A stretch of 64,000 bases of DNA from Alistipes sp. (GTDB lineage: Bacteria; Bacteroidota; Bacteroidia; Bacteroidales; Rikenellaceae): NCBI GenBank assembly GCA_017646625.1, contig JAGCMF010000030.1:37428-101427 (forward strand), written 5' to 3'. Below the pieces are notes generated by a model. That model had not been told where the DNA came from. It saw nothing but the letters and a program-made list of their open reading frames with translations, and did not search any database. A program made the translations under genes and the position numbers. Shown one piece after another: positions 1 to 64,000 of this stretch (position 1 is its first letter; each line of letters opens with the position of its first letter).

Positions 1-2307
1 TCCATCAATCATAACGATGTCGGTAGTGATAATCACACCTTCATTGTCACGTGCAGGAGCACCCATAGGAACATCCTTGAAGTCGTAAACCCAGTTTACG
101 CAGTACTGGTAGAAGGCACGTGTGTCGGGGCTCGATGTGTTGGTGTAGTTGAGCTCCAATGTACGGTCAATATTCCACTTACCCTCGCCCTTACGGAACT
201 GGTCAGTCTTCTCGGTGAAGTATATAGTCTTTGACCATGCGCCATCGAAGACATACTCGTCAACCTTCCATGTTGTTGCAGAGTTAGCGTAGCAGCGGTA
301 TGCAACATACATCTTATCATCAACCTTCGCATATGGATATGTGTTGTTGAGGAATGTTGGGATGTAGTAGTCCTGATCGGGGTTAGTGAAGTTACCATAG
401 TTCTGACCCATGGCTGTGTAGTCAGCAGGCTGAATAGCCACTACGTTAGCAGCCTCATATCCTGTGCCGTTGTACTTGAAGTATGCATAACGCTTCTCAC
501 TCTTCACTGTGAGAGCAAGGCGTGATACCGCAGCAGTAGGCTCTACAGATGTAACAACCATGTTGATGAACTTAGGCTCCTTAGGATCACCATACTTCGA
601 TATAGAGCAGAAGTAGCCATAGAGTGTACACTCGAGACCATCTGTAAGCATAGCCTTAACCTCGTCAGTAGCGCCATAAACGCTACCCTCAGCCTTCTCA
701 GCGCCGTCGATAGTGAAGTTGAAGTAGTTACCGCTAACAACAACCTGACCTGACATCTTAGCGTAGAATGCATAGTCATCGTATGTGCGCTCAACAAGGA
801 GATTATCTGCAGCAGCACCAGTGATATCCATAGGTGTAGGATACTTAACAGTGGTTGTGCCAGTCTTCTCTACGGTAACATCGCCCTTAGAGTAGTCGAT
901 CTGGAAACCGCAGTTGTAAGAGCCGATAGGGCCAGATACTGTAACCTCATCACCAACTGCAAGACCGAGGTTTGCAGCCTTGTAGATAAGTACTGAACCA
1001 CCATTGTCGGTGAGGATAGGACCCTGTGTTGAGAGAGCAGAGATGTAACCCTTAACCTCTACAACATCACCCTTAGCCGCTGAGCCAAGAACAGATGTGT
1101 AGGCGTTACCAGCGTCGATAGCTGGAACCTCGCCAACGCTTACAACGATAACGTTAAGGTATCTGCCGCTTGATACTGATACGAGGTAGCCGTAAACGGT
1201 TGTCTTCTCGCCAGCAGTGAAGAGAGCCTTAACCTCGTCAGAAGCACCGTAGATGCTACCCTCGGCAGTCTCAGCGCCATCCATAGCGATGTTGATGTAG
1301 CCCTTCTCTGAGATTGAAGGAGTACCCTCGAACACAACAAACTGAGCGTAGCAATCCTCAGTACGTGTTGTGAGGATGTTATCCATAGCTGCGCCATCAA
1401 GCGCTACTGGCTGTGGGTATGCAACAGTTGTTGTACCTGTCTTCTCGATAGTGAGGCCTGTAGTGCCAATCTGGAAGCCAGTGTTGTAAGACGAGATAGT
1501 ACCAGTAAGCTCTACTACGTCACCAATCTCATAGCCAGAAGTCTTGTAGAGAAGTATAGAGCCACCATTGTCAGTGAGGATAGGACCCTGTGTTGAGAGA
1601 GCTGAGATGTAACCTCTAACCTCCACAACATCATCCTTAGCTGCAGTGCCGAGGACAGATGTGTACTCTGCAGGCTGCTCTGGAGTCTCTGGCTGCTCTG
1701 GTGTCTCGGGAGTCTCTGTTGCAGGCTCCTCGTCAGAGTAGTTGTAAGTAACCACAACATACTCACCCTCGCGCGCATCATCAGCAACGGGGATAACACT
1801 CTTAAGCTTGTTGATTGTCTTTGGAGTTAGTGCTTTGGCATAATCCTCCTCCGACTCCCAGATAGTCTTGTAGTCATCCTCTGTGAGTGTGTACTCGGTA
1901 GCGGCGTTCATGAGCATAACATCCTCTGGAATATCCAAAGCGAGGGTGTATGTAGCAAGCACGAGTGAGCCATCGTCCCACACGGGGTACTTTGCGTCGA
2001 TGAAGGCTGGCATATATGCTGCAACCTCATCCTGTGTAGCGAAATACTTATTCTTGCCAATGGCTGCGAGTGCTGCAGTAGCCTCCTCGCCCTCCGCCTG
2101 TGCAAGGGCAACGTTTGTAGAGTTTTTAGCGATGGCAGCATAGTCGTCGTCGGTGAGTGTGATGCTCGCCTCCTGCACATCCGTAATAGTGCCATCGTTG
2201 TTGTAACCGGGCAGATAGTGCTCGTTGAAGTAGTCTGTCTGGCAGCTCAAAGCCATAAGAGCTACACCTGCCATCGCAACAAACTTTGTGATAATATTCT
2301 TATTCAT
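1..2307 (-). CDS. Surface lipoprotein with duplicated OB-fold-like modules (C-terminus outside window)
   Basis: Open from ATG at 2307 down to base 1 with no stop (769 codons), so the C-terminus lies outside the window. The N-terminus is a lipoprotein signal ending LMALSC, with Cys22 the likely lipidated residue. Residues about 30-190 hold two LTxDDY-type segments, followed by a PETPEQP linker. Two units of about 187 residues start near residues 215 and 402 with TSVLGxAAK, and each carries GYISALSTQGPILTDNGGS and a second strand-rich half. They look like OB-fold domains of the kind found in Bacteroidetes secreted proteins, but I cannot name the family. The gene lies 11 bp downstream of a TonB-dependent receptor gene on the same strand, so it is probably a surface partner of that receptor. 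It is not a recognisable SusD. Function unknown. Confidence 0.85.
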   Translation of the reverse strand, partial: MNKNIITKFVAMAGVALMALSCQTDYFNEHYLPGYNNDGTITDVQEASITLTDDDYAAIAKNSTNVALAQAEGEEATAALAAIGKNKYFATQDEVAAYMPAFIDAKYPVWDDGSLVLATYTLALDIPEDVMLMNAATEYTLTEDDYKTIWESEEDYAKALTPKTINKLKSVIPVADDAREGEYVVVTYNYSDEEPATETPETPEQPETPEQPAEYTSVLGTAAKDDVVEVRGYISALSTQGPILTDNGGSILLYKTSGYEIGDVVELTGTISSYNTGFQIGTTGLTIEKTGTTTVAYPQPVALDGAAMDNILTTRTEDCYAQFVVFEGTPSISEKGYINIAMDGAETAEGSIYGASDEVKALFTAGEKTTVYGYLVSVSSGRYLNVIVVSVGEVPAIDAGNAYTSVLGSAAKGDVVEVKGYISALSTQGPILTDNGGSVLIYKAANLGLAVGDEVTVSGPIGSYNCGFQIDYSKGDVTVEKTGTTTVKYPTPMDITGAAADNLLVERTYDDYAFYAKMSGQVVVSGNYFNFTIDGAEKAEGSVYGATDEVKAMLTDGLECTLYGYFCSISKYGDPKEPKFINMVVTSVEPTAAVSRLALTVKSEKRYAYFKYNGTGYEAANVVAIQPADYTAMGQNYGNFTNPDQDYYIPTFLNNTYPYAKVDDKMYVAYRCYANSATTWKVDEYVFDGAWSKTIYFTEKTDQFRKGEGKWNIDRTLELNYTNTSSPDTRAFYQYCVNWVYDFKDVPMGAPARDNEGVIITTDIVMIDG

Positions 2308-2318
2308 AGTAGTAGTTC

Positions 2319-5027
2319 CTAGAAGCTAATTTTTAGACGTACTGTGTATGTGCGACCGAATGAGTACATAACGGCGTAGCAGTCCTGCCAGCCCTTTGCG
2401 TCAGTAGCACACTGCGCATCCATAACGTAGTTATAGTTGTAGAGGTTGTTAACGTTACCATAGATTGTGGCGTTAACCTTACCAATCTTGAAGGCGTAGC
2501 TTGCCGAGAGGTCGAGCTGGTGGCCTACAGGAATCTTCCATGGGTCGTTAACAGTTGTTGTTGTGTTAGCCACAGCTGTAGAGCCGAGGTAGAAGTCGGC
2601 ATAGTTGTTAGCGTAGAGGTTGAAGTTAGCGCTGAGGCGCATGCCCTTGAATGGGAAGAGGTCTACGCCAACGGCTGCTGTTGTCTGTGCCGAGCCAGCA
2701 ACGTGTACACCCTTCTGCTCGAGCTCAATCCAAGCGTGGTCCTCTGCCATGATGCCCGATGCTATTGTGCCGTCGAGCTTCGCTGTCATAGGCTGACCCT
2801 GTGAGTCGTAGTAGTAACCGCGTGCGTTGCTTGACCAGATCCAGTCGCCCCATGAGAGCATACCGGTGATGTTAATCCAACGTGCAGGCTTATAGCGAAG
2901 GTCGAGCTCTACGCCGGCATGACGTGCGTCGATGCCTGTGAGGTTAACACGTGCATAGTCGCCGTTAGACATGAGCTTTGAACGTATGTCAGCCTTATCC
3001 ATCCACAATGTGTAGTATGCGTTGATGTTCATTGCGAACTTCTCTGTGCGCAAGCCGTAGCCACCCTCAACAGAGAATACCTTCTCGTTAACGGCATCAG
3101 GGTTTGTGATGTGGCTTGTTGTAGACTGAAGGAACGCACCACCAGAGAAGAATGGAGCACGTGAGATGTAACCTACGTTGAGGAAGAGGTTAGAGGCGTT
3201 TGTGACGTTGTAGTTAACACCCGCCTTTGCAGTGAATCCCACGAAGTTCATAGTCTCTGAACGCTGGTGTGCCTCGTCGTAGTAGAAGCGGTCCACACGC
3301 CAGTAGCCTGTGTTAGATACAGAGCCTGATACGAAGGCGTTGAGCTTGTTGTGTGTATACTCGAGCTGTGCGAAGACGCCCTCCTGGTGTACGTGACCAT
3401 CATAGTCGCGGTATACGATATCGCCCACTGTGAGCTTCTCGTTCTTCCAATTAGGGTCAGCCGCAGCGGCGTTGTTCTCCACCTTCACGTTCTTACGGTC
3501 GCCATCGTCGATGAAGTACTCACCGCCGTAGAGGTCGATAATCTCGTTTGTGTGCTGACCCACGTAGTAGCGCACGTCGACACCTGCCGAGAGCTCCAAG
3601 CCTGGGAGCAACTCGTTAGAGTATGTAGAGAGCAGACCGTACCACATGTGGTTGTTCACAGACTTCGACATAACCATGTTAGAACCTGTTGTGCTTGCCA
3701 TGTTCATATCCTGGATAGCGCCGTAGTCGAAGGTACCATCCTCCATGTTACGGAAGTCGTAGAGGAGCTTACCGTTAGATGAGCCATTCCACATAGAACG
3801 GTATGCCGATGTACGACCCTGGCCAGAGTAGCCTGAGCCACGACCTATAGATACGTAGAGGGCTGTTGAGAGTGATGACTTGTGGTCTATCTGCCACTGG
3901 TGGTTAAGAGATATCTGTGGCTTGTGGTACTCGTTAGTCATTGACGAACGTTCCTTGCCGCTGTTGTCGAAGCCGTATACGGCGTTGTAGCGATACTTAT
4001 CCTTCTCGCCAGTCCAGCGTGCTACGTTGTTCCACTCCTCGATAGAGAGACCAGCATATAGAGGCTTACGCTGGTTGTGGCGCTGTGGTGCACCGAAAGC
4101 AGTAAGCGAGAGCTGGTGGTTAGAGTTGATACGCTTTGAGATGTTTACGAACCAGTTGTACGCATCGTAGCCAGTACCCTGGATGTAGCCGTCGCCCCAG
4201 CGCTTTGCAAGGAGCACACTCATTGCCCATCCGTTATCCATGAGACCTGTTGAGAAGCTTACAGACATTGTGTTAGCGCCATCGTTACCTATGCCGTACG
4301 ATACTGTGCCGCCCTTCTTTGCGTCGATGGTGTTTGTCACGATGTTGATAGTACCACCCACTGAAGGTGCCGATATCTTCGAGGCACCCATACCGCGCTG
4401 TGTCTGCATAGAACGTGTCACGTCAGAGAGGCCTGCCCAGTTAGACCAGTATAGGCCACCCCACTCCATGTCGTTCACGGGCACACCGTTGATCATCACG
4501 GCGATGTTTGCCGACTTGAAACCACGCATGTTGATCTTCGAGTCGCCATAGCCACCACCATCCTTTGTTACGTATACACCAGGTGTAGACTTAAGGATTT
4601 CGGGGAACTCCTGGCCACCGAGCTTGAACTCGATCTCGGAAGCTGCAACTGTAGATACGGCAACAGGTGTACGGCGCTGCACGGCGATAGACTGTGTGAT
4701 AACCACGTCGTCCATGGCGATGGCGTCGAGCTCCATCTTGATAACGCCGAAGTTGTGCTGTGCACCCGCGGTGTTGGCGTCAAGGAGCTGTGTCTTGTAG
4801 TTCAAATAGCTAATTTGAACCTGCGAATTACCGCCACTCAACTGTAGTCTGAAACTACCGTCAGTGTCGGTGCTTGTGCCGATAGTCGTGCTGGGGATAA
4901 TCACCGTAGCGCCGATCAGTGGCTGATCGTTCTCGTCGACAACTGTACCCGTCACGATAGTCTGTGCCGATACGGTAAGCGTAGCAGCAAGACCAAGCAT
5001 CAGAAGTAAAAGTCTCTTCATAAGCAT
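2319..5027 (-). CDS. TonB-dependent outer membrane receptor
   Basis: 902 residues. A signal peptide (MKRLLLLMLGLAATLTVSAQ) is followed by a carboxypeptidase-regulatory-like domain at about 24-105 (TVVDENDQPLIGATV), a plug domain at about 115-240 (NMRGFKSANIAVMINGVPV, GGTINIVTNT) and a long beta-barrel ending in an aromatic residue (RLKISF), as usual for outer membrane barrels. Such receptors import large or scarce ligands using TonB energy. The ligand cannot be read from the sequence. No SusD homologue is adjacent; the downstream gene encodes a different lipoprotein. M1 (5027) and M3 (5021) are both possible starts, and M3 gives the more typical signal peptide. A good promoter lies 78 bp upstream. 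Confidence 0.95.
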   Translation of the reverse strand: MLMKRLLLLMLGLAATLTVSAQTIVTGTVVDENDQPLIGATVIIPSTTIGTSTDTDGSFRLQLSGGNSQVQISYLNYKTQLLDANTAGAQHNFGVIKMELDAIAMDDVVITQSIAVQRRTPVAVSTVAASEIEFKLGGQEFPEILKSTPGVYVTKDGGGYGDSKINMRGFKSANIAVMINGVPVNDMEWGGLYWSNWAGLSDVTRSMQTQRGMGASKISAPSVGGTINIVTNTIDAKKGGTVSYGIGNDGANTMSVSFSTGLMDNGWAMSVLLAKRWGDGYIQGTGYDAYNWFVNISKRINSNHQLSLTAFGAPQRHNQRKPLYAGLSIEEWNNVARWTGEKDKYRYNAVYGFDNSGKERSSMTNEYHKPQISLNHQWQIDHKSSLSTALYVSIGRGSGYSGQGRTSAYRSMWNGSSNGKLLYDFRNMEDGTFDYGAIQDMNMASTTGSNMVMSKSVNNHMWYGLLSTYSNELLPGLELSAGVDVRYYVGQHTNEIIDLYGGEYFIDDGDRKNVKVENNAAAADPNWKNEKLTVGDIVYRDYDGHVHQEGVFAQLEYTHNKLNAFVSGSVSNTGYWRVDRFYYDEAHQRSETMNFVGFTAKAGVNYNVTNASNLFLNVGYISRAPFFSGGAFLQSTTSHITNPDAVNEKVFSVEGGYGLRTEKFAMNINAYYTLWMDKADIRSKLMSNGDYARVNLTGIDARHAGVELDLRYKPARWINITGMLSWGDWIWSSNARGYYYDSQGQPMTAKLDGTIASGIMAEDHAWIELEQKGVHVAGSAQTTAAVGVDLFPFKGMRLSANFNLYANNYADFYLGSTAVANTTTTVNDPWKIPVGHQLDLSASYAFKIGKVNATIYGNVNNLYNYNYVMDAQCATDAKGWQDCYAVMYSFGRTYTVRLKISF

Positions 5028-5104
5028 TTGATTAAGTTAATAAAATATGTAAGTTATTGTTTGTTTAGCCGATGTTGGGGGGTCTAAAAACAATACTGCC
5101 ACGG

Positions 5105-5135
5105 CAAAGGTAACCTATGCGTGGCAAAAAAACAA
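5105..5135 (-). promoter_or_regulatory. Promoter of the TonB receptor operon
   Basis: On the minus strand TACCTTTG (5105-5112) matches the Bacteroidetes -7 box TAnnTTTG, and TTG at 5133-5135 lies 20 nt upstream at the -33 position. Transcription would start near 5098, leaving a leader of about 70 nt. Confidence 0.7.
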
Positions 5136-5200
5136 ATATAAGACCTCCTATTTGTTTATTTATAAACAATGGGTGGTTTTTGTGGCGTTGCTGCACTGTG

Positions 5201-6121
5201 CTACTTACGCCTCCTGCGTGTTGATAACCAAAATTTTATAAGTCTCCAGCGCATCTTCTCGGGGATGTGTGCGCAGAGTATGTCGCCTATGGATGGTGTT
5301 TTGAATATTGCGGTGCTTGCCTCCAAGGCGCGCATAGCCTCCTCGCTACCCACATCCTGTATAAGTCTATTTAGGCGGTAGCAACGTGCGCGACGCACCT
5401 CACGGTTGTAGCCTCTGCCTACCATGTCGTGGAGCTCGCCCAGCACCACCATCGACTGTATAAGTTTCTCCGACGAGATGGTGTTTGTGCAGCTTGTGGT
5501 GTTGTAGCGGTTGTAGAGGTAGCACCATGCGTTGTGTAGCGTCTTGACGCTGCGGCTGTGGTATATGGCTGTTGTGAGGAACTTCCAATCCTCGGCATAG
5601 CGCAGCGTGGTGTCGAAGCGTATTGCGTGCCTCTGGATTATCTCGCGGCGGTATATCGTGCCTCCTATGCCTATTATCGTGCGGTGGCCTATCACGTGAC
5701 GCAGTGCCTCCTCCTTGGTGCGTGCCTCACGTAGCCTACGACGTCTTGTCCTGCCTTCGGCGAAGATGTCGGTTATCGAGAAGCGTATTATGTCGTAGTC
5801 GTCGAGGTAGGGCTTGCATAGCGCAAATGTCTCGGGGGATAGCTTGTCGTCGGCATCGAGGAAGGCTATCCACTCGCCCTGTGCGTTGTCCAGTCCGAGG
5901 TTACGTGCCGAGCTAACACCGCCGTTGGGCTTGTGTATCACCTGTATGTTGTCGTGACGTGCACCATATTCGTCGCATATCTTGTCGCTGCCATCCGTAC
6001 TACCGTCATTTATGAGTAGTATCTCCGTGTCGCCATACTCCTGCTCGAGGATGCTCTCAATGGCACCACCGAGGTACTCGGCAGCGTTGTATACAGGTAT
6101 GATGACGCTTATTCTTGGCAT
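5201..6121 (-). CDS. Glycosyltransferase family 2
   Basis: 306 residues from the ATG at 6121. The N-terminus MPRISVIIPVYNAAEYL, the GSTDGS nucleotide-sugar motif and AFLDADDK (DXD-like) define a GT-A fold family 2 transferase; a C-terminal basic tail (STRRRRK) follows. The enzyme moves a sugar from a nucleotide donor to a glycan or lipid acceptor; donor and acceptor are unknown. A longer reading frame begins at 6142, but that ATG lies upstream of the -7 box at 6140-6147 and so cannot be in the transcript. The gene stands alone between two divergent or separate units, with no polysaccharide cluster around it. Confidence 0.9.
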   Translation of the reverse strand: MPRISVIIPVYNAAEYLGGAIESILEQEYGDTEILLINDGSTDGSDKICDEYGARHDNIQVIHKPNGGVSSARNLGLDNAQGEWIAFLDADDKLSPETFALCKPYLDDYDIIRFSITDIFAEGRTRRRRLREARTKEEALRHVIGHRTIIGIGGTIYRREIIQRHAIRFDTTLRYAEDWKFLTTAIYHSRSVKTLHNAWCYLYNRYNTTSCTNTISSEKLIQSMVVLGELHDMVGRGYNREVRRARCYRLNRLIQDVGSEEAMRALEASTAIFKTPSIGDILCAHIPEKMRWRLIKFWLSTRRRRK

Positions 6122-6139
6122 AGCGATAGTTTTATGGTG

Positions 6140-6170
6140 CAAAGGTATAGATTTTTACTCGTTGATACAA
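6140..6170 (-). promoter_or_regulatory. Promoter of the family 2 glycosyltransferase
   Basis: Minus-strand TACCTTTG (6140-6147) with TTG (6168-6170) 20 nt upstream. It fixes the translation start at 6121 and implies a very short leader. Confidence 0.7.
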
Positions 6171-6252
6171 CTCCATCCATATATGTTGTGCGCTGCGGAG
6201 CCTGATGATATATTTATTTATTCTTAATAATGATTAATTTCTATAAAATTAT

Positions 6253-6283
6253 TGGTTGCATAATAAAAAAATTACTATCTTTA
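6253..6283 (+). promoter_or_regulatory. Promoter of the cytochrome c maturation unit
   Basis: TTG (6253-6255), a 20-nt spacer, then TATCTTTA (6276-6283), which matches TAnnTTTG at seven of eight positions. The first ATG well downstream is at 6301. Confidence 0.6.
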
Positions 6284-6300
6284 TGCCCTGTATGAGATGT

Positions 6301-7143
6301 ATGCAGAAAGAGAGAGAGTATAGATATCCTGTTGGTGCCATCGTGACTGCTGTGGTAGCCATCCTCACCACCACTCTTCAGGGTGTTGTGGGTGACTTCC
6401 CCGTGGCGTTGTTTAGCTTTCCGCTAAACATCATTGCCATGATGCTATGGCTTGTCTCTCTTACTGTTATATATCGCAATAGGGGCACCTCGCGCCTCTG
6501 CAGAGTGCTCATGTCGAGGTCGGCAACATGGCTCTCGTTGCTCGTCATGGCCACCATAGGCCTTGTGCTTGGTCTGCAGCGAATGCCCTCGAGTGCCTCG
6601 TGGGGAGTTGTTGTGGGTCTGCTCTATGTCATGAGCCACCTCTACCTCATCACGCTACGTGGCATGTGCGCAACAGGGGCTGTGCGCTGGCGCTTCACGC
6701 TCCTGCATCTCGGCCTTCTTATTGCTCTTGGCGCTGGTTTCTGGGGTGCTCCAGATCGTGTGCAGTTGCGCATGGCGGTGGATGGACGTGCCAATAATGT
6801 CGCCTACACCATGTCGGGCGAGGCACACACGCTTGACTACTACATCAGTCTCAAGGAGTTTAGCGTAAGGCCTGGGGGCGGTGGTGAGCATATGCAGTAT
6901 GAGGCTACGGTCACTGTAGATAGAGAGGATGTGGTGTTGCGGGTAAATCACCCATACTCACGCACATGGGCCGAGAAGATATATATCGTAAACCACGGTG
7001 CGCAGCCCGCGGGCAACTATGTTGTCGTGGAGATTGTCATCGAGCCGTGGCAGTGGCTCTCGGCGGCGGGCATAGTGATGCTCATTGTGGGTGCTGTGCT
7101 GATGTTTCTACGTGGCCCACGTAGGCTTAATGGTGATGTGTAA
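6301..7143 (+). CDS. ResB-like cytochrome c maturation membrane protein
   Basis: 280 residues from the ATG at 6301; starts at 6283 or 6292 are also in frame. Four hydrophobic segments lie in the first 160 residues, then a soluble domain of about 80 residues (NHPYSRTWAEKIYIVNHG), then a last membrane helix (WLSAAGIVMLIVGAVLMFL). This is the plan of ResB/Ccs1 proteins of cytochrome c maturation system II, which work with CcsA to move heme across the membrane and attach it to CxxCH motifs. It is short compared with the 400-550 residues of many ResB proteins, as is common in Bacteroidetes. The next gene encodes CcsA (11 bp away) and the third a multi-heme cytochrome, which supports the assignment. 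The family assignment is by topology and context rather than by catalytic residues. Confidence 0.75.
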   Translation: MQKEREYRYPVGAIVTAVVAILTTTLQGVVGDFPVALFSFPLNIIAMMLWLVSLTVIYRNRGTSRLCRVLMSRSATWLSLLVMATIGLVLGLQRMPSSASWGVVVGLLYVMSHLYLITLRGMCATGAVRWRFTLLHLGLLIALGAGFWGAPDRVQLRMAVDGRANNVAYTMSGEAHTLDYYISLKEFSVRPGGGGEHMQYEATVTVDREDVVLRVNHPYSRTWAEKIYIVNHGAQPAGNYVVVEIVIEPWQWLSAAGIVMLIVGAVLMFLRGPRRLNGDV

Positions 7144-7154
7144 TATGTAGAGGT

Positions 7155-7940
7155 ATGATGCTTGGCTGGAACATATTTCCCTTTATGGCTGCTGCCGTTG
7201 TTCTCCTCGCCTTCGCGGGTGCTGTCGTAGCCTTTGTGCGTAGAGAGCGCAGTGGTGGTGCCATGCTCCTTATGGCGGGTGCTATAGCCATCATGCTCAC
7301 CTTCATTGCCATGCTGTGGCTCACGCTGCAGCGCCCTCCGCTACGCACCATGGGCGAGACACGCCTGTGGTACTCCCTCTTCTTGCTTGTTGCGGGACTC
7401 TTCACCTATGGCCGTTGGCGCTACCGCTGGATAATGCTCTTTGCTGCCATCCTCGCCACGGTCTTTATCCTTATCAACATCCTCAAGCCCGAGATTCACG
7501 ACCAGACGCTTATGCCGGCATTGCAGAGTGTGTGGTTTGTGCCGCATGTCTCGATATATATGTTCTCCTATGCGCTGCTTGGCTGTGGCACGTTGCTGTC
7601 CCTTGTGGCCCTTGTTCGTGGCAACCACGACCTCGATGAGGCCATCGAACGCCTCCTCTATGGCGGTGTCGCCTTCCTCACCGTGGGCATGCTCACGGGG
7701 GCTCTATGGGCGAAGGATGCGTGGGGAGCATACTGGAGTTGGGATGCCAAGGAGTCGTGGGCGGCAGTCACCTGGGCGCTATACCTTGTGGCGCTGCATA
7801 TGTCGCCAGCCATCACGCCACGCCGCCCCCGCACCCTCTATGTAGTCATCATCCTTGCCTTCCTTGCGCTGCAGATGTGCTGGTATGGTGTCAACTACCT
7901 GCCCTCGGCAGCCGATAGTGTTCATGCTTACAATCAATAA
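7155..7940 (+). CDS. ccsA: Cytochrome c assembly protein CcsA/ResC
   Basis: 261 residues, seven to eight membrane helices. The tryptophan-rich WWD heme-binding motif is clear at about 193-205 (WGAYWSWDAKESW), and histidines in VPHVSIYMFSY and LVALHMSP are placed like the family's heme axial ligands. CcsA carries heme to the outer face of the inner membrane and ligates it to apocytochromes together with ResB. Start: two ATG codons in tandem (7155 and 7158). The order resB-like, ccsA, multi-heme peroxidase suggests a small dedicated maturation unit with its own substrate. Confidence 0.92.
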   Translation: MMLGWNIFPFMAAAVVLLAFAGAVVAFVRRERSGGAMLLMAGAIAIMLTFIAMLWLTLQRPPLRTMGETRLWYSLFLLVAGLFTYGRWRYRWIMLFAAILATVFILINILKPEIHDQTLMPALQSVWFVPHVSIYMFSYALLGCGTLLSLVALVRGNHDLDEAIERLLYGGVAFLTVGMLTGALWAKDAWGAYWSWDAKESWAAVTWALYLVALHMSPAITPRRPRTLYVVIILAFLALQMCWYGVNYLPSAADSVHAYNQ

Positions 7941-7961
7941 TAACAACTAAACAGACTATCT

Positions 7962-9410
7962 ATGAAAAACCTGAAGAAGAGTCAGATCTTTCTGATTGCG
8001 ACGCTGGCACTCGTTGTAGTGCTCTTTGTTGCCTACCGCATCACTATTGCGCCTCCTTCTGCAGAGCTTGCTCCGGAGGCACGTGTTGCTGCCATCTTGG
8101 AGGATGGTGGCTGTGCTATGTGTCATAGTGCAGAGTCCGAGTTGCCATTCTACGCCTCGTTCCCTATTGCCGAGGGTATGATTATGGCGGATATTGAGGA
8201 GGGATATAGAGCCTTCGACGTAATGCCTCTTGTCGAGGCGTTGGCGGATGGTGCTGTGCCCGATCCTGTTGATGTTGCCAAGGTGGAGAAGGTTATTGCT
8301 GATGGCACTATGCCTGCTGCGAAGTACTACCTCATGCACTGGGGTTCGCAGTCTACAGATGCCAAGGGTGATATCGTTGCTGCGTGGGCACGCGACTACC
8401 GCGTGGCATACTATGGCGATGGCCTCGAGGGTGACCGTGCTGGCGAGCCTGTGCGTCCTATCCTCGCTGCGGAGGGTGTCGATGCTCGCAAGGTGGCATT
8501 GGGCTTCGCCTTGTACCACGACACACGCCTCTCTGTAGACCACACCATCTCATGCGCATCATGCCATGGTCTTAACACCGGAGGTGTGGATAACCATCAA
8601 TACTCTGATGGCGTTGAGGGACGTATGGGTGGCGTTAATGCTCCTACGGTATACAACGCTGTCTATAACTTCGTGCAGTTCTGGGATGGCCGTGCTGTGA
8701 CTCTCGCTGACCAGGCTGCGGGTCCTCCGGTGAACCCTGTTGAGATGGCCTATACGTCGTTCGACGAGATTGTTGCCGAGCTAAAGAAGGATGAGGAGTA
8801 TGTGAGACTCTTTGCCGAGCTATACCCATCGGAGGGCATCACACAGGCCTCTATCACCAACGCTATCGAGGAGTTCGAGCGCACGCTTGTGACACCTAAC
8901 TCGGCCTTCGACAAGTGGCTCATGGGCGATGCCGAGGCCATCACTGCCGAGGAGCTTCGTGGTTATGAGCTCTTCAAGGAGCATAGCTGTGCAACATGCC
9001 ATGTAGGTCCTAACCTCGGTGGCTTGTCGTATGAGCTTATGGGTCTTCGCCGCCACTACTTCGATGACCGTGGCCTAGAGCTTACGGAGGAGGATAATGG
9101 CCGCTTCAAGCAGACACAGGATGAACGTGACCGCCACCGCTTCAAGGTGCCTGGCCTACGCAACATTGAGCTTACATGGCCCTACTACCACGATGGCACA
9201 CGTCTTACTATGTATGATGCTATTCGCGATATGGCACTCTACCAGTGCGATGTAGAGCTTGAGGATGCAGATATCAACTCTATCGAGGCCTTCTTGCGCA
9301 CCCTCACAGGTGAGTACAATGGTGTGAAACTTACTAACGAGAATCACTATGGCGAGGTCTTTCACCACGACCATGACCATGATCACGACCACGACCATGA
9401 CCACGAGTAG
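7962..9410 (+). CDS. Tri-heme cytochrome c peroxidase with His-Asp-rich tail
   Basis: 482 residues. A membrane anchor or signal (about 8-25) precedes three c-type heme motifs: CAMCH at 51-55, CASCH at 198-202 and CATCH at 343-347. The second and third belong to the standard di-heme CcpA/MauG fold (NAPTVYNAVYN, FWDGRA, FKVPGLRNIELTWPYYHDG). The first is an extra N-terminal heme domain, as in the quinol-linked tri-heme peroxidases related to E. coli YhjA. Such enzymes reduce hydrogen peroxide in the periplasm, and the extra heme may take electrons directly from quinol. The C-terminus ends in about fifteen residues of alternating His and Asp, encoded by a CAYGAY hexanucleotide repeat (9362-9407); this could bind metal, which is inference. 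It lies 21 bp after ccsA. Confidence 0.93.
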   Translation: MKNLKKSQIFLIATLALVVVLFVAYRITIAPPSAELAPEARVAAILEDGGCAMCHSAESELPFYASFPIAEGMIMADIEEGYRAFDVMPLVEALADGAVPDPVDVAKVEKVIADGTMPAAKYYLMHWGSQSTDAKGDIVAAWARDYRVAYYGDGLEGDRAGEPVRPILAAEGVDARKVALGFALYHDTRLSVDHTISCASCHGLNTGGVDNHQYSDGVEGRMGGVNAPTVYNAVYNFVQFWDGRAVTLADQAAGPPVNPVEMAYTSFDEIVAELKKDEEYVRLFAELYPSEGITQASITNAIEEFERTLVTPNSAFDKWLMGDAEAITAEELRGYELFKEHSCATCHVGPNLGGLSYELMGLRRHYFDDRGLELTEEDNGRFKQTQDERDRHRFKVPGLRNIELTWPYYHDGTRLTMYDAIRDMALYQCDVELEDADINSIEAFLRTLTGEYNGVKLTNENHYGEVFHHDHDHDHDHDHDHE

Positions 9411-9430
9411 TGATTAGTTGTGGTAACGCA

Positions 9431-9466
9431 AAAGGGAATGACTTGTTAGGTCATTCCCTTTTTATT
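9431..9466. terminator. Bidirectional terminator between the peroxidase gene and ridA
   Basis: A perfect 12-bp stem (9431-9442 with 9450-9461, 7-nt loop) flanked by T on one side and A on the other. It can end transcripts from both converging genes. Confidence 0.85.
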
Positions 9467-9487
9467 TAGCCTCTATGGCCGTGCAAA

Positions 9488-9862
9488 CTACTTGATAGCG
9501 ATAGCATCAATCTCTACACGTGCGCCCATAGGCAATGCAGCAACCTGGTAGCAGATACGTGCTGGCTTCTCGTTGGGGAAGAACTCTGCGTATACGGCGT
9601 TCATGGCTGCGAAGTCTGCGATGTCGGCGAGAAGAACGGTTGTCTTTGCCACGTCGTCGAAGGTGTAGCCTGCCTCGTTGAGGATGTAGCCGAGGTTAGT
9701 GAGTGCCTGGCGTGTCTGTGCCTCAACGCCCTCTACCATTGTGCCTACAGCAGCGTCGATAGGAAGCTGACCAGAGATGTAGAGTGTTGCATCGTGTGCG
9801 ATAGCCTGTGAATAGGGACCTACGGCCTTTGGTGCCAAAGGTGAAGCGATAACTTTTTTCAT
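9488..9862 (-). CDS. ridA: RidA family enamine/imine deaminase
   Basis: 124 residues, full length for the family. The signature segments KAVGPYSQA and GARVEIDAIA are present, and Arg102 in PARICYQVA matches the catalytic arginine (Arg105 in other members). RidA hydrolyses reactive enamine and imine intermediates released by PLP enzymes and so protects other PLP enzymes in the cytoplasm. Several PLP enzymes are encoded nearby (speA, nspC, kbl), but a link is only inferred. A damaged copy of its first codons lies at about 11279-11312. Confidence 0.93.
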   Translation of the reverse strand: MKKVIASPLAPKAVGPYSQAIAHDATLYISGQLPIDAAVGTMVEGVEAQTRQALTNLGYILNEAGYTFDDVAKTTVLLADIADFAAMNAVYAEFFPNEKPARICYQVAALPMGARVEIDAIAIK

Positions 9863-9873
9863 TTTTCTATAAC

Positions 9874-9898
9874 TTTTAGTTGATTTGTATTATCTTTG
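9874..9898 (+). promoter_or_regulatory. Promoter of the META-domain lipoprotein gene
   Basis: TATCTTTG at 9891-9898 is a perfect -7 box; the upstream box is weak (TTTTAG near 9874). It lies between the divergent ridA start and the ATG at 9936. A decayed copy of this promoter is at 11279-11391. Confidence 0.6.
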
Positions 9899-9935
9899 TT
9901 CCGACTACAAATATAACTATAATTTGATAAATAAT

Positions 9936-10364
9936 ATGAAACGTGCAATTTTATTTTTCTCGATACTCCTTATTGTTGCTGTCACACTCGGTGGTTGTTG
10001 CGACTGTCGCAAGCGTTCGAAGTTAGAAAAACCCCTTGTTGGCACCACCTGGCAGCTTGTGCAACTCATGGGCACGGAGGTTGCTGCACAGGGTGATAGC
10101 TATACCCTTGTACTTCATGACAATGGCACAATATCTGGTGCTGGCGACTGCAACCGTATAACCGCAACATATACCATAACACCCTCACGTAGCTTCGTCA
10201 TCTCGAACCTTGGCGCCACACGCCGCCTATGTCCCAACCCCGACCTTGAGAATGCATACTACGACATGCTCGAGAGTGTCACACACTACGAGATGGACGC
10301 AGAGAATATGCTGTTGTTGAGTAACGGCACTTTAGTCGCCATAATGAAAGTTGTGGAACAGTAA
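9936..10364 (+). CDS. META-domain (HslJ-like) lipoprotein
   Basis: 142 residues from the ATG at 9936. An ATG-less extension upstream runs through the promoter and is rejected. The N-terminus MKRAILFFSILLIVAVTLGGC is a lipoprotein signal with Cys21 as the lipid site. The mature part follows the META/HslJ pattern: GTTWQLVQLMG, a calycin-like beta fold with NRITATYTI, and a cysteine in RRLCPNPD. Family members such as E. coli HslJ are linked to outer membrane or heat and novobiocin tolerance, with no known catalytic activity. A repeat element begins 5 bp after the stop codon. Confidence 0.88.
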   Translation: MKRAILFFSILLIVAVTLGGCCDCRKRSKLEKPLVGTTWQLVQLMGTEVAAQGDSYTLVLHDNGTISGAGDCNRITATYTITPSRSFVISNLGATRRLCPNPDLENAYYDMLESVTHYEMDAENMLLLSNGTLVAIMKVVEQ

Positions 10365-10369
10365 CAAAG

Positions 10370-10491
10370 AGAGAGTGAATAAGAAGTGTATTTTGTCGTT
10401 ACGCTTGCCCTCAAAATGCTCATTTACGCCCAGTAAACTCCGCTTTTTCGGGCTTCGCAAGCCTAAAACTACATCTTTTTATTCACTCTCT
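10370..10491. repeat. MITE-like repeat, family B, copy 1 (short)
   Basis: About 122 bp bounded by a 13-bp inverted repeat (AGAGAGTGAATAA at 10370-10382, complement at 10479-10491). The core, GCTCATTTACGCCCAGTAAACT followed by CCGCTTTTTCGGGCTTCGCAA, recurs almost unchanged in the longer copy at 22035-22355. It begins 5 bp after the stop of the META-lipoprotein gene. No coding capacity. Confidence 0.85.
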
Positions 10492-10499
10492 TATGTTAT

Positions 10500-10538
10500 G
10501 GGGACTGGCTATGTTACTTTTTAGTCAGCCCCTTTTTT
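10500..10538 (+). terminator. Intrinsic terminator after the META-lipoprotein gene
   Basis: Stem of 11 bp with one bulge and one G-T pair (10500-10511 with 10522-10532) followed by six T. Its loop and right arm resemble the terminator at 23803-23834. Confidence 0.75.
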
Positions 10539-10541
10539 ATA

Positions 10542-10615
10542 TTACTCGAGTGGCTCGAGGTATGTATAGCCATATAGCCCTGCGCGGTAGTTCGATATAA
10601 ACTCCTCGCCCTCCA
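10542..10615 (-). pseudogene. Fragment of a duplicated speA 3' end
   Basis: About 70 bp nearly identical to the last codons of the complete arginine decarboxylase gene at 11397-11470. It still encodes EEFISNYRAGLYGYTYLEPLE and a stop codon. Nothing upstream of it continues the gene; the sequence becomes unrelated after 10615. It is a remnant of a local duplication. Confidence 0.85.
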
Positions 10616-10669
10616 TCGACCCTGGGCATGCGCAATCTTCATCTCTACGATATCGTCTGGAAGTAATAA

Positions 10670-11143
10670 CTACTCATCAACGGGAGTATATAATAGTTGA
10701 ATGATAGATTTACCATCGACCGAGGGATTGTCATCAACCCAAATACGTGATTCAAGTATAGGCCCATCATTACGCTTCTTGCCTGCCGATTTCGATGTTT
10801 CGAATCTGACATTCCACGAGTTACCCCTAAACTTAATTATAAAATCTCCCGAGGTACCCCAGAATACATCTCCCAAATTGAAATAGTCTGGGTTTGGTGT
10901 ACGTCTGATGGCAAATTGCCTTGGAATCATCACACGTGTTTCATCATCAAACCTATATGTCTGACTATTATAGAAGACCACGACTTCATATATTGCATCC
11001 TCGTCGTCAGCAAGTAAATGATTACCTGTCTCATCTACAATATCAAACGTGGCATTATATTGGTAATAATCAGTTTCTACATACCTCTCGCAACCTACTA
11101 GGTTAATAACAGCAAGTACAAATAATAGATATAATCTTCTCAT
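10670..11143 (-). CDS. Small lipoprotein of unknown function
   Basis: 157 residues. The N-terminus MRRLYLLFVLAVINLVGC is a lipoprotein signal with Cys18. The rest is polar and predicted beta-rich (YNATFDIVDETGNHLL, RFDDETRVMIPRQFAIR), ending IIQLLYTPVDE. I do not recognise a family. The composition is AT-richer than the neighbouring genes. It sits between two remnants of duplicated chromosome sequence (a speA fragment on one side, ridA/META fragments on the other), so it was probably gained during a rearrangement. Reading frame, signal and length support a real gene; no promoter box is obvious. Confidence 0.7.
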   Translation of the reverse strand: MRRLYLLFVLAVINLVGCERYVETDYYQYNATFDIVDETGNHLLADDEDAIYEVVVFYNSQTYRFDDETRVMIPRQFAIRRTPNPDYFNLGDVFWGTSGDFIIKFRGNSWNVRFETSKSAGKKRNDGPILESRIWVDDNPSVDGKSIIQLLYTPVDE

Positions 11144-11278
11144 AATCGAAACTTTATTAATGTGTTAAAATATAAAAGGTTATGGCTTTAGAAATTATAC
11201 TTTATCATCTCCAATTCTGAAGAATATATGCGACCATTCGTTCCCAGCACATCTCCGTAAGAAGCCTCTATTTGACTT

Positions 11279-11391
11279 GGTGAAGCGATAACTTTTTCAT
11301 TTTTCTATAACTTAGAGTTAAAGTTCATTATCTCTCCTCTAACTACAAATATACGAAAAATTTGACAAATAATATGAAACGCACGATTTTT
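11279..11391. pseudogene. Decayed copy of the ridA/META-lipoprotein intergenic region
   Basis: These 113 bp align with 9840-9960. They contain the first codons of ridA (minus strand, one A lost, so frameshifted), the divergent promoter with its -7 box decayed to TATCTCTC, and the first codons of the META-lipoprotein gene (ATGAAACGCACGATTTT). The copy then runs directly into the 3' end of speA at 11396. Confidence 0.8.
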
Positions 11392-11396
11392 TTATA

Positions 11397-13298
11397 TTAC
11401 TCGAGAGGCTCAAGATAGGTGTAGCCATATAGCCCTGCGCGGTAGTTCGATATAAACTCTTTGCCCTCCTCGAGGCTTATGGCGCCACTCTTAACGGACT
11501 TTGCCACCCATATCTCTATTGCGCGCACCATGCGCTTATGGTCGAACTGCACATAGTCCAGCACGTCGGCAATGGTCTCGCCCTCGATAATCTTATCTAC
11601 GACATACTCGTCGCCCTTGACAGATATATGCACAGCGTTGGTGTCGCCAAAGAGGTTGTGTAGGTCGCCCAATATCTCCTGATAGGCACCCACGAGGAAT
11701 ACGCCTATGTAGTATGGTTCGCCCTCGCGTAGCTCATGCACAGGCATGTGGTGGGCATTGTTCGAGGTAGATATGAAGTTGTCAATCTTACCATCCGAGT
11801 CACATGTTATATCCTGCAGTGTCGCCGAGCATGTGGGTGGCTCGTTGAGGCGCGTGAGGGGCACTACGGGGAATATCTGGTCTATGGCCCATGAGTCGGG
11901 TAGCGACTGGAATAGTGAGAAGTTGCAGAAGTACTTGTCTGGTAGGCTGCGTGCTATGGCGCGTAGCTCCTCGGGAGCATGCTTACTCTTTCCCGCCATG
12001 GTGTTCACCTCGCGTGCTATAGACCAGAAGAGACGTTCTACGGTGGCGCGTGTAGCAAGGTCCACAAGACCTATGTTGAAGAGCTCGAGGGCATCCTCGC
12101 GTGCCTGCATTGCGTCGTGCCACTGCTCTATGAGACGACTCGGTGTTAGCTTGTTCCATATGTCGTAGAGGTCGCGCACAAGCTCGTGTGCATCAGCGCC
12201 TATTACCTCCTCCTCGCTGAAGACGGGCAGCTGTGTGCGTGCCAGCACCTCGAAGACGAGTATCGAGTGGTGCGCCGTTAGTGACCTTCCGGACTCGATG
12301 ATTATGTTGGGCTGCACAAGGTTGTTACGCTGACATATATCCACAACGGAGTATACGGCATCGTTTACATACTCCTGTATCGAGTAGTTTATGCTGTGAC
12401 CACTTATTGATGACTGTGTGCCGTCGTAGTTGACGCCGAGGCCACCTCCGATATCGACAAACTCTATGCCGTAACCACTCTTGCGCAGCTGTGCGTAGAA
12501 CTGCGTAGCCTCCTTTAGTGCGGTCTTTATGCGGCGTATGTTTGTCACCTGCGAGCCTATGTGGAAGTGTATCAGCTTGAAGCTCTCCTCTAAACCCTCG
12601 GCCTTGAGCAGTGCCAGGGCGTCTATTAGCTCCGAGGAGTTGAGTCCGAATTTCGAGATGTCACCACCCGACTCCTCCCACTTGCCACTTCCGGAGCTTG
12701 CTAACTTTATGCGTATGCCTATGTTGGGCTTAATGTTCATGCTCTTGGCGAGGCGTGCTATGGCACGTAGCTCCATCATCTTCTCCACGACAAGGAATAT
12801 CTTGCGACCCATCTTATGTGCCAGCAGTGCGAGCTTTATGTAGCTCTCATCCTTGTAGCCGTTACATATTATCAGCGAGTTGCTGTCGAAGTTCAGCGAC
12901 AATACGGCGTGTAGTTCGGGCTTCGAGCCCGCCTCGAGGCCTACGTGGTAGCTGTTGCCGTGGCTTATTAGCTCCTCAACTACGGGGCGCATCTGGTTGA
13001 CCTTTATGGGGTATACGATGTAGCTTTCGGCCTTGTAGTCGTACTCCTTTGCTGCGCGGTCGAAGCACCTCGATATCTTATCTATGCGGTTGTTCAGGAT
13101 GTCGGGGAAGCGTAGCAGCAGGGGCATAGATATGTCGTGTATCTGCAGCTCCTCGATGAGCTTCGCGAGGTCTATCGCAGGGCCCTCCTCCTTGGGTCGC
13201 ACAACGATATTACCCTCCTCATTCACCGAGAAGTAGTCCTTACCCCAACTGTTTATGTTGTATAGCTCTATGGAGTCGTCTATCTTCCACTTTCTCAT
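11397..13298 (-). CDS. speA: Biosynthetic arginine decarboxylase
   Basis: 633 residues, the usual size of the fold III (alanine racemase-like) arginine decarboxylases. Lys99 in YPIKVNQ is the PLP-binding lysine; the barrel continues with HFHIGSQ and DIGGGLGVNYDG, and the C-terminal region shows the catalytic-cysteine area CDSDGKI. The enzyme converts arginine to agmatine in the cytoplasm, the first step of this operon's pathway. It is the last gene of the unit speB-dehydrogenase-nspC-speA and follows nspC by 29 bp. A duplicated fragment of its 3' end lies at 10542-10615. Confidence 0.96.
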   Translation of the reverse strand: MRKWKIDDSIELYNINSWGKDYFSVNEEGNIVVRPKEEGPAIDLAKLIEELQIHDISMPLLLRFPDILNNRIDKISRCFDRAAKEYDYKAESYIVYPIKVNQMRPVVEELISHGNSYHVGLEAGSKPELHAVLSLNFDSNSLIICNGYKDESYIKLALLAHKMGRKIFLVVEKMMELRAIARLAKSMNIKPNIGIRIKLASSGSGKWEESGGDISKFGLNSSELIDALALLKAEGLEESFKLIHFHIGSQVTNIRRIKTALKEATQFYAQLRKSGYGIEFVDIGGGLGVNYDGTQSSISGHSINYSIQEYVNDAVYSVVDICQRNNLVQPNIIIESGRSLTAHHSILVFEVLARTQLPVFSEEEVIGADAHELVRDLYDIWNKLTPSRLIEQWHDAMQAREDALELFNIGLVDLATRATVERLFWSIAREVNTMAGKSKHAPEELRAIARSLPDKYFCNFSLFQSLPDSWAIDQIFPVVPLTRLNEPPTCSATLQDITCDSDGKIDNFISTSNNAHHMPVHELREGEPYYIGVFLVGAYQEILGDLHNLFGDTNAVHISVKGDEYVVDKIIEGETIADVLDYVQFDHKRMVRAIEIWVAKSVKSGAISLEEGKEFISNYRAGLYGYTYLEPLE

Positions 13299-13327
13299 GT
13301 CGTAGTCAATCTTTTATGTTGGGATTA

Positions 13328-14491
13328 CTATCCCATGCGTTGTTTGTAGTCGTTGTAGTTGAAGGTGCGTAGCGTGGTGAAGCCCTCCTTGTGGCTGTAT
13401 AGCACTATTGCGGGGTGTGTCACGCCGTTGAACATCGTGGTCTTGACCATCGTGTAGTGTACCATGTCGCGGAATACTATGCGTTCCCCGAGCTGTGGTG
13501 TGTGCCCATCGTCTGTTGCCCAAGCGCCGTACATGTCGCCAGCGAGGCACGAGTTACCACCCATCCACCACTCCATCTCTCCCTCCTCGGGGTCGTGCAT
13601 GCCGCGTATCGTGGGCTTGTATGGCATCTCCAAGCAGTCGGGCATGTGGCAGGCGAAGGATACGTTGAGCATCAGGGTGTTGCGACCTCCGTTGTGTACT
13701 ACATCCTCCACGCGCGCCACGAGCACTCCTGTGTCCCATGTGAAGGCGCTGCCAGGCTCGAGGATGATGCGTAGGTGTGGGTGTCGCTGCTTGAAGCGGC
13801 GTAGTATCTCTATGAGGTGCTCAACGTCGTAGTCGGCATGTGTCATAAGGTGTCCGCCGCCAAAGTTCACCCACTTGAGTGTTGCGAGGTGCCCTCCAAA
13901 CCTCTGCTCCACGGCCTGGAGTGTAGCCTCGAGGTCTGCGGGGCGCGACTCACATAGCGAGTGGAAGTGTAGCCCCTCGATACCCTCGGGCCACGTCTCT
14001 ATGTCTGCTGCACGCACGCCGAGGCGCGACTGCGGTATGCAGGGGTTGTAGAGGTCTGTGGCCACGGTGCTATACTCGGGGTTTATGCGTAGGCCACACG
14101 ATATACCTCGCGCGCGTGCTCGTTGCCCATAGCGCGCATATTGACCCAGCGAGTTGAATGTTATGTGGCTCGAGAGGTCGAGGATGTCGTCTATCTCCTC
14201 CTCGGTGTATGTCGGGGCATAGGTGTGTGCCTTAATGCCCATATGCTCCACCACGAGGCGTGCCTCGGCAAGTGAGCTTGCCGTAGCACCATCCGAGTGG
14301 CTCTTAAGCAGTGGGAAGATGTGCCATGTGGCGTTGGCCTTGAGGGCTACAATAATCTCCACGCCCGCCCTCTGGCGCACATACTCTATGCGTTCGAGGT
14401 TTAGGCGTAGCATATCCTCATGAATGACAAATGCTGGGGTGGGAACCTGTGATAGGTCCCACGCCCCAAGCATATCGTTCTTTCTTATCAT
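13328..14491 (-). CDS. nspC: Carboxynorspermidine/carboxyspermidine decarboxylase
   Basis: 387 residues. A fold III PLP decarboxylase: Lys51 in VALKANA is the cofactor lysine, HFHSLCE and NFGGGHLMTH bind the phosphate, and the substrate cysteine region is SFACHMPDCLEMPY. It decarboxylates carboxyspermidine to spermidine (or carboxynorspermidine to norspermidine), the last step of the aspartate-semialdehyde route. Its start overlaps the stop of the upstream dehydrogenase gene by 4 bp (ATGA), showing translational coupling. Confidence 0.95.
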   Translation of the reverse strand: MIRKNDMLGAWDLSQVPTPAFVIHEDMLRLNLERIEYVRQRAGVEIIVALKANATWHIFPLLKSHSDGATASSLAEARLVVEHMGIKAHTYAPTYTEEEIDDILDLSSHITFNSLGQYARYGQRARARGISCGLRINPEYSTVATDLYNPCIPQSRLGVRAADIETWPEGIEGLHFHSLCESRPADLEATLQAVEQRFGGHLATLKWVNFGGGHLMTHADYDVEHLIEILRRFKQRHPHLRIILEPGSAFTWDTGVLVARVEDVVHNGGRNTLMLNVSFACHMPDCLEMPYKPTIRGMHDPEEGEMEWWMGGNSCLAGDMYGAWATDDGHTPQLGERIVFRDMVHYTMVKTTMFNGVTHPAIVLYSHKEGFTTLRTFNYNDYKQRMG

Positions 14492-15678
14492 AACTCAAGG
14501 TCGATATCGAACTTCTCTACCCATGGCAGGCCACGTTCGCCGAGCTCCGCAAGGAATGTGTCGGGGTCGAGCTGCTCGACGTTGAATACGCCGGCACCCC
14601 TCCATATGCCACGTGCGAAGAGTGAGGCGCCGAGGGCTGCGGGGACACCTGTAGTGAAGCTCACGGCCTGTGTGCCAGTCTCGCGGTAGGCAATCTCGTG
14701 GTCGCAGTTGTTGTATATGTAGTATGTGCGCTCCTTGCCATCCTTGATGCCTCGTATGCGGCAGCCTATAGATGTCTGTCCGTGGTAGTTAGCACCCAGC
14801 GACTTGGGGTCTGGCAATACCGCCTTGAGGAACTGTATAGGCACAATCTCCACGCCGTTGTATATTATAGGGTCTATGCGTGCCATGCCTATGTTCTGTA
14901 TCACGCGTAGGTGTGTGAGGTACTCCTGGCCGAATGTCATCCAGAAGCGTGCGCGCTTGATTGTGGGGTAGTGCTTAACCAACGACTCGAGCTCCTCGTG
15001 GAAGATGAGGTATGACTCACGTTCGCCAATCTCGGGGTAGTTAAGCGGCTTGTGTATCTGGTGAGGCTCTGTCTCCACCCACTCACCATTCTCCCAGTAA
15101 CGACCCCTCTGTGTCACCTCGCGGATGTTAATCTCGGGGTTGAAGTTTGTGGCAAATGCCATGCCGTGGTTTCCGGCGTTGCAGTCCACAATGTCGAGGT
15201 AGTGAATCTCGTCGAAGTGGTGCTTGGCGGCATATGCCGTGAATATCGCCGAGACACCCGGGTCGAAGCCACAGCCGAGGATCGCCATGAGACCCTTCTC
15301 CTTGAAGCGGTCGTGGTATGCCCACTGCCAGCTATACTCGAAGTGTGCCTCATCCTTGGGCTCATAGTTTGCCGTGTCGAGGTAGTTTACGCCACACTCC
15401 AGGCAGGCATCCATGATTGTGAGGTCCTGATAGGGGAGGGCTACGTTAATTACAATGTCTGGCTGGAATGTGCGCATGAGGGCTACGAGCTCCTCCACGC
15501 TGTCGGCATCCACCTGTGCAGTCTGTATGCGGTTGCCACCTACGGCCTTCGCAATCTCGTCACACTTCGCCTTTGTGCGACTCGCCAACATAATCTCGGT
15601 AAAGGCACTATCTGCTGCAACTTTGTGTGCCACTACTGTTCCTACGCCACCGGCACCGATAATTAAAACTTTTGACAT
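14488..15678 (-). CDS. Carboxynorspermidine/carboxyspermidine dehydrogenase (saccharopine dehydrogenase fold)
   Basis: 396 residues. An N-terminal Rossmann fold starts at once (VLIIGAGGVGTVVAHK), with the catalytic domain typical of Lys1-like proteins (DPGVSAIFTAYAAKH, TFGQEYLTHLRVIQNIG). In this context it condenses putrescine with aspartate semialdehyde using NADPH to give carboxyspermidine. The same fold occurs in saccharopine dehydrogenase, but the overlap with nspC and the flanking speB and speA make the polyamine role nearly certain. It lies 56 bp after speB. Confidence 0.93.
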   Translation of the reverse strand: MSKVLIIGAGGVGTVVAHKVAADSAFTEIMLASRTKAKCDEIAKAVGGNRIQTAQVDADSVEELVALMRTFQPDIVINVALPYQDLTIMDACLECGVNYLDTANYEPKDEAHFEYSWQWAYHDRFKEKGLMAILGCGFDPGVSAIFTAYAAKHHFDEIHYLDIVDCNAGNHGMAFATNFNPEINIREVTQRGRYWENGEWVETEPHQIHKPLNYPEIGERESYLIFHEELESLVKHYPTIKRARFWMTFGQEYLTHLRVIQNIGMARIDPIIYNGVEIVPIQFLKAVLPDPKSLGANYHGQTSIGCRIRGIKDGKERTYYIYNNCDHEIAYRETGTQAVSFTTGVPAALGASLFARGIWRGAGVFNVEQLDPDTFLAELGERGLPWVEKFDIDLEL

Positions 15679-15734
15679 TTAGGTTATTAGGTTATTACTG
15701 TGCAGAGTACAGATGAGGACTCTGCGGACTCGCT

Positions 15735-16592
15735 TTATGGTTGTTTTGATGCATATAAATCTGTGAGAAACTGATATAGGAGCTTCGCCGCCAAGAAGTC
15801 CGATGCCTTGGCCGCAGGGTTGGGACACAACTCCACAATGTCTATGCCCACCACCTCGTGGTCGCGTATCACACGGCGTAGCAGTGCCACCACCTCGCGA
15901 TAGCTCAAGCCACCAGGCTCGGGTGTGCCTGTCGAGGGTAGGTAGGCGGGGTCGAAGACGTCGAGGTCGATGGTTATGTACACCCTTCTGCCCAGCTGTG
16001 CCGAGACACGTCCCTGCCAGTTTGGTTCATCCGCAATTCTGTGGGCATAGAATGTGCGCTCGGGTGTTATGTTGTGCTGCTCCTCGCGTGCCGAGCTGCG
16101 TATACCCACCTGTGTGATGTTGGGTGTTAGCTCCTTTGCGCGCGCCATCACGCACGCATGGTTACATGGTGAGCCCTCATACTCGTCACGCATGTCGCTG
16201 TGTGCGTCGAGCTGCAGTATCGAGATGTCGGGGTAGTGGTGTGCCATGGCACGGAAGGCACCTATAGATACCGAGTGTTCGCCGCCGAGGATGACGGGGA
16301 ACTTACCATCCTTGAGCATCGCCTCGACCCTACGTTCCACCTCCATGGCCATCGCCTCGGGCGATGAGCTCTCGGTCACGGGCTCGAGGGTTGCTATGCC
16401 CCGCTTGTATACCTCTGTACCTGTCTCAATGTCGTAGAATTCAAGGTTGTACGACGCCTCAAGGAGTGCCTCGGGTCCACGGTCAGCACCTTTAATCCAC
16501 GTGCTCGTGCCATCATACGGCACGGGGAGTATCGCTATTGCGGCACTCTCATAGCGCATCTGCTCATCAGTAAAATCACCAAAAGGTCGCAT
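15735..16592 (-). CDS. speB: Agmatinase (ureohydrolase family)
   Basis: 285 residues from the ATG at 16592; the codon before it is GTG and is less likely. The two-manganese site is complete: His106 (GGEHS), Asp129, His131 and Asp133 (DAHSD), and Asp209 and Asp211 (DLDVFDPA). The SGLDVD-like region and GTPEPGG follow the agmatinase pattern. The enzyme splits agmatine to putrescine and urea. It is the first gene of the polyamine operon and has its own promoter and a leader with nested hairpins. Many Bacteroidetes instead use agmatine deiminase, so the pathway here is the direct agmatinase version. Confidence 0.92.
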   Translation of the reverse strand: MRPFGDFTDEQMRYESAAIAILPVPYDGTSTWIKGADRGPEALLEASYNLEFYDIETGTEVYKRGIATLEPVTESSSPEAMAMEVERRVEAMLKDGKFPVILGGEHSVSIGAFRAMAHHYPDISILQLDAHSDMRDEYEGSPCNHACVMARAKELTPNITQVGIRSSAREEQHNITPERTFYAHRIADEPNWQGRVSAQLGRRVYITIDLDVFDPAYLPSTGTPEPGGLSYREVVALLRRVIRDHEVVGIDIVELCPNPAAKASDFLAAKLLYQFLTDLYASKQP

Positions 16593-16623
16593 CACTGTAT
16601 GTTATTTATTCTTTCCTAACTAT

Positions 16624-16698
16624 ACTCATTAAGTGTCATACGCGTTATGCCCACATATGAGGCATCCGCGGCGTATAAATATATTCATTTTAATGAGT
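16624..16698 (-). promoter_or_regulatory. Nested stem-loop leader of the polyamine operon
   Basis: Three inverted repeats sit inside one another: ACTCATTAA (16624-16632) with TTAATGAGT (16690-16698), ATACGC (16638-16643) with GCGTAT (16671-16676), and TGCC (16648-16651) with GGCA (16661-16664). All fall within the predicted 5' untranslated region of speB, between the promoter and the ATG. It could be a regulatory RNA; the function is inferred. Confidence 0.5.
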
Positions 16699-16718
16699 TA
16701 CATCTCAATTCTCGTTCG

Positions 16719-16748
16719 CAAATATAACTATTTTCTAAATGCTTACAA
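16719..16748 (-). promoter_or_regulatory. Promoter of the polyamine operon
   Basis: Minus-strand TATATTTG (16719-16726) with TTG (16746-16748) 19 nt upstream. It predicts a leader of about 115 nt before the speB ATG. Confidence 0.7.
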
Positions 16749-16884
16749 CCATTTTTGTTATTTTTTGCGATAAATACGTAGAAGTACTTATTCCATCCTT
16801 ATCCTCATCTCCCATGTCGTCGTGCCTTATGTGAGCCAATGCCATGCCGATGTTCTCTTTTTTGAATAATATGGTGTGTTATTC

Positions 16885-16915
16885 TTGTTTTTTCAGCCGA
16901 AAAATTATATCTTTG
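16885..16915 (+). promoter_or_regulatory. Promoter of kbl
   Basis: TTG (16885-16887), 20-nt spacer, TATCTTTG (16908-16915), an ideal pair. The interval 16749-16884 between the two divergent promoters shows no gene. Confidence 0.75.
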
Positions 16916-16985
16916 CTACATATTGTGAACATAAGAGGAGATATAATATCTAAATATCATACAAACAACTTAAAACATTCAGACA

Positions 16986-18173
16986 ATGTACGGTAAATTT
17001 CAGCAGCATTTGCAGAATGAGTTGGCCGAGATTAAGGCCGCAGGTTTGTACAAGACCGAGCGCATCATCGAGTCACCTCAGCGTGCAGAGATCGACGTGG
17101 CAAACCGCCCAGTGTTGAACTTCTGCGCTAACAACTATTTGGGTCTTTCAGACAACCAGCGTCTTATCGACGCAGCAAAGCGTGCTATGGACGAACGTGG
17201 CTTCGGTATGTCGTCAGTACGTTTCATCTGCGGTTGCCAGGATATGCACAAGGAGCTTGAGAAGGCTATTGCTGACTACTTCGGCACCGAGGATACTATC
17301 CTCTATGCTGCATGTTTCGACGCTAATGGTGGTGTCTTCGAGCCATTGTTCACTGCCGAGGATGCTATCATCTCTGATGCTCTCAACCACGCCTCTATCA
17401 TCGACGGTGTACGTCTCTGCAAGGCACAGCGCTACCGCTATGCTAATGCCGATATGGCAGAGCTCGAGGAGTGCTTGAAGCAGGCACAGGCACAGCGTTT
17501 CCGCATCATCGTAACTGACGGTGTGTTCTCTATGGATGGTAATGCTGCACCACTCGACAAGATTTGCGAGCTCGCAGAGAAGTACGATGCTCTCGTTATG
17601 GTTGACGAGTGCCACTCTGCAGGTGTTCTTGGTAAGACAGGTCGCGGTATCACAGAGCTCTATGACCTCCGTGGTAAGGTTGATATCCTCACAGGTACTC
17701 TCGGTAAGGCCTTTGGTGGTGCTGTAGGTGGCTTCACAACAGGTCGCAAGGAGATTATCGACATGCTTCGTCAGCGTTCACGTCCTTACCTCTTCTCTAA
17801 CTCATTGCCACCCGCAGTCGTAGGTGCCTCTATCGAGATGTTCAAGATGCTCGAGGAGAGTGATGCACTTCACGATCAGCTCGTAGCAAACGTTGAGCAC
17901 TTCCGCACAAAGATGATTGCTGCAGGCTTCGATATTAAGCCTACAGAGTCTGCTATCTGCGCAGTTATGCTCTACGACGCAAAGCTCTCACAGGACTTCG
18001 CTGCCGAGCTCCAGCAGGAGGGTGTCTTCGTTACAGGTTTCTACTACCCAGTAGTACCAAAGGGTCAGGCACGTATCCGTGTTCAGGTATCTGCAGGTCA
18101 CACTACCGAGCAGCTTGATCGTTGCGTTGAGGCGTTTATCAAGGTTGGTAAGAAGCTTGGTGTCCTCAAGTAA
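16986..18173 (+). CDS. kbl: Glycine C-acetyltransferase (2-amino-3-ketobutyrate CoA ligase)
   Basis: 395 residues, the typical length. An alpha-oxoamine synthase (PLP fold I): Lys241 in TGTLGKAFGG binds PLP, Asp207 and His210 in VDECHSAG contact the cofactor, and TERIIESPQ and NNYLGLS mark the Kbl subgroup. It cleaves 2-amino-3-ketobutyrate with CoA into glycine and acetyl-CoA during threonine breakdown. Serine palmitoyltransferase has the same fold, but the N-terminal signature fits Kbl better. No threonine dehydrogenase gene is adjacent. Its codon use (many GCA, CGT codons) looks like that of a well-expressed gene. The TAA stop codon is the start of a 128-bp palindromic repeat. Confidence 0.92.
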   Translation: MYGKFQQHLQNELAEIKAAGLYKTERIIESPQRAEIDVANRPVLNFCANNYLGLSDNQRLIDAAKRAMDERGFGMSSVRFICGCQDMHKELEKAIADYFGTEDTILYAACFDANGGVFEPLFTAEDAIISDALNHASIIDGVRLCKAQRYRYANADMAELEECLKQAQAQRFRIIVTDGVFSMDGNAAPLDKICELAEKYDALVMVDECHSAGVLGKTGRGITELYDLRGKVDILTGTLGKAFGGAVGGFTTGRKEIIDMLRQRSRPYLFSNSLPPAVVGASIEMFKMLEESDALHDQLVANVEHFRTKMIAAGFDIKPTESAICAVMLYDAKLSQDFAAELQQEGVFVTGFYYPVVPKGQARIRVQVSAGHTTEQLDRCVEAFIKVGKKLGVLK

Positions 18174-18299
18174 TTTCTTGTGATAAGGGGTCATCTTCGA
18201 CTCTTCAATCAACGCCACCAATGGGACGTACGTCAAGTACTACCCATCGGTGGCTTTTTCATGTCAGAGCCAAATCTGACGCCCTTCTGACAAGAAATT
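18172..18299. repeat. 128-bp nested palindromic repeat, family A, copy 1
   Basis: Outer arms AATTTCTTGT...(18172-18181) and ...ACAAGAAATT (18290-18299) are exact complements and extend imperfectly to about 20 bp. Inside lies a hairpin GCCACCAATGGG/CCCATCGGTGGC (18214-18254, one mismatch) followed by TTTTT, so it can act as a terminator. The first AA belongs to the TAA stop codon of kbl. Confidence 0.9.
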
Positions 18300-18300
18300 T

Positions 18301-18385
18301 AATTTCTCGTGATAAGAGGTCATTCTCGACCTCTCAAATCAATGCCACCAATGTGCTCCATTGGTGGCATTTTTATCTCGTGTAG
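18301..18385. repeat. Truncated family A repeat, copy 2, with terminator hairpin
   Basis: It begins AATTTCTCGTGATAAGAGGT directly behind copy 1 and follows the family for about 40 bp. It then carries a perfect 12-bp hairpin ATGCCACCAATG/CATTGGTGGCAT (18342-18370) and TTTTA. The right outer arm is missing. Confidence 0.8.
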
Positions 18386-18449
18386 AAAGGAAATAAGGGT
18401 CAGAAAAGGTCAAAAAAGGGCAGAAGGGTCAAAAAGGTAAAAACAAAAG

Positions 18450-18584
18450 TCCGCGACAACGCCCTACCTTTTATGCCCTTTTATGACGCTTTCTGCCCCT
18501 TGGCGCCATACACAGCATCCGCGACAACGCCCTACCTTTTATGCCCTTTTATGACGTTTTATGCCCCTTGGCGCATAAACAGCA
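18450..18584. repeat. Tandem pair of family C repeats
   Basis: Two copies of a 67-68 bp unit (18450-18517, 18518-18584) beginning TCCGCGACAACGCCCTACC and containing TTTTATGCCC and TTTTATGACG. A third, inverted copy lies at 58808-58859. The preceding 18391-18449 is a purine-rich low-complexity stretch. No gene is visible from 18174 to 18695. Confidence 0.8.
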
Positions 18585-18651
18585 AGCCCAGAAAAATCCT
18601 CTATGATACTCTCTTTTTTCTGTTACTGTAGTCAGATATTATAAAAAAATG

Positions 18652-18659
18652 TATCTTTG
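18652..18659 (+). promoter_or_regulatory. -7 box of the queD-polA unit
   Basis: TATCTTTG, a perfect match, 37 bp before the queD ATG. No clear -33 TTG at the right distance. Confidence 0.55.
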
Positions 18660-18695
18660 TGAAGTAATAGTGTTAACAATTAAAAGATTATATAT

Positions 18696-19148
18696 ATGTC
18701 TGTTATTAGACTAACCAAGGAGTTTACCTTTGAGGCGGCACATATGCTCGAGGGCTACGATGGTCTATGCCGCGAGATACACGGTCACTCATACCGTCTT
18801 TTTGTCACCGTTAAGGGCGAGCCTGTGGGCGATGCTGACTCTCCGAAGCTGGGCATGGTGATGGACTTTGGCATCCTCAAGCGCATCGTCAACGAGCAGA
18901 TTGTAAATCGTCTCGACCACTCGTTCATGATGCGTAACACGCTTGCAGCAGAGGATGTTGCCAACAACCTCGGCCACCGCTTCTCGAAGATTATACTCAC
19001 CGACTATCAGCCCACGTGCGAGAATATGCTTGCCGACTTTGCCGAGAGGCTTCTGGGAGCTCTTCCCGAGGATATAGAGCTACACTCGTTGCGTCTGCAC
19101 GAGACGGCAACATCATATGCCGAGTGGTACGCCTCGGATAACTTTTAG
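18696..19148 (+). CDS. queD: 6-carboxy-5,6,7,8-tetrahydropterin synthase (QueD/PTPS family)
   Basis: 150 residues. The zinc ligands are His16 (FEAAH), His29 and His31 (EIHGHSY), the catalytic cysteine is Cys25 (GLC), and the second catalytic group is in LDHS (Asp74, His75) with a later glutamate in HETATSY. QueD converts dihydroneopterin triphosphate to carboxytetrahydropterin on the way to queuosine; eukaryotic relatives make pyruvoyltetrahydropterin. The CxxxHGH pattern fits QueD. polA follows after 4 bp, so the two are cotranscribed. Confidence 0.9.
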   Translation: MSVIRLTKEFTFEAAHMLEGYDGLCREIHGHSYRLFVTVKGEPVGDADSPKLGMVMDFGILKRIVNEQIVNRLDHSFMMRNTLAAEDVANNLGHRFSKIILTDYQPTCENMLADFAERLLGALPEDIELHSLRLHETATSYAEWYASDNF

Positions 19149-19152
19149 GGCT

Positions 19153-22032
19153 ATGGAGAAGCAGAGTCTCTACCTTATCGACGCCTATGCGTTGATATTC
19201 AGATACTACTACGCCTTCATGGGGCGCCCCATGCGCAACCGTGATGGCCTTAATACATCTGTTGTCTTCGGCTTCGTCAAGTTCCTTCGCGACATCCTAC
19301 GCCGTGAGAAGCCCGACCTTGTGGGTGTCGCCTTCGACCCTCCTGGTGGCAGCTTCCGCCGCGACATATTCCCCGAGTATAAGGCTAACCGACCACCCAC
19401 ACCCGAGGATATCATCATCTCGGTGCCCTATGTTAAGCGACTTCTTGAGGCCATGTGCATCCCCATCTTGGAGGTTGAGGGCTTCGAGGCTGACGATGTT
19501 ATAGGCACGCTGGCGAAGCGTGGTGCCGAGGCGGGCTATAGGGTCTTCATGGTTACCCCCGATAAGGACTATTGTCAGCTTGTTGATGACAACTGCGTCA
19601 TCTACCGCCAGAAGGGTGATGCCATAGAGATTATAGATAGGGAGGCCATAGAGGCGAAGTATGGATTCACAGACCCGGCTCTCGTATGCGATATGCTTGC
19701 GTTGTGGGGCGATAGTGCGGATAACATCCCTGGTGTGCCAGGCATCGGCGAGAAGGGTGCTGCGAAGCTTGTGAGGGAGTGGGGTGCTGTGGAGAGCATC
19801 CTTGCCAACACAGATAAGATCGGTGGTAAGACGGGTAAGAATCTTGAGGCGTGGGGCGATAAGTTGTTGCTGTCGAAGGAGTTGGCGAAGATACGCCTCG
19901 ACGTGCCCGTGGCACTTGACGAGTTAGCACTCAAGGTGTGCGAGCCTAACTACACATCCCTCAAGGCGCTATATGCCGAGCTCAACTTTAGCTCTTTCCT
20001 CCGCGACCTGGAGAATGTGTCGCCTGTCGAGGAGCCTATGTCGGCACCAACGCAGGCACCGCAGACACAGCTTCAGGAGGTGTCGCGTGCCAAGGCCGAG
20101 ATGAAGCGTCGTGCGCGTCTCGAGGGTCAGGGCGACCTCTTTGCTGCCTTCGCTGCACCAGCGGCTGATAGCGGTGTAGTGGAGAGTGCTACAGTGGAGA
20201 GTATTGAGGATGATGAGCCAGCTATGCAGAGCATAACCACGACACCTCATGACTACCGCACGGTGCGTAGTGCCGATGAGTTACGCGAGGTGTGCAACCA
20301 TATATCTACCTATGATGAGTTCTGCTTCGACACCGAGACTACGGGTCTCGACATACAGATGTGCAGCATCGTGGGTATGTCGTTGAGTGTCGAGCCACAC
20401 AAGGCGTGGTATGTACCCTTTGCGAATGGCGATAGTGCCGAGTACCCTGCGATATTGAGGCCTTTATTTGAGAATGAGGCTATCACGAAGGTGGGTCAGA
20501 ACATGAAGTTCGACATTATGGTTCTTCGCAACATAGGCATCGAGGTGCGTGGTCGTAAGATAGACACCATGCTGATGCACTACCTCATTGACTCGGAGGC
20601 ACGTCACAACATGGACTTCCTCGCTGTGCGCTACCTCAACTATACGCCCATATCTATCGAGACGCTTATAGGCAAGGGTGCCAAGCAGCTGACCATGGAT
20701 ATGGTGGGCATAGACCGCGTTGCGGAGTACGCCTCGGAGGATGCAGATGTCACGCTGCGCCTTAAGCATGCGCTGTATGGGGAGCTTGACAAGCTCGGCA
20801 TGGTGGAGCTATATCACACCATCGAGGAGCCTATGATTGATGTCTTGGCAGATATGGAGCTTGCGGGTGTACGCATTGACAGTGAGGCACTTGCCGCCTA
20901 TGGTGTTGAGCTACGTGCACTCCTCGAACGCCTGCAGGCCGAGGTGCGCGAGCTTGCCGATGAGCCCGAGCTAAACATCAACTCGTCGCGCCAGCTTGGC
21001 GAGGTTCTCTTTGCGAAGTTGCGCATTAGCGAGAAGCCCAAGATGACCAAGACGAAGCAGTTCTCTACGGAGGAGGAGTATCTGCAGGGCTTTGCCCACG
21101 ACTTCCCCATCGTAAGTAAGATATTGGAGTATAGGGGAGTCAAGAAGTTGCTCTCCACATATGTCGAGGCGCTGCCCAACCTTGTGAGTAGCAAGACGGG
21201 GCGCATACATACGTCGTATAACCAGGCCATCACTGCTACGGGACGTCTGTCGTCGACAAATCCTAACTTGCAGAATATACCTATCCGCGATGAGCTCGGC
21301 AAGCCTATCCGTGCAGCCTTTGTGGCGTCGGACGACGAGCATGTTATCGTCTCTGCCGACTACTCGCAGATTGAGCTACGCCTCATGGCGCATATGAGTG
21401 GTGATGAGGCACTTATAGAGGCTTTTAACTGTGGTGAGGATATACATGCTGCCACCGCTGCACGCCTCTATGGCAAGGGTGTTACGGAGGTTACTGCTGA
21501 CGAACGACGTCGTGCCAAGACGGCAAACTTCGGCATCATATATGGCATCTCGGCATTTGGTCTTGCCCAGCGCCTCGACATCCCTAATCGTGAGGCGAAG
21601 AGTCTCATAGATAGCTATTTCGAGAGTTACCCGGGTGTTAAGAGCTATATGGATGGTGCCATGCAGGGTGCTACCAACAGAGGCTATGTTGAGACTATGT
21701 TTGGTCGTCGACGCATACTCCGAGATATAAACTCCTCAAATCGTACTGTGCGTGGCATCGCAGAACGTAACGCCATAAATGCGCCGTTGCAGGGCTCTGC
21801 TGCCGACATCATGAAGCTTGCGATGATAGAGATAGCTCGTCGCTTCCGTGAGGAGGGCATAGCCTCGAAGATGATTATGCAGGTGCATGATGAGGTTGTC
21901 ATCGACACGCTACGTACGGAGCAGGATGCCGTCATGCGCATCGTCAAGGAGGCTATGGAGAGTGTTGCCCACTTGCGTGTTCCGCTTGTTGCGGAGGTTA
22001 GTTATGGTGATTCGTGGTTAGCAGCACATTAG
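19153..22032 (+). CDS. polA: DNA polymerase I
   Basis: 959 residues from the ATG at 19153; an in-frame extension back into queD is rejected because it overlaps that gene's coding end. Order of domains: 5'-3' exonuclease (1-300: LIDAYALIFR, DVIGTLAKRG), a low-complexity linker rich in Ala, Glu and Gln (about 290-370), a 3'-5' proofreading exonuclease with intact FDTETTGLD (about 391), and the polymerase with motif A DYSQIELR (about 736), the O helix RRRAKTANFGIIYG (about 785) and motif C QVHDEVV (about 910). All catalytic acids are present, so all three activities are expected. It fills gaps, removes RNA primers and serves in repair. Confidence 0.97.
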   Translation: MEKQSLYLIDAYALIFRYYYAFMGRPMRNRDGLNTSVVFGFVKFLRDILRREKPDLVGVAFDPPGGSFRRDIFPEYKANRPPTPEDIIISVPYVKRLLEAMCIPILEVEGFEADDVIGTLAKRGAEAGYRVFMVTPDKDYCQLVDDNCVIYRQKGDAIEIIDREAIEAKYGFTDPALVCDMLALWGDSADNIPGVPGIGEKGAAKLVREWGAVESILANTDKIGGKTGKNLEAWGDKLLLSKELAKIRLDVPVALDELALKVCEPNYTSLKALYAELNFSSFLRDLENVSPVEEPMSAPTQAPQTQLQEVSRAKAEMKRRARLEGQGDLFAAFAAPAADSGVVESATVESIEDDEPAMQSITTTPHDYRTVRSADELREVCNHISTYDEFCFDTETTGLDIQMCSIVGMSLSVEPHKAWYVPFANGDSAEYPAILRPLFENEAITKVGQNMKFDIMVLRNIGIEVRGRKIDTMLMHYLIDSEARHNMDFLAVRYLNYTPISIETLIGKGAKQLTMDMVGIDRVAEYASEDADVTLRLKHALYGELDKLGMVELYHTIEEPMIDVLADMELAGVRIDSEALAAYGVELRALLERLQAEVRELADEPELNINSSRQLGEVLFAKLRISEKPKMTKTKQFSTEEEYLQGFAHDFPIVSKILEYRGVKKLLSTYVEALPNLVSSKTGRIHTSYNQAITATGRLSSTNPNLQNIPIRDELGKPIRAAFVASDDEHVIVSADYSQIELRLMAHMSGDEALIEAFNCGEDIHAATAARLYGKGVTEVTADERRRAKTANFGIIYGISAFGLAQRLDIPNREAKSLIDSYFESYPGVKSYMDGAMQGATNRGYVETMFGRRRILRDINSSNRTVRGIAERNAINAPLQGSAADIMKLAMIEIARRFREEGIASKMIMQVHDEVVIDTLRTEQDAVMRIVKEAMESVAHLRVPLVAEVSYGDSWLAAH

Positions 22033-22034
22033 TA

Positions 22035-22355
22035 AAGAGAGTGAATAAAGAGTGTATTTCGTCGTTCTTTGTTGATATAACAGCGCATCTACTTCCGCTA
22101 ACGAATTATCTCATCAATGGGCAGTACGCCAAAGTACAGCCCATCGCCTCGAAATTCGCCGAGCAAAGTATCTGCACTATTCTCTCAACAAATTTGCTTG
22201 CCACGGGAATGCTCATTTACGCACAGTAAACTCCGCTTTTTCGGGCTTCGCAACGCCGCGAGTAAGCGAGAGCAGAGGCCGCTTGTGGACTATGCCGAGC
22301 GTGAGCGGTGAAAAGGAACTTAAGCCTAAAACTACATCTTTTTATTCACTCTCTT
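22035..22355. repeat. MITE-like repeat, family B, copy 2 (long)
   Basis: 321 bp bounded by a perfect 15-bp inverted repeat (AAGAGAGTGAATAAA at 22035-22049, complement at 22341-22355). It shares its core and both ends with the copy at 10370-10491 but has about 130 bp more on the left and a 68-bp insertion on the right. It starts 2 bp after the polA stop. It contains the hairpin ATGGGCAGTACG...GTACAGCCCATC also found in family A. Short open frames here do not look coding. Confidence 0.85.
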
Positions 22356-22409
22356 AAGAATATTGAAGTGACCCCAAAAGTTTGGACAAAAAACTTTTGG
22401 GGTTTCATT

Positions 22410-22937
22410 ATGCGCAAAAAACACGATTATGTAGCATTACTCAAATATATGAGGATGCTAGAAGATGGTTACTCGGTCAAATCAATTGCTAAAAATTATG
22501 GTATTGGAGCAAATAGGTTAAGTTATCTTTGGCATCTCTACCAAGAACAAGGTACTACAGTTCTGCATCGCAAGAAAAATATTCGCACCGATGGAGCATT
22601 AAAGCAACACATTCTATCTGATATTGAGAAAAATCACTTAACTTTGGTGCAAGCCTCGTTAAAATACGGAGTAAGTACAGACATAATAAAAATATGGCGA
22701 ATAATTGCCAGAGAACAAGGACTTGATGCACTCTTAATCACTAAGAAGCGAGGACGCCCACCTATTATGGGAAGACCACGAAAGAAGAAACCAGAGGAAA
22801 TGACAGAACTGGAACGTTTGAGAGAAGAGGTAGAATATCTCAGAACGGAGAATGCTCTGTTAAAAAAAGTGAAAGCCTTAGTCGAGGAGAGAGAAGCCCG
22901 CTTGCGAGAGATTGGGCAGAAGCCATCAAAGAACTAA
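22410..22937 (+). CDS. IS3-family transposase OrfA
   Basis: 175 residues from the ATG at 22410. Two helix-turn-helix segments (GYSVKSIAKNYGIGANRLSYL; LTLVQASLKYGVSTDIIKIW) are followed by a basic stretch (KKRGRPPIMGRPRKKK) and a leucine-zipper coiled coil (LERLREEVEYLRTENALL). OrfA binds the element's ends. A longer frame beginning at 22308 would start in the neighbouring repeat and is rejected. A slippery A AAA AAA G (22862-22869) lets ribosomes shift into the orfB frame. Confidence 0.92.
   Translation: MRKKHDYVALLKYMRMLEDGYSVKSIAKNYGIGANRLSYLWHLYQEQGTTVLHRKKNIRTDGALKQHILSDIEKNHLTLVQASLKYGVSTDIIKIWRIIAREQGLDALLITKKRGRPPIMGRPRKKKPEEMTELERLREEVEYLRTENALLKKVKALVEEREARLREIGQKPSKN
22862..22869 (+). 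other. Programmed -1 frameshift site between orfA and orfB
   Basis: In the orfA frame the codons read TTA AAA AAA GTG, the classic slippery heptamer of IS3 elements. After a -1 shift the frame stays open through 23755, giving a fused OrfAB transposase. Confidence 0.8.
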
Positions 22938-22947
22938 GGCAAAGTAG

Positions 22948-22979
22948 CTTTGACCTGCAAAAGCTTTTGCAGGTCAAAG
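22948..22979. repeat. Perfect 32-bp palindrome inside the transposase frame
   Basis: CTTTGACCTGCAAAAG followed immediately by its exact reverse complement, in the overlap between the end of orfA and orfB and about 80 nt after the slippery site. Confidence 0.9.
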
Positions 22980-23755
22980 GGATGGCACATTCCACCTACT
23001 ACTACCACACCTCACAGCAACGAGAGGATAAGTATGCTGATATACGCAAGCGTATCAGCGAGATATTTGCTATGCACGGCAAACGCTACGGCTATCGTCG
23101 TGTGTGTCAGCAACTACGCAACGAGGGCTATACTCTAAATCACAAGACAGTGCAGCGACTAATGCAGGATATGAATCTCAAATCGCAGATACGCAGAGTG
23201 AAGTATAGCTCATATCGTGGCGAGGTGGGCAAGACAGCTCCTAATATCCTTAATCGTGAGTTTGAGGCATCACGACCTAACCAGAAGTGGGCTACGGATG
23301 TTACCGAGTTTAAGGTGGCTGACCGCAAGGCATATCTATCTCCGATTATAGATATGTTTAATGGAGAGATTATAGCATACACTATATCCGACCGACCCGA
23401 TTTGAAGATGGTAATGGATATGATGTACTCGGCAAAGCGGAAGATTAAGGACACTAATGGCGTGATGCTACACTCGGATCAGGGGTGGCACTATCAGCAT
23501 ATGCGGTACCAACAAACGCTGAAAAAGTATGGTATTACGCAGAGTATGTCGAGGAAGGGAAACTGCTTGGATAATGCTGTGATGGAAAACTTTTTTGGTA
23601 TTATGAAATCTGAATTGCTATATTTGCAGCAGTTTTCGGATATGGAAGTTTTCAAACGAGAGCTACGAAAGTATATTAACTACTATAACAACGACCGTAT
23701 AAAACTAAAATTAAACGGAAAGAGTCCGGTGCAATACCGAACTCTTTACCAATAA
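22967..23755 (+). CDS. IS3-family transposase OrfB (integrase core)
   Basis: About 262 residues as a separate frame; the true product is probably the OrfAB fusion made at 22862. It contains an HTH_21-like region (KRYGYRRVCQQLRNEGY) and an rve integrase core with the DDE triad: Asp in WATDVTEF, Asp in LHSDQGWHYQ and Glu in LDNAVMENFFGIMKSE. Length and triad are intact, so the element is probably active. The internal ATG at 22982 is an alternative independent start. Confidence 0.93.
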   Translation: MQVKGMAHSTYYYHTSQQREDKYADIRKRISEIFAMHGKRYGYRRVCQQLRNEGYTLNHKTVQRLMQDMNLKSQIRRVKYSSYRGEVGKTAPNILNREFEASRPNQKWATDVTEFKVADRKAYLSPIIDMFNGEIIAYTISDRPDLKMVMDMMYSAKRKIKDTNGVMLHSDQGWHYQHMRYQQTLKKYGITQSMSRKGNCLDNAVMENFFGIMKSELLYLQQFSDMEVFKRELRKYINYYNNDRIKLKLNGKSPVQYRTLYQ

Positions 23756-23802
23756 AATCTTTTTATTAATCCGTCCAACTTTTTGGGGTCAGTACAATAT
23801 GA

Positions 23803-23834
23803 AGGGATGACTAATTTACTTTTTAGTCATCCCT
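23803..23834. terminator. Terminator hairpin at the end of the FadL-like gene
   Basis: A perfect 12-bp stem (23803-23814 with 23823-23834, 8-nt loop). T-runs are weak on both sides, so termination strength is uncertain. Confidence 0.6.
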
Positions 23835-23857
23835 CTAATCTTTTGTATATATTCTCT

Positions 23858-25558
23858 TTAGAAGCTGAAGCCGAGTGTTATGATGGCTATGTGGCGGTCT
23901 GTTGTCGTTGAGAATAGTCGGCTCTCGATATCGTTCTCGGCATTGTTGTAGTCGATAGCATAGAATGTCTGGTAGTTGGTGAATGTGCGACGACCATACT
24001 GGTATGCGAAGTCGAGGTATATACCTTTGACGAACTTCAATCCGAAGCCCGCTGTTATGAAGCTCTCCTGCTTTGGCAGCTCGTGTGTGGCAACCATATC
24101 CTCATACCCCTCACGTAGTGTCGAGCCACTCCATATGTAACCTACACGTACGGGGAGGAATGGTGTAATGTAGACCTCGGCACCCACTCGCACGGTGTTG
24201 CTTCCCTTGAAGCATGTTGTCGTAGGTGTCTTGTAGTCGAGGTTCTTGATGGGGGCAGATGTGAGGCGTGTCGACTGATACCAGCTACGTTCGTAGTCGG
24301 CAGATATTATGGCACGCTTGGCGATGGTCACGGCAATACCTGTGAGGAGTCGTGATGGCGAACGGAAGCACCATGAGTATGGTCCTGCATCCTCCCACAC
24401 TCCCGAGTATGCATCGTCGTACATATATCCCATAGGTCCTATGTCGTAGCCCTCGGGGTTGTCGCCCGCGCTATATGTGCGTGACCACATCTCGGCATCG
24501 TAGCCGAAGTCTATGTTGTAGTATGTTGGTGTGTGGTATGCAATACCTATGCGTAGCCAGTCGAGAGGTCGTGCAGTGACGCCGAGTTTAAAGTTTATGC
24601 CTGTGCCCGACATCTGTGTGCGCTGCAGGTAGTTCATGTAGTCGAGCTGGTAGGGCATCTCCTCGCCCGTAGGTCTTGTGGCGTCGCTATATATGTAGTT
24701 CTCGCCGTAGTATACTTCGCGGCGGTAGTTAAGACTCTGCATGCCCAACGACGCACCCACATATATGCGGTCTACGAAGTTGAAACCCACGGTCAGGGCA
24801 AACTCACCTATTGAGCCACGTGTCTGCACAGATGAGTATTGGTCGATAATTGCATCCTCATCTATACGGTCAATGAACCACCCCTGGTCATCCTTGTTTG
24901 TCAGGCCATTCTTGTATGCGAGCACAGCACCCCAATAGTATGGGTCGTTGCCGAAGGGCATGGTGCCATCGTCGTTTGTCTTTAGCCCATCCACGTTGCC
25001 AAGTGTTGCAAAGAGGTTTGCCATGGAGTCGTACGAGGCGTTGTCCAGCGAGGCGTTGAGCCTATTCTGGTTGAAGTCGGCTATGCGGTTGTATACGAGG
25101 CCCACGTTGATGTTTGTCACAGCGCCTGTGCCTCTATATGCTGCGAATACCACGCCTGCGCTACCCAGGCCGAAGCGTTCCGTATGGTCGGAGTATACCT
25201 GCTGGCTCTTGGGCACATCGCTGCCGTAGTAGGCATCGCTATTTGCTGTTGGGCTCTTTGTGAACTGCATGATGGGCGTGATGCTCAAGTCGCTATGCGT
25301 ATACATGCCTATACCCGCAGGGTTGAGGGATGCCGAGACCATGTTGGCACCCAGCGCCGTGAAGGCATTACCCATGGCCATAGATTGTGCTGTTCCGTAG
25401 TTGTGCGAGGTGAAGCTCAAGTTGTAGAGGTCACCCCAGCCTACGATGTCGTTGTTGAGTGTCGTGCCACCAAAGTTCCATGACTGCTGCGCGTTCACAG
25501 CACCTATTGTTGTCATAAGGAGCAATGCTGTGGCAATGGCGTTATATACTCTTCTCAT
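23858..25558 (-). CDS. FadL/OmpP1-like outer membrane transport protein
   Basis: 566 residues. A signal peptide (to AVNA, about 23) is followed by the family's N-terminal pattern: SMAMGNAFTALGANMVSASLNPAGIGMY. A long barrel follows, and the protein ends in phenylalanine (ITLGFSF). Proteins of this fold form outer membrane channels for hydrophobic compounds such as long-chain fatty acids or aromatics. The Bacteroidetes branch is often called hemin receptor without proof. The substrate here is unknown. It lies 77 bp downstream of the Tyr/Pro-rich lipoprotein gene and may share its promoter. Confidence 0.88.
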   Translation of the reverse strand: MRRVYNAIATALLLMTTIGAVNAQQSWNFGGTTLNNDIVGWGDLYNLSFTSHNYGTAQSMAMGNAFTALGANMVSASLNPAGIGMYTHSDLSITPIMQFTKSPTANSDAYYGSDVPKSQQVYSDHTERFGLGSAGVVFAAYRGTGAVTNINVGLVYNRIADFNQNRLNASLDNASYDSMANLFATLGNVDGLKTNDDGTMPFGNDPYYWGAVLAYKNGLTNKDDQGWFIDRIDEDAIIDQYSSVQTRGSIGEFALTVGFNFVDRIYVGASLGMQSLNYRREVYYGENYIYSDATRPTGEEMPYQLDYMNYLQRTQMSGTGINFKLGVTARPLDWLRIGIAYHTPTYYNIDFGYDAEMWSRTYSAGDNPEGYDIGPMGYMYDDAYSGVWEDAGPYSWCFRSPSRLLTGIAVTIAKRAIISADYERSWYQSTRLTSAPIKNLDYKTPTTTCFKGSNTVRVGAEVYITPFLPVRVGYIWSGSTLREGYEDMVATHELPKQESFITAGFGLKFVKGIYLDFAYQYGRRTFTNYQTFYAIDYNNAENDIESRLFSTTTDRHIAIITLGFSF

Positions 25559-25635
25559 ACCCGTACTCGTTGTTATTGATTGTTATGTAGTTAAATGGTG
25601 GTGCACAACACCTTGTGCTGCCATCCCCATTCTCC

Positions 25636-26733
25636 TTATCGTCGTGATGATGTGGTGCCACCACGTGAGCCACCACCATGGCCTCCTGTCGAGCTACCGC
25701 GGAGACCTCCCGTAGAGCCATGATGTGTTGTACCCTGACCCACGGAGGTGTTGCGGCGTGTCGATGTGCTGCCACTACTGCGGAAGTTGTTGTTCGTGCG
25801 CTGCTGTGTGCCTCCATCAACACGTGTGCCACGCTGTGTTGTGCTGCCACCATTTGATGGGCGCACCGTTGTTCTATGCTCATTTATGCCTGTCGATACG
25901 GCACCTCCAGGTCTACGGTTATCCTGCGATGCTCCGTAGTTACGGTTCGATGTTGGCGAGGTGTAGCGTGAGCCTGTGTTGTCGCGGTGACCGTTGAGGT
26001 TGCCATGACCGCCATCGTGGTGATGAGGCCTTCCTGGGCGGTGATGTGGGGGTGGCACAGGGCGGTGTGGCGGATAGATGGGGTAGTAACCGGGGTAGTA
26101 GGGGTAGTATGGATAGTATCCTGGGTAGTATGGATAGTATCCAGGACCCCAATATGGACCGTAGCATATTGTCCAGTTCCAGTCGTACCACGAGTAGCGA
26201 GGATATCCCCACCATGAGTAGTAGAATGGGTCTGTGTAGTAGCTCCAGCCATATGTCCATGGGTCGCTGTAGAGACCATATGTCACGTTTGTAGCACCCC
26301 ACGTGCCAAACATAGATGTTATATACTTTGGCTCCACCCACACCTGGTCGCCCGACACCATCACGTTGTAGAAGGCGGGGTCGTATGCCGAGGCGTAGTA
26401 CATAGCCTCGCTTGTAGAGAGGCTATAGTAGCTCGATGGTAGCTGGTATGTTGGTGATGTGAAGCCCTGGAGGCGTCGTGCGTAGGCACTCTGGTAGTCG
26501 TCGGCGAGCACCGTAGTGTAGTCCACCCTGCTCTGCGATGCGAAGCTCTGTGCCTGTGCTGCAATCTCGGCAGCAGCCTCGGCGTCGGCCATGAGGTCGC
26601 GAGCAACACGTTCGCGGTTGTCGCTTATATATAGATCGCTTGAGCCATACGACGATGAGTTCATCATCGCTGTGCAGCCTCCCAGTAGCAGTGTCACCGC
26701 CGCGAGGACCATCATGTGAAGTGATCTTTTCAT
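25636..26733 (-). CDS. Tyr/Pro-rich and Gly/Arg-rich lipoprotein
   Basis: 365 residues in four clear parts: a lipoprotein signal (LLLGGC, Cys20), a globular region of about 160 residues with an Ala-rich helix (ADAEAAAEIAAQAQSFASQ), an aromatic tract rich in Trp, Tyr and Pro (repeats like YYPYYPGYYP) and a basic disordered tail rich in Gly, Arg, Ser, Thr and His. I recognise no catalytic domain. Proteins with such tracts in Bacteroidetes are usually cell-surface or envelope-associated; the role is unknown. Tail composition would suit binding to polyanions, which is speculative. A -7 box lies at 26789-26796. Confidence 0.85.
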   Translation of the reverse strand: MKRSLHMMVLAAVTLLLGGCTAMMNSSSYGSSDLYISDNRERVARDLMADAEAAAEIAAQAQSFASQSRVDYTTVLADDYQSAYARRLQGFTSPTYQLPSSYYSLSTSEAMYYASAYDPAFYNVMVSGDQVWVEPKYITSMFGTWGATNVTYGLYSDPWTYGWSYYTDPFYYSWWGYPRYSWYDWNWTICYGPYWGPGYYPYYPGYYPYYPYYPGYYPIYPPHRPVPPPHHRPGRPHHHDGGHGNLNGHRDNTGSRYTSPTSNRNYGASQDNRRPGGAVSTGINEHRTTVRPSNGGSTTQRGTRVDGGTQQRTNNNFRSSGSTSTRRNTSVGQGTTHHGSTGGLRGSSTGGHGGGSRGGTTSSRR

Positions 26734-26788
26734 ACTCTATATCTCTTTTACAGTTTCTCTTTTTCGTGGTTTTACCACCCCTATATCA

Positions 26789-26796
26789 CAAAGGTA
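26789..26796 (-). promoter_or_regulatory. -7 box upstream of the Tyr/Pro-rich lipoprotein gene
   Basis: Minus-strand TACCTTTG, 55 bp before the ATG at 26733; no clear -33 box. Confidence 0.5.
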
Positions 26797-26896
26797 GTAT
26801 TTTTTTTGCAAAACCATCTACGGCATCTCTCCAATACCCGCTATTTAGTGGTGAAACGACCTTTTTTGGTGGTGAACAGCCACCTCCTCATGGAGG

Positions 26897-27508
26897 TTAT
26901 AGTTCGTCATTTGTTGTCACCTCACGACGGTTTATCAGTGCGTGCGTTATTGTCAGCTCGTCGACATACTCCAGCTCATCTCCAAATCCTATGCCGCGAG
27001 CTATTGTTGTGACCTTAACATCGGGGAATGCCTTTAGGCGGTTTAGCAGGTAGAAGAGTGTCGTCTCGCCCTCGACAGATGTAGATATGGCGATTATAAC
27101 CTCGCGTATCTCGCCTGTGAGGAGCTTGTCGGCAAGCAGGTCTATCTTCAGGTCGGAGGGTCCTATGCCCTGCATAGGTGATATCACGCCACCGAGCACA
27201 TGGTATAGGCCTCTATACTGCCCCGTATTCTCTATCGACATAAGGTCCTGCACCTGCTCGACGATGCATATCGTCGTGCGGTCACGGCGGCTGTCGCTAC
27301 ATATAGGACATAGGTTGTTGTCCGAGAGGTTGTTGCAACTCGCGCAGTAGCGTATGTCGTGGCGGAAGCTCGCTATGCTCTTTGCTAACGAGTCGACACT
27401 CACCTCCTCCATCTTGAGGATGTGCATGGCAAGGCGTAGTGCCGTGCGGCGGCCTATGCCGGGTAGTCGCTGTAGCTCGCTACATACGTTGTCAAGGAGT
27501 TTCGACAT
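26897..27508 (-). CDS. recR: Recombination mediator RecR
   Basis: 203 residues, full length. A helix-hairpin-helix (LPGIGRRTA, 15-23), a four-cysteine zinc finger (Cys55, Cys58, Cys67, Cys70) and a Toprim domain (about 80-175; EQVQDLMSIENT, STSVEGETT) are in the standard order. RecR works with RecO and RecF to load RecA onto gapped DNA. It follows batE by 10 bp, so it is likely read from the batD-batE transcript. Confidence 0.96.
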   Translation of the reverse strand: MSKLLDNVCSELQRLPGIGRRTALRLAMHILKMEEVSVDSLAKSIASFRHDIRYCASCNNLSDNNLCPICSDSRRDRTTICIVEQVQDLMSIENTGQYRGLYHVLGGVISPMQGIGPSDLKIDLLADKLLTGEIREVIIAISTSVEGETTLFYLLNRLKAFPDVKVTTIARGIGFGDELEYVDELTITHALINRREVTTNDEL

Positions 27509-27518
27509 GGCCGTGGTC

Positions 27519-28346
27519 TTATATATTCTCTATCTGTGATGTGCGTATCCAACCCTTCTCGCCGTCAGCAAAGAGTATCTCGGACCACTCGCCGTGGCTA
27601 CGTAGTACCTCAAGGGTTACACCCTGCGAGGGCTGACGTATTATCTTCGAGGCGCTGTCGGGCGAGGCGTGCACGGGCGTCGTGTCGTTACATATCACCA
27701 CGGCACGTGTGTCGTTTGTCGTTGCCATGTGGCTCGATATGGCGAGTGCTGTGGTTAGCATGAAGCCTATGTATAGCACCAGGGCGGTGAAGAATGTCAC
27801 CTTGCGGAGCACTATGCGCTGTCCGAGGAGGTATACTATGGTCAGCATCAGGGCAATGGCGAGCATGATGATGGATGCTACCGTCCAGCCATTTGTGCCC
27901 GTCATGTCGCGTAGCGAGTGCCATAGTTGTGTGATGAAGCTGTCGGGCACCGCCTCTGTGTCGTTCGTGTGGTCCACGGCAAGGTCGAGGTTGTAGCGTG
28001 CATCCTCCATTGCGGGGTCGATGCGTAGTGCACGGTGGTAGTTGAGCACGGCACGTCCGAGCTCGCCACCCGCGAAGGGACGTAGTGTGCTCGATATGTT
28101 CTGCTGTCCGAGCTTGAAGTATGCACCCGCAAGGTTGTAGTATACATCTTCGGATGCCTCGCCGAGGGTTACTATATGCTCGAAGGCCTCCACAGCCTTG
28201 GCATAGTCACGCGCCTCATATGCCTCTATTCCCTCGTCCCAGCACGCTGCGGCTGTTGTCGTTGCGTCTGCCGAATATGCGTCATTTGCTGTTGTCAGGC
28301 ACACCATGAGTGCCACGATGACAGTGAGTCTATCTATGATGTTCAT
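27519..28346 (-). CDS. batE: BatE-like TPR protein with SH3-type domain
   Basis: 275 residues: signal peptide (to about 26), two or three TPR-like helices (EGIEAYEARDYAKAVEAFEHI, VYYNLAGAYFKLGQ, NYHRALRIDPAMEDARYNLD), a pair of membrane helices (about 135-205) and a C-terminal SH3-like domain (SQGVTLEVLRSHGEWSEILFADGEKGWI broken here as a description of the last 60 residues). It follows batD by 2 bp. Bat proteins were first linked to aerotolerance in Bacteroides; the molecular role is not settled. Confidence 0.88.
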   Translation of the reverse strand: MNIIDRLTVIVALMVCLTTANDAYSADATTTAAACWDEGIEAYEARDYAKAVEAFEHIVTLGEASEDVYYNLAGAYFKLGQQNISSTLRPFAGGELGRAVLNYHRALRIDPAMEDARYNLDLAVDHTNDTEAVPDSFITQLWHSLRDMTGTNGWTVASIIMLAIALMLTIVYLLGQRIVLRKVTFFTALVLYIGFMLTTALAISSHMATTNDTRAVVICNDTTPVHASPDSASKIIRQPSQGVTLEVLRSHGEWSEILFADGEKGWIRTSQIENI

Positions 28347-28348
28347 AT

Positions 28349-30154
28349 TTAGCGTTTTACTACCTCTTCAATTTTAGAAATTACCTCTATCGCCTCGGTG
28401 TATACCTCGTTCATGTCGCCATCTACAGAGGGTGCATACTGTGCCTCCTCCGAACGCGATATTATCTCGCAGAACTGCTCTGCTATGGCTGAAGATACGC
28501 CACGGCGGTATAGCTCCTCGCGTATCGTCTCCTTGGTGAGGTTCGACACCGGGATGTTGAACTTGTCGCTTATGTATCCCCACATTGCGCGTAGCATCTC
28601 CTCGTAGAAGGAGTGCCTGTTAAGCTCCTTCATCGACTTCTCGGCCATGCGCAGACGCTGCACGGCAACCTTATCTGCGCGCTTCATGCGTCGTGCCACC
28701 ACGTTGCGACTATTTATCATGCGCTTGCGTAGTGCCACGTAGGCGACGATGAAGAGTGCCACGAGGAGTGTTATGAGGAGCCAGTAGAGGGGTGTTAGGA
28801 GTATTGTCGCTGCACCCTTTGTGGGGAGTGTGCCTGTGTGTATGAAGCGTATGTCGCGGTCCAGCTGACGCATGGCACTGCCATAGCTCACCATGCCACC
28901 TGTTGTTGTTGCCGTAGGTGTCGAGCCATCATCCTCCACGCTTATGTTGAAGCGTTCTGTGGCGAGGGTGCGGTACTCACCCGTTGTGGGGTCGAAGTAG
29001 CTGAACTCAAGGGGCTCGATGGTAAACTCACCGGCAGAACGTGCCACGAAGGGATAGCTATATGTTATACTTCCCGATGTGCCTGTCGCTGTTATCATTA
29101 TGTTGTCTGTAACCTTCGTGTCGTATACCTCGAATGACTCGGGGAGTGTGAGGCGAGGTGCTGTGATGAACTTAAGGTTGCCATTGCCTGTTATTGTAAG
29201 CTCCAGACGGTCCGAGGTGTTAGCCACGAGCTCTGTCTCGGGCATATCGCATGTCAGCGAGAAGCTACCCACAGCACCCTGGAACGAGGCGGGAGCACCT
29301 GCAGGGAACTCCTTGACCTTTATGCTCACGGGCGCACTCTTAAGGTTGCGTGTCACGTGGTACACCTGTCTACCACCAAAGAAGGGGTCGTAGCGCTTGT
29401 TGTCCTGCACAATTACCTGTGCACGCACATCCATCTGCACCTCGGGTATCACTATCGTGCCACTCTGCTGTGGCGATAGCAGCAGCTCGTTTATCTTGTA
29501 TGTCTCATATATCTTGCCGTTGTACTCCTCGCGCGAGGGGCTATTCTCGAACTCTAATTGCTGCGACCAGAAGCCATCGAAGGGTGGCATCGTGAGACTC
29601 TCTATGTTATCTATGCTCACGCGCGTGTAGAGCACCAACGATGCGCGTATAGCCTCTCCCTTGTATGCCTCTGTGCTCGACAGCTTGAGGCGTAGTAGTA
29701 TGTCGTCTTGTGCTATGCGGCTGTCGGGTGTCTGCTGTGTCTTGCCACCTGTCGCTGTGCCCTTCTCCACGATAACCTCTATGGGTAGTGGCTTTGTGCT
29801 GTAGCTTGTGCCATCGACCTTTATCGCTGCGGAGCCTATGGTGTAGTTACCCGCGGCCTGTGGCATCAACACATAGGTGTATGTGCAGTTGTAGCTCGCC
29901 GACTGTCTGCCGTTGATGAATTGTATCGAGTGTCCCGTAGATATAGATGGTCCTGCCAGCACGTCGAAGCCCTCAAATGAGGGTGCTTCGAAGCTGCCCT
30001 TCTCGGGCTCTGCATCTACCGAAAACTCAACACGGAAGTTGTTGCCCAGCGCCACAAGGGCGGGGGCATCTACCGTAAATGATACCTGTGCCCATGCTGC
30101 TACTGTCGATAGTAGTGCTATGGCAACAAGCATTAAGTGTCGTATTCTCATCAT
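28349..30154 (-). CDS. batD: BatD-like protein
   Basis: 601 residues. A signal peptide ends at AWAQ; a long series of beta-sandwich segments follows (VSFTVDAPALVALGNNFRVEF, GSAAIKVDG), then a single membrane helix near 460 (LYWLLITLLVALFIVAYVAL) and a cytoplasmic helical tail with an Arg/Lys-rich start. This matches BatD of the Bacteroidetes Bat complex. In many relatives batD and batE follow moxR, batA, batB and batC; here the upstream neighbour is fumarase, so the rest of the set is elsewhere or absent. Two ATG codons in tandem (30154, 30151) could start it. Confidence 0.9.
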   Translation of the reverse strand: MMRIRHLMLVAIALLSTVAAWAQVSFTVDAPALVALGNNFRVEFSVDAEPEKGSFEAPSFEGFDVLAGPSISTGHSIQFINGRQSASYNCTYTYVLMPQAAGNYTIGSAAIKVDGTSYSTKPLPIEVIVEKGTATGGKTQQTPDSRIAQDDILLRLKLSSTEAYKGEAIRASLVLYTRVSIDNIESLTMPPFDGFWSQQLEFENSPSREEYNGKIYETYKINELLLSPQQSGTIVIPEVQMDVRAQVIVQDNKRYDPFFGGRQVYHVTRNLKSAPVSIKVKEFPAGAPASFQGAVGSFSLTCDMPETELVANTSDRLELTITGNGNLKFITAPRLTLPESFEVYDTKVTDNIMITATGTSGSITYSYPFVARSAGEFTIEPLEFSYFDPTTGEYRTLATERFNISVEDDGSTPTATTTGGMVSYGSAMRQLDRDIRFIHTGTLPTKGAATILLTPLYWLLITLLVALFIVAYVALRKRMINSRNVVARRMKRADKVAVQRLRMAEKSMKELNRHSFYEEMLRAMWGYISDKFNIPVSNLTKETIREELYRRGVSSAIAEQFCEIISRSEEAQYAPSVDGDMNEVYTEAIEVISKIEEVVKR

Positions 30155-30270
30155 ACAATGTGCTCTTGTTTTCTCCGATACTTTGTTAACGCCTCGGTGG
30201 GCGCTTTTATTTCATTCGGTGGCCTAACGATGACCTCTTTGTGCCTCGCACATAGAGATGTGTTGTGCAA

Positions 30271-30349
30271 CCTTATAGGGTGGCGATAAGGATAGTGACG
30301 ATAGAGAAGCCGCGCATACCCACTGCGCCCCTCTCTATCGTCGCTGTCC
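30271..30349 (-). terminator. Long hairpin at the end of the fumarase gene
   Basis: An 18-bp stem with two G-T pairs (30290-30308 with 30332-30349), adjoined by a smaller hairpin CCTTAT/ATAAGG (30271-30291). No T-run follows, so it may instead protect the mRNA end. Confidence 0.5.
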
Positions 30350-30380
30350 TATATGCTTAAGCTAACGCCATAGTAGGCTA

Positions 30381-31994
30381 TTAGTGTGCGAAGTCTGCGA
30401 AGAAGTCGTTGCCCTTGTCATCCACGATGATGAATGCTGGGAAGTTCTCCACGTAGATCTTACGTACTGCCTCCATGCCGAGCTCCTCGAAGTCCACAAC
30501 CTCAACACTCTTTATAGAGTTCTTTGCGAGGATTGCAGCAGGACCACCTATAGAGCCGAGGTAGAAGCCGCCATTAGCCTTACAAGCGTCAGTAACCTGC
30601 TTTGAACGGTTACCCTTTGCCACCATCACCATTGAGCCACCCGCCTTCTGGAAGAGGTCTACGTATGAGTCCATACGACCCGCTGTTGTTGGGCCGAATG
30701 AGCCTGATGCCATGCCTGCAGGTGTCTTTGCTGGGCCAGCATAGTATACAGGGTGGTTCTTGAAGTACTCTGGCATAGGCTTACCCTCGTCGAGCATCTG
30801 CTTGATGCGCGCATGTGCTATGTCGCGAGCAACAACAAGCGTACCCTTGAGGTTTAGGCGTGTCTTGATAGGGTACTTCGATAGAATCTCGCGTACCTTG
30901 TCCATACCCTCGTCGAGGTCGATGTCTACGGCTGGTGACATTGCTGGTGCCTCCGCTGGGAGGAAGCGTGCAGGGTTCTTCTCGAGTTTCTCGAGGAAGA
31001 TACCCTCGGGAGTAATCTTCGCCTTGATGTTACGGTCTGCCGAGCAGCTTACGCCGATGGCTACGGGGCATGATGCGGCGTGGCGTGGTGCACGTATCAC
31101 GCGAACGTCGTGCACGTAGTACTTGCCTCCAAACTGTGCGCCGAGGCCTATCTCCTGGCATATCTTCTCCACCTTTGCCTCCCACTCGAGGTCGCGGAAG
31201 CAACGGCCACCCTCATTACCCGATGTTGGAAGCTCGTCGAGGTATCCCGCAGATGCCTTCTTTACTGTTGCAAGACACATCTCGGCAGATGTGCCACCGA
31301 TGCATAGTGCGAGGTGGTATGGAGGACATGCTGATGTGCCGAGGTCGAGGATATGCTCCTTGATGAACTTTGTCAACGACTCCTCGTTGAGCAGTGCCTT
31401 TGTCTGCTGGTAGAGGAATGTCTTATTTGCCGAGCCACCACCCTTTGTGATGAACAAGAACTCATACTCCATGCCTGGGTGACCAGCGTAGATGTCTATC
31501 TGTGCTGGGAGGTTGTTACCCGAGTTCTTCTCCTCGGTCATTGTGAATGGCACAACCTGTGAGTAGCGTAGGTTGCGCTCCTTGTATGTCTCGTAGACAC
31601 CGCGTGATATGCACTCTGCGTCGTTGGCACCTGTGTATACATCCTCACCCTTGTGTGCTATACAGATGGCAGTACCTGTATCCTGACATGTTGGAAGCTC
31701 GCCCTCGGCAGCCACGCACTGGTTCATGAGCATTGTGTATGCCACAAACTTATCGTTGTCCGTAGCCTCGGGATCCTTGAGGATGTTAGCGAGCTTCTGG
31801 AGGTGTGAGGCGCGTAGGTAGAACGACACGTCGCCATATGCCTCCTTGGCAAGAAGCTCGAGACCCTTGGGGTCTACCTTCAATATTTTACGGCCGTCAC
31901 ACTCCACGACCTTAACATAATCCTTCGTTAAAAGGCGATACTCCGTCTTATCCTCCTGGATAGGATACGGCTCCTGATAGATAAAATCTGCCAT
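30381..31994 (-). CDS. Class I (iron-sulfur) fumarate hydratase
   Basis: 537 residues: the alpha and beta parts are fused as in FumA/FumB. The three cluster-binding cysteines are in CQDTGTAIC (first), SACPPYH (second) and the [12 protein letters not shown] region (third), with [10 protein letters not shown] in the beta domain. It interconverts fumarate and malate, here probably in the reductive branch that makes succinate in gut Bacteroidales. The [4Fe-4S] cluster is oxygen-sensitive, which fits an anaerobe. It follows the symporter gene by 35 bp. Confidence 0.94.
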
Positions 31995-32029
31995 GATGAA
32001 ATCGTTATTTTTAGTTAGCTATTGTTGTG

Positions 32030-33367
32030 TTATAGACTCTTTATGAAGTCAATGATGCCGAAGATGAATAGTGTAGATACGAGCACGGGGCATACCCACT
32101 TGAGCAGGAAGCGCACAAAGGGGTATGTCGCCTTGTCGACGCTACCCTGTGCTGTGAGCTCGGCACGCATATCCTCCTTACGCCATATCCAACCCACAAA
32201 GATGGAGGTTAGGATGCCGAGCAAGGGGAGCATCACTATGGCTGTGAAGTTGTCAAGAAGGGCAAAGATGTTCATTCCCGCCACCGTGAAGCCACTCCAT
32301 GCGCCCAGCGATAGCGAGGCTACCGTAGCAAGGAGCATCGCGCCCACTGTCACTATCAGCGCACCCTTGTTACGCGACATGCCGCGCTTCTCCACGAAGT
32401 ACGATGTCACAGCCTCGTGCATAGATATCGTCGATGATAGGGCTGCGAGGCCGAGTAGCAGGAAGAAGAGCATCGCCCAGATGTTACCTGCGGGCATCGC
32501 GGAGAATACCTTTGGCATAGCCACGAAGGCCAGCTGCATGCCCGACTCGTTCTGCACGCCTGCCGAGAATATTATCACTGCGGCGATGATGGCCACGAGG
32601 GTGTCGAGGGATACCACGCTTATTGCTGTTCCCGCAATCTTTGTTCCCTCCTTGAAGTATGAGCCATATATGAGCATGGCACCCATGCCTACCGAGAGGG
32701 TGAAGAATGCCTGACCCATGGCGTCGAGGAATGTCTTGCCTGTCACCTTCGAGAAGTCGGGTGTGAACACCTCGCCCAGTGCCTCACGACCCTCGGGTAG
32801 CCATAGCGAGTATACCGCCAGGACTATGAGTATGGCAAAGAGCAGTGGCATGAGCACCTTCGAGGCCCTCTCTATACCTCCCTGCACGCCACCCACGATT
32901 ATTAGGTGGTTGGCGATGATGAATATGTAGGTGAAGAGCAGCGGCATCCATGTCGCCGTGGTGAACGATGTGAAGAAACCTCCGAAGTCATCACCTATGG
33001 TCTCTGTTGCCGATGCTATGGCGTAGTTTAGTGTCCATCCCGATATTACGAAGTAGTATCCCATGATTAGGAATACCGATATTAGGCCCATTGCTCCGAG
33101 CCATCCCCATCCCTTGCGTATCTTCGAGAAGGCATCTATGGGGTTACACTTTGAGTTGTGTCCCACGGCGAACTCTGCGATGAGCAGTGGTAGTCCCAAG
33201 AGAAGTATGCATCCGAGGTATATGAATATGAATGCTCCACCACCATGCTCCGATGTGATGTATGGGAATCGCCATATGTTACCCAATCCTATTGCCGAGC
33301 CTGCGGCTGCAAGTATCGCAGTGAGCTTACCGCCGAAGCCACCGCGCTGTGCTGTGTTCTTTGCCAT
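32030..33367 (-). CDS. Sodium-dependent transporter, NSS/SNF family
   Basis: 445 residues and about eleven membrane helices. The family signature is in helix 1 (AAAGSAIGLGNIWRFPYI), which forms the Na+ and substrate sites with an unwound Gly segment; GGGAFIFIYLG follows. Bacterial members mostly import amino acids (LeuT, MhsT). Eleven rather than twelve helices is normal for bacterial members. The substrate cannot be deduced. It starts 4 bp downstream of folB. Confidence 0.93.
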   Translation of the reverse strand: MAKNTAQRGGFGGKLTAILAAAGSAIGLGNIWRFPYITSEHGGGAFIFIYLGCILLLGLPLLIAEFAVGHNSKCNPIDAFSKIRKGWGWLGAMGLISVFLIMGYYFVISGWTLNYAIASATETIGDDFGGFFTSFTTATWMPLLFTYIFIIANHLIIVGGVQGGIERASKVLMPLLFAILIVLAVYSLWLPEGREALGEVFTPDFSKVTGKTFLDAMGQAFFTLSVGMGAMLIYGSYFKEGTKIAGTAISVVSLDTLVAIIAAVIIFSAGVQNESGMQLAFVAMPKVFSAMPAGNIWAMLFFLLLGLAALSSTISMHEAVTSYFVEKRGMSRNKGALIVTVGAMLLATVASLSLGAWSGFTVAGMNIFALLDNFTAIVMLPLLGILTSIFVGWIWRKEDMRAELTAQGSVDKATYPFVRFLLKWVCPVLVSTLFIFGIIDFIKSL

Positions 33368-33371
33368 TATC

Positions 33372-33731
33372 TTATCCTATAAGTGTTACACTCACCTTGT
33401 CAATCTTACCACCGAGGGGTGGTGCGAGCTTTGCCACCGTGCACTCCACCTCGATAATCTCGGGGAAGGCCTCGCGCACAGCCTCTATTATGTTTGCTGC
33501 TGCAGCCTCAATGGTGTGCTGTGTTATCTGCATAGTTCGTTCCACAATCTCGTATACTGTAAGATAGTTCACCGCCTTTGTCACGTCATCACTCTTGTGT
33601 ATGTCGCCCAGGGGTGTTCTTATGACCATATCTACGCGAAAGCGGTTTCCCACCCTCTGCTCCAGGTCGTAGCAGCCATGGTAGGCGCGTAGGTATATGC
33701 CATCGAGGTGTATGGTGTATGTAGGCTTCAC
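33372..33731 (-). CDS. folB: Dihydroneopterin aldolase
   Basis: 119 residues, started by GTG at 33731, 6 bp after the tyrS stop. Family features: GIYLRAYHGCYDLEQ at the N-terminus, Glu75 in the pterin pocket (TIEAAAANI) and the catalytic Lys101 (VAKLAPPLGG). It turns dihydroneopterin into hydroxymethyl-dihydropterin and glycolaldehyde in folate synthesis. Confidence 0.92.
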   Translation of the reverse strand: MKPTYTIHLDGIYLRAYHGCYDLEQRVGNRFRVDMVIRTPLGDIHKSDDVTKAVNYLTVYEIVERTMQITQHTIEAAAANIIEAVREAFPEIIEVECTVAKLAPPLGGKIDKVSVTLIG

Positions 33732-33737
33732 GGTCTG

Positions 33738-35033
33738 CTACTCTACGGTTATTAGGAAATAGTTCTTCTTGCCGCGCTGCACGAGCAGATACTTACCAGC
33801 GATGAGGTCGGCATCTGTTATGCTACGCATAGCATCTGTCACCTTCTCCTTGTTTAGCTGCACGCCACCGCCCTGCACCATCTTGCGGCACTCGCCCTTC
33901 GATGGGAATACCTTGCACTTGTCGCCCACGATGTCGATGAATGGAAGTGCCATATCCTCCTTTGCGAGGGTGAACTGTGGCACACCCTCGAACACCTGGA
34001 GGAGTGTCTCCTCGTCGAGGTTACGTAGCGCCTCCGAGGTGGCATTGCCAAAGAGTATGTTTGTGGCCGCCTGTGCCTTCTCCAGCTCCTCCTTTGAGTG
34101 TATCATCGTTGTCACCTCCTCGGCAAGACGCTTCTGCAACACGCGTAGGTGTGGTGCCTCGTCATGCTCGGCGATGAGTCTCTCTACAGTCTCGCGGTCG
34201 AGGAGTGTGAATATCTTGATGTAGCGCTTTGCGTCGTCGTCGCTTACGTTTAACCAGAACTGGTAGAACTTATATGGCGATGTGTAGCGTGGGTCGAGCC
34301 ATACGTTGCCACTCTCTGTCTTGCCGAACTTTGTGCCGTCGGCCTTTGTTATTAGCGGACAGGTGATTGCAAATGCCTCTGCCTCGCCACCGAGCTTACG
34401 ACGTATCAGCTCTGTGCCTGTTGTGATGTTACCCCACTGGTCGGCACCACCGAGCTGCACCTTGCAGTTGTACTCGTTGTATAGGTGTAGGAAGTCGTAG
34501 CCTTGGAGTAGCTGGTATGTGAACTCTGTGAACGACATGCCGTCACCCTCGCCGTTGAATCGCTTCTTCACCGAGTCTTTCGCCATCATGTAGTTCACTG
34601 TTATGCACTTGCCGATGTCGCGTGCGAAGTCGAGGAATGAGAACTCCTTCATCCAGTCGTAGTTGTTCACCAAGAGGGCATGGTTCTCGGCGTCAGAGTC
34701 GAAGTCTATGAGCTTCGATAGCTGGTTCTTTATCGCCTCCTGGTTGTGGCGTAGTGTAGCCTCGTCGAGGAGGTTACGTTCCTGTGACTTACCCGAGGGG
34801 TCGCCAATCATACCTGTGGCACCACCTATTAGGGCTATTGGTCTGTGGCCACACATCTGGAAGTGCTTTAGAATCATCACACCCACGAGGTGTCCTATAT
34901 GCAATGAGTCGGCTGTGGGGTCTATGCCCAAGTATGCCGTTGTCATCTCCTTCTGCAACTGCTCCTTGGCACCTGGCATCATCGTGTGTATCATGCCACG
35001 CCACTCGAGCTCCTGTACAAAATCCTTAATCAT
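33738..35033 (-). CDS. tyrS: Tyrosyl-tRNA synthetase
   Basis: 431 residues. Class I signature HIGH at 45-48 ([11 protein letters not shown]), the KMSKS-like KFGKT near residue 230, tyrosine-binding [11 protein letters not shown] and GGADQWGN, and a C-terminal S4-like RNA-binding domain ([19 protein letters not shown]). It charges tRNA-Tyr. It follows dnaX by 73 bp on the same strand. Confidence 0.97.
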
Positions 35034-35106
35034 CGTTGTTCTATCGTTTTAGTTATCTTTATCTTCTTGTTGTCGTTTTGCTATCTCTCTCCGTGCCCGC
35101 CGTATG

Positions 35107-36951
35107 CTACTCGGCGTCGAGGTTTAGGCGTTCAATCATCTCTGCGAGGCGGTCGTTCTTGTTCATCAGGTGCTTGAGCCTATCCTCGAGGGTTATTGGT
35201 CGTGCCGCCTTGATGTGCTCGTTCACTATCACCGCTATCTCTATGAGGCCCTTCACGCCACTTATCTCGGCAATCTGCTTCTGTAGGTCTATCTTGTCGC
35301 GCATTATGTCGTCATGCCACTCGCGCGATGGCACCGTGATAGTTATCACGTTACCCTCTACTGTCATCGACTGGAATATTATTCCTGTGCGTCGCTTTGT
35401 GCGTACCAGCTCGTCGATTATTTTGTCGCGTGCCACCATCAGCTTCTCCTCGCAGTGGGGGTCTATCTGTATCGTTTTTGCTGCCGCCAACTCCTCTGCC
35501 ACCATCTCCGATGCTGTCTTCGCATCGCCATTCAGCAGGTCAGATATAGATACGCTTGTGCGTAATGCTCGTGTTGTGCGCTGCACCTTGCGTGCCGCCT
35601 CCACCTCTGGCGCTTGTGCCGCCCCCACGCTTGCGGGTTGTGATGCCGCCGCGCTTTGTTGTGCCACTACTTTTGGTGTCGCCACCTCCGCCCTTGTGGG
35701 TTGTGGCGCTGCCGCACTTTGTTGTGCCACCTCCGCCCTTGCTGGTTGTGGTGCCGCCGCGCTTTGTTGTGCCGCCCCTACGTTTGCGGGTTGTGGTGCT
35801 GGCTCGAGGGGTGGTAGGCTAAAGTTGGTCTCGAAGGAGAGCTCTGCCGTTACATCATTTTTTTTTTGACCGAGACCTGCTATCTTCATAAGTCCCAGTT
35901 CAACAAGCAAACGCTGATTTGACGATTGTCGTATTTTGCCATCCGCCTCCGTGAGCAGTGATATTGCGCCGAAGAGGAGTGCCTCGGGGCATTGCGCTGC
36001 CTGTTGTTTATATCTCTCAACGAGTGTTCCTGTGAACTCCACGAGGGTTATTGCTGGGCCCTTTGCCATGAGCAGGTCACGCATATGTGCGTTAAGGCCG
36101 GCGATGAACACCTGTGGCGAGAAGCCACGGCATAGCACATCGTCGAAGCGCATGAGGGCCTCTATGTAGTTACCGTGTAGGAGTAGCTCTGTTATGGTGA
36201 AGTATGTGTCGTAGTCGAGCACGTTGAGTGTTGCTGCCACATCCTTGTAGTTTAGCTTGTTGCCGCAGAACGACACCGCCTTGTCGAACATAGATAGTGC
36301 ATCGCGCATACCGCCATCAGCCTTGTGGGCGATGAGGTTTAGCGCCTCGTCATCGGCCTCGACACCCTCCTTCGTTGCTATGTGACGCAGATACTCCACG
36401 CCATCCTCGACCTTTATGCGGTTGAAGTCATATATCTGGCAACGTGATAGGATTGTGGGTATAATCTTATGCTTCTCTGTTGTTGCGAGGATGAATATTG
36501 CATGATGTGGTGGCTCCTCAAGGGTCTTGAGGAAAGCGTTGAAGGCGGCTGTAGATAGCATGTGCACCTCGTCGATAACGAATACCGAGTATCTGCCCTG
36601 CTGTGGTATTATGCGCACCTGCTCAATGAGGTTGCGGATGTCGTCTACCGAGTTGTTAGATGCGGCATCCAGCTCGTGCACATTCAGTGAACGACCCTCG
36701 TTGAATGAACGGCACGACTCGCACTCGTTGCACGCCTCACCCGCCTGTGGGTTGAGGCAGTTTATAGCCTTGGCGAAGATACGCGCACATGTTGTCTTAC
36801 CCACGCCACGGGGACCGCAGAAGAGGTAGGCATGAGCCAGCTGACCACGTTCTATGGCGTTCTTGAGTGTTGAGGTTATATGTCGCTGGCCAACGACCGA
36901 TGCGAAGGTCGCGGGGCGATACTTACGTGCTGATACAATAAAATTCTCCAT
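35107..36951 (-). CDS. dnaX: DNA polymerase III gamma/tau subunit
   Basis: 614 residues. Walker A GPRGVGKT (46-53), zinc cysteines Cys65, Cys74, Cys77 and Cys80, Walker B with DEVH (127-130) and sensor SRC (169-171) form the AAA+ clamp-loader part; domain III ends with LVELGLMKIAGLG near residue 360. A linker of Ala/Gln/Pro-rich repeats (AAPQPARAEVAQQS type) follows at about 375-450, then the tau-specific C-terminal domain. A run of ten A at 35858-35867 falls exactly between domain III and the linker, with stop codons just behind it in both other frames. A shorter gamma product is therefore likely. The first codon lies only 7 nt from a -7-like box. Confidence 0.96.
   Translation of the reverse strand: MENFIVSARKYRPATFASVVGQRHITSTLKNAIERGQLAHAYLFCGPRGVGKTTCARIFAKAINCLNPQAGEACNECESCRSFNEGRSLNVHELDAASNNSVDDIRNLIEQVRIIPQQGRYSVFVIDEVHMLSTAAFNAFLKTLEEPPHHAIFILATTEKHKIIPTILSRCQIYDFNRIKVEDGVEYLRHIATKEGVEADDEALNLIAHKADGGMRDALSMFDKAVSFCGNKLNYKDVAATLNVLDYDTYFTITELLLHGNYIEALMRFDDVLCRGFSPQVFIAGLNAHMRDLLMAKGPAITLVEFTGTLVERYKQQAAQCPEALLFGAISLLTEADGKIRQSSNQRLLVELGLMKIAGLGQKKNDVTAELSFETNFSLPPLEPAPQPANVGAAQQSAAAPQPARAEVAQQSAAAPQPTRAEVATPKVVAQQSAAASQPASVGAAQAPEVEAARKVQRTTRALRTSVSISDLLNGDAKTASEMVAEELAAAKTIQIDPHCEEKLMVARDKIIDELVRTKRRTGIIFQSMTVEGNVITITVPSREWHDDIMRDKIDLQKQIAEISGVKGLIEIAVIVNEHIKAARPITLEDRLKHLMNKNDRLAEMIERLNLDAE
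35858..35867 (-). other. A10 slippage site in dnaX
   Basis: The minus strand reads GGT CAA AAA AAA AAT GAT GTA. One extra A, or a -1 ribosomal shift, gives AAA TGA; one fewer A, or a +1 shift, gives ATG ATG TAA. Both produce a protein of about 365 residues, which corresponds to gamma. Confidence 0.75.
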
Positions 36952-36958
36952 AACTTGA

Positions 36959-36966
36959 CAAAGGTA
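36959..36966 (-). promoter_or_regulatory. -7-like box immediately before dnaX
   Basis: Minus-strand TACCTTTG ends 7 nt before the ATG. If used, the transcript would be almost leaderless. No -33 TTG at the usual distance. Confidence 0.4.
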
Positions 36967-37041
36967 GTAAAAATTTTCTTCCGTCGTATGCGCGTGTGTG
37001 TAATTTTCGCTGTGTGATGTTCGTTTTTTCGGGTAAAGTGC

Positions 37042-37049
37042 TATCTTTG
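37042..37049 (+). promoter_or_regulatory. -7 box of the metallophosphatase gene
   Basis: TATCTTTG, perfect match, 24 bp before the ATG at 37074; upstream box weak. Confidence 0.55.
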
Positions 37050-37073
37050 TAGCATAATTAATAGATTACGACC

Positions 37074-38246
37074 ATGAGAAAAATAAGACTCTTTTTAGCT
37101 ATTTTTTCCTTTACTCTTTTGTGTGTGTCGGCATATGCGCAGGGTGCGCAGGACTTGGGCTTTAACCTCATCGTTGTGGGCGACACGCAGCCACAGACCG
37201 AGGCGCAGATAACACGCCTCGAGAGGGATATAATCCCACAGATTGGTGCTGTGGTTGAGGAGTATATGGCGACAGGATATCCTACGGCGATACTCCTTAC
37301 GGGCGATGTTGTGTGGGACACGATGAGCTTTCTGCCACGTGTGAAGGCTGCCTTTGAGGCCCTCGGTGTCCCCGTGTATGCTGTCATAGGCAACCACGAC
37401 CATAATAAGCGTCATACTAAAAATCAGGCACGTGCCGAGCAGAATTTTGTAGATACCTTCGGCTCACGTAACCACTCCTTCATGCTCGGCAGCACACTCT
37501 TCGTCACATTCGATAATATCGACTATACGAGCTTTAGCGGCTATGGCGAGAAGATAGATGCCGACCAGCTTATATGGCTTGCGGAGGTTATGGAGGGTGC
37601 TGGCGATGTGCAGCGTGTGGCTGTATGTATGCATGCCTCGGCATGTGACTTTACTACGGAGCAGCTCAAGGCCTATGTGAAGCCCGTTGTCGGCATCATC
37701 GGTGATAGGGAGATACACTTCATCACGGGTCACCGCCACCACCACGACACTGCCGATGTGTCGCCCACAATCATCGAGCATAACGTCTCGCAAGTGAATG
37801 GCAACCTGTGGTTTTCGCCTATAGGCTCGGATGGCATGCCCTACGGTGTCTTCTGCATCGAGGAACGTGACGGGGCATGGCAGTGGCACCACCGTCTGCT
37901 TGGCAAGAGCCGCGACGAGCAACTCGTAGTGTGGGGCGAGGGTAGCGTCAAGGAGCACGAGGAGTATGTCGTTGCGAAGGTTATAGGCTGGGATAAGATG
38001 TGGCGTGTTGTGTGGTATGAGGATGGTGTTGCCATGGGCGAGATGGAACAGATTGAGATTCTCGACCCCGACTATATGTATTATGTGGAGAGTGTTGCCG
38101 ACTACCGCGAGAAGTATATGCGTCGTCTACGTCGTTCGGCACATAAGCATAAGCACTACTACCGCCTACGTCGTACCTCTGCCGATAGCCACATAACTAT
38201 CGTTGCCACAGACCGCTTTGGCCGCGAGTTCACCTACGAGATGTAG
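37074..38246 (+). CDS. Secreted calcineurin-like metallophosphatase
   Basis: 390 residues. A signal peptide (to AYAQ, 23) is followed by the metallophosphoesterase core: GDTQ (Asp37), GDVVWD (Asp78), GNHDHN (Asn107-Asp109), a histidine in VAVCMHAS and GHRHHH (about 219). All two-metal ligands seem present. A C-terminal domain of about 120 residues (GWDKMWRVVWYEDG, a beta-sandwich) completes the plan of Bacteroidetes extracellular phosphodiesterases. The substrate is unknown. The gene stands alone and converges with the ComF-like gene, with 24 bp between them. Confidence 0.88.
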   Translation: MRKIRLFLAIFSFTLLCVSAYAQGAQDLGFNLIVVGDTQPQTEAQITRLERDIIPQIGAVVEEYMATGYPTAILLTGDVVWDTMSFLPRVKAAFEALGVPVYAVIGNHDHNKRHTKNQARAEQNFVDTFGSRNHSFMLGSTLFVTFDNIDYTSFSGYGEKIDADQLIWLAEVMEGAGDVQRVAVCMHASACDFTTEQLKAYVKPVVGIIGDREIHFITGHRHHHDTADVSPTIIEHNVSQVNGNLWFSPIGSDGMPYGVFCIEERDGAWQWHHRLLGKSRDEQLVVWGEGSVKEHEEYVVAKVIGWDKMWRVVWYEDGVAMGEMEQIEILDPDYMYYVESVADYREKYMRRLRRSAHKHKHYYRLRRTSADSHITIVATDRFGREFTYEM

Positions 38247-38270
38247 GCCTATCTAATCGCATGAAATATG

Positions 38271-38990
38271 CTAACGTATTGCTGTGATGTATGTCGTCAC
38301 GGCAAGCGTTGCTACAGATATGCGGCAGTCGGGCACAGCCTCTAATATGCTCTGTATTAGGGATATCATTGTTGCTCCCGTTGTCAGCACATCATCGACT
38401 ATGAGTATATGTTTGCCTGCAAGCTCCTCGGGGCGTGTGACGCTGAATAGTGCCTCCACGTTGCCCCATCTGTCGTGTGCACGGTGGTGTGTCTGCGAGG
38501 GGTTGTTGCGCCTGCGTCGTGTGGCACGCCGCAACACTCTCTTGCCCAGGCTCTGGGATATGCCGTCGGCGATGTATGATGATTGGTTGTAGCCACGTCG
38601 TATGCGCTTCAGGGGGTGCAGTGGCACGGGGATGATGACGTCTATGTCGTCGTAGCGCCCCGAGGCCTTAAGTTCTGCACCATACCAGCGACCCATGTCG
38701 AGTGCTGTGCGCCAGGCGTTGCGATACTTGAAGCTGTGTATCATGCTGCGCCACGGACTCTTATCGGTGTAGTATATGAATGCTGAAGCCTCGGCGATGG
38801 GCACAAGGGCAGATAGTTTTTCGTATACGGGATTCTCCTTGTCGCGCCAGAAGTATGTCATGGGCACGTTGAAGCGACACATGGTGCATATGCCATGCAT
38901 GTTGTGCGATATGTTGTTGCCACAGACGATGCACTCCTCGGCAAGGAGAAGTGAACGTATGGCGCGATATATGCTACCAAGCGTCGACAT
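38271..38990 (-). CDS. ComF-family phosphoribosyltransferase-like protein
   Basis: 239 residues. A zinc-finger-like N-terminus (Cys20, Cys23, Cys35, Cys38) and a C-terminal phosphoribosyltransferase fold with the PRPP loop VDDVLTTGATM (about 195-206) define the ComF/GntX family. ComF works in DNA uptake in competent bacteria; in Bacteroidales the role is unproven. Its first 17 bp overlap the end of priA, so the two are translationally coupled. Confidence 0.9.
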   Translation of the reverse strand: MSTLGSIYRAIRSLLLAEECIVCGNNISHNMHGICTMCRFNVPMTYFWRDKENPVYEKLSALVPIAEASAFIYYTDKSPWRSMIHSFKYRNAWRTALDMGRWYGAELKASGRYDDIDVIIPVPLHPLKRIRRGYNQSSYIADGISQSLGKRVLRRATRRRRNNPSQTHHRAHDRWGNVEALFSVTRPEELAGKHILIVDDVLTTGATMISLIQSILEAVPDCRISVATLAVTTYITAIR

Positions 38991-41226
38991 CTATATCAAT
39001 CTTTATGCCCTTGAAGCAGCTCTCTGCGTGACACCTATCCACCACGTCGCGGAGCATTGTTCGTGCTCGCTTCATCGAGCCTCCGCACTCAATCTTAACA
39101 GCAATCTCGGCGCGGTGCTCGCCACGTAGCATCTCCAGCGCGGGGCTCACAGGTCCCATCACACGACCACCAAACTTCTGGCGTAGCAGCTGTGCCATGT
39201 GGTGTGCTGCGCGGTGCAGCACATCGTAGGTGTCGTGTCGCAGCAGCAGGCGTATAAGTCGTGAGTAGGGAGGGTAGCCGAAGGTCTTACGTTCGTTGAG
39301 CTCGCCGTGCGCCATGGCATGGTAGTCGCCCGCAGCAATCTGCTGTATCACAGGGTGCTTAGGCTGCGATGTCTGTATTATCACACGACCTCTATCGTTA
39401 CGTCTGCCAGCACGTCCTGCCACCTGCATCATCAGCTGGAAGGCCCTCTCCGAAGCCCTGAAGTCGGGTGTGGAGAGCAGGTTGTCGGCGTTGAGTATGC
39501 CCACGGTGCTCACGCCGCCGAAGTCGAAGCCCTTGGTGACTATCTGTGTGCCTACGAGGATGTCCGTCTGGCCACTCTCGAAGCGTTGTACGATATTGCG
39601 GAATGCGGTCTCGGAGGTCGAGGTGTCGCCATCGAGACGGTCTATGCGTGCCTCGGGGAAGAGGCGCGATATCTCCTCTACGGCCTTCTCTGTGCCGAAG
39701 CCCATGAGTGCCATATCCTTGATGTCGCAGTTGGGGCATATGTCGGGTGTGGGTATGGTGTAGCCACAGTAGTGGCACTCCATGTGGCGTGTTGCCTTGT
39801 GCTGCGTGAGTGTCACGTTGCAGTGTGGGCAGCGTGGCGAGTAGCCACATGTGCGGCACTGTATGTAGGGGGCATAGCCGCGGCGATTCTGGAAGAGTAT
39901 CGCCTGGTCGCCATTATGCAGCGTGCGTTCTATATCTTGTATTAGGTCGAGGTTGAAGTGTGTCTTACGTTCGCCCCTCTTTACGGCACGTATGGTGTCC
40001 GACACCACCACCTCGGGGAGTGTTCCTTCGCCCCATCGTTCCTTGAGCTCCACGTATGCATACTTCTTGGCGAGGGCGTTTAGGTAGCTCTCAAGCGATG
40101 GTGTGGCACTTCCGAGCACCACCTTCGCACCATATATCATGCCCATCATCACCGCCGTATCACGACCATTGTACCTGGGCTGCATATCTGTTTGCTTGTA
40201 TCCCGCGTCGTGCTCCTCGTCGACGATGACAAGCCCCGCATTGTGCATAGGTAGGAATACCGCGGAACGTACTCCCACGATGAGCTCGCCACCCTCGGAG
40301 GCGGCAAGGCGCAGGAATGTATGTCCTCGGCGTAGCGCTGTGAGGCGCGAGTGGTATGTCGTTGTGCGACCCTCGAAGATACGTTCGAGGCGTTCCACAA
40401 GCTGTGTCGTTATCACAATCTCGGGCACGAGCATCAGCACATCCTTGCCTTGAGACAGAGCATCTGCAATGAGGTGTATGTATATCTCGGTCTTTCCCGA
40501 GCCTGTGACGCCATGTAGTAGTGCTACCTTGCCTGTTGCATGAGCCTCACGTATGGTGTTGAGAGCCCTCTCTTGTGCCTCGGATAGTGTGGGACGTAGG
40601 AAGTCGCCCTCTGTGGCGTGGCGCGTTATCTGTCGCTGCTCCACCACCACAAGGCCGCTACGTTTGAGTGCCGCTATGCTGTCGTTGTCGGCATCCACCA
40701 GGCGGCGTGGCACGAAGCCGTCCGTAGCACCTCGTTCAAAAGCCAGAGCCGCTATGCTATCCATCGTGGTGCAGCGGCGTGGTGCGCGGCGTGAGTGCTT
40801 GGCCACATACTCCGTAAGTGCCTCCTCCGTGCGTAGCTCCTCGGAGAGTGCTATGTATCGTTCTGTTGGTGGCTCTATGCTGCGGTCGTCGAGCTCGCCG
40901 AGTGATGCTGCCGAGGGCTTGGCAAGCGACGGCAGCGCCAGGCGCATAACCTCGCCTATGCTACACATATAGTAGTCCGCCATCCACTCCCATAGTCGTT
41001 GTGCCTCGGGTGTGAGTAGCGGTGTTGTGTATAGGCGCTTAAGTATAGGCTTAAGGCGTGGGTATTCGGGTCTCTGTGTCGTTATGCTCCACACTATGCC
41101 CGTATAATAACGACTGCTGCCAAACTGTACGACCACGGCGTCACCTACGCCCACACCCAATGTCTCATCCACCGTGAAGGTGTACATCGGCTGTGCCAGC
41201 GGGAGAACCACCTGTGCGTAAAGCAT
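38974..41226 (-). CDS. priA: Primosomal replication restart helicase PriA
   Basis: 750 residues. The N-terminal 3' DNA-binding domain comes first, then the superfamily 2 helicase with Walker A GVTGSGKT (239-246), DEEH box (about 338), a zinc-binding insertion with paired cysteines (CRTCGYSPRCPHC; CHYCGYTIPTPDICPNC) and the motif VI region (QVAGRAGRRNDRG). PriA restarts stalled replication forks. The 3' end overlaps comF. Confidence 0.96.
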   Translation of the reverse strand: MLYAQVVLPLAQPMYTFTVDETLGVGVGDAVVVQFGSSRYYTGIVWSITTQRPEYPRLKPILKRLYTTPLLTPEAQRLWEWMADYYMCSIGEVMRLALPSLAKPSAASLGELDDRSIEPPTERYIALSEELRTEEALTEYVAKHSRRAPRRCTTMDSIAALAFERGATDGFVPRRLVDADNDSIAALKRSGLVVVEQRQITRHATEGDFLRPTLSEAQERALNTIREAHATGKVALLHGVTGSGKTEIYIHLIADALSQGKDVLMLVPEIVITTQLVERLERIFEGRTTTYHSRLTALRRGHTFLRLAASEGGELIVGVRSAVFLPMHNAGLVIVDEEHDAGYKQTDMQPRYNGRDTAVMMGMIYGAKVVLGSATPSLESYLNALAKKYAYVELKERWGEGTLPEVVVSDTIRAVKRGERKTHFNLDLIQDIERTLHNGDQAILFQNRRGYAPYIQCRTCGYSPRCPHCNVTLTQHKATRHMECHYCGYTIPTPDICPNCDIKDMALMGFGTEKAVEEISRLFPEARIDRLDGDTSTSETAFRNIVQRFESGQTDILVGTQIVTKGFDFGGVSTVGILNADNLLSTPDFRASERAFQLMMQVAGRAGRRNDRGRVIIQTSQPKHPVIQQIAAGDYHAMAHGELNERKTFGYPPYSRLIRLLLRHDTYDVLHRAAHHMAQLLRQKFGGRVMGPVSPALEMLRGEHRAEIAVKIECGGSMKRARTMLRDVVDRCHAESCFKGIKIDIDVDAW

Positions 41227-41255
41227 GGCAGCAGTTGTCTATGTTATATGCTCTA

Positions 41256-42254
41256 TTAGAGCTTGTTCAAGGCGTCGAAGCCCTGACCGTATACGCCCAT
41301 TACAGAGCCTACGGTGATAAATGCGTTAGAATCCTCCTCGCGCACAAACTTCAATATCATTGATGTGTCGCGCTTGCGGCATACGACCATCACAGCCTTC
41401 GATGGAGTCTTTGTGTACCAGCCCATAGCGTCGATGAGTGTAGCACCGCGGTGAGCCTTGGTGTTTATCATGTCGGCCATCTTCTCGTAGTCCTTGCAGA
41501 AGATCATAATCTGGTTAGACTGCTGGTTACCCGACTGTACGAAGTCTACGGTGTAGCCGATAACGGCAATCATGATGAAGCCGTATATCATACGTGCGAA
41601 AGCCAACGATGTGAGTGGCTGAATCTCGGTAGACTGTATCGAGGCGATGCCGTTTATGTCATCCACAGCGATGTTTACTGTTGTGAAGAGGAAAACAGAT
41701 GAGATGAGGATGCCGAAGTCAGTCATAAGAAGCACCTTACCGTAGCTTACAGTGCGGAACTTATTGATAATCATCGCCACGATATCTGTACCACCTGTCG
41801 AACCACCCTGCATGAATGACACGGCGATACCGATGCCGCACGATGCTGCGCCGAGCACTACGAGCAATAGACGCCATGCGTCAACGCCCTCCAATAGGCG
41901 AACCATCATATCTGGTGCGAGGAATGAGTCTACGAGGTTGAACATCACAGACATCATCAAGATGCAGTATAGAGTCTTGATACCGAACTTCCAACCCACA
42001 ATCATTACGCCGAGGATTAGAAGGATACAGTTGATGATGAAGATGAGGTTACCGATGGTGAAGAAGCCATCAGCGAGTGCTGTAGGGAGTATGGCGTTGA
42101 TAAGTGTTGCCAAACCTGCGGCACCACCACCCATACCACCAGCTGGGAGTACGCACATCTGCCAACCGAAGGCGTAGCAGAACATACCAAAGGTCATCAA
42201 TAGATACTCCTTGATGCCTACAAGAATCGAACGAGAAGAGATTTTTACACCCAT
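41256..42254 (-). CDS. YitT-family membrane protein
   Basis: 332 residues: six membrane helices in the first two thirds (YitT_membrane/DUF161 part: YAFGWQMCVLPAGGMGGGAAGL, FMQGGSTGGTDIVAMI) and a soluble C-terminal DUF2179 domain (about 230-325; AHRGATLIDAMGWYTKTP). The family is widespread in Firmicutes and Bacteroidetes, and its transport or signalling function is not established. It has its own promoter. Confidence 0.92.
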   Translation of the reverse strand: MGVKISSRSILVGIKEYLLMTFGMFCYAFGWQMCVLPAGGMGGGAAGLATLINAILPTALADGFFTIGNLIFIINCILLILGVMIVGWKFGIKTLYCILMMSVMFNLVDSFLAPDMMVRLLEGVDAWRLLLVVLGAASCGIGIAVSFMQGGSTGGTDIVAMIINKFRTVSYGKVLLMTDFGILISSVFLFTTVNIAVDDINGIASIQSTEIQPLTSLAFARMIYGFIMIAVIGYTVDFVQSGNQQSNQIMIFCKDYEKMADMINTKAHRGATLIDAMGWYTKTPSKAVMVVCRKRDTSMILKFVREEDSNAFITVGSVMGVYGQGFDALNKL

Positions 42255-42331
42255 ATCAATTCAAAATTTAAGCTAAAAAAAAGTTAATAGCGAAACTAAA
42301 TATTATATATTTCCATCTTAATATTCCGCGA

Positions 42332-42363
42332 CAAAAGTATGAAATTTCGCACGAATTGTGCAA
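42332..42363 (-). promoter_or_regulatory. Promoter of the YitT-family gene
   Basis: Minus-strand TACTTTTG (42332-42339) with TTG (42361-42363) 21 nt upstream; leader about 75 nt. Confidence 0.6.
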
Positions 42364-42426
42364 TATTTTCGATTTATTTTTACCGCTATTGCGTAAGATG
42401 TTAAAATATAGGTTGTTGTGAGGTGT

Positions 42427-42467
42427 TAAAAAGAGGTGGATGCCCACACCATGCGGGCCATCCACCT
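42427..42467 (-). terminator. Terminator of the glycosidase operon
   Basis: Hairpin AGGTGGATG... (42434-42445 with 42455-42467, one bulge) followed on the minus strand by CTCTTTTTAAC. Confidence 0.75.
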
Positions 42468-42477
42468 ATGTTGGTTG

Positions 42478-44661
42478 TTAGTACCAGAGGCTCTTCTCTG
42501 TGCCCATGTGGAAGGTGAGCTTACCGCCCGCCACAATCTCCTCGTGTGTTATGTAGTTGCGCGCAAGAGGCTCGCCGTTGAGCTCCACACTCTGCACGTA
42601 GCGTGCCTCCTCGCTGTAGCCCTCGCGAACAATCTCGAAGATGCCGCCCTCAACATCTATCTCGGCACGTGCCACCAGCGGTACACCCAAGACATACTTG
42701 CCCGCAGCTGGCTCCACAGGGTAGAAGCCGAGGGTTGTCATCACATACCATGCAGACATCTGACCCACATCCTCGTTGCCCGCCAGACCATCCACATCTG
42801 TTGAGTACATGGTGTCGCAAATCTCGTATATTAGGTCGGCAGCCTTCCATGGCTGGCCAAGCATGGTGTAGAAGTATACTATGTGGTGGCTTGGCTCATT
42901 GCCGTGCACATACTGGCCTATGAGGCCCGAGATGTCGGGCGTTACATCCTCACCCTCCATCTTGCTGTCGGCAGTGAAGAGGCCGTCGAGACGTTCTATG
43001 GTGTTGTCCACACCCTCGAAGCACTCAACAAGCAGGTCGAGGTCCTGTGGCACAAGCCATGTGTACTGCCATGCGTTACCCTCGCAGTACTCGTTTGCTA
43101 TGCGTGATGCGTTGAATGGGTTGAAGTCCTCACGCCACTGGCCTGTCGACGACTTACCGCGCACGAAGCCTACGGTAGGGTCGAAGTAGTTGAGCCATGA
43201 GTGGCTGCGCTGCTCGAGGTATGCCGCCTCCTCACTCTTGCCGAGCATCTCTGCCACCACGGCAGCGGCAGCATCGGCGATGGCAAACTCCATGTCGTGG
43301 GCTATAGACTCCGCCTGTAGGTCGTTAGGCATATATCCGTAAGCCTTGCGGTGACGGCCACCACGTATGTCGTGCATCGCAGAGTTGTATATAGCCTCCC
43401 ATGCCTCCTCGGTGTCGATGCCCTCAATGCCCTTGGCTACGGCATCTGCCACAACGATGATGCCTGGTGAGCCGACCATACATCCTGTCTCGCAAGCCCA
43501 TAGGTGCCATATAGGCAAGAATGACTGCTTCTTGTAGATGTCAATCATGGTGTTTACGATGTCGTCCATCATCTCGGGGTGTGTGATGGTCATAAGAGGT
43601 AGCTTGGCACGGTATGTATCCCACAATGAGAATGTTGTATATGTGTCGAAGCCAGGGTTGTCGTATACCTCATTGTCGGCACCGCGGTACTTACCATCCA
43701 CATCCGAGAGGAGTGATGGTGCTACGTACATATGGTACATGCCGGTGTAGAATATCTCCTCCTGCTCGGCTGTTGCACCCTCAATACGAATCTTCGATAT
43801 CTCCTTGTTCCACTTGTCGTAGGCACTCTTGCGTGCAGCATCAAACTCCACACCTGCCAACTCCGCCTCGAAGTTCTGGCGTGCGCCATCCACGCTTACT
43901 GTAGATATCGCCACCTTCACGCTAATCTGCTCGCCAGCCACAGTGTCGAAGTGTACACGATAGTAGAAGTTATACTCGTCGATAGGCTCAAAGGCAGTGA
44001 AGGGCTTCGAGAACTCTATCACGAAGAATACCTTCTGTGCATTTGCCCATCCGTAAGTGTGGCGATGACCCACGATGCGTGTGTCACCCTCCGCCTCGGC
44101 ATATAGATCCTCTGGGCGGTCCCAGCAGCCACCATGCACAAGGTCGAGGATTATCGAAGCATCCTCACCCTCGGGGAAGGTGTAGCGGTGCAAGCCACCA
44201 CGTTCTGTCGCTGTCATCTCGGCGAGGATGCCGTAGCGTGTGAGGGGCACAGAGTAGTATCCTGGCTCCACAACCTCCTGTGTGCGGTCTGCCTCCGACC
44301 AGAAGCCTGTTGTGTAGTCGCCAAGACGACCACGGCCATACTCCACCTCGCCCATCACAGGCATGAGTGTCACGTCGAAGAGGTCGCCACAGCCAGTACC
44401 TGAAAGGTGTGTGTGCGAGAAGCCTATCACGCTATTTTCGGAGTCGTGGTAGCCCGAGCACCAGTCCCACTCCTGTGTTATGCTTGTGGGGCCCACCTGT
44501 GTCATGCCGAAGGGCACGTTGGCGCCTACGAATACGTGGCCATGGCCTCCCGAGCCAATCTTGGGGTTTACCTTGGCTGCATAGTCTGTAGCCTCGGGTG
44601 TTGCACAGCCCACGATTGTGGCGAGTGCAATAAGGGTTGTAAGTAGTCTTGTCATTCTCAT
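42478..44661 (-). CDS. GH92 alpha-mannosidase, lipoprotein
   Basis: 727 residues. Lipoprotein signal with Cys19 (ATIVGC). The GH92 pattern is clear: VNPKIGSGGHGHVFVGANVPFGM near the start of the mature protein (calcium and substrate region), FSLWDTYRAKLP, ACETGCMVGSPG and the C-terminal LAGNEDVGQMSAWYV with its catalytic acids. Family members are inverting calcium-dependent exo-alpha-mannosidases that trim host N-glycans or yeast mannan. Last gene of the unit; starts 1 bp after the upstream GH92 gene. M3 (44655) is an alternative start. Confidence 0.93.
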   Translation of the reverse strand: MRMTRLLTTLIALATIVGCATPEATDYAAKVNPKIGSGGHGHVFVGANVPFGMTQVGPTSITQEWDWCSGYHDSENSVIGFSHTHLSGTGCGDLFDVTLMPVMGEVEYGRGRLGDYTTGFWSEADRTQEVVEPGYYSVPLTRYGILAEMTATERGGLHRYTFPEGEDASIILDLVHGGCWDRPEDLYAEAEGDTRIVGHRHTYGWANAQKVFFVIEFSKPFTAFEPIDEYNFYYRVHFDTVAGEQISVKVAISTVSVDGARQNFEAELAGVEFDAARKSAYDKWNKEISKIRIEGATAEQEEIFYTGMYHMYVAPSLLSDVDGKYRGADNEVYDNPGFDTYTTFSLWDTYRAKLPLMTITHPEMMDDIVNTMIDIYKKQSFLPIWHLWACETGCMVGSPGIIVVADAVAKGIEGIDTEEAWEAIYNSAMHDIRGGRHRKAYGYMPNDLQAESIAHDMEFAIADAAAAVVAEMLGKSEEAAYLEQRSHSWLNYFDPTVGFVRGKSSTGQWREDFNPFNASRIANEYCEGNAWQYTWLVPQDLDLLVECFEGVDNTIERLDGLFTADSKMEGEDVTPDISGLIGQYVHGNEPSHHIVYFYTMLGQPWKAADLIYEICDTMYSTDVDGLAGNEDVGQMSAWYVMTTLGFYPVEPAAGKYVLGVPLVARAEIDVEGGIFEIVREGYSEEARYVQSVELNGEPLARNYITHEEIVAGGKLTFHMGTEKSLWY

Positions 44662-44662
44662 A

Positions 44663-46909
44663 TTAATAAAGTTTTAGTTTTAGCTCCTTTGCCTTCAAAA
44701 GCTCGTCGTGCGATATGCGTAGCCCCTCTATGCGTCTACCACCGAGGGTTATGCCCCCAGGCTTTATGTAGTCGCCACGACCCTGTGTGGCTATCACTAT
44801 CGTGCCGTGCTGTGTATCTATCTCCACCCTCTCGAAGCGAGGTGTCGTTATCGTGTAGTATGGCTCGCCTGGGCAGTCGGGGTATATGCCCATCATCGAG
44901 AATACCGCCCATGCCGACATTGTTCCTGTATCGTCGTTGCCTGGCAGGCCATCAGGTGATGTAGAGTAGTTCTCGTCGAGGAGGTCTCTTACGATGCGCT
45001 GTGTGCGCCACCCCTCACCCTTTATGCGCGAGAAGAGGTATGGATAGGCGATGTCGGGCTCGTTTGTTGGGTCATAGTGACCATTGTCGAATACCCACTG
45101 CAGCCTCTCGGTGAAGCTCTTTGTGCCCCCCATCACCTCTATGAGACCCTCTATGTCGTGTGGCACGAAGAAGGTGTAGTTCCATGAGCTACCCTCGTGG
45201 AAGCCTATGGTGTTGGAGAAGTTAGCACCTGCCGTGGGGTCGAACTCGGCGATGAACTCGCCATCGGCACCTATGGGGCGCATTGCTCCATCCGCTGCGG
45301 AGTAGTAGTTTCGCCATCCCGCAGCGCGGCGTTCCATCTCGAGGGCTGTGGCCTCGTCACCCATCTCGCGTGCGAAGGTCGCTATGGCATTGTCGGCGAC
45401 GTAATACTCCAGGGCGTGCGATACGGAGTTGTCTCCCGACATATCCTGTGCGAAGAGTCCCACGGGGATATATCCATGCTCGATGTAGGGGTCTATGTCG
45501 GGGCGTATGGTGTTGTTCTGGCCAGGTGTTGTTGCAGAACGTAGCATCGCCACATATGCCGCCTCCACGTCGAAGTCGCGCAGCCCCTTGAGGTAGCTAT
45601 CCACAATCACGGGTATTGCGGGGTCTCCCTCCATGGTGAATGTCTCACGGCCATATAGCTCCCAGCGTGGCAGCCATCCCCACTCCCTCGACATGTCGAC
45701 CATCGAACGAAGCATATCTATCTGTCGTTCAGGGTATACGAGTGTTAGTAGCTGGTGTAGGTTGCGGTATGTATCCCATAGCGAGAATACGGTGTAACGG
45801 TCGTAGTCGGCAGTGCCCACGGCTCCCGACTCCATGGCTGGGTACTCACCATTTATGTCGCTTATGATGTTGGGGTGTAGCAGCGCATGGTATAGTGCGG
45901 TGTAGAAGATGGTGCGCTCCTGCTCTGTGCCTCCTGTGACACGTATGCGTCCCAGGGCGTCGTTCCACTTCTGTTGTGCTGTGGCCAGCACGTCGTCGAA
46001 TGTCGCTGTGCCCACCTCCGCCTCGAGGTTCTTGCGTGCATTCTCCATCGAGACATACGATATTCCCACCTTGACCTCTACTACGGTGCCGGGCTCCACC
46101 TCTCCGAGCCTAAATATGGCACCTATGTCGTCGCCCATCATCTCGCGGCTGTAGCTCTTGTATATCTTGTACTCGCCACTGTCGCCCGACCATGCCGCCT
46201 CAATGCCTGTCATCTCTGGCATCAGCTTCCAGCAGTCTATCTCCTTGGCGGGCTGCGATATGCGTGCCACGAAGTATACGGGGAATACCGCCTGGTTTGT
46301 GTAGCAGAAGGTGCCGAGCATGCGCATGCCCTCCACCTCGGTGTCGCTTACGTGGCGTAGCATTGCTCCTGACTCGTTGGATAGTGCTGTGCCAAGGTCT
46401 ACGATGATGTTTGCCTCGCCACCCTCGGTGAAGGTGTATCGTTCCACAGATGCTCTCTCTGTCGCTGTTGTCTCGGCACGTATGGCAAATGTGTCGTATG
46501 TCGTTGCGTAGTAGCCGGGTGTCGCCACCTCGTCGCAGTATGTCGAGCCGCGGAGTGTGCGGTCTGCCTCGGCAGTGCCTGTTGTCGCCATCGTTATTAT
46601 GGCACCCAGCTCTGGGCATCCCACGCCACTCAATGCACCATGTGCGAAGCCCACGCTATACTTGTTGCGTATGTCGTAGGGAGTGCTCCACCAGCGGTTG
46701 TCCTTGTCGTAGCGGTTTAGCTCCGAGCCTGTCACGTTGAAGGGCACGGCGGCCATCATGCCGTGGGGTACGACAGCGCCTGGGTGTGTCGCCGAGTAGT
46801 CGGCAGTGCCGATGAAGGGGTCTACCCATGTTGTGTAGTCTACAGTCTGCTGCGCCGAGAGTGTCGTGCAGAGGCTTAACAGTGCTATTATCGTAAGTCG
46901 TAGTCTCAT
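44663..46909 (-). CDS. GH92 alpha-mannosidase, secreted
   Basis: 748 residues. A signal peptide cleaved after LSAQ, without a lipoprotein cysteine, so it is likely periplasmic. Motifs: DPFIGTADYSATHPGAVVPHGM, FSLWDTYRNLHQL, HEGSSWNYTFFVPHD and LPGNDDTGTMSAWAVF, all hallmarks of GH92. It differs clearly from the next gene's product, so the pair probably attack different linkages or substrates. It follows the GH97 gene by 6 bp. Confidence 0.93.
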   Translation of the reverse strand: MRLRLTIIALLSLCTTLSAQQTVDYTTWVDPFIGTADYSATHPGAVVPHGMMAAVPFNVTGSELNRYDKDNRWWSTPYDIRNKYSVGFAHGALSGVGCPELGAIITMATTGTAEADRTLRGSTYCDEVATPGYYATTYDTFAIRAETTATERASVERYTFTEGGEANIIVDLGTALSNESGAMLRHVSDTEVEGMRMLGTFCYTNQAVFPVYFVARISQPAKEIDCWKLMPEMTGIEAAWSGDSGEYKIYKSYSREMMGDDIGAIFRLGEVEPGTVVEVKVGISYVSMENARKNLEAEVGTATFDDVLATAQQKWNDALGRIRVTGGTEQERTIFYTALYHALLHPNIISDINGEYPAMESGAVGTADYDRYTVFSLWDTYRNLHQLLTLVYPERQIDMLRSMVDMSREWGWLPRWELYGRETFTMEGDPAIPVIVDSYLKGLRDFDVEAAYVAMLRSATTPGQNNTIRPDIDPYIEHGYIPVGLFAQDMSGDNSVSHALEYYVADNAIATFAREMGDEATALEMERRAAGWRNYYSAADGAMRPIGADGEFIAEFDPTAGANFSNTIGFHEGSSWNYTFFVPHDIEGLIEVMGGTKSFTERLQWVFDNGHYDPTNEPDIAYPYLFSRIKGEGWRTQRIVRDLLDENYSTSPDGLPGNDDTGTMSAWAVFSMMGIYPDCPGEPYYTITTPRFERVEIDTQHGTIVIATQGRGDYIKPGGITLGGRRIEGLRISHDELLKAKELKLKLY

Positions 46910-46915
46910 AGTTCG

Positions 46916-48904
46916 TTAGTGATTACTTGTTGGTGTGCCGCTAATCTTTATGAGGTAGCCACCGCCTGCTGCCATCTCCACCTCTATACTCTTTGCGTTT
47001 GCTTCCTTGGCATCTATGGGGTCTACCACATAGTTGTAGTCTGTGCCATCTGTCGAGGCATCCTTGCCATCCACGAATAGCTCTATAGACTCTACGTCGT
47101 AGTCCTCGGGTATTGTGATGGTTGCTGTGCGTGGTGTGTTGCCATTTAGTCCTGCTCGGTATATGGCACCCTCGGTCTCTCTCTCCACCTCTATATATTC
47201 GCCTATTATGCCGTCGACAACACGGTGACTATCCCACACTGTGGGTATCTGTGCCATGAATGTTGTGAACTCGGGCTCTGCCTCGTAGTTTGTTGGCGTG
47301 TCGCAGAGCATCGTAAGTGGTGCATCGTAGATGATGTACATGGCAAGCTGATGACAGCGTGTTCCCTGACTCATGGGGCGTGAGTAGTCGGGGTAGTATT
47401 TGTCGCGTGGGGCATTGCGCATGGCACCCTGCGTGTAGTCCATGGGGCCTGCGGCACCACGTATGTAGGGTAGTGTCACGTCGTAGGTTATCTGGTCGTG
47501 CTCCGCACCGAGCCACTTCATCGTCTCAAGGCCGTGTACACCCTCAAAGTTGATGGCATTGGGGTATGTCCTGTTGAGTCCCGTAGGCTTGTAAATGCCG
47601 TGATAGTCGACGAGCATATGGTATCGTGCTGCTATCTCGGCAAGGTCGTATACGAACTCCACCATCTGCTGGTCGTCACGGTCGAGGAAGTCCACCTTCC
47701 AGCCCTTGACGCCCATCTCGGAGTAGTGCCTACATAGACCCTCTATATCTCTGTTTAGCGCCCAGTAGCCAGCCCAAAGAATTATGCCTACGTTACGTTC
47801 TGCGGCGTAGTCCACAAGCTCCTTGATATCTATCTCGGGCACCACCTGCATAAGGTCGGCAGCGAGATTTACCGTCCAGCCCTCGTCGAGGATGACGTAC
47901 TCTATGCCGTAGCGCGAGGCGAAGTCGATATAATACTTATATGTCTCGTTGTTTATGCCTGGCTTGAAGTCTACGCCGTCGAGTGACCAGTCGTTCCACC
48001 ACTCCCAGGCCACCTTTCCGGGCTTTATCCATGATGTATCCTCTATGCGGCACTCGTCGGCAAGCTCCCACACGAGGCTGTTGTTAGCAATCTCTATATC
48101 CTCCATGCCCATGGCCACTATGCGCCATGGGAAGGTGCGTGTGCCGTGGCACGCGGCAATATAGTCGTGGCGCGATAGCACCATGCCCTGAAGCATGTTG
48201 TGACCCCCCTGCTCCACCTCCTTGGGGCGTGGTGCAAACTCGGTGTCGAGCACTCCGTTCTCATCCCTGTTGGATAGGAACATGCCGGGGTAGTCCTCAA
48301 GGTTAGACTCCGATATCCATGCTCTTATGCCATTGTGTTCCACGACGATAGGGGCAAATATCAATCTGCGCCAATCTATATCCTTGAGTGCCGTGTGTGT
48401 ATATGTATTCTCGAATGATGTCTCGTATTGCGTGGCGTAGTCCGACGTGGCATCGGGGCGGTAGTTGACATATGGTATCCACGCCATATCCTCCTCGCCA
48501 AATGAGAATTCGGCAAGCTCATCTACGATTTTATAGTCGCCCCCAATATTCGATATGAAGCGGTAGGCGACACCCTCCTTGTATGCTCTAATCTCCACGC
48601 TAAAGTCGCCAAAGTCAACCACGGCGCCACTATAATTTATGTGGTCTATGCGTTCGATGTTGGCACTCTCGATGCTCTGGCCCCATGTGCCGCGGTCTGT
48701 TATCATGGCGAGGTGCGAGGGTGCAACAACCACCTCGTTGTTGAGGTGTGCCCACCATCGCAGTGTGCCATCCTCCCAGTCCAGGGTTATGGTGCGTGTG
48801 CCGCAGTTCATATCTCGGTAGCATACCTCCACACTCCTCTCCTTACCATGGGTAACCCCAACGGTGAGCAGTAGTAGTGTAAATATTGCAAACAATCTTC
48901 TCAT
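46916..48904 (-). CDS. GH97 alpha-glycosidase
   Basis: 662 residues from the ATG at 48904; the preceding codon is GTG. Signal peptide to about 20. A beta-sandwich N-domain is followed by a TIM barrel with EYVILDEGW, GWKVDFLDRDDQ (about 402) and INFEGVHG, then a C-terminal sandwich. The Asp in KVDF corresponds to the nucleophile in retaining GH97 enzymes such as alpha-galactosidases, whereas inverting SusB-type alpha-glucosidases lack it. I therefore favour a retaining enzyme, but have no alignment. With two GH92 genes it suggests mixed host-glycan use. Confidence 0.9.
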   Translation of the reverse strand: MRRLFAIFTLLLLTVGVTHGKERSVEVCYRDMNCGTRTITLDWEDGTLRWWAHLNNEVVVAPSHLAMITDRGTWGQSIESANIERIDHINYSGAVVDFGDFSVEIRAYKEGVAYRFISNIGGDYKIVDELAEFSFGEEDMAWIPYVNYRPDATSDYATQYETSFENTYTHTALKDIDWRRLIFAPIVVEHNGIRAWISESNLEDYPGMFLSNRDENGVLDTEFAPRPKEVEQGGHNMLQGMVLSRHDYIAACHGTRTFPWRIVAMGMEDIEIANNSLVWELADECRIEDTSWIKPGKVAWEWWNDWSLDGVDFKPGINNETYKYYIDFASRYGIEYVILDEGWTVNLAADLMQVVPEIDIKELVDYAAERNVGIILWAGYWALNRDIEGLCRHYSEMGVKGWKVDFLDRDDQQMVEFVYDLAEIAARYHMLVDYHGIYKPTGLNRTYPNAINFEGVHGLETMKWLGAEHDQITYDVTLPYIRGAAGPMDYTQGAMRNAPRDKYYPDYSRPMSQGTRCHQLAMYIIYDAPLTMLCDTPTNYEAEPEFTTFMAQIPTVWDSHRVVDGIIGEYIEVERETEGAIYRAGLNGNTPRTATITIPEDYDVESIELFVDGKDASTDGTDYNYVVDPIDAKEANAKSIEVEMAAGGGYLIKISGTPTSNH

Positions 48905-48924
48905 CACATCCTTACCTTAATATA

Positions 48925-49953
48925 TTACCTCTTTTCTGCCGTCGACAGCAGTCCGCATGCCGCCTCTATATCCTCGCCACGCGATGCTCGCAGTGTCGTC
49001 TGTATGCCGCGCCTTGTCAGGGTGTCGCGGAACTCCATAATCCTCTCTATGTCGGGAGAGAAGAATGGCGAGTCGGGAATCTTGTGGAAGCGTATGAGGT
49101 TTATGCGACACTTTATGCCGTCGAGGAGTCGCGATAGCTCCTTGATATGTCGTGGTGAGCAGTTCATGCCCTCGAGGACAATATACTCGAACGATACACG
49201 TCGCTGGTGCGTGAAGTCGTAGCGACGGAGTATGTCGCACACCTCCTTTATGGAGTATGCATTCTCTATCGGCATTATCTCCTTGCGCTCCTCGGGAAAG
49301 GGGTTGTGTAGCGACACGGCGATGTGTACCTTCGACTCGTCGAGGAGTCGTGGTAGGCTCTTTGCCACGCCCGATGTAGATACCGTTATGCGTGTTGGTG
49401 ACCATGCCATTCCCCACTCCGATGTTAGGATGTCGAGGGTGCGCATGAGGTTGTCTATATTATCCAGCGGCTCTCCCATGCCCATGAAGACAAGGTTGGT
49501 GAGCTTGTCGCGTTCTGGTATCGATATTATCTGGTTTATAATCTCTGTTGCCGATAGTTGGTGTCGGAAGCCCATTCTGCCTGTTGCGCAGAACTTACAA
49601 CCCATGCGGCATCCCGCCTGCGACGATACACATAGTGTCATGCGTTCACCGTCGGGTATCAATGCCGACTCTATATATTCGCCCTCCGAGGTGCGGAATA
49701 GGTACTTCTTTGTTCCGTCAGCCGATACCGACACCTTTAGAGGTGCCGCCAGACCCAACTCGCAGTGCTCCTTGAGACTCTCGCGTGCACTCTTTGCTAT
49801 GTCCGTCATTGCATCGATGTCGGATACGAAGCGGCCATATAGCCACTTAAGCATCTGCTTATGCGCAAAACGTGGTAGCCCCAGCTCCTCGCATATGGCC
49901 TTCAACTCGTCGGGAGATGCTCCGTAGAGCCTATGTTTTTTGTTCTTCATCAT
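48925..49953 (-). CDS. rlmN: Dual-specificity rRNA/tRNA adenine C2-methyltransferase RlmN
   Basis: 342 residues. Radical SAM cluster cysteines Cys115, Cys119 and Cys122 (CRMGCKFC), the substrate-bridging cysteines at the C-terminal end (about Cys333 in EAACGLLS) and GMGEPLDN are intact. It methylates A2503 of 23S rRNA and A37 of some tRNAs. It is followed by the GH97-GH92-GH92 genes with 20 bp between, and may share their transcript. A TAATTTTG box at 49979-49986 is the likely promoter. Confidence 0.95.
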   Translation of the reverse strand: MMKNKKHRLYGASPDELKAICEELGLPRFAHKQMLKWLYGRFVSDIDAMTDIAKSARESLKEHCELGLAAPLKVSVSADGTKKYLFRTSEGEYIESALIPDGERMTLCVSSQAGCRMGCKFCATGRMGFRHQLSATEIINQIISIPERDKLTNLVFMGMGEPLDNIDNLMRTLDILTSEWGMAWSPTRITVSTSGVAKSLPRLLDESKVHIAVSLHNPFPEERKEIMPIENAYSIKEVCDILRRYDFTHQRRVSFEYIVLEGMNCSPRHIKELSRLLDGIKCRINLIRFHKIPDSPFFSPDIERIMEFRDTLTRRGIQTTLRASRGEDIEAACGLLSTAEKR

Positions 49954-49978
49954 TGGACAACTGTCATCTTCTTGCCTA

Positions 49979-49986
49979 CAAAATTA
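49979..49986 (-). promoter_or_regulatory. -7 box upstream of rlmN and the glycosidase genes
   Basis: Minus-strand TAATTTTG fits TAnnTTTG, 25 bp before the ATG at 49953; no clear -33 box. Confidence 0.45.
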
Positions 49987-50039
49987 ATAAAAATAAAATA
50001 TTTTTCGTACTAAAGTTACTTTTTTTGGAATTTTATATA

Positions 50040-50047
50040 TATCTTTG
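50040..50047 (+). promoter_or_regulatory. -7 box of the tonB gene
   Basis: TATCTTTG, perfect, giving a leader of about 65 nt before the ATG at 50118. Confidence 0.55.
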
Positions 50048-50117
50048 CATAGTGTAGTATGCGTGTGTGCGAACTACAATCGCGGTAAGTTATTAAAAAC
50101 TAAAAAATTAGATATAA

Positions 50118-50819
50118 ATGGAGATTAAGAAATCACCAAAAGCAGATCTTCAGAATAAGAGAATGCTTTTTCTGCTGTTTGGTCTTGTTGTAGCGTTGGG
50201 CATTACAGGACTAGCACTTTCTATGAACTCAAAGCCAGAGGCTGGCGAGTATAAGCCACCAAAGCGTGAGACTACAGAGATGGAGCAGATTGACAACACA
50301 CGCCAGGATCAGCCCGAGACACCTCCCGAGCAGCAGAAGGCACAGGCGCAGGTGGTAACAGACGTGCTCAACATCGTCTCTAACGACCAGAAGATTGAGA
50401 CAAACATCGTCTTTGCGGATGATGCCGATGAGTTCGACGATTTCGAGATGATCATCGAGGAACGTGAGGAGGAGATTGTCGAGGATGAGATCTTTATCAC
50501 CGTTGAGGATATGCCAACATTCCGTGGTGGTGGTCTTCCCGAGTTCCGTACATGGGTGCAGCAGAACGTTAAGTATCCACAGATAGCCCTCGAGAATGGT
50601 ATCCAGGGTAACGTGGTTATTCAGTTTGTCGTAGGTCCTGATGGTAAGATGACAAACTTCAAGGTTCTACAGTCTCCTGATAAGACCCTCTCGGATGCTA
50701 CTATCGAGGTGTTGAAGAAGGCTAACGAGATGAAGAATGGTTGGAAGCCCGGTAAGCAGCGTGGTAAGCCTGTTAAGGTGTCGTTCACACTGCCCGTAGC
50801 GTTCAAGATTCAGAACTAA
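50118..50819 (+). CDS. TonB family energy transducer
   Basis: 233 residues: short cytoplasmic N-terminus, one membrane helix (about 16-35), a periplasmic acidic and Pro/Gln-rich spacer with a strongly acidic stretch (DDADEFDDFEMIIEEREEEI, 95-115) and a C-terminal TonB domain (GGLPEFRTWVQQNVKYPQIA, GNVVIQFVVGPDG, KPVKVSFTLPVAF). It passes energy from ExbBD to outer membrane receptors such as the one at 2319-5027. No exbB or exbD is adjacent. Confidence 0.93.
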   Translation: MEIKKSPKADLQNKRMLFLLFGLVVALGITGLALSMNSKPEAGEYKPPKRETTEMEQIDNTRQDQPETPPEQQKAQAQVVTDVLNIVSNDQKIETNIVFADDADEFDDFEMIIEEREEEIVEDEIFITVEDMPTFRGGGLPEFRTWVQQNVKYPQIALENGIQGNVVIQFVVGPDGKMTNFKVLQSPDKTLSDATIEVLKKANEMKNGWKPGKQRGKPVKVSFTLPVAFKIQN

Positions 50820-50840
50820 CGAGCCGCATAAATAGAATGA

Positions 50841-50882
50841 GTAACGCACGAACGCAAATGGTCATCGTGCGTTACTTTTTTT
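50841..50882 (+). terminator. Terminator of the tonB gene
   Basis: Perfect 11-bp stem (50841-50851 with 50865-50875) followed by seven T or more. Confidence 0.9.
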
Positions 50883-50913
50883 AAGCCCATTATATATTTA
50901 GGTATAGAGTTAG

Positions 50914-52146
50914 ATGAAAGAGGATAAGGTAAGTATTAAGCGCCGTCGTGAGGAGCCACAGCCCACCGTCGAGGAACGTGAGACACGTGCTGTGCTCGTG
51001 GCAGTAATCCGCGATAGCCAAAACCCCGATACCGCAGCAGAGTATCTCGACGAGTTAGAGTTCCTCGCCGAGACCGCAAACATAAAGAGTGTACGTCGCT
51101 TCACGCAGCGTCTGCCACAGCCCATGTCGAAGATATATGTGGGCCCCGGTAAGCTCGAGGAGATTGCCGAGTGGTGCAAGGAGCAGGAGATAGATGTCGC
51201 CATCTTCGATGATGAGCTCTCGCCAGCGCAGACACGTAACATAGAGCAGGCCATGCCTTGTCGTGTCATCGACCGTACGCGTCTTATCCTCGACATCTTC
51301 ATGTCGAGAGCACAGACAGCATATGCCAAGACACAGGTGGAGTTGGCGCAGAATGAGTATATGTTGCCACGCCTTGCGGGTCTGTGGACACACCTCGAAC
51401 GTCAGCGTGGTGGCACGGGAACACGTGGTGGTGCTGGTGAGCGCGAGATTGAGACCGACCGCCGTATTGTGCGTAATAGGATAACGAAGCTGAAGGAGGA
51501 TCTCAAGAAGATAGACCGCCAGATGGCTGTGCAGCGTTCCAACAGAGGCCAGATGGTGCGTGTGGCATTGGTAGGCTATACAAATGTCGGTAAGTCGACA
51601 CTCATGAACCTTCTATCCAAGAGTGAGGTCTTTGCCGAGAATAAACTCTTCGCAACGCTTGACACCACGGTGCGCAAGGTCGTCTTCGACAATCTCCCCT
51701 TCCTCATGTCCGACACCGTGGGCTTCATCCGTAAACTCCCCACGCAGCTTATCGAGTCCTTCAAGTCGACTCTCGATGAGGTGCGCGAGGCGGACCTGTT
51801 GTTGCATGTTGTCGACATCTCGCACCCAAGCTTCGAGGATCAGATAGCTGTCGTTAAGCAGACGCTGGCAGATATTGGTGCTGGTGATAAGCCCACCTTC
51901 CTTGTCTTCAACAAGATTGATGCCTACACCTATACCCCCAAGGAGGAGGATGACCTCACGCCAGCAACGAAGGAGAATATGTCGCTTGATGACCTCAAGA
52001 AGAGCTGGATAGCGAAGGCTAACACACCATGTATCTTCATCTCGGCACGTGATAAGACGGGTGTCGAGAAGCTACGTTCCGACCTCTATGGCATGGTACG
52101 TGAGATACATGCTGGTCGTTATCCCTTCAACAACTTCCTCTACTAA
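50914..52146 (+). CDS. hflX: GTPase HflX
   Basis: 410 residues. The N-terminal HflX domain (YVGPGKLEEIAEW, FDDELSPAQTRNIE), a coiled linker with Gly/Arg-rich GGTGTRGGAGEREIETDRR, then a G domain with GYTNVGKST (about 220), DTVGFIRKLP and NKID. HflX binds the ribosome and rescues stalled or hibernating 70S particles. It is followed by upp after 26 bp. Confidence 0.95.
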   Translation: MKEDKVSIKRRREEPQPTVEERETRAVLVAVIRDSQNPDTAAEYLDELEFLAETANIKSVRRFTQRLPQPMSKIYVGPGKLEEIAEWCKEQEIDVAIFDDELSPAQTRNIEQAMPCRVIDRTRLILDIFMSRAQTAYAKTQVELAQNEYMLPRLAGLWTHLERQRGGTGTRGGAGEREIETDRRIVRNRITKLKEDLKKIDRQMAVQRSNRGQMVRVALVGYTNVGKSTLMNLLSKSEVFAENKLFATLDTTVRKVVFDNLPFLMSDTVGFIRKLPTQLIESFKSTLDEVREADLLLHVVDISHPSFEDQIAVVKQTLADIGAGDKPTFLVFNKIDAYTYTPKEEDDLTPATKENMSLDDLKKSWIAKANTPCIFISARDKTGVEKLRSDLYGMVREIHAGRYPFNNFLY

Positions 52147-52172
52147 TCGTCTAACCCATAAACCAAAAGAGT

Positions 52173-52826
52173 ATGGTAAAGATACTTAATAAGGAGAATA
52201 CTATTCTCAATAAGTTCCTTGCGCAGATGCGCGATAAGTCTATCCAGCGTGACTCTATGCGCTTTCGCCGTAATATGGAACGTGTTGCCGAGATTATGGC
52301 ATACGAGATCTCGAAGAAGCTTAACTATAAGACCGAGATGGTTGAGACACCTCTCGGCATTGCCGCTGTGGAGTCTATCAGCGATAAGGTTGTCATCGCC
52401 ACAATCCTGCGTGCAGGTCTCCCCTTCCACCAGGGCTTCCTCAACTACTTCGACGATGCCGATAACGGCTTCGTGTCGGCATACCGTAAGAGTCGTCCCG
52501 ATGGTAGCTTCATCGTAGATGTGGAGTATGTCTCTACCTCATCACTCTCTGGTAAGACTCTCATCCTCGTTGACCCTATGCTCGCCACAGGCACCTCCCT
52601 TATGCTTGTCTACGATGCTCTCATACGTCGTGCTGGAGAGCCCGAGCATACACACTTTGCCGCCGTCTTCGCCTCCGAGCAGGGTGTCGACTATGTCATG
52701 AAGCGCATCAACCCCGATAAGTGTACCCTCTGGTGTGCTGCTGTCGATGAGGAGCTAACCTCCAAGTCCTACATTGTGCCAGGCATTGGTGATGCTGGGG
52801 ATTTGGCATACGGCGTCAAACTCTAA
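52173..52826 (+). CDS. upp: Uracil phosphoribosyltransferase
   Basis: 217 residues. PRPP-binding motif VDPMLATGTS (about 132-141), N-terminal RDKSIQRDSMRFRRN and C-terminal PGIGDAGDLAYG, which contacts uracil, are intact. It salvages uracil to UMP. The TAA stop codon forms the first bases of a 128-bp palindromic repeat. Confidence 0.94.
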   Translation: MVKILNKENTILNKFLAQMRDKSIQRDSMRFRRNMERVAEIMAYEISKKLNYKTEMVETPLGIAAVESISDKVVIATILRAGLPFHQGFLNYFDDADNGFVSAYRKSRPDGSFIVDVEYVSTSSLSGKTLILVDPMLATGTSLMLVYDALIRRAGEPEHTHFAAVFASEQGVDYVMKRINPDKCTLWCAAVDEELTSKSYIVPGIGDAGDLAYGVKL

Positions 52827-52952
52827 TTTCTTGTGATAAGGGGTCATTCTCGACCTCTCAATCATTCGGCTGAATGGGAAATACGTTTAGTATGTCCCAT
52901 CCAGCCGAATTTCTTTATCGAGGCCACATCTAACCCCTTCTAACAAGAAATT
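52825..52952. repeat. 128-bp nested palindromic repeat, family A, copy 3
   Basis: Outer arms at 52825-52834 and 52943-52952 are exact complements, with imperfect extension to about 20 bp. An inner hairpin (52864-52910) pairs ATTCGGCTG with CAGCCGAAT, ATGGGA with TCCCAT and ATAC with GTAT. The first AA is part of the upp stop codon. Nearly identical to the copy at 63796. Confidence 0.9.
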
Positions 52953-52980
52953 AGGTGTGCGCTTGGGAAGGTCTTTGTGT

Positions 52981-53125
52981 GATAGAGAGATTAGGGAGAT
53001 TAGGGAAGTTAGGGAGGTTAGAGAGTTTAGGGATTATGGACTATCCTCCCTAAATTCCCTAAATTCCTTATCCTCCTTAAACTCCTTAATCCTTAAGCTC
53101 CTTATAATTCCCTAAACTCGTCTCT
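52981..53125. repeat. Nine-nucleotide periodic purine/pyrimidine block
   Basis: Five units of TTAGGGANN (about 52991-53033) are followed by eight or nine units of TCCYTAANN (53043-53118), their approximate complement. The two halves could form a long imperfect hairpin. No coding or known element features; no gene from 52827 to 53203. Confidence 0.75.
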
Positions 53126-53147
53126 TTTGCATCATTACCAACAAACA

Positions 53148-53179
53148 TGGGGTGTCCAACAAGTTATGTGGACACCCCA
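53148..53179. terminator. Terminator after the acyl-CoA dehydrogenase gene
   Basis: Perfect 10-bp stem TGGGGTGTCC (53148-53157) with GGACACCCCA (53170-53179), 12-nt loop; ends the minus-strand unit. Confidence 0.7.
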
Positions 53180-53203
53180 TTTGTCATATGTAACAACTAT
53201 TGC

Positions 53204-54913
53204 CTATGCGAAGAGCTCTACGTCAGAGGCATCCGAAGCATTGATATATGATGCAGCCTCGGAGATCTTCTTCGCTGCATACTTAACGAATACCTTCGTT
53301 GGGTTGAGGTAGTCGGCCTCGCACTCTGCTGCCTGGCGCAACATGATGTGTGAGATGATGATGTAGCCAGCAATCTCAACAAGACGGCGTGAGTGGAACT
53401 CCTTATATCCCGCAGCCTCCTTGTCGATGCTCTCAACACGTGCTACAACCTGCTCATACACCTTGCGGAGCTCAACAAGCTGCTCACCCATAGCCTTCGT
53501 AGCCTCGGTGCGCTCATTCTCCTCATAGCGCATTATCTGCTCGAGGTATGTGCCCTTTGTCACATGGTTGATGGCAGCAACAACCTGTAGCTGTGTTGTA
53601 CCCTCGTAGATGTTCATGATACGAGCATCACGATAGAGACGTTCACAGGCGTAGTCCTTCATATATCCCGAGCCGCCATGTATCTGTATAGAGTCGTAGG
53701 CAACCTCGTTAGCATACTCCGATGCGAACATCTTTGCAAGAGGTGTGAAGCCATCAGCAAGACGGTTGTAGAACTTCATCTCCTGGCGTTCCTCGGCCTC
53801 CAAAGAACGGTCGTGAGAGATGTGTGTTAGCTGCTTGTATATATCCACGAAGCGTGCTGTCTCATAGAGGAGTGCACGTGAGGCGATAGTCTTGGCCTCC
53901 ATGTTCTTAAGCATCTCGCGTACGGCAGCGAACTCGATGATAGCCTTGCCAAACTGCTCACGTTCGCCAGCATACTTCAATGCCTCGCGGTATGCAGCCT
54001 CCGAGAGGCCTGTTGACTGTGCTGCGATGCCGAGACGTGCGGCATTCATGAGTGACATCACATACTTGATAAGACCCATCTTACGGTCGCCAACGAGCAC
54101 TGCAGGGGCATTGTTGAAGACCAACTCGCATGTTGGCGAGCCCTTGATGCCGAGCTTATTCTCTATGCGGCGCACCTTAACGCCACCATCGCGCTTGTCG
54201 TAGATGAGCATAGAGAGGCCACGAGCATCCTTCGTGCCCTCCTCTGTACGTGCGAGCACCAATGAGATGTCGCCATCGCCATTTGTGATGAATCGCTTAC
54301 AGCCGTTAAGACGCCATACACCAGCCTCCTCATCCCATGTAGCCTTGAGCATCACGGCGCCGAGGTCAGAGCCTGCATCTGGCTCTGTGAGGTCCATGGC
54401 GCAAGTCTCGCCTGCCGATACACGTGGCAAGAAGCGTTCCTTGATATCCTCTGTTGCGAACTCGTTTATTGTCTCTGCGCAGTCCTGAAGACCCCATATA
54501 TTCTCGAAGCCTGCGTCGGCACGTGCCACCATCTCGTTAGCCATGGCGAAGCATGTGACAGGCATGTTAAGACCGTTATACTTGCGTGGTAGTGTCATGC
54601 CACCGAGGCCTGCAGCATTCAAGGCCTCGAGGTTACGAACGGTGCCCGAGGCGTACTCCACGTGGTCGTTCACCACGCGAGGGCCCTCATGGTCAACACT
54701 CTCGGCATTTGCGGCGATGACCTCACCACAGACGTCACCCACAATCTCGAGCACACGCTTGTATGAGTCGAGAGCATCCTCTGCGTCCTGGGGTGCATAG
54801 TCATAGTCGGCAGCATCGGCGAAGTTGCGCTCCTTGAGCTCGATGATTCTCTTCATCATAGGATGAGAGAGGTGATACTGCAAATCTTTGTTATCGGTAT
54901 AGAAATTAGCCAT
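53204..54913 (-). CDS. Acyl-CoA dehydrogenase
   Basis: 569 residues: the standard fold of about 400 residues plus a C-terminal helical extension of about 150, as in ACAD9/VLCAD-like and many anaerobe enzymes. CAMDLTEPDAGSD binds FAD, GSPTCELVFNN closes the middle beta domain, and the catalytic Glu is in IYEGTTQLQ (about 434). It oxidises an acyl-CoA, or reduces an enoyl-CoA, with electrons exchanged through the flavoprotein encoded by the two genes upstream of it (7 bp to etfA). The chain length is unknown. Confidence 0.92.
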   Translation of the reverse strand: MANFYTDNKDLQYHLSHPMMKRIIELKERNFADAADYDYAPQDAEDALDSYKRVLEIVGDVCGEVIAANAESVDHEGPRVVNDHVEYASGTVRNLEALNAAGLGGMTLPRKYNGLNMPVTCFAMANEMVARADAGFENIWGLQDCAETINEFATEDIKERFLPRVSAGETCAMDLTEPDAGSDLGAVMLKATWDEEAGVWRLNGCKRFITNGDGDISLVLARTEEGTKDARGLSMLIYDKRDGGVKVRRIENKLGIKGSPTCELVFNNAPAVLVGDRKMGLIKYVMSLMNAARLGIAAQSTGLSEAAYREALKYAGEREQFGKAIIEFAAVREMLKNMEAKTIASRALLYETARFVDIYKQLTHISHDRSLEAEERQEMKFYNRLADGFTPLAKMFASEYANEVAYDSIQIHGGSGYMKDYACERLYRDARIMNIYEGTTQLQVVAAINHVTKGTYLEQIMRYEENERTEATKAMGEQLVELRKVYEQVVARVESIDKEAAGYKEFHSRRLVEIAGYIIISHIMLRQAAECEADYLNPTKVFVKYAAKKISEAASYINASDASDVELFA

Positions 54914-54920
54914 TGCCTTC

Positions 54921-55940
54921 TTACTTTGAATTCTGTTTGTAATACTTAATCATCTTGGGGATTACCTCCTCGACACTACCTGTGATGGCGTAGTCGGCAA
55001 TCTTGTTGATGGGGGCTTCAGGGTCGGTGTTTATAGAGACGATCATCGCCGAGCCATCCATGCCTGCTGTATGCTGAATCTGTCCCGAGATACCGCAAGC
55101 GATATATAGCTTGGGGCGTACGGTGACGCCTGTCTGGCCTATCTGTCGTTCATGCTCCGTGAAGCCGGCATCTACGGCAGCACGTGAGGCACCTACCTCG
55201 CCACCCAATACGTTTGCCAACTCGTGAACGAGCTTGAAGCCCTCCTTCGAGCCTACGCCGTAGCCACCAGCAACGATGACAGAGGCACCCTTGATGTTTA
55301 TCTTACGTTCCTCGATGTGACGTTCCACGATGCGCACCGCGAGGTCTGTATCCTTAACCATTGGCTGCCAGTTGATCTCGCGCACCTCTCCTGCTGCGGG
55401 TGTTGCGAGCTCCTCCTTGCGCATTACACCCTCGCGCACTGTTGCCATCTGTGGGCGGCACTCGGGGTTTACGATTGTGGCGATGATGTTACCACCAAAT
55501 GCGGGGCGAATCTGGTATAGTAGTGAGTCATACTCCTTGCCTGTCTTGGCATCCTTATGCTCGCCTATGACGAGCTCTGTGCAGTCTGCCGTAAGGCCGC
55601 TGTGGAGTGCTGATGACACACGTGGTGCGAAGTCGCGACCTACGGGTGTTGCGCCGAAGAGTGCTATCTGTGGCTTCTCCTGCTCGATGAGACCTACCAT
55701 CACGGCTGTGTGTGGCAGTGTGCGGAAGGGGGCAAATATCTCGTTGTCAGCAACCCACACTGTGTCGGCACCATACTTCGCCAACTCTGGGGCTACACCC
55801 TTAACATCCTTACCTATTACCACCGCCTCGAGTTTCACGCCAAGCGTATTAGCCAACTCGCGGCCTTTGGTCAGAAGCTCCAACGATACGTCGGCAATCT
55901 CCCTCTCCTCAATCTCGATATATACAAATACGTTATTCAT
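54921..55940 (-). CDS. etfA: Electron transfer flavoprotein alpha subunit
   Basis: 339 residues. The N-terminal half shows the nucleotide-fold segment; the C-terminal FAD domain has GASVIVAGGYGVGSKEGF, GASRAAVDAGF, GQTGVTVRPKLYIACGISG and INTDPEAPINKIADY. It carries the FAD that exchanges electrons with the acyl-CoA dehydrogenase. Follows etfB by 18 bp. Confidence 0.95.
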   Translation of the reverse strand: MNNVFVYIEIEEREIADVSLELLTKGRELANTLGVKLEAVVIGKDVKGVAPELAKYGADTVWVADNEIFAPFRTLPHTAVMVGLIEQEKPQIALFGATPVGRDFAPRVSSALHSGLTADCTELVIGEHKDAKTGKEYDSLLYQIRPAFGGNIIATIVNPECRPQMATVREGVMRKEELATPAAGEVREINWQPMVKDTDLAVRIVERHIEERKINIKGASVIVAGGYGVGSKEGFKLVHELANVLGGEVGASRAAVDAGFTEHERQIGQTGVTVRPKLYIACGISGQIQHTAGMDGSAMIVSINTDPEAPINKIADYAITGSVEEVIPKMIKYYKQNSK

Positions 55941-55958
55941 ACTCTTACTCTTAAGCGT

Positions 55959-56834
55959 TTAACCTATCGTGTGGCTCGCAATGAGCTCCTGCATTAGAGC
56001 CTCTATATCCTTATCCTCTGCGGTAAGTCTCTTTGCCTCCTTTGCCTGGAACACCACGTTCTCAATCTTCTTAACCTTTGTAGGTGAGCCTGCGAGACCC
56101 AACTGCTCGGCATCGGGGTTCACGTCGGCAGCTGCGTACTCCACGATGTGGAGGTATGGGCGTGCCTCGATGAACTCCTGTGCCTTGGCGTCGGCAGCCT
56201 GGAGCTCCGATGTTGCCAGAGCATACTTAAACTTCATCACACGCTTCGCGTTACGTGGGCGGCACTCCTTGGCTGATGAGTTCACGGTGATTACTGCGGG
56301 CAGTGGTGCTACGACAACCTCCGAGCCACGTTCCAAGCGGCGCTTGATTGTCACCTCGCCCTCCTTGATGTCAACAAGCTCCTCGGCATATGTCACCTGT
56401 GGCATGTCGAGCTTCTGGGCAACCTGTGGGCCTACCTGTGCAGTATCGCCGTCGATAGCCTGGCGGCCGGCAACGATGATATCTGGGTTGATCTTACGTA
56501 GTGCGCACGATAGTGCATACGATGTAGCCAATGTATCAGAGCCTGCAAATTCACGACCCGAGAGGAGGTAGCCACCGTCGGCACCGCGGAACATAGCCTC
56601 GCGGATGATGTCGGCAGCACGCTGTGGTCCCATGGTGAGCACGTGTACTGTAGCCTCGCCAAGACGATCTTTCATCTCCAATGCCATCTCGAGGGCATTC
56701 AAGTCTTCGGGGTTGAAAATTGCTGGTAGAGCAGCACGGTTTACTGTGCCCTCCGGAGTCATGGCATCCTTGCCGACATTACGAGTGTCGGGCACCTGTT
56801 TTGCCATAACCACGATTCTTGTTACTTTTTGCAT
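55959..56834 (-). CDS. etfB: Electron transfer flavoprotein beta subunit
   Basis: 291 residues from the ATG at 56834; an in-frame extension to 56864 lacks support. VVMAKQVPDT at the start and the nucleotide-binding ADTLATSYAL / IVAGRQAIDGDTAQVGP region are typical of EtfB. Together with etfA and the dehydrogenase it forms the unit etfB-etfA-acd. A -7 box TATCTTTG lies on the minus strand at 56877-56884. Confidence 0.95.
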   Translation of the reverse strand: MQKVTRIVVMAKQVPDTRNVGKDAMTPEGTVNRAALPAIFNPEDLNALEMALEMKDRLGEATVHVLTMGPQRAADIIREAMFRGADGGYLLSGREFAGSDTLATSYALSCALRKINPDIIVAGRQAIDGDTAQVGPQVAQKLDMPQVTYAEELVDIKEGEVTIKRRLERGSEVVVAPLPAVITVNSSAKECRPRNAKRVMKFKYALATSELQAADAKAQEFIEARPYLHIVEYAAADVNPDAEQLGLAGSPTKVKKIENVVFQAKEAKRLTAEDKDIEALMQELIASHTIG

Positions 56835-56876
56835 AATAATATCAATTATGTGTACTTGTATCAAATTTTAATCGGC

Positions 56877-56884
56877 CAAAGATA
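56877..56884 (-). promoter_or_regulatory. -7 box of the etfB-etfA-acd operon
   Basis: Minus-strand TATCTTTG, perfect, 43 bp before the etfB ATG. Confidence 0.55.
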
Positions 56885-56991
56885 CTTATTTTTGTCTAAA
56901 AGACCATCGATTTTGTCTACTATTTTATCTAAAATATCTAAATATCCTTGACTGTTAATAAGTTACGTTATTTGTCGATTTTTCTATTTTG

Positions 56992-58149
56992 CTAACCTTT
57001 AATGTCTATGCCTATGCGGCGATAGCAATTCTGAAGGTTGTATGCCATGAGCTCGGGTCTGAAGCGTGAGGCATACTCTCTGCCCGCCTCTGCCATCGCC
57101 TTGCGCATATCCTCATCTATGTATAGCTGCTCCACGGCACGTGCCAGCTCCTCGTGGTCTGTTGCCGAGGTGTATATCGAGTCGGGGCCTCCCGCCTCTT
57201 CGAGGCTCGAGCCACGTGATGCCACAACGGGCACGCCCATTGTCAGTGCCTCAACAATCTCTGTGGAGAAGCCTTCGTAGCGTGAGGGCATGACGAAGAT
57301 CATCGCCTTGCTGTATATCGCTGGTATATCCTCCTCGGCAGCACCGTAGAGCATGTGTACCCTATCCTGCAGGCCGAGTGACTTTATGCGGTGTAGCACA
57401 TGCTCGGTGTGTGATGTTGCGCGACCCACGCAGACAAGATGTAGGTCGGTAGATATGTTGGGCATAGCCTCTATGATGTGTGCTATGTTTTTGTAGGCAT
57501 GCTGCGTGCCACGGAAGAGCATGTATCTCTCGGGGAGGTTGTAGCGTGCTACCACCTCGTTGATCTTCTGCTCGGTGATGGGCTTGTTGAAGCGCTGGTG
57601 GCAACCGCGGTATATTACATCTATCTTGTCGCTGTCGATGTGTAGTAGGTGTGCTATATCGCGTTTTACACACTGGCTTACCGCTACTATGCGATCAGCG
57701 CGACGTAGTGTCTCGGCCATCGCTATGCGGCGATATATGCTTGAGGGGCGTGTGCTGTGGCCACGGAGGCGTAGGAAGTCGAGGCTGTGTACGGTCACTA
57801 CGCTGCGTATGTTGCGGCGTGCAAGGCCGTAGGGTAGCGTTGTTGTGAGGCTGTGGTATAACTCCACATCGCCGCGTGTCATGTCACGACCAATGGGTAG
57901 TAGGTGCCATAGCCATGGTACCTTGCGCCATATGCCACCATCGGGGAGCAGTGACTCCACGTTGTGGCGCTGTGCCAGAGCATCATACTCGTCGTTATCC
58001 TCGCTGCGTGGCACATACATCCTGAAGTAGCAGTAGCGTGGGTATGCATCCGCCATTGCCCCTATCACATAGCGGGCATAGCAGCTCAACGACGTATCTC
58101 CCACGTTGGCGTTGCGGGCATCGAAGCCTATGGTGTGATTTCGCTTCAT
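56992..58149 (-). CDS. Glycosyltransferase family 4
   Basis: 385 residues, GT-B fold. The N-domain has TVHSLDFLRLRG and DRIVAVSQCVKRDI; the C-domain has YMLFRGTQHAYKN, MPSRYEGFSTEIVEAL (the E-x7-E-like donor motif) and GVPVVASRGSSLEEAGG. It transfers a sugar from a nucleotide donor with retention, in the cytoplasm; acceptor unknown. Alone, with no glycan cluster near it. Confidence 0.93.
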   Translation of the reverse strand: MKRNHTIGFDARNANVGDTSLSCYARYVIGAMADAYPRYCYFRMYVPRSEDNDEYDALAQRHNVESLLPDGGIWRKVPWLWHLLPIGRDMTRGDVELYHSLTTTLPYGLARRNIRSVVTVHSLDFLRLRGHSTRPSSIYRRIAMAETLRRADRIVAVSQCVKRDIAHLLHIDSDKIDVIYRGCHQRFNKPITEQKINEVVARYNLPERYMLFRGTQHAYKNIAHIIEAMPNISTDLHLVCVGRATSHTEHVLHRIKSLGLQDRVHMLYGAAEEDIPAIYSKAMIFVMPSRYEGFSTEIVEALTMGVPVVASRGSSLEEAGGPDSIYTSATDHEELARAVEQLYIDEDMRKAMAEAGREYASRFRPELMAYNLQNCYRRIGIDIKG

Positions 58150-58210
58150 ACTCCTTATCTTGCTCTATCTTCCTTCTGTTATATGCCTACACACGGAGGC
58201 ATGTGTATGC

Positions 58211-58234
58211 GCGCACCTATTCGCGCGGGTGCGC
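58211..58234 (-). promoter_or_regulatory. GC-rich hairpin in the leader of the family 4 glycosyltransferase gene
   Basis: GCGCACC (58211-58217) pairs with GGTGCGC (58228-58234). It lies inside the predicted leader (about 58150-58240). Confidence 0.5.
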
Positions 58235-58246
58235 ACACTCGGACTA

Positions 58247-58277
58247 CAAATGTAGTATTTTTTACTTTGTGAAGCAA
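58247..58277 (-). promoter_or_regulatory. Promoter of the family 4 glycosyltransferase gene
   Basis: Minus-strand TACATTTG (58247-58254) with TTG (58275-58277) 20 nt upstream. Confidence 0.65.
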
Positions 58278-58535
58278 AATTTAATCGAAAAATTGTGTTG
58301 TTTTGCTATCATTAGGACTTTTTTCCTTACGAATCCAGCACCCCTTTTCTCCCTATTGTTGGGTCTTGTCTCTCCCTTTTTGTCGCCGTTATCACTCTTT
58401 AGACGTAGAATTTTTAGAGATTTACCTCTTTTCTTCACATTGTGTTAATATACACATATACAGATATATAACACACTTTGGAAGATGAGTAATGAAAAAT
58501 ATTTTAAAAATTATTGAAATTTTTTAATAAAATAC

Positions 58536-58566
58536 TTGCGTGATTAAAAGATTGTCTTTACCTTTG
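58536..58566 (+). promoter_or_regulatory. Promoter of the candidate small RNA
   Basis: TTG (58536-58538), 20-nt spacer, TACCTTTG (58559-58566). No coding region follows for 450 bp. Upstream, 58278-58535 is AT-rich with no gene seen. Confidence 0.7.
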
Positions 58567-58572
58567 CAGCGA

Positions 58573-58713
58573 AGTTTTAAGGTTCATTTAGGTTAGTAGT
58601 TTTAGGTTGGAGAGGCCAATCGAAAGGTTTAACACAGGTCGCAGACTCTTTTTTAGGTTTGGAGATGCAGGCTGTGTTAGAGTATAAATCCTTTCGGTTG
58701 CCTCAATTTTTTT
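58573..58713 (+). ncRNA. Candidate structured small RNA (6S-like shape)
   Basis: A strong promoter is followed by a stretch that folds into one long hairpin. The basal stem pairs GAGGC (58612-58616) with GCCTC (58700-58704) and, after a one-base bulge, AATCGAAAGG (58618-58627) with the strand ending at 58699, with one G-T pair. A second stem pairs AACACAG (58631-58637) with CTGTGTT (58672-58678), leaving an unpaired AGAGTATA on the 3' side. The tip pairs GCA with TGC and CTC with GAG. Seven T follow the base, so the hairpin is also the terminator. The shape (long stem with an internal bubble) recalls 6S RNA, but I cannot confirm the family; SRP RNA is unlikely because GGAAGCAGC is absent. Confidence 0.6.
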
Positions 58714-58807
58714 ATATGTCTATGAGGTAATTTTTGAGTAATGCGTTGTCTCAAACCTTTCTAACCTTTTTGCCTCTTGTGCCCTTTCTGCCCTTTTTCA
58801 TTCTCGG

Positions 58808-58859
58808 GTACCAAAGGGCATAAAACGTCATAAAAGGGCATAAAAGGTAATGCGTTGTC
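58808..58859 (-). repeat. Family C repeat, inverted single copy
   Basis: Read on the minus strand it gives GACAACGCATTACCTTTTA, TGCCCTTTTATGACG, TTTTATGCCCTTTGG, matching the tandem pair at 18450-18584. The preceding 58760-58800 is a pyrimidine-rich tract. Confidence 0.75.
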
Positions 58860-58948
58860 TCGTTGTCACTTTTTTTGATGTCTCTCTTTTTTACTCTTTG
58901 TATCTGCATTTTTGCTCGTTGTGCTCTAATATTAAGAAAAATTTTTAT

Positions 58949-58956
58949 TATCTTTG
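58949..58956 (+). promoter_or_regulatory. -7 box of yebC
   Basis: TATCTTTG, perfect, about 57 bp before the ATG at 59014; -33 box not clear. Confidence 0.55.
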
Positions 58957-59013
58957 CGCCATTGTGTATATATAAAGAGGTAAGCAACTAATAAAATATA
59001 AAATAACAACACT

Positions 59014-59748
59014 ATGGGAAGAGCATTTGAGTATCGCAAGGCGAGAAAGATGAAGCGCTGGGGACACATGGCGCGTGTATTTACAAAGATTGGTAAGGAG
59101 ATTGAGATGGCGGTGAAGGCTTCAGGTCCCGATCCATCATCTAACCTACGTCTTCGTCTGTTGTTGCAGAACGCCAAGGCGGAGAATATGCCAAAGGAGA
59201 ATGTTGAACGTGCCATCAAGCGCGCTACAGATAAGGACTCTGCAGACTACAAGGAGATGATATATGAGGGTTACGGTCCTCACGGCATCGCTGTGTTGGT
59301 GGAGACAGCCACTGACAATACAAACCGTACTGTGGCATCTGTACGTATGTACTTCAACAAGTATGGTGGTGCTCTTGGCACATCAGGCTCTGTGGGCTTC
59401 ATGTTCGAGCATAAGTGTGTCTTCAAGTTCAAGCCAGTAGAGGGTGTTGACTTCGAGGAGATGGAGCTCGAGATGATTGACTTCGGTGTTGAGGAGTTCT
59501 ACGCCGAGGAGGGTGAGGTGACAGTATACGCACCATACGAATCGTTCGGTCAGATTCAGACATGGATTGAGGATAAGGGCTACGAGCTCGTGTCGGGTGA
59601 GGGTGTACGTGTTCCTACAGACACCAAGGAGCTCACTGCCGAGCAGCGTGAGGCTGTAAACAAGCTCATCGAGCACCTCGAGGAGGATGACGATGTGACA
59701 AACGTATACACTACAATGGCCGAGTCGGAGGATGACGACGAGGAGTAG
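59014..59748 (+). CDS. YebC/PmpR-family protein
   Basis: 244 residues, full length. N-terminal GRAFEYRKARKMKRWGHMAR, central YEGYGPHGIAVLVETATDN and VRMYFNKYGGALGTSGSVG, and an acidic C-terminal tail (EDDDEE). Family members act as transcription regulators in some bacteria and as translation helpers for polyproline stretches (TACO1 type) in others; which applies here is open. It precedes ileS by 37 bp. Confidence 0.93.
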   Translation: MGRAFEYRKARKMKRWGHMARVFTKIGKEIEMAVKASGPDPSSNLRLRLLLQNAKAENMPKENVERAIKRATDKDSADYKEMIYEGYGPHGIAVLVETATDNTNRTVASVRMYFNKYGGALGTSGSVGFMFEHKCVFKFKPVEGVDFEEMELEMIDFGVEEFYAEEGEVTVYAPYESFGQIQTWIEDKGYELVSGEGVRVPTDTKELTAEQREAVNKLIEHLEEDDDVTNVYTTMAESEDDDEE

Positions 59749-59785
59749 TAGTCTGAAATAGTTAATAAGTAATCATTGAAGAGCC

Positions 59786-62700
59786 ATGGGCAAGTTTAAT
59801 GAGTATAAGGGTCTCGACTTGGCGGGTGTTGCTGACGAGGTGTTGGCACGCTGGGCACAGGATGATACCTTTCACAAGAGCATAACAACACGCGAGGGTC
59901 ACCCCACGTTCGTATTCTATGAGGGACCTCCCTCGGCAAATGGTATGCCTGGTATCCACCACGTTATGGCGCGCACCATCAAGGATGTATTCTGCCGTTT
60001 CAAGACGCAGCAGGGCTATCTCGTGCACCGCAAGGCGGGCTGGGATACACACGGCCTACCTGTGGAGCTTGGCGTAGAGAAGAAGCTGGGCATCACAAAG
60101 GAGGATATAGGCAAGAAGATTACCATCGAGCAGTATAACAAGGAGTGCCGCGAGGCCGTGATGGAGTTTACTGACGTATGGGAGGATCTCACACGCAAGA
60201 TGGGTTACTGGGTGAATATGGATGACCCATATATCACCTACGACAATAAGTTCATCGAGACGCTATGGTGGCTTCTCAAGCAGCTCTACGATAAGAATCT
60301 GCTCTATAAGGGCTACACCATCCAGCCATACTCACCAGCGGCAGGTACAGGACTCTCGACACACGAGCTCAACCAGCCTGGTTGCTACCGTGATGTTAAG
60401 GATACAACATGTACTGCGCAGTTCCGCATCCTCGAGCCCAAGGCCGAGATGGAGGGCTGGGGTACTCCTGTGTTCCTCGCATGGACAACAACACCTTGGA
60501 CATTGCCATCTAACACAGCCCTCTGCGTAGGTCCAAAGTACGACTATGTTGCTGTGCGTTCGTTCAACCCTTATACTGCGGAGAAGATTACGGCTGTTGT
60601 TGCCGAGCCACTCCTCTACTCCATCTTCAACAAGAAGGCCGAGGAGCTCAAGCTTGAGGATTATAAGGCGGGCGATAAGCTCATCCCATTTGAGGTTGTT
60701 GGCAAGTGGAAGGGTACGGAGCTTGAGGGCATGCGCTACGAGCAGCTCTTGCCATGGGTTAAGCCTGTTGAGGCTGACGAGAGTGGCGAGTGGAAGGAGG
60801 CTTCGGCAAAGGCATTCCGTGTTATCCTTGGCGACTATGTTACTGTTGAGGATGGTACGGGTATCGTGCATATAGCACCTACGTTTGGTGCCGATGACGC
60901 CTTTGTGGCACGCCAGGCGGGCATACCATCACTCTTCATGATAAACAAGCGTGGTGAGACACGTCCTATGGTCGACTTCACTGGTAAGTTCTACCTCACC
61001 GAGGAGCTCGATGAGAGATTCGCCAAGGAGTGTGTTGCCGCGTCATATGCCGAGTATGAGGGTCGCTACGTGAAGAATGCCTACGACCCACAGTACACTG
61101 TTGATGGTCGTTACGACGAGAAGGCTGCCGCTGCTGCCGAGAACCTCGATATCTACATCTCGTTGAAGCTCAAGGAGTCAAACAAGGTGTTTAAGATCGA
61201 GAAGCATACGCACAACTACCCACACTGCTGGCGTACAGATAAGCCTGTGTTGTACTATCCTCTCGACTCATGGTTCATCCGCACCACGGCACTCCGTGAG
61301 CGCATGATGGAGCTCAACAAGACCATATACTGGAAGCCCGAGAGCACAGGTACAGGTCGCTTCGGTAAGTGGCTCGAGAATATCAACGACTGGAACCTCT
61401 CGCGTTCACGCTTCTGGGGTACACCACTCCCAATATGGGCTACCGAGGACCGCACAGAGCTCAAGTGCATCGGCTCTATCGAGGAGCTCATGGCCGAGAT
61501 AGAGAAGGCTGTGGCTGCTGGCGTGATGACAGAGAATCCATATAAGAACTTCAAGGTGGGTGATATGTCGAAGGAGAACTACTCTACAGACAACATCGAC
61601 CTTCACCGCCCATATGTTGATAATATCGTTCTCGTATCTGCCAAGGGTGAGCCTATGCGCCGTGAGCCAGACCTCATCGATGTATGGTTCGACTCTGGTG
61701 CTATGCCATATGCGCAGGTTCACTACCCCTTCGAGGCGAAGGAGGGCTTTGAGGATGTATATCCTGCCGACTTCATCGCCGAGGGTGTAGACCAGACACG
61801 TGGTTGGTTCTATACGCTTCATGCCATTGCCGTCATGCTCTTCGACTCTGTGGCCTTCAAGAACATCATCTCGAATGGTCTCGTGTTGGATAAGAACGGT
61901 AATAAGATGTCGAAGCGTCTCGGCAATGCCGTAGACCCATTCGAGGTGCTTAAGAAGTATGGTGCCGACGCAACACGTTGGTATATGATATCTAACTCAC
62001 AGCCATGGGATAACCTCAAGTTCGACGTCGATGGCGTTGACGAGTGCCGCCGTAAGTTCTTCGGCACACTCTACAACACATACTCGTTCTTTGCTCTCTA
62101 TGCCAACATCGACGGCTTCACAGGCCAGGAGGCGGAGGTGCCCGTAGCATCACGCCCCGAGATTGACCGTTGGATACTCTCGGAGCTCAATACTCTTGTT
62201 CGTGATGTCACTGCCTCACTCGAGGACTACGACCCAACACCTGCGGCACGTCGCATAGATGCCTTCGTTAACGAGAACCTCTCTAACTGGTACGTGCGTC
62301 TCAATCGTAAGCGCTTCTGGGGTGGTCAGATGACGGAGGATAAGCTTGCTGCATACCAGACCCTCTATACATGTTTGGAGACCGTTGCGAAGCTTGCAGC
62401 GCCTATCGCACCATTCATCACCGACCGTATCTTCTGTGACCTCAACGCGGCAAGTGGACGTCATCAGGAGTCGTCAGTACACCTTGCTGACTACCCCAAG
62501 TGTGATGAGTCACTCATCAACAAGGAGCTTGAGGCTATGATGTCACTCGCACAGCGCACATCGTCTATGGTTCTCGCCCTTCGTCGTAAGGTGAATATCA
62601 AGGTGCGCCAGCCATTGCAGAAGGTCATCATCCCTGTCTTGGATAAGACTATGGCAGCGCATATAGATGCTGTACGTGCACTTGTCATGAACGAGGTGAA

Positions 62701-63271
62701 TGTTAAGGATATAGAGCTTATTACAGATACTACAGGCATCATCACCAAGCGTATAAAGCTCAACTTCAAGCACTTCTGTCAGCGCTATGCGCAGCTTGCG
62801 AAGGCCATGTCGGCACTCATCGCAGGCTTCACACAGGAGCAGATTGCAGCTATCGAGGCTAACGACGAGACCACCTTCGAGCTCAACGGCGAGCAGGTTG
62901 TTGTCACCGCTGCCGACTTCGAGATCACCTCGGAGGATATGCCAGGCTGGCTCGTGGCATCAGAGGGTAAGCTTACTGTAGCTCTCGACATCACCATCAC
63001 CGACGAGTTGCGCCGTGAGGGTGTGGCACGTGAGCTCGTTAACCGCATCCAGAACATACGTAAGGAGTCAGGCTTCGAGGTTACCGACAAGATTCGTGTC
63101 GAGATTGAGGCTACGGAGCTCACAGCACCCGCTGTGGAGAGCTTCGCGCAGTATATTGCGCAGCAGACTCTCGCTGTAGATGTTAAGGCTGTTGCGGCAC
63201 CTGCTGGTGACTTTGTTGTCGATAGCGATATCGACGAGGCACCACTCAAGATTGCCGTTGCCAAGGCATAG
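59786..63271 (+). CDS. ileS: Isoleucyl-tRNA synthetase
   Basis: 1,161 residues. HIGH-type motif PGIHHV (55-60), KMSK (707-710, NKMSKRLGN), CP1 editing domain (WTTTPWTLPSNTAL, TGIVHIAPTFGADD) and WFDSGAMP. The absence of a C-terminal paired-cysteine zinc site and the length put it with the eukaryotic-like (IleS2) type found in many Bacteroidetes, which is often less sensitive to mupirocin; that last point is family knowledge, not seen here. Followed by a terminator. Confidence 0.96.
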   Translation: MGKFNEYKGLDLAGVADEVLARWAQDDTFHKSITTREGHPTFVFYEGPPSANGMPGIHHVMARTIKDVFCRFKTQQGYLVHRKAGWDTHGLPVELGVEKKLGITKEDIGKKITIEQYNKECREAVMEFTDVWEDLTRKMGYWVNMDDPYITYDNKFIETLWWLLKQLYDKNLLYKGYTIQPYSPAAGTGLSTHELNQPGCYRDVKDTTCTAQFRILEPKAEMEGWGTPVFLAWTTTPWTLPSNTALCVGPKYDYVAVRSFNPYTAEKITAVVAEPLLYSIFNKKAEELKLEDYKAGDKLIPFEVVGKWKGTELEGMRYEQLLPWVKPVEADESGEWKEASAKAFRVILGDYVTVEDGTGIVHIAPTFGADDAFVARQAGIPSLFMINKRGETRPMVDFTGKFYLTEELDERFAKECVAASYAEYEGRYVKNAYDPQYTVDGRYDEKAAAAAENLDIYISLKLKESNKVFKIEKHTHNYPHCWRTDKPVLYYPLDSWFIRTTALRERMMELNKTIYWKPESTGTGRFGKWLENINDWNLSRSRFWGTPLPIWATEDRTELKCIGSIEELMAEIEKAVAAGVMTENPYKNFKVGDMSKENYSTDNIDLHRPYVDNIVLVSAKGEPMRREPDLIDVWFDSGAMPYAQVHYPFEAKEGFEDVYPADFIAEGVDQTRGWFYTLHAIAVMLFDSVAFKNIISNGLVLDKNGNKMSKRLGNAVDPFEVLKKYGADATRWYMISNSQPWDNLKFDVDGVDECRRKFFGTLYNTYSFFALYANIDGFTGQEAEVPVASRPEIDRWILSELNTLVRDVTASLEDYDPTPAARRIDAFVNENLSNWYVRLNRKRFWGGQMTEDKLAAYQTLYTCLETVAKLAAPIAPFITDRIFCDLNAASGRHQESSVHLADYPKCDESLINKELEAMMSLAQRTSSMVLALRRKVNIKVRQPLQKVIIPVLDKTMAAHIDAVRALVMNEVNVKDIELITDTTGIITKRIKLNFKHFCQRYAQLAKAMSALIAGFTQEQIAAIEANDETTFELNGEQVVVTAADFEITSEDMPGWLVASEGKLTVALDITITDELRREGVARELVNRIQNIRKESGFEVTDKIRVEIEATELTAPAVESFAQYIAQQTLAVDVKAVAAPAGDFVVDSDIDEAPLKIAVAKA

Positions 63272-63296
63272 GTTGGGTGCATATAGATAACATAGG

Positions 63297-63331
63297 GTGG
63301 TTGCTCGGCATGCTGGGCAACCACTTTATTT
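63297..63331 (+). terminator. Terminator of ileS
   Basis: Perfect 8-bp stem GTGGTTGC (63297-63304) with GCAACCAC (63317-63324), extended inside by CGG/CTG pairing, then TTTATTTATG. Confidence 0.75.
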
Positions 63332-63351
63332 ATGCTTTTTTTGTAGGAATA

Positions 63352-63383
63352 TTTGCACGTGTCATAATTTTTGCGTATCTTCG
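63352..63383 (+). promoter_or_regulatory. Promoter of the dksA-like gene
   Basis: TTTG (63352-63355), 20-nt spacer, TATCTTCG (63376-63383), seven of eight matches. Confidence 0.6.
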
Positions 63384-63422
63384 CTTTATGTAAATGTATA
63401 ACCGTACTAAAACGTTACGATT

Positions 63423-63797
63423 ATGACACAGGAGAAGACCCGTTATAACGATGCCGAGCTCGAAGAGTTCCGCTTATTGATAGAGGAGAAATTGGCGTCA
63501 GCACGTGCTGACTATGAGATGTTGCGCAGCGCTACGAGCAACGAGAATGATACAGAGGACTCATCGCCAACCTTTAAGGTTATGGAGGAGGGTGCCACAA
63601 CACTCTCGCGTGAGGAGTATGGTAACCTTGCGCAGCGTCAGGCGAAGTTTATACGTAACCTCGAGATGGCGCTTGTGCGCATCAAGAATAAGACATATGG
63701 CATATGTAAGACCACAGGAAAGCTTATACCTCGTGAACGTCTTTTGCGTGTACCACATGCTACCGAGTGTATTGAGGCGAAGACTGCTCGCAAGTAA
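63423..63797 (+). CDS. TraR/DksA-family protein lacking the full zinc site
   Basis: 124 residues. N-terminal coiled-coil helices (DAELEEFRLLIEEKLASARADYEML; long second helix RQAKFIRNLEMALVRIKN) and the DksA C-terminal fold (TYGICKTTGKLIPRERLLRVPHATECIEAK). The canonical four-cysteine finger is reduced to two cysteines (GIC and TEC). DksA proteins bind the RNA polymerase secondary channel and tune promoters with ppGpp. In related Bacteroidetes this gene sits between ileS and lspA, so lspA may lie just outside the window. Its TAA stop starts a palindromic repeat. Confidence 0.88.
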   Translation: MTQEKTRYNDAELEEFRLLIEEKLASARADYEMLRSATSNENDTEDSSPTFKVMEEGATTLSREEYGNLAQRQAKFIRNLEMALVRIKNKTYGICKTTGKLIPRERLLRVPHATECIEAKTARK

Positions 63798-63923
63798 TTT
63801 CTTGTGATAAGGGGCCATTCTCGACCTCTCAATCATTCGGCTGAATGGGAAATACGCCAAGTATGTCCCATCCAGCCGAATTTCTTTATCGAGGCCAAGC
63901 CTAACCCCTTCTGACAAGAAATT
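63796..63923. repeat. 128-bp nested palindromic repeat, family A, copy 4
   Basis: Same length and arms as the copies at 18172 and 52825 (63796-63805 with 63914-63923). Inner hairpin at 63835-63881 differs from copy 3 mainly in the loop (GCCAAG against GTTTAG). The first AA is part of the stop codon of the dksA-like gene. Confidence 0.9.
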
Positions 63924-63948
63924 GGTATCACGATGGTTAGGTAGGGAC

Positions 63949-64000
63949 TATTTGAGCTCTTCAATCAACGCCACCAATGGGACGTACGTCAAGTACTACC
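63949..64000. repeat. Start of a further family A copy, cut by the window edge
   Basis: From CTCTTCAATCAACGCC onward it matches copy 1 (18201-18244) base for base as far as the window goes. The left arm is degenerate. It repeats the doublet arrangement seen at 18172-18385. Confidence 0.8.

Follow-up and report, generated by a model that had tools for sequence, protein, structure and literature searches.

The palindromic YPAL (RU-2) elements of Yersinia, about 168 bp long and intergenic, are described as having filled and empty sites, internal inverted repeats and duplications of 3-26 bp, with targets that span or adjoin dyad symmetries and perhaps an effect on the RNA stability of upstream transcripts (PMC2229807). 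REP/REPIN repeats are palindromes of 20-40 bp that are tagged GTAG or CGTC and lie mainly downstream of coding regions (PMC3733652), and MITEs such as ERIC/RU-1, RUP, Correia, and Nezha are short, carry terminal inverted repeats, and occur in many copies (PMC2229807, PMC3733652). Palindromic candidate structured RNAs with predicted intrinsic terminators have been described from gut Bacteroidetes, for example HMP2_4205 of 132 bp, in a source whose main text does not use the term "stop codon" (PMC8040213). Some TAACTGA repeats do overlap stop codons; unlike the element considered here, however, they are short direct repeats found mostly before start codons (PMC4679880).

The window analyzed here, a stretch of 64,000 nucleotides (C31:37428-101427) from a 1.87-Mb Alistipes draft genome that lacks about 9% of the genome, contains copies of a palindromic element joined to stop codons. 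By analogy, and going by description, YPAL is the nearest described case, although here the inverted repeats are terminal, there is no clear duplication, and the junction is the stop codon itself. De Gregorio reportedly noted in 2006 that YPAL tend to sit closely downstream of stop codons. The likeness to REP/RAYT systems lies in the repeated extragenic palindromes downstream of genes, whereas the present element is several times longer, is joined exactly to the stop codon, has no GTAG/CGTC tag, and comes without a Y1 transposase. It differs from ERIC/RU-1, RUP, Correia, and Nezha in its fixed orientation, stop-codon placement, and co-varying internal structure, and neither a parent insertion sequence nor a target duplication was found for it. 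RNAs of the HMP2_4205 type are alike in size, palindromic form, and predicted terminators, and may include relatives, the comparison being one of descriptions only. A literature search, with most subscription journals outside its scope, yielded no named stop-codon-fused element of this kind. To our knowledge, no other short mobile palindrome joins so strictly to stops, in one orientation, in many species and with differing ends. The element is filed as a MITE-like palindromic repeat whose new feature is the strict stop-codon junction.

A sequence-only reading of the window had reported three copies of 128 bp, and their positions and lengths were confirmed, as was the junction at which each follows the T of a TAA stop (Table 1). 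All three are real, but the window also holds a partial copy and two divergent ones, and since the latter lie some distance past their stops, the copies in the window are not all at T|AA. The genes that bear the full copies encode an aminotransferase-fold (kbl-like) protein, a uracil phosphoribosyltransferase (upp), and a DksA/TraR zinc-finger protein; the name kbl was taken over from the earlier reading, its sole support being an aminotransferase class I/II match. At up to three mismatches, the left-end pattern TTTCTTGTGATAAGRGG matched the window seven times, at four left ends and at three right arms, where 0.16 matches were expected. Rfam gave no match at gathering score in the window, and the nine matches obtained at E up to 1 in 52700-53100 were all below gathering.

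Table 1. Copies of the element and adjoining repeats, in window coordinates.
Feature	Position	Strand	Remarks
Element copy 1	18172..18299	+	The kbl-like gene 16986-18173 has its TAA stop completed by the two bases that open this copy; covariance model 129 bits
Partial second, tandem copy	18301..18376 (end approximate)	+	Left end and terminator-like hairpin; right arm absent
Element copy 2	52825..52952	+	Completes the TAA stop of upp 52173-52826; 130 bits
Tail, then long hairpin made up of short degenerate repeats (AGGGAGATTAGGGA... / ...TCCCTAAATTCCC)	52953..53110 (end approximate)	+	3' of copy 2
Element copy 3	63796..63923	+	The DksA/TraR-like gene 63423-63797 has its TAA stop completed by this copy; 126 bits
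Tail and start of a second, divergent unit	63924..64000 (unit cut by the window end)	+	63957-64000 matches 18201-18244 of copy 1 exactly
Divergent copy	22066..22194	+	About 36 nt past the TAG that ends the DNA polymerase I gene (polA); nested in a palindrome with other arms; 58 bits
Weak, divergent copy with other arms	10372..10489	+	About 10 nt past the TAA stop of a META-domain gene; 31.5 bits

Other repeats were observed in the same window. Gene-end palindromes of a second family, whose arms are AAGAGAGTGAATAAA.../...TTTATTCACTCTCTTA, stand directly after TAA and TAG stops at 10362-10500 and 22030-22360, and the one at 22030-22360 holds another element nested within it. At 35590-35818, five 52-nt direct repeats, 62-88% alike to the reference and at spacings of 24, 63, 45, and 45, lie within overlapping long frames on both strands.

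Placement was assessed in a census of 236 distinct left ends from the genome itself and its relatives (at most one mismatch, at least 240 nt upstream, deduplicated), the loci having been gathered via the element or two genes and not via stops. At 202 of these left ends, a frame of at least 80 codons ends at -12 to +9 nt: the junction is exactly T|AA in 145, the frame stop falls at -2 to -12 in 51, and the element's own TGA at +9 closes the frame in 6. Another 24 stand directly behind a right arm as tandem copies, and 10 are neither at a stop nor behind a right arm. TAA accounts for 194 of the 202 stops, TGA for 6, and TAG for 2, and the base before the element is mostly T. When the right end was read outward as a control, a frame ended there in 4 of 235, and the difference from the left ends (202/236) indicates that orientation is fixed. 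In most cases, the element thus lies within 12 nt of a stop in a single orientation. The proposal that the element is tied to gene ends held up: 202/236 left ends overlap or adjoin a stop, which the element supplies or abuts. Within the genome itself, blastn returned 40 matches and the left-end pattern (up to two mismatches) 39, a few of them right arms, while the reversed left-end pattern, used as a control, returned none.

Placement at stops is far above chance. On a 344-kb contig of a relative, 27 covariance-model rows were left once the better strand had been kept by hand; first copies in the vicinity of a stop make up 19 of these rows, with 16 located exactly at +1, and the remainder comprise six later copies in stacks, one weak 46-nt match, and one copy at 88330, where the simple gene finder missed a gene that in a separate comparison ends at -1. 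On this contig, the chance of a non-coding position and orientation of this kind is about 0.5% for the exact site and 4.1% within 12 nt. The next gene is convergent for 9 of the 19 first copies, compared with 70 of 284 called genes.

The covariance model, with at most 85 candidates scored per genome and weak matches liable to escape, matched 31 of 41 genomes of the genus, the source genome included (E up to 0.001). Nine genomes gave 79-85 matches, close to the 85 scored, five gave a single match, and ten gave none; because both strands of a palindrome can count, copies are fewer than model matches. Under stricter filters, with at most 57 candidates per genome for the family and 23 for the order, matches were found at 1e-4 in 5 of 61 genomes of the family, namely the source genome, one of the five further members of the genus, and three of 55 from other genera (one clear with 32 matches, two with a single one), and at 1e-5 in 2 of 149 genomes of the order, the source genome and one with a single weak match. 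Among the matches listed, at least 80 left-end loci fall in named genomes, all titled Alistipes or Rikenellaceae, and the hosts, where given, are ruminants. At E 0.001, the element had no counterpart in phage and plasmid collections; its left end had none in viral contigs, and a plasmid search with the whole upp region aligned 13 records to the first 550 bases (hflX where annotated) and none to the element. As a separate observation, G100, which belongs to another genus of the family, has the same kind of element at L378, L382, and L386, where TGA or TAA stands on the junction or close to it; among five genomes sampled from its genus, one is rich, one has a single match, and three have none.

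Genomes that match only the inner hairpin carry other arms, for example TTTTTCGATTTTATAGG or CTTTGGCGTGATAAGG. At such loci, TAG, TAA, or TGA stands just before or inside the left arm in 13 of 15, none being found in the other two. At loci from the model search, a long-frame stop lies within -6 to +9 nt of an end in 30 of 41, a count that took the strand with the nearer stop and hence says nothing on orientation (the strand so chosen is the reverse of the model's at L388 and also at L353, a locus left out of the count); junctions take the forms T|AATTT, T|AGTTT, T|GATTT, and TG|ATTTT, and the loci without a near stop are partly stacked copies or contig ends.

The copies appear to constitute a lineage-specific non-coding family, mostly 125-133 bp in length, with a long hairpin composed of several short helices and conserved internal loops. 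Its commonest ends are AATTTSTTGT/ACAASAAATT, and the terminal inverted repeats typical of MITEs are present. Folded as RNA, each of the full window copies gives one long imperfect hairpin (z of -7.7, -7.9, and -8.4). In an alignment of 65 elements made by sequence only (58 of 86 representatives plus 7 of 13 divergent ones), RNAalifold placed 24 pairs, 20 of which show changes on both sides. Paired cells amount to 91.0% versus 74.1% in shuffles and 33-48% in slid controls, and none of 500 shuffles reached any of five measures, figures that lean in the structure's favor because relatedness is not taken into account in the shuffles and the alignment that is scored also gave the structure. The outermost helix region (13 pairs, columns 3-20 with 124-142) is paired in 94.6% of cells, with 11 of its 13 pairs changing on both sides, the TAC...GTA helix at the apex is paired in 65/65, and helices 2 and 3 are paired in 79-81% of cells; throughout, loops are conserved and helices co-vary. 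The element is thus dispersed with co-varying arms, and the complementary outer arms and inner hairpin first noted by eye correspond to arms that pair and co-vary in copies that fold as long imperfect hairpins. Since the right arm is located past the inner, terminator-like hairpin, read-through RNA or events at the DNA level would most easily account for arm co-variation. A guess at a cloverleaf, made on single sequences, was dropped, the folds and the alignment giving mainly a rod-like hairpin, though copy 1 has side hairpins.

Syntenic gene ends without the element, the empty sites that the sequence-only reading proposed to seek in sister strains, do exist in relatives, so that the element is present at one species' gene end and absent from another's. 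In ten close relatives compared at kbl, the source genome included, six carry an element of some subfamily at this TAA, another three have TAATAGA at the end and run on without one, and G022 has TAG and a diverged hairpin; different subfamilies thus hold the same stop in different species. Relatives without the element do not end in TAATTTCTTG at kbl, as expected if the element supplied this sequence, but the comparison is weak at other genes, where "without" was defined by a missing left arm and left-end-only partial copies exist. An alignable stretch downstream was obtained for 33 of 119 filled/empty pairs, and in seven of the eight pairs inspected the filled genome is longer by 151-412 nt before that stretch; in the eighth (upp, L148 against L156), another palindrome occupies the site in the relative, so that the difference is 22 nt. 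This palindrome, at L156 (upp of G021), has unrelated arms (AGAAGTCGCC...CGACTTCT) and sits at a TAG stop where the source genome has copy 2. Downstream of the block at upp in the source genome, a terminator-like hairpin akin to that of the relatives persists, as judged by eye.

Orthologous ends without the arm number 159 (97 TAA, 56 TAG, and 6 TGA), or 115 after deduplication, including 40 TAG and 6 TGA; arm-less orthologs of at least 95% identity have 12 TAA and 5 TAG, and those of 90-95% have 15 TAA and 11 TAG. TAG and TGA are about as frequent here as in the background of 270 genes on the relative's contig (164 TAA, 93 TAG, and 13 TGA), and the stop therefore need not have been TAA before. 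Judged from these codons, the element probably brings its own AA, the TAG orthologs being suggestive only since stop codons flip by ordinary mutation. Comparison of interiors (224 first copies, 37 genome labels) gave 69.5% identity at orthologous sites (127 pairs), 67.4% for random cross-species pairs, and 70.8% within species (600 pairs each). Interiors at orthologous sites are hardly more alike than random ones, suggesting that sites are refilled or interiors exchanged quickly; an excess of sites common to species is not claimed, as it was by the element that loci were selected. The junctions compared showed no clear target-site duplication: right flanks vary, a TA repeat occurs at some copies only, and the boundaries are blurred by the AATT ends.

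Copies also stack in tandem. One stack of five predicted tandem copies was seen outside the window (G000:C31:17446-18081). A strict age order with the youngest copy at the stop is not claimed, since stacks of the source genome do not follow it; on the relative's contig, the first copy is the best-scoring one in the stacks scored, once by only 0.1 bit. Many copies without a right arm retain the left end and inner hairpin, which fits selection for a gene-end hairpin, and some retain little beyond the left end (by eye). Inspection by eye of the fetched left ends that have no right arm nearby revealed no autonomous copy. A tail motif and a long hairpin built of degenerate short repeats come after many elements. 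Of 12 tail matches in the contig examined, 8 lie directly behind a recognized right arm, 2 behind arm-like sequence, 1 behind a partial copy, and 1 apparently inside a gene. Long hairpins or repeats of degenerate short units were likewise noted 3' of elements at 52985-53110 and 18380-18600 of the window and in similar regions of relatives, for example TTAGGGAG units followed by CTCCCTAA units.

A role as terminator or mRNA 3' stabilizer, proposed at the outset, is plausible. At least four T occur in the 8 nt past the inner stem in 90 of 214 copies but not in the other 124, so that the terminator role is borne out only in part; at least four A occur in the 8 nt ahead of the inner stem in 63/214. 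A consensus terminator scan of 52000-64000 gave four sites, below the 8.5 of shuffles and none of them in copies 2 and 3, and scanning flagged one hairpin each in copy 1 and the partial copy.

The reading that we favor, with a probability of about one half, is that of a MITE-like, structure-recognized mobile element family acting as a gene-end module. Such an element would move at the DNA level as a hairpin or cruciform, recognized by shape and paired ends, since arm sequence varies between species, and an enzyme would serve its mobility in trans. Insertion would take place at T(A) in or just past the stop, and the element would complete the stop, usually leaving the protein unchanged (as seen at kbl; its own TGA is used in six cases). 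Retention of copies may then be due to the inner hairpin, which would serve as terminator or as the 3' end of the mRNA. A bolder form of the proposal, which we put forward only tentatively, is a class of mobile DNA that targets the in-frame stop itself, with insertion or retention coupled to translation termination, recognition by hairpin shape, and gene ends repeatedly rebuilt from exchangeable hairpin modules; it draws on the range of about 0-12 nt past the stop, the sense orientation, and the element-supplied stop.

Conserved loops amid co-varying helices, interior modules that differ at one orthologous stop, and a range that ends about 12 nt past the stop, near the ribosome footprint, whose size is comparable, could also point to a functional RNA or translation-coupled element that is needed at the stop, its position kept by selection and its copies homogenized or exchanged by recombination rather than transposed. 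We consider this doubtful, given that nine of the ten genomes of the genus without a model match retain the kbl gene, that presence and absence are found at the same gene, and that tandem stacks occur, one of five predicted copies. Less probable again, and in our judgment unlikely, is an ordinary MITE of a DDE-type insertion sequence with a TA target, its stop bias reflecting purifying selection in a densely coding genome (91% coding in the contig examined). Short terminal inverted repeats, small size, high copy number, and a preceding base that is mostly T all suit this origin, and insertion at any TA within 12 nt of empty sites would hit the stop in 65% on average, fairly close to the observed 145/196 (74%). 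Selection, however, poorly explains why only 10/236 lie elsewhere, or the single orientation, and placement stays the same where end sequences differ between species. By eye, no parent insertion sequence with the same ends was seen in the fetched loci.

The search for mobilizing enzymes covered Y1 transposase, integron integrase, and reverse transcriptase. Spread through RNA with the help of a reverse transcriptase, or recombination of the attC type catalyzed by an integron integrase, would fit the fixed sense orientation, some truncated copies that end past the inner hairpin, and the presence of an imperfect hairpin beside stop codons, attC being likewise an imperfect hairpin next to stop codons. 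RVT_1 is present in carriers such as G003, G006, G041, G045, G053, and G056, but seven element-rich genomes (the source genome G000, G011, G017, G021, G022, G051, and G054) gave no match, and the integron integrase model TIGR02249 had no hit above cut-off in 41 genomes of the genus or in 14 controls, a test hence without positive control; weaker tyrosine-recombinase matches occurred in 41/41 and 14/14. We regard such routes as very improbable. The REP/RAYT analogy of the sequence-only reading fared worst as a mechanism: the element is palindromic, extragenic, and downstream of genes, as REP/REPIN sequences mobilized by a RAYT (Y1) transposase are, but it is about 128 bp long with ends that bear no GTAG/CGTC tag, and Y1_Tnp (PF01797) was found in 0/41 genomes of the genus against 5/14 controls, which leaves this origin scarcely credible.

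The element would offer a system for asking how mobile DNA locates the ends of genes while sparing the protein, and how terminators and 3' UTRs of bacteria originate and come to be replaced. Carriers with at least 79 model matches have enough of them to shape many mRNA 3' ends, and a covariance model of the family would aid annotation of the genus.
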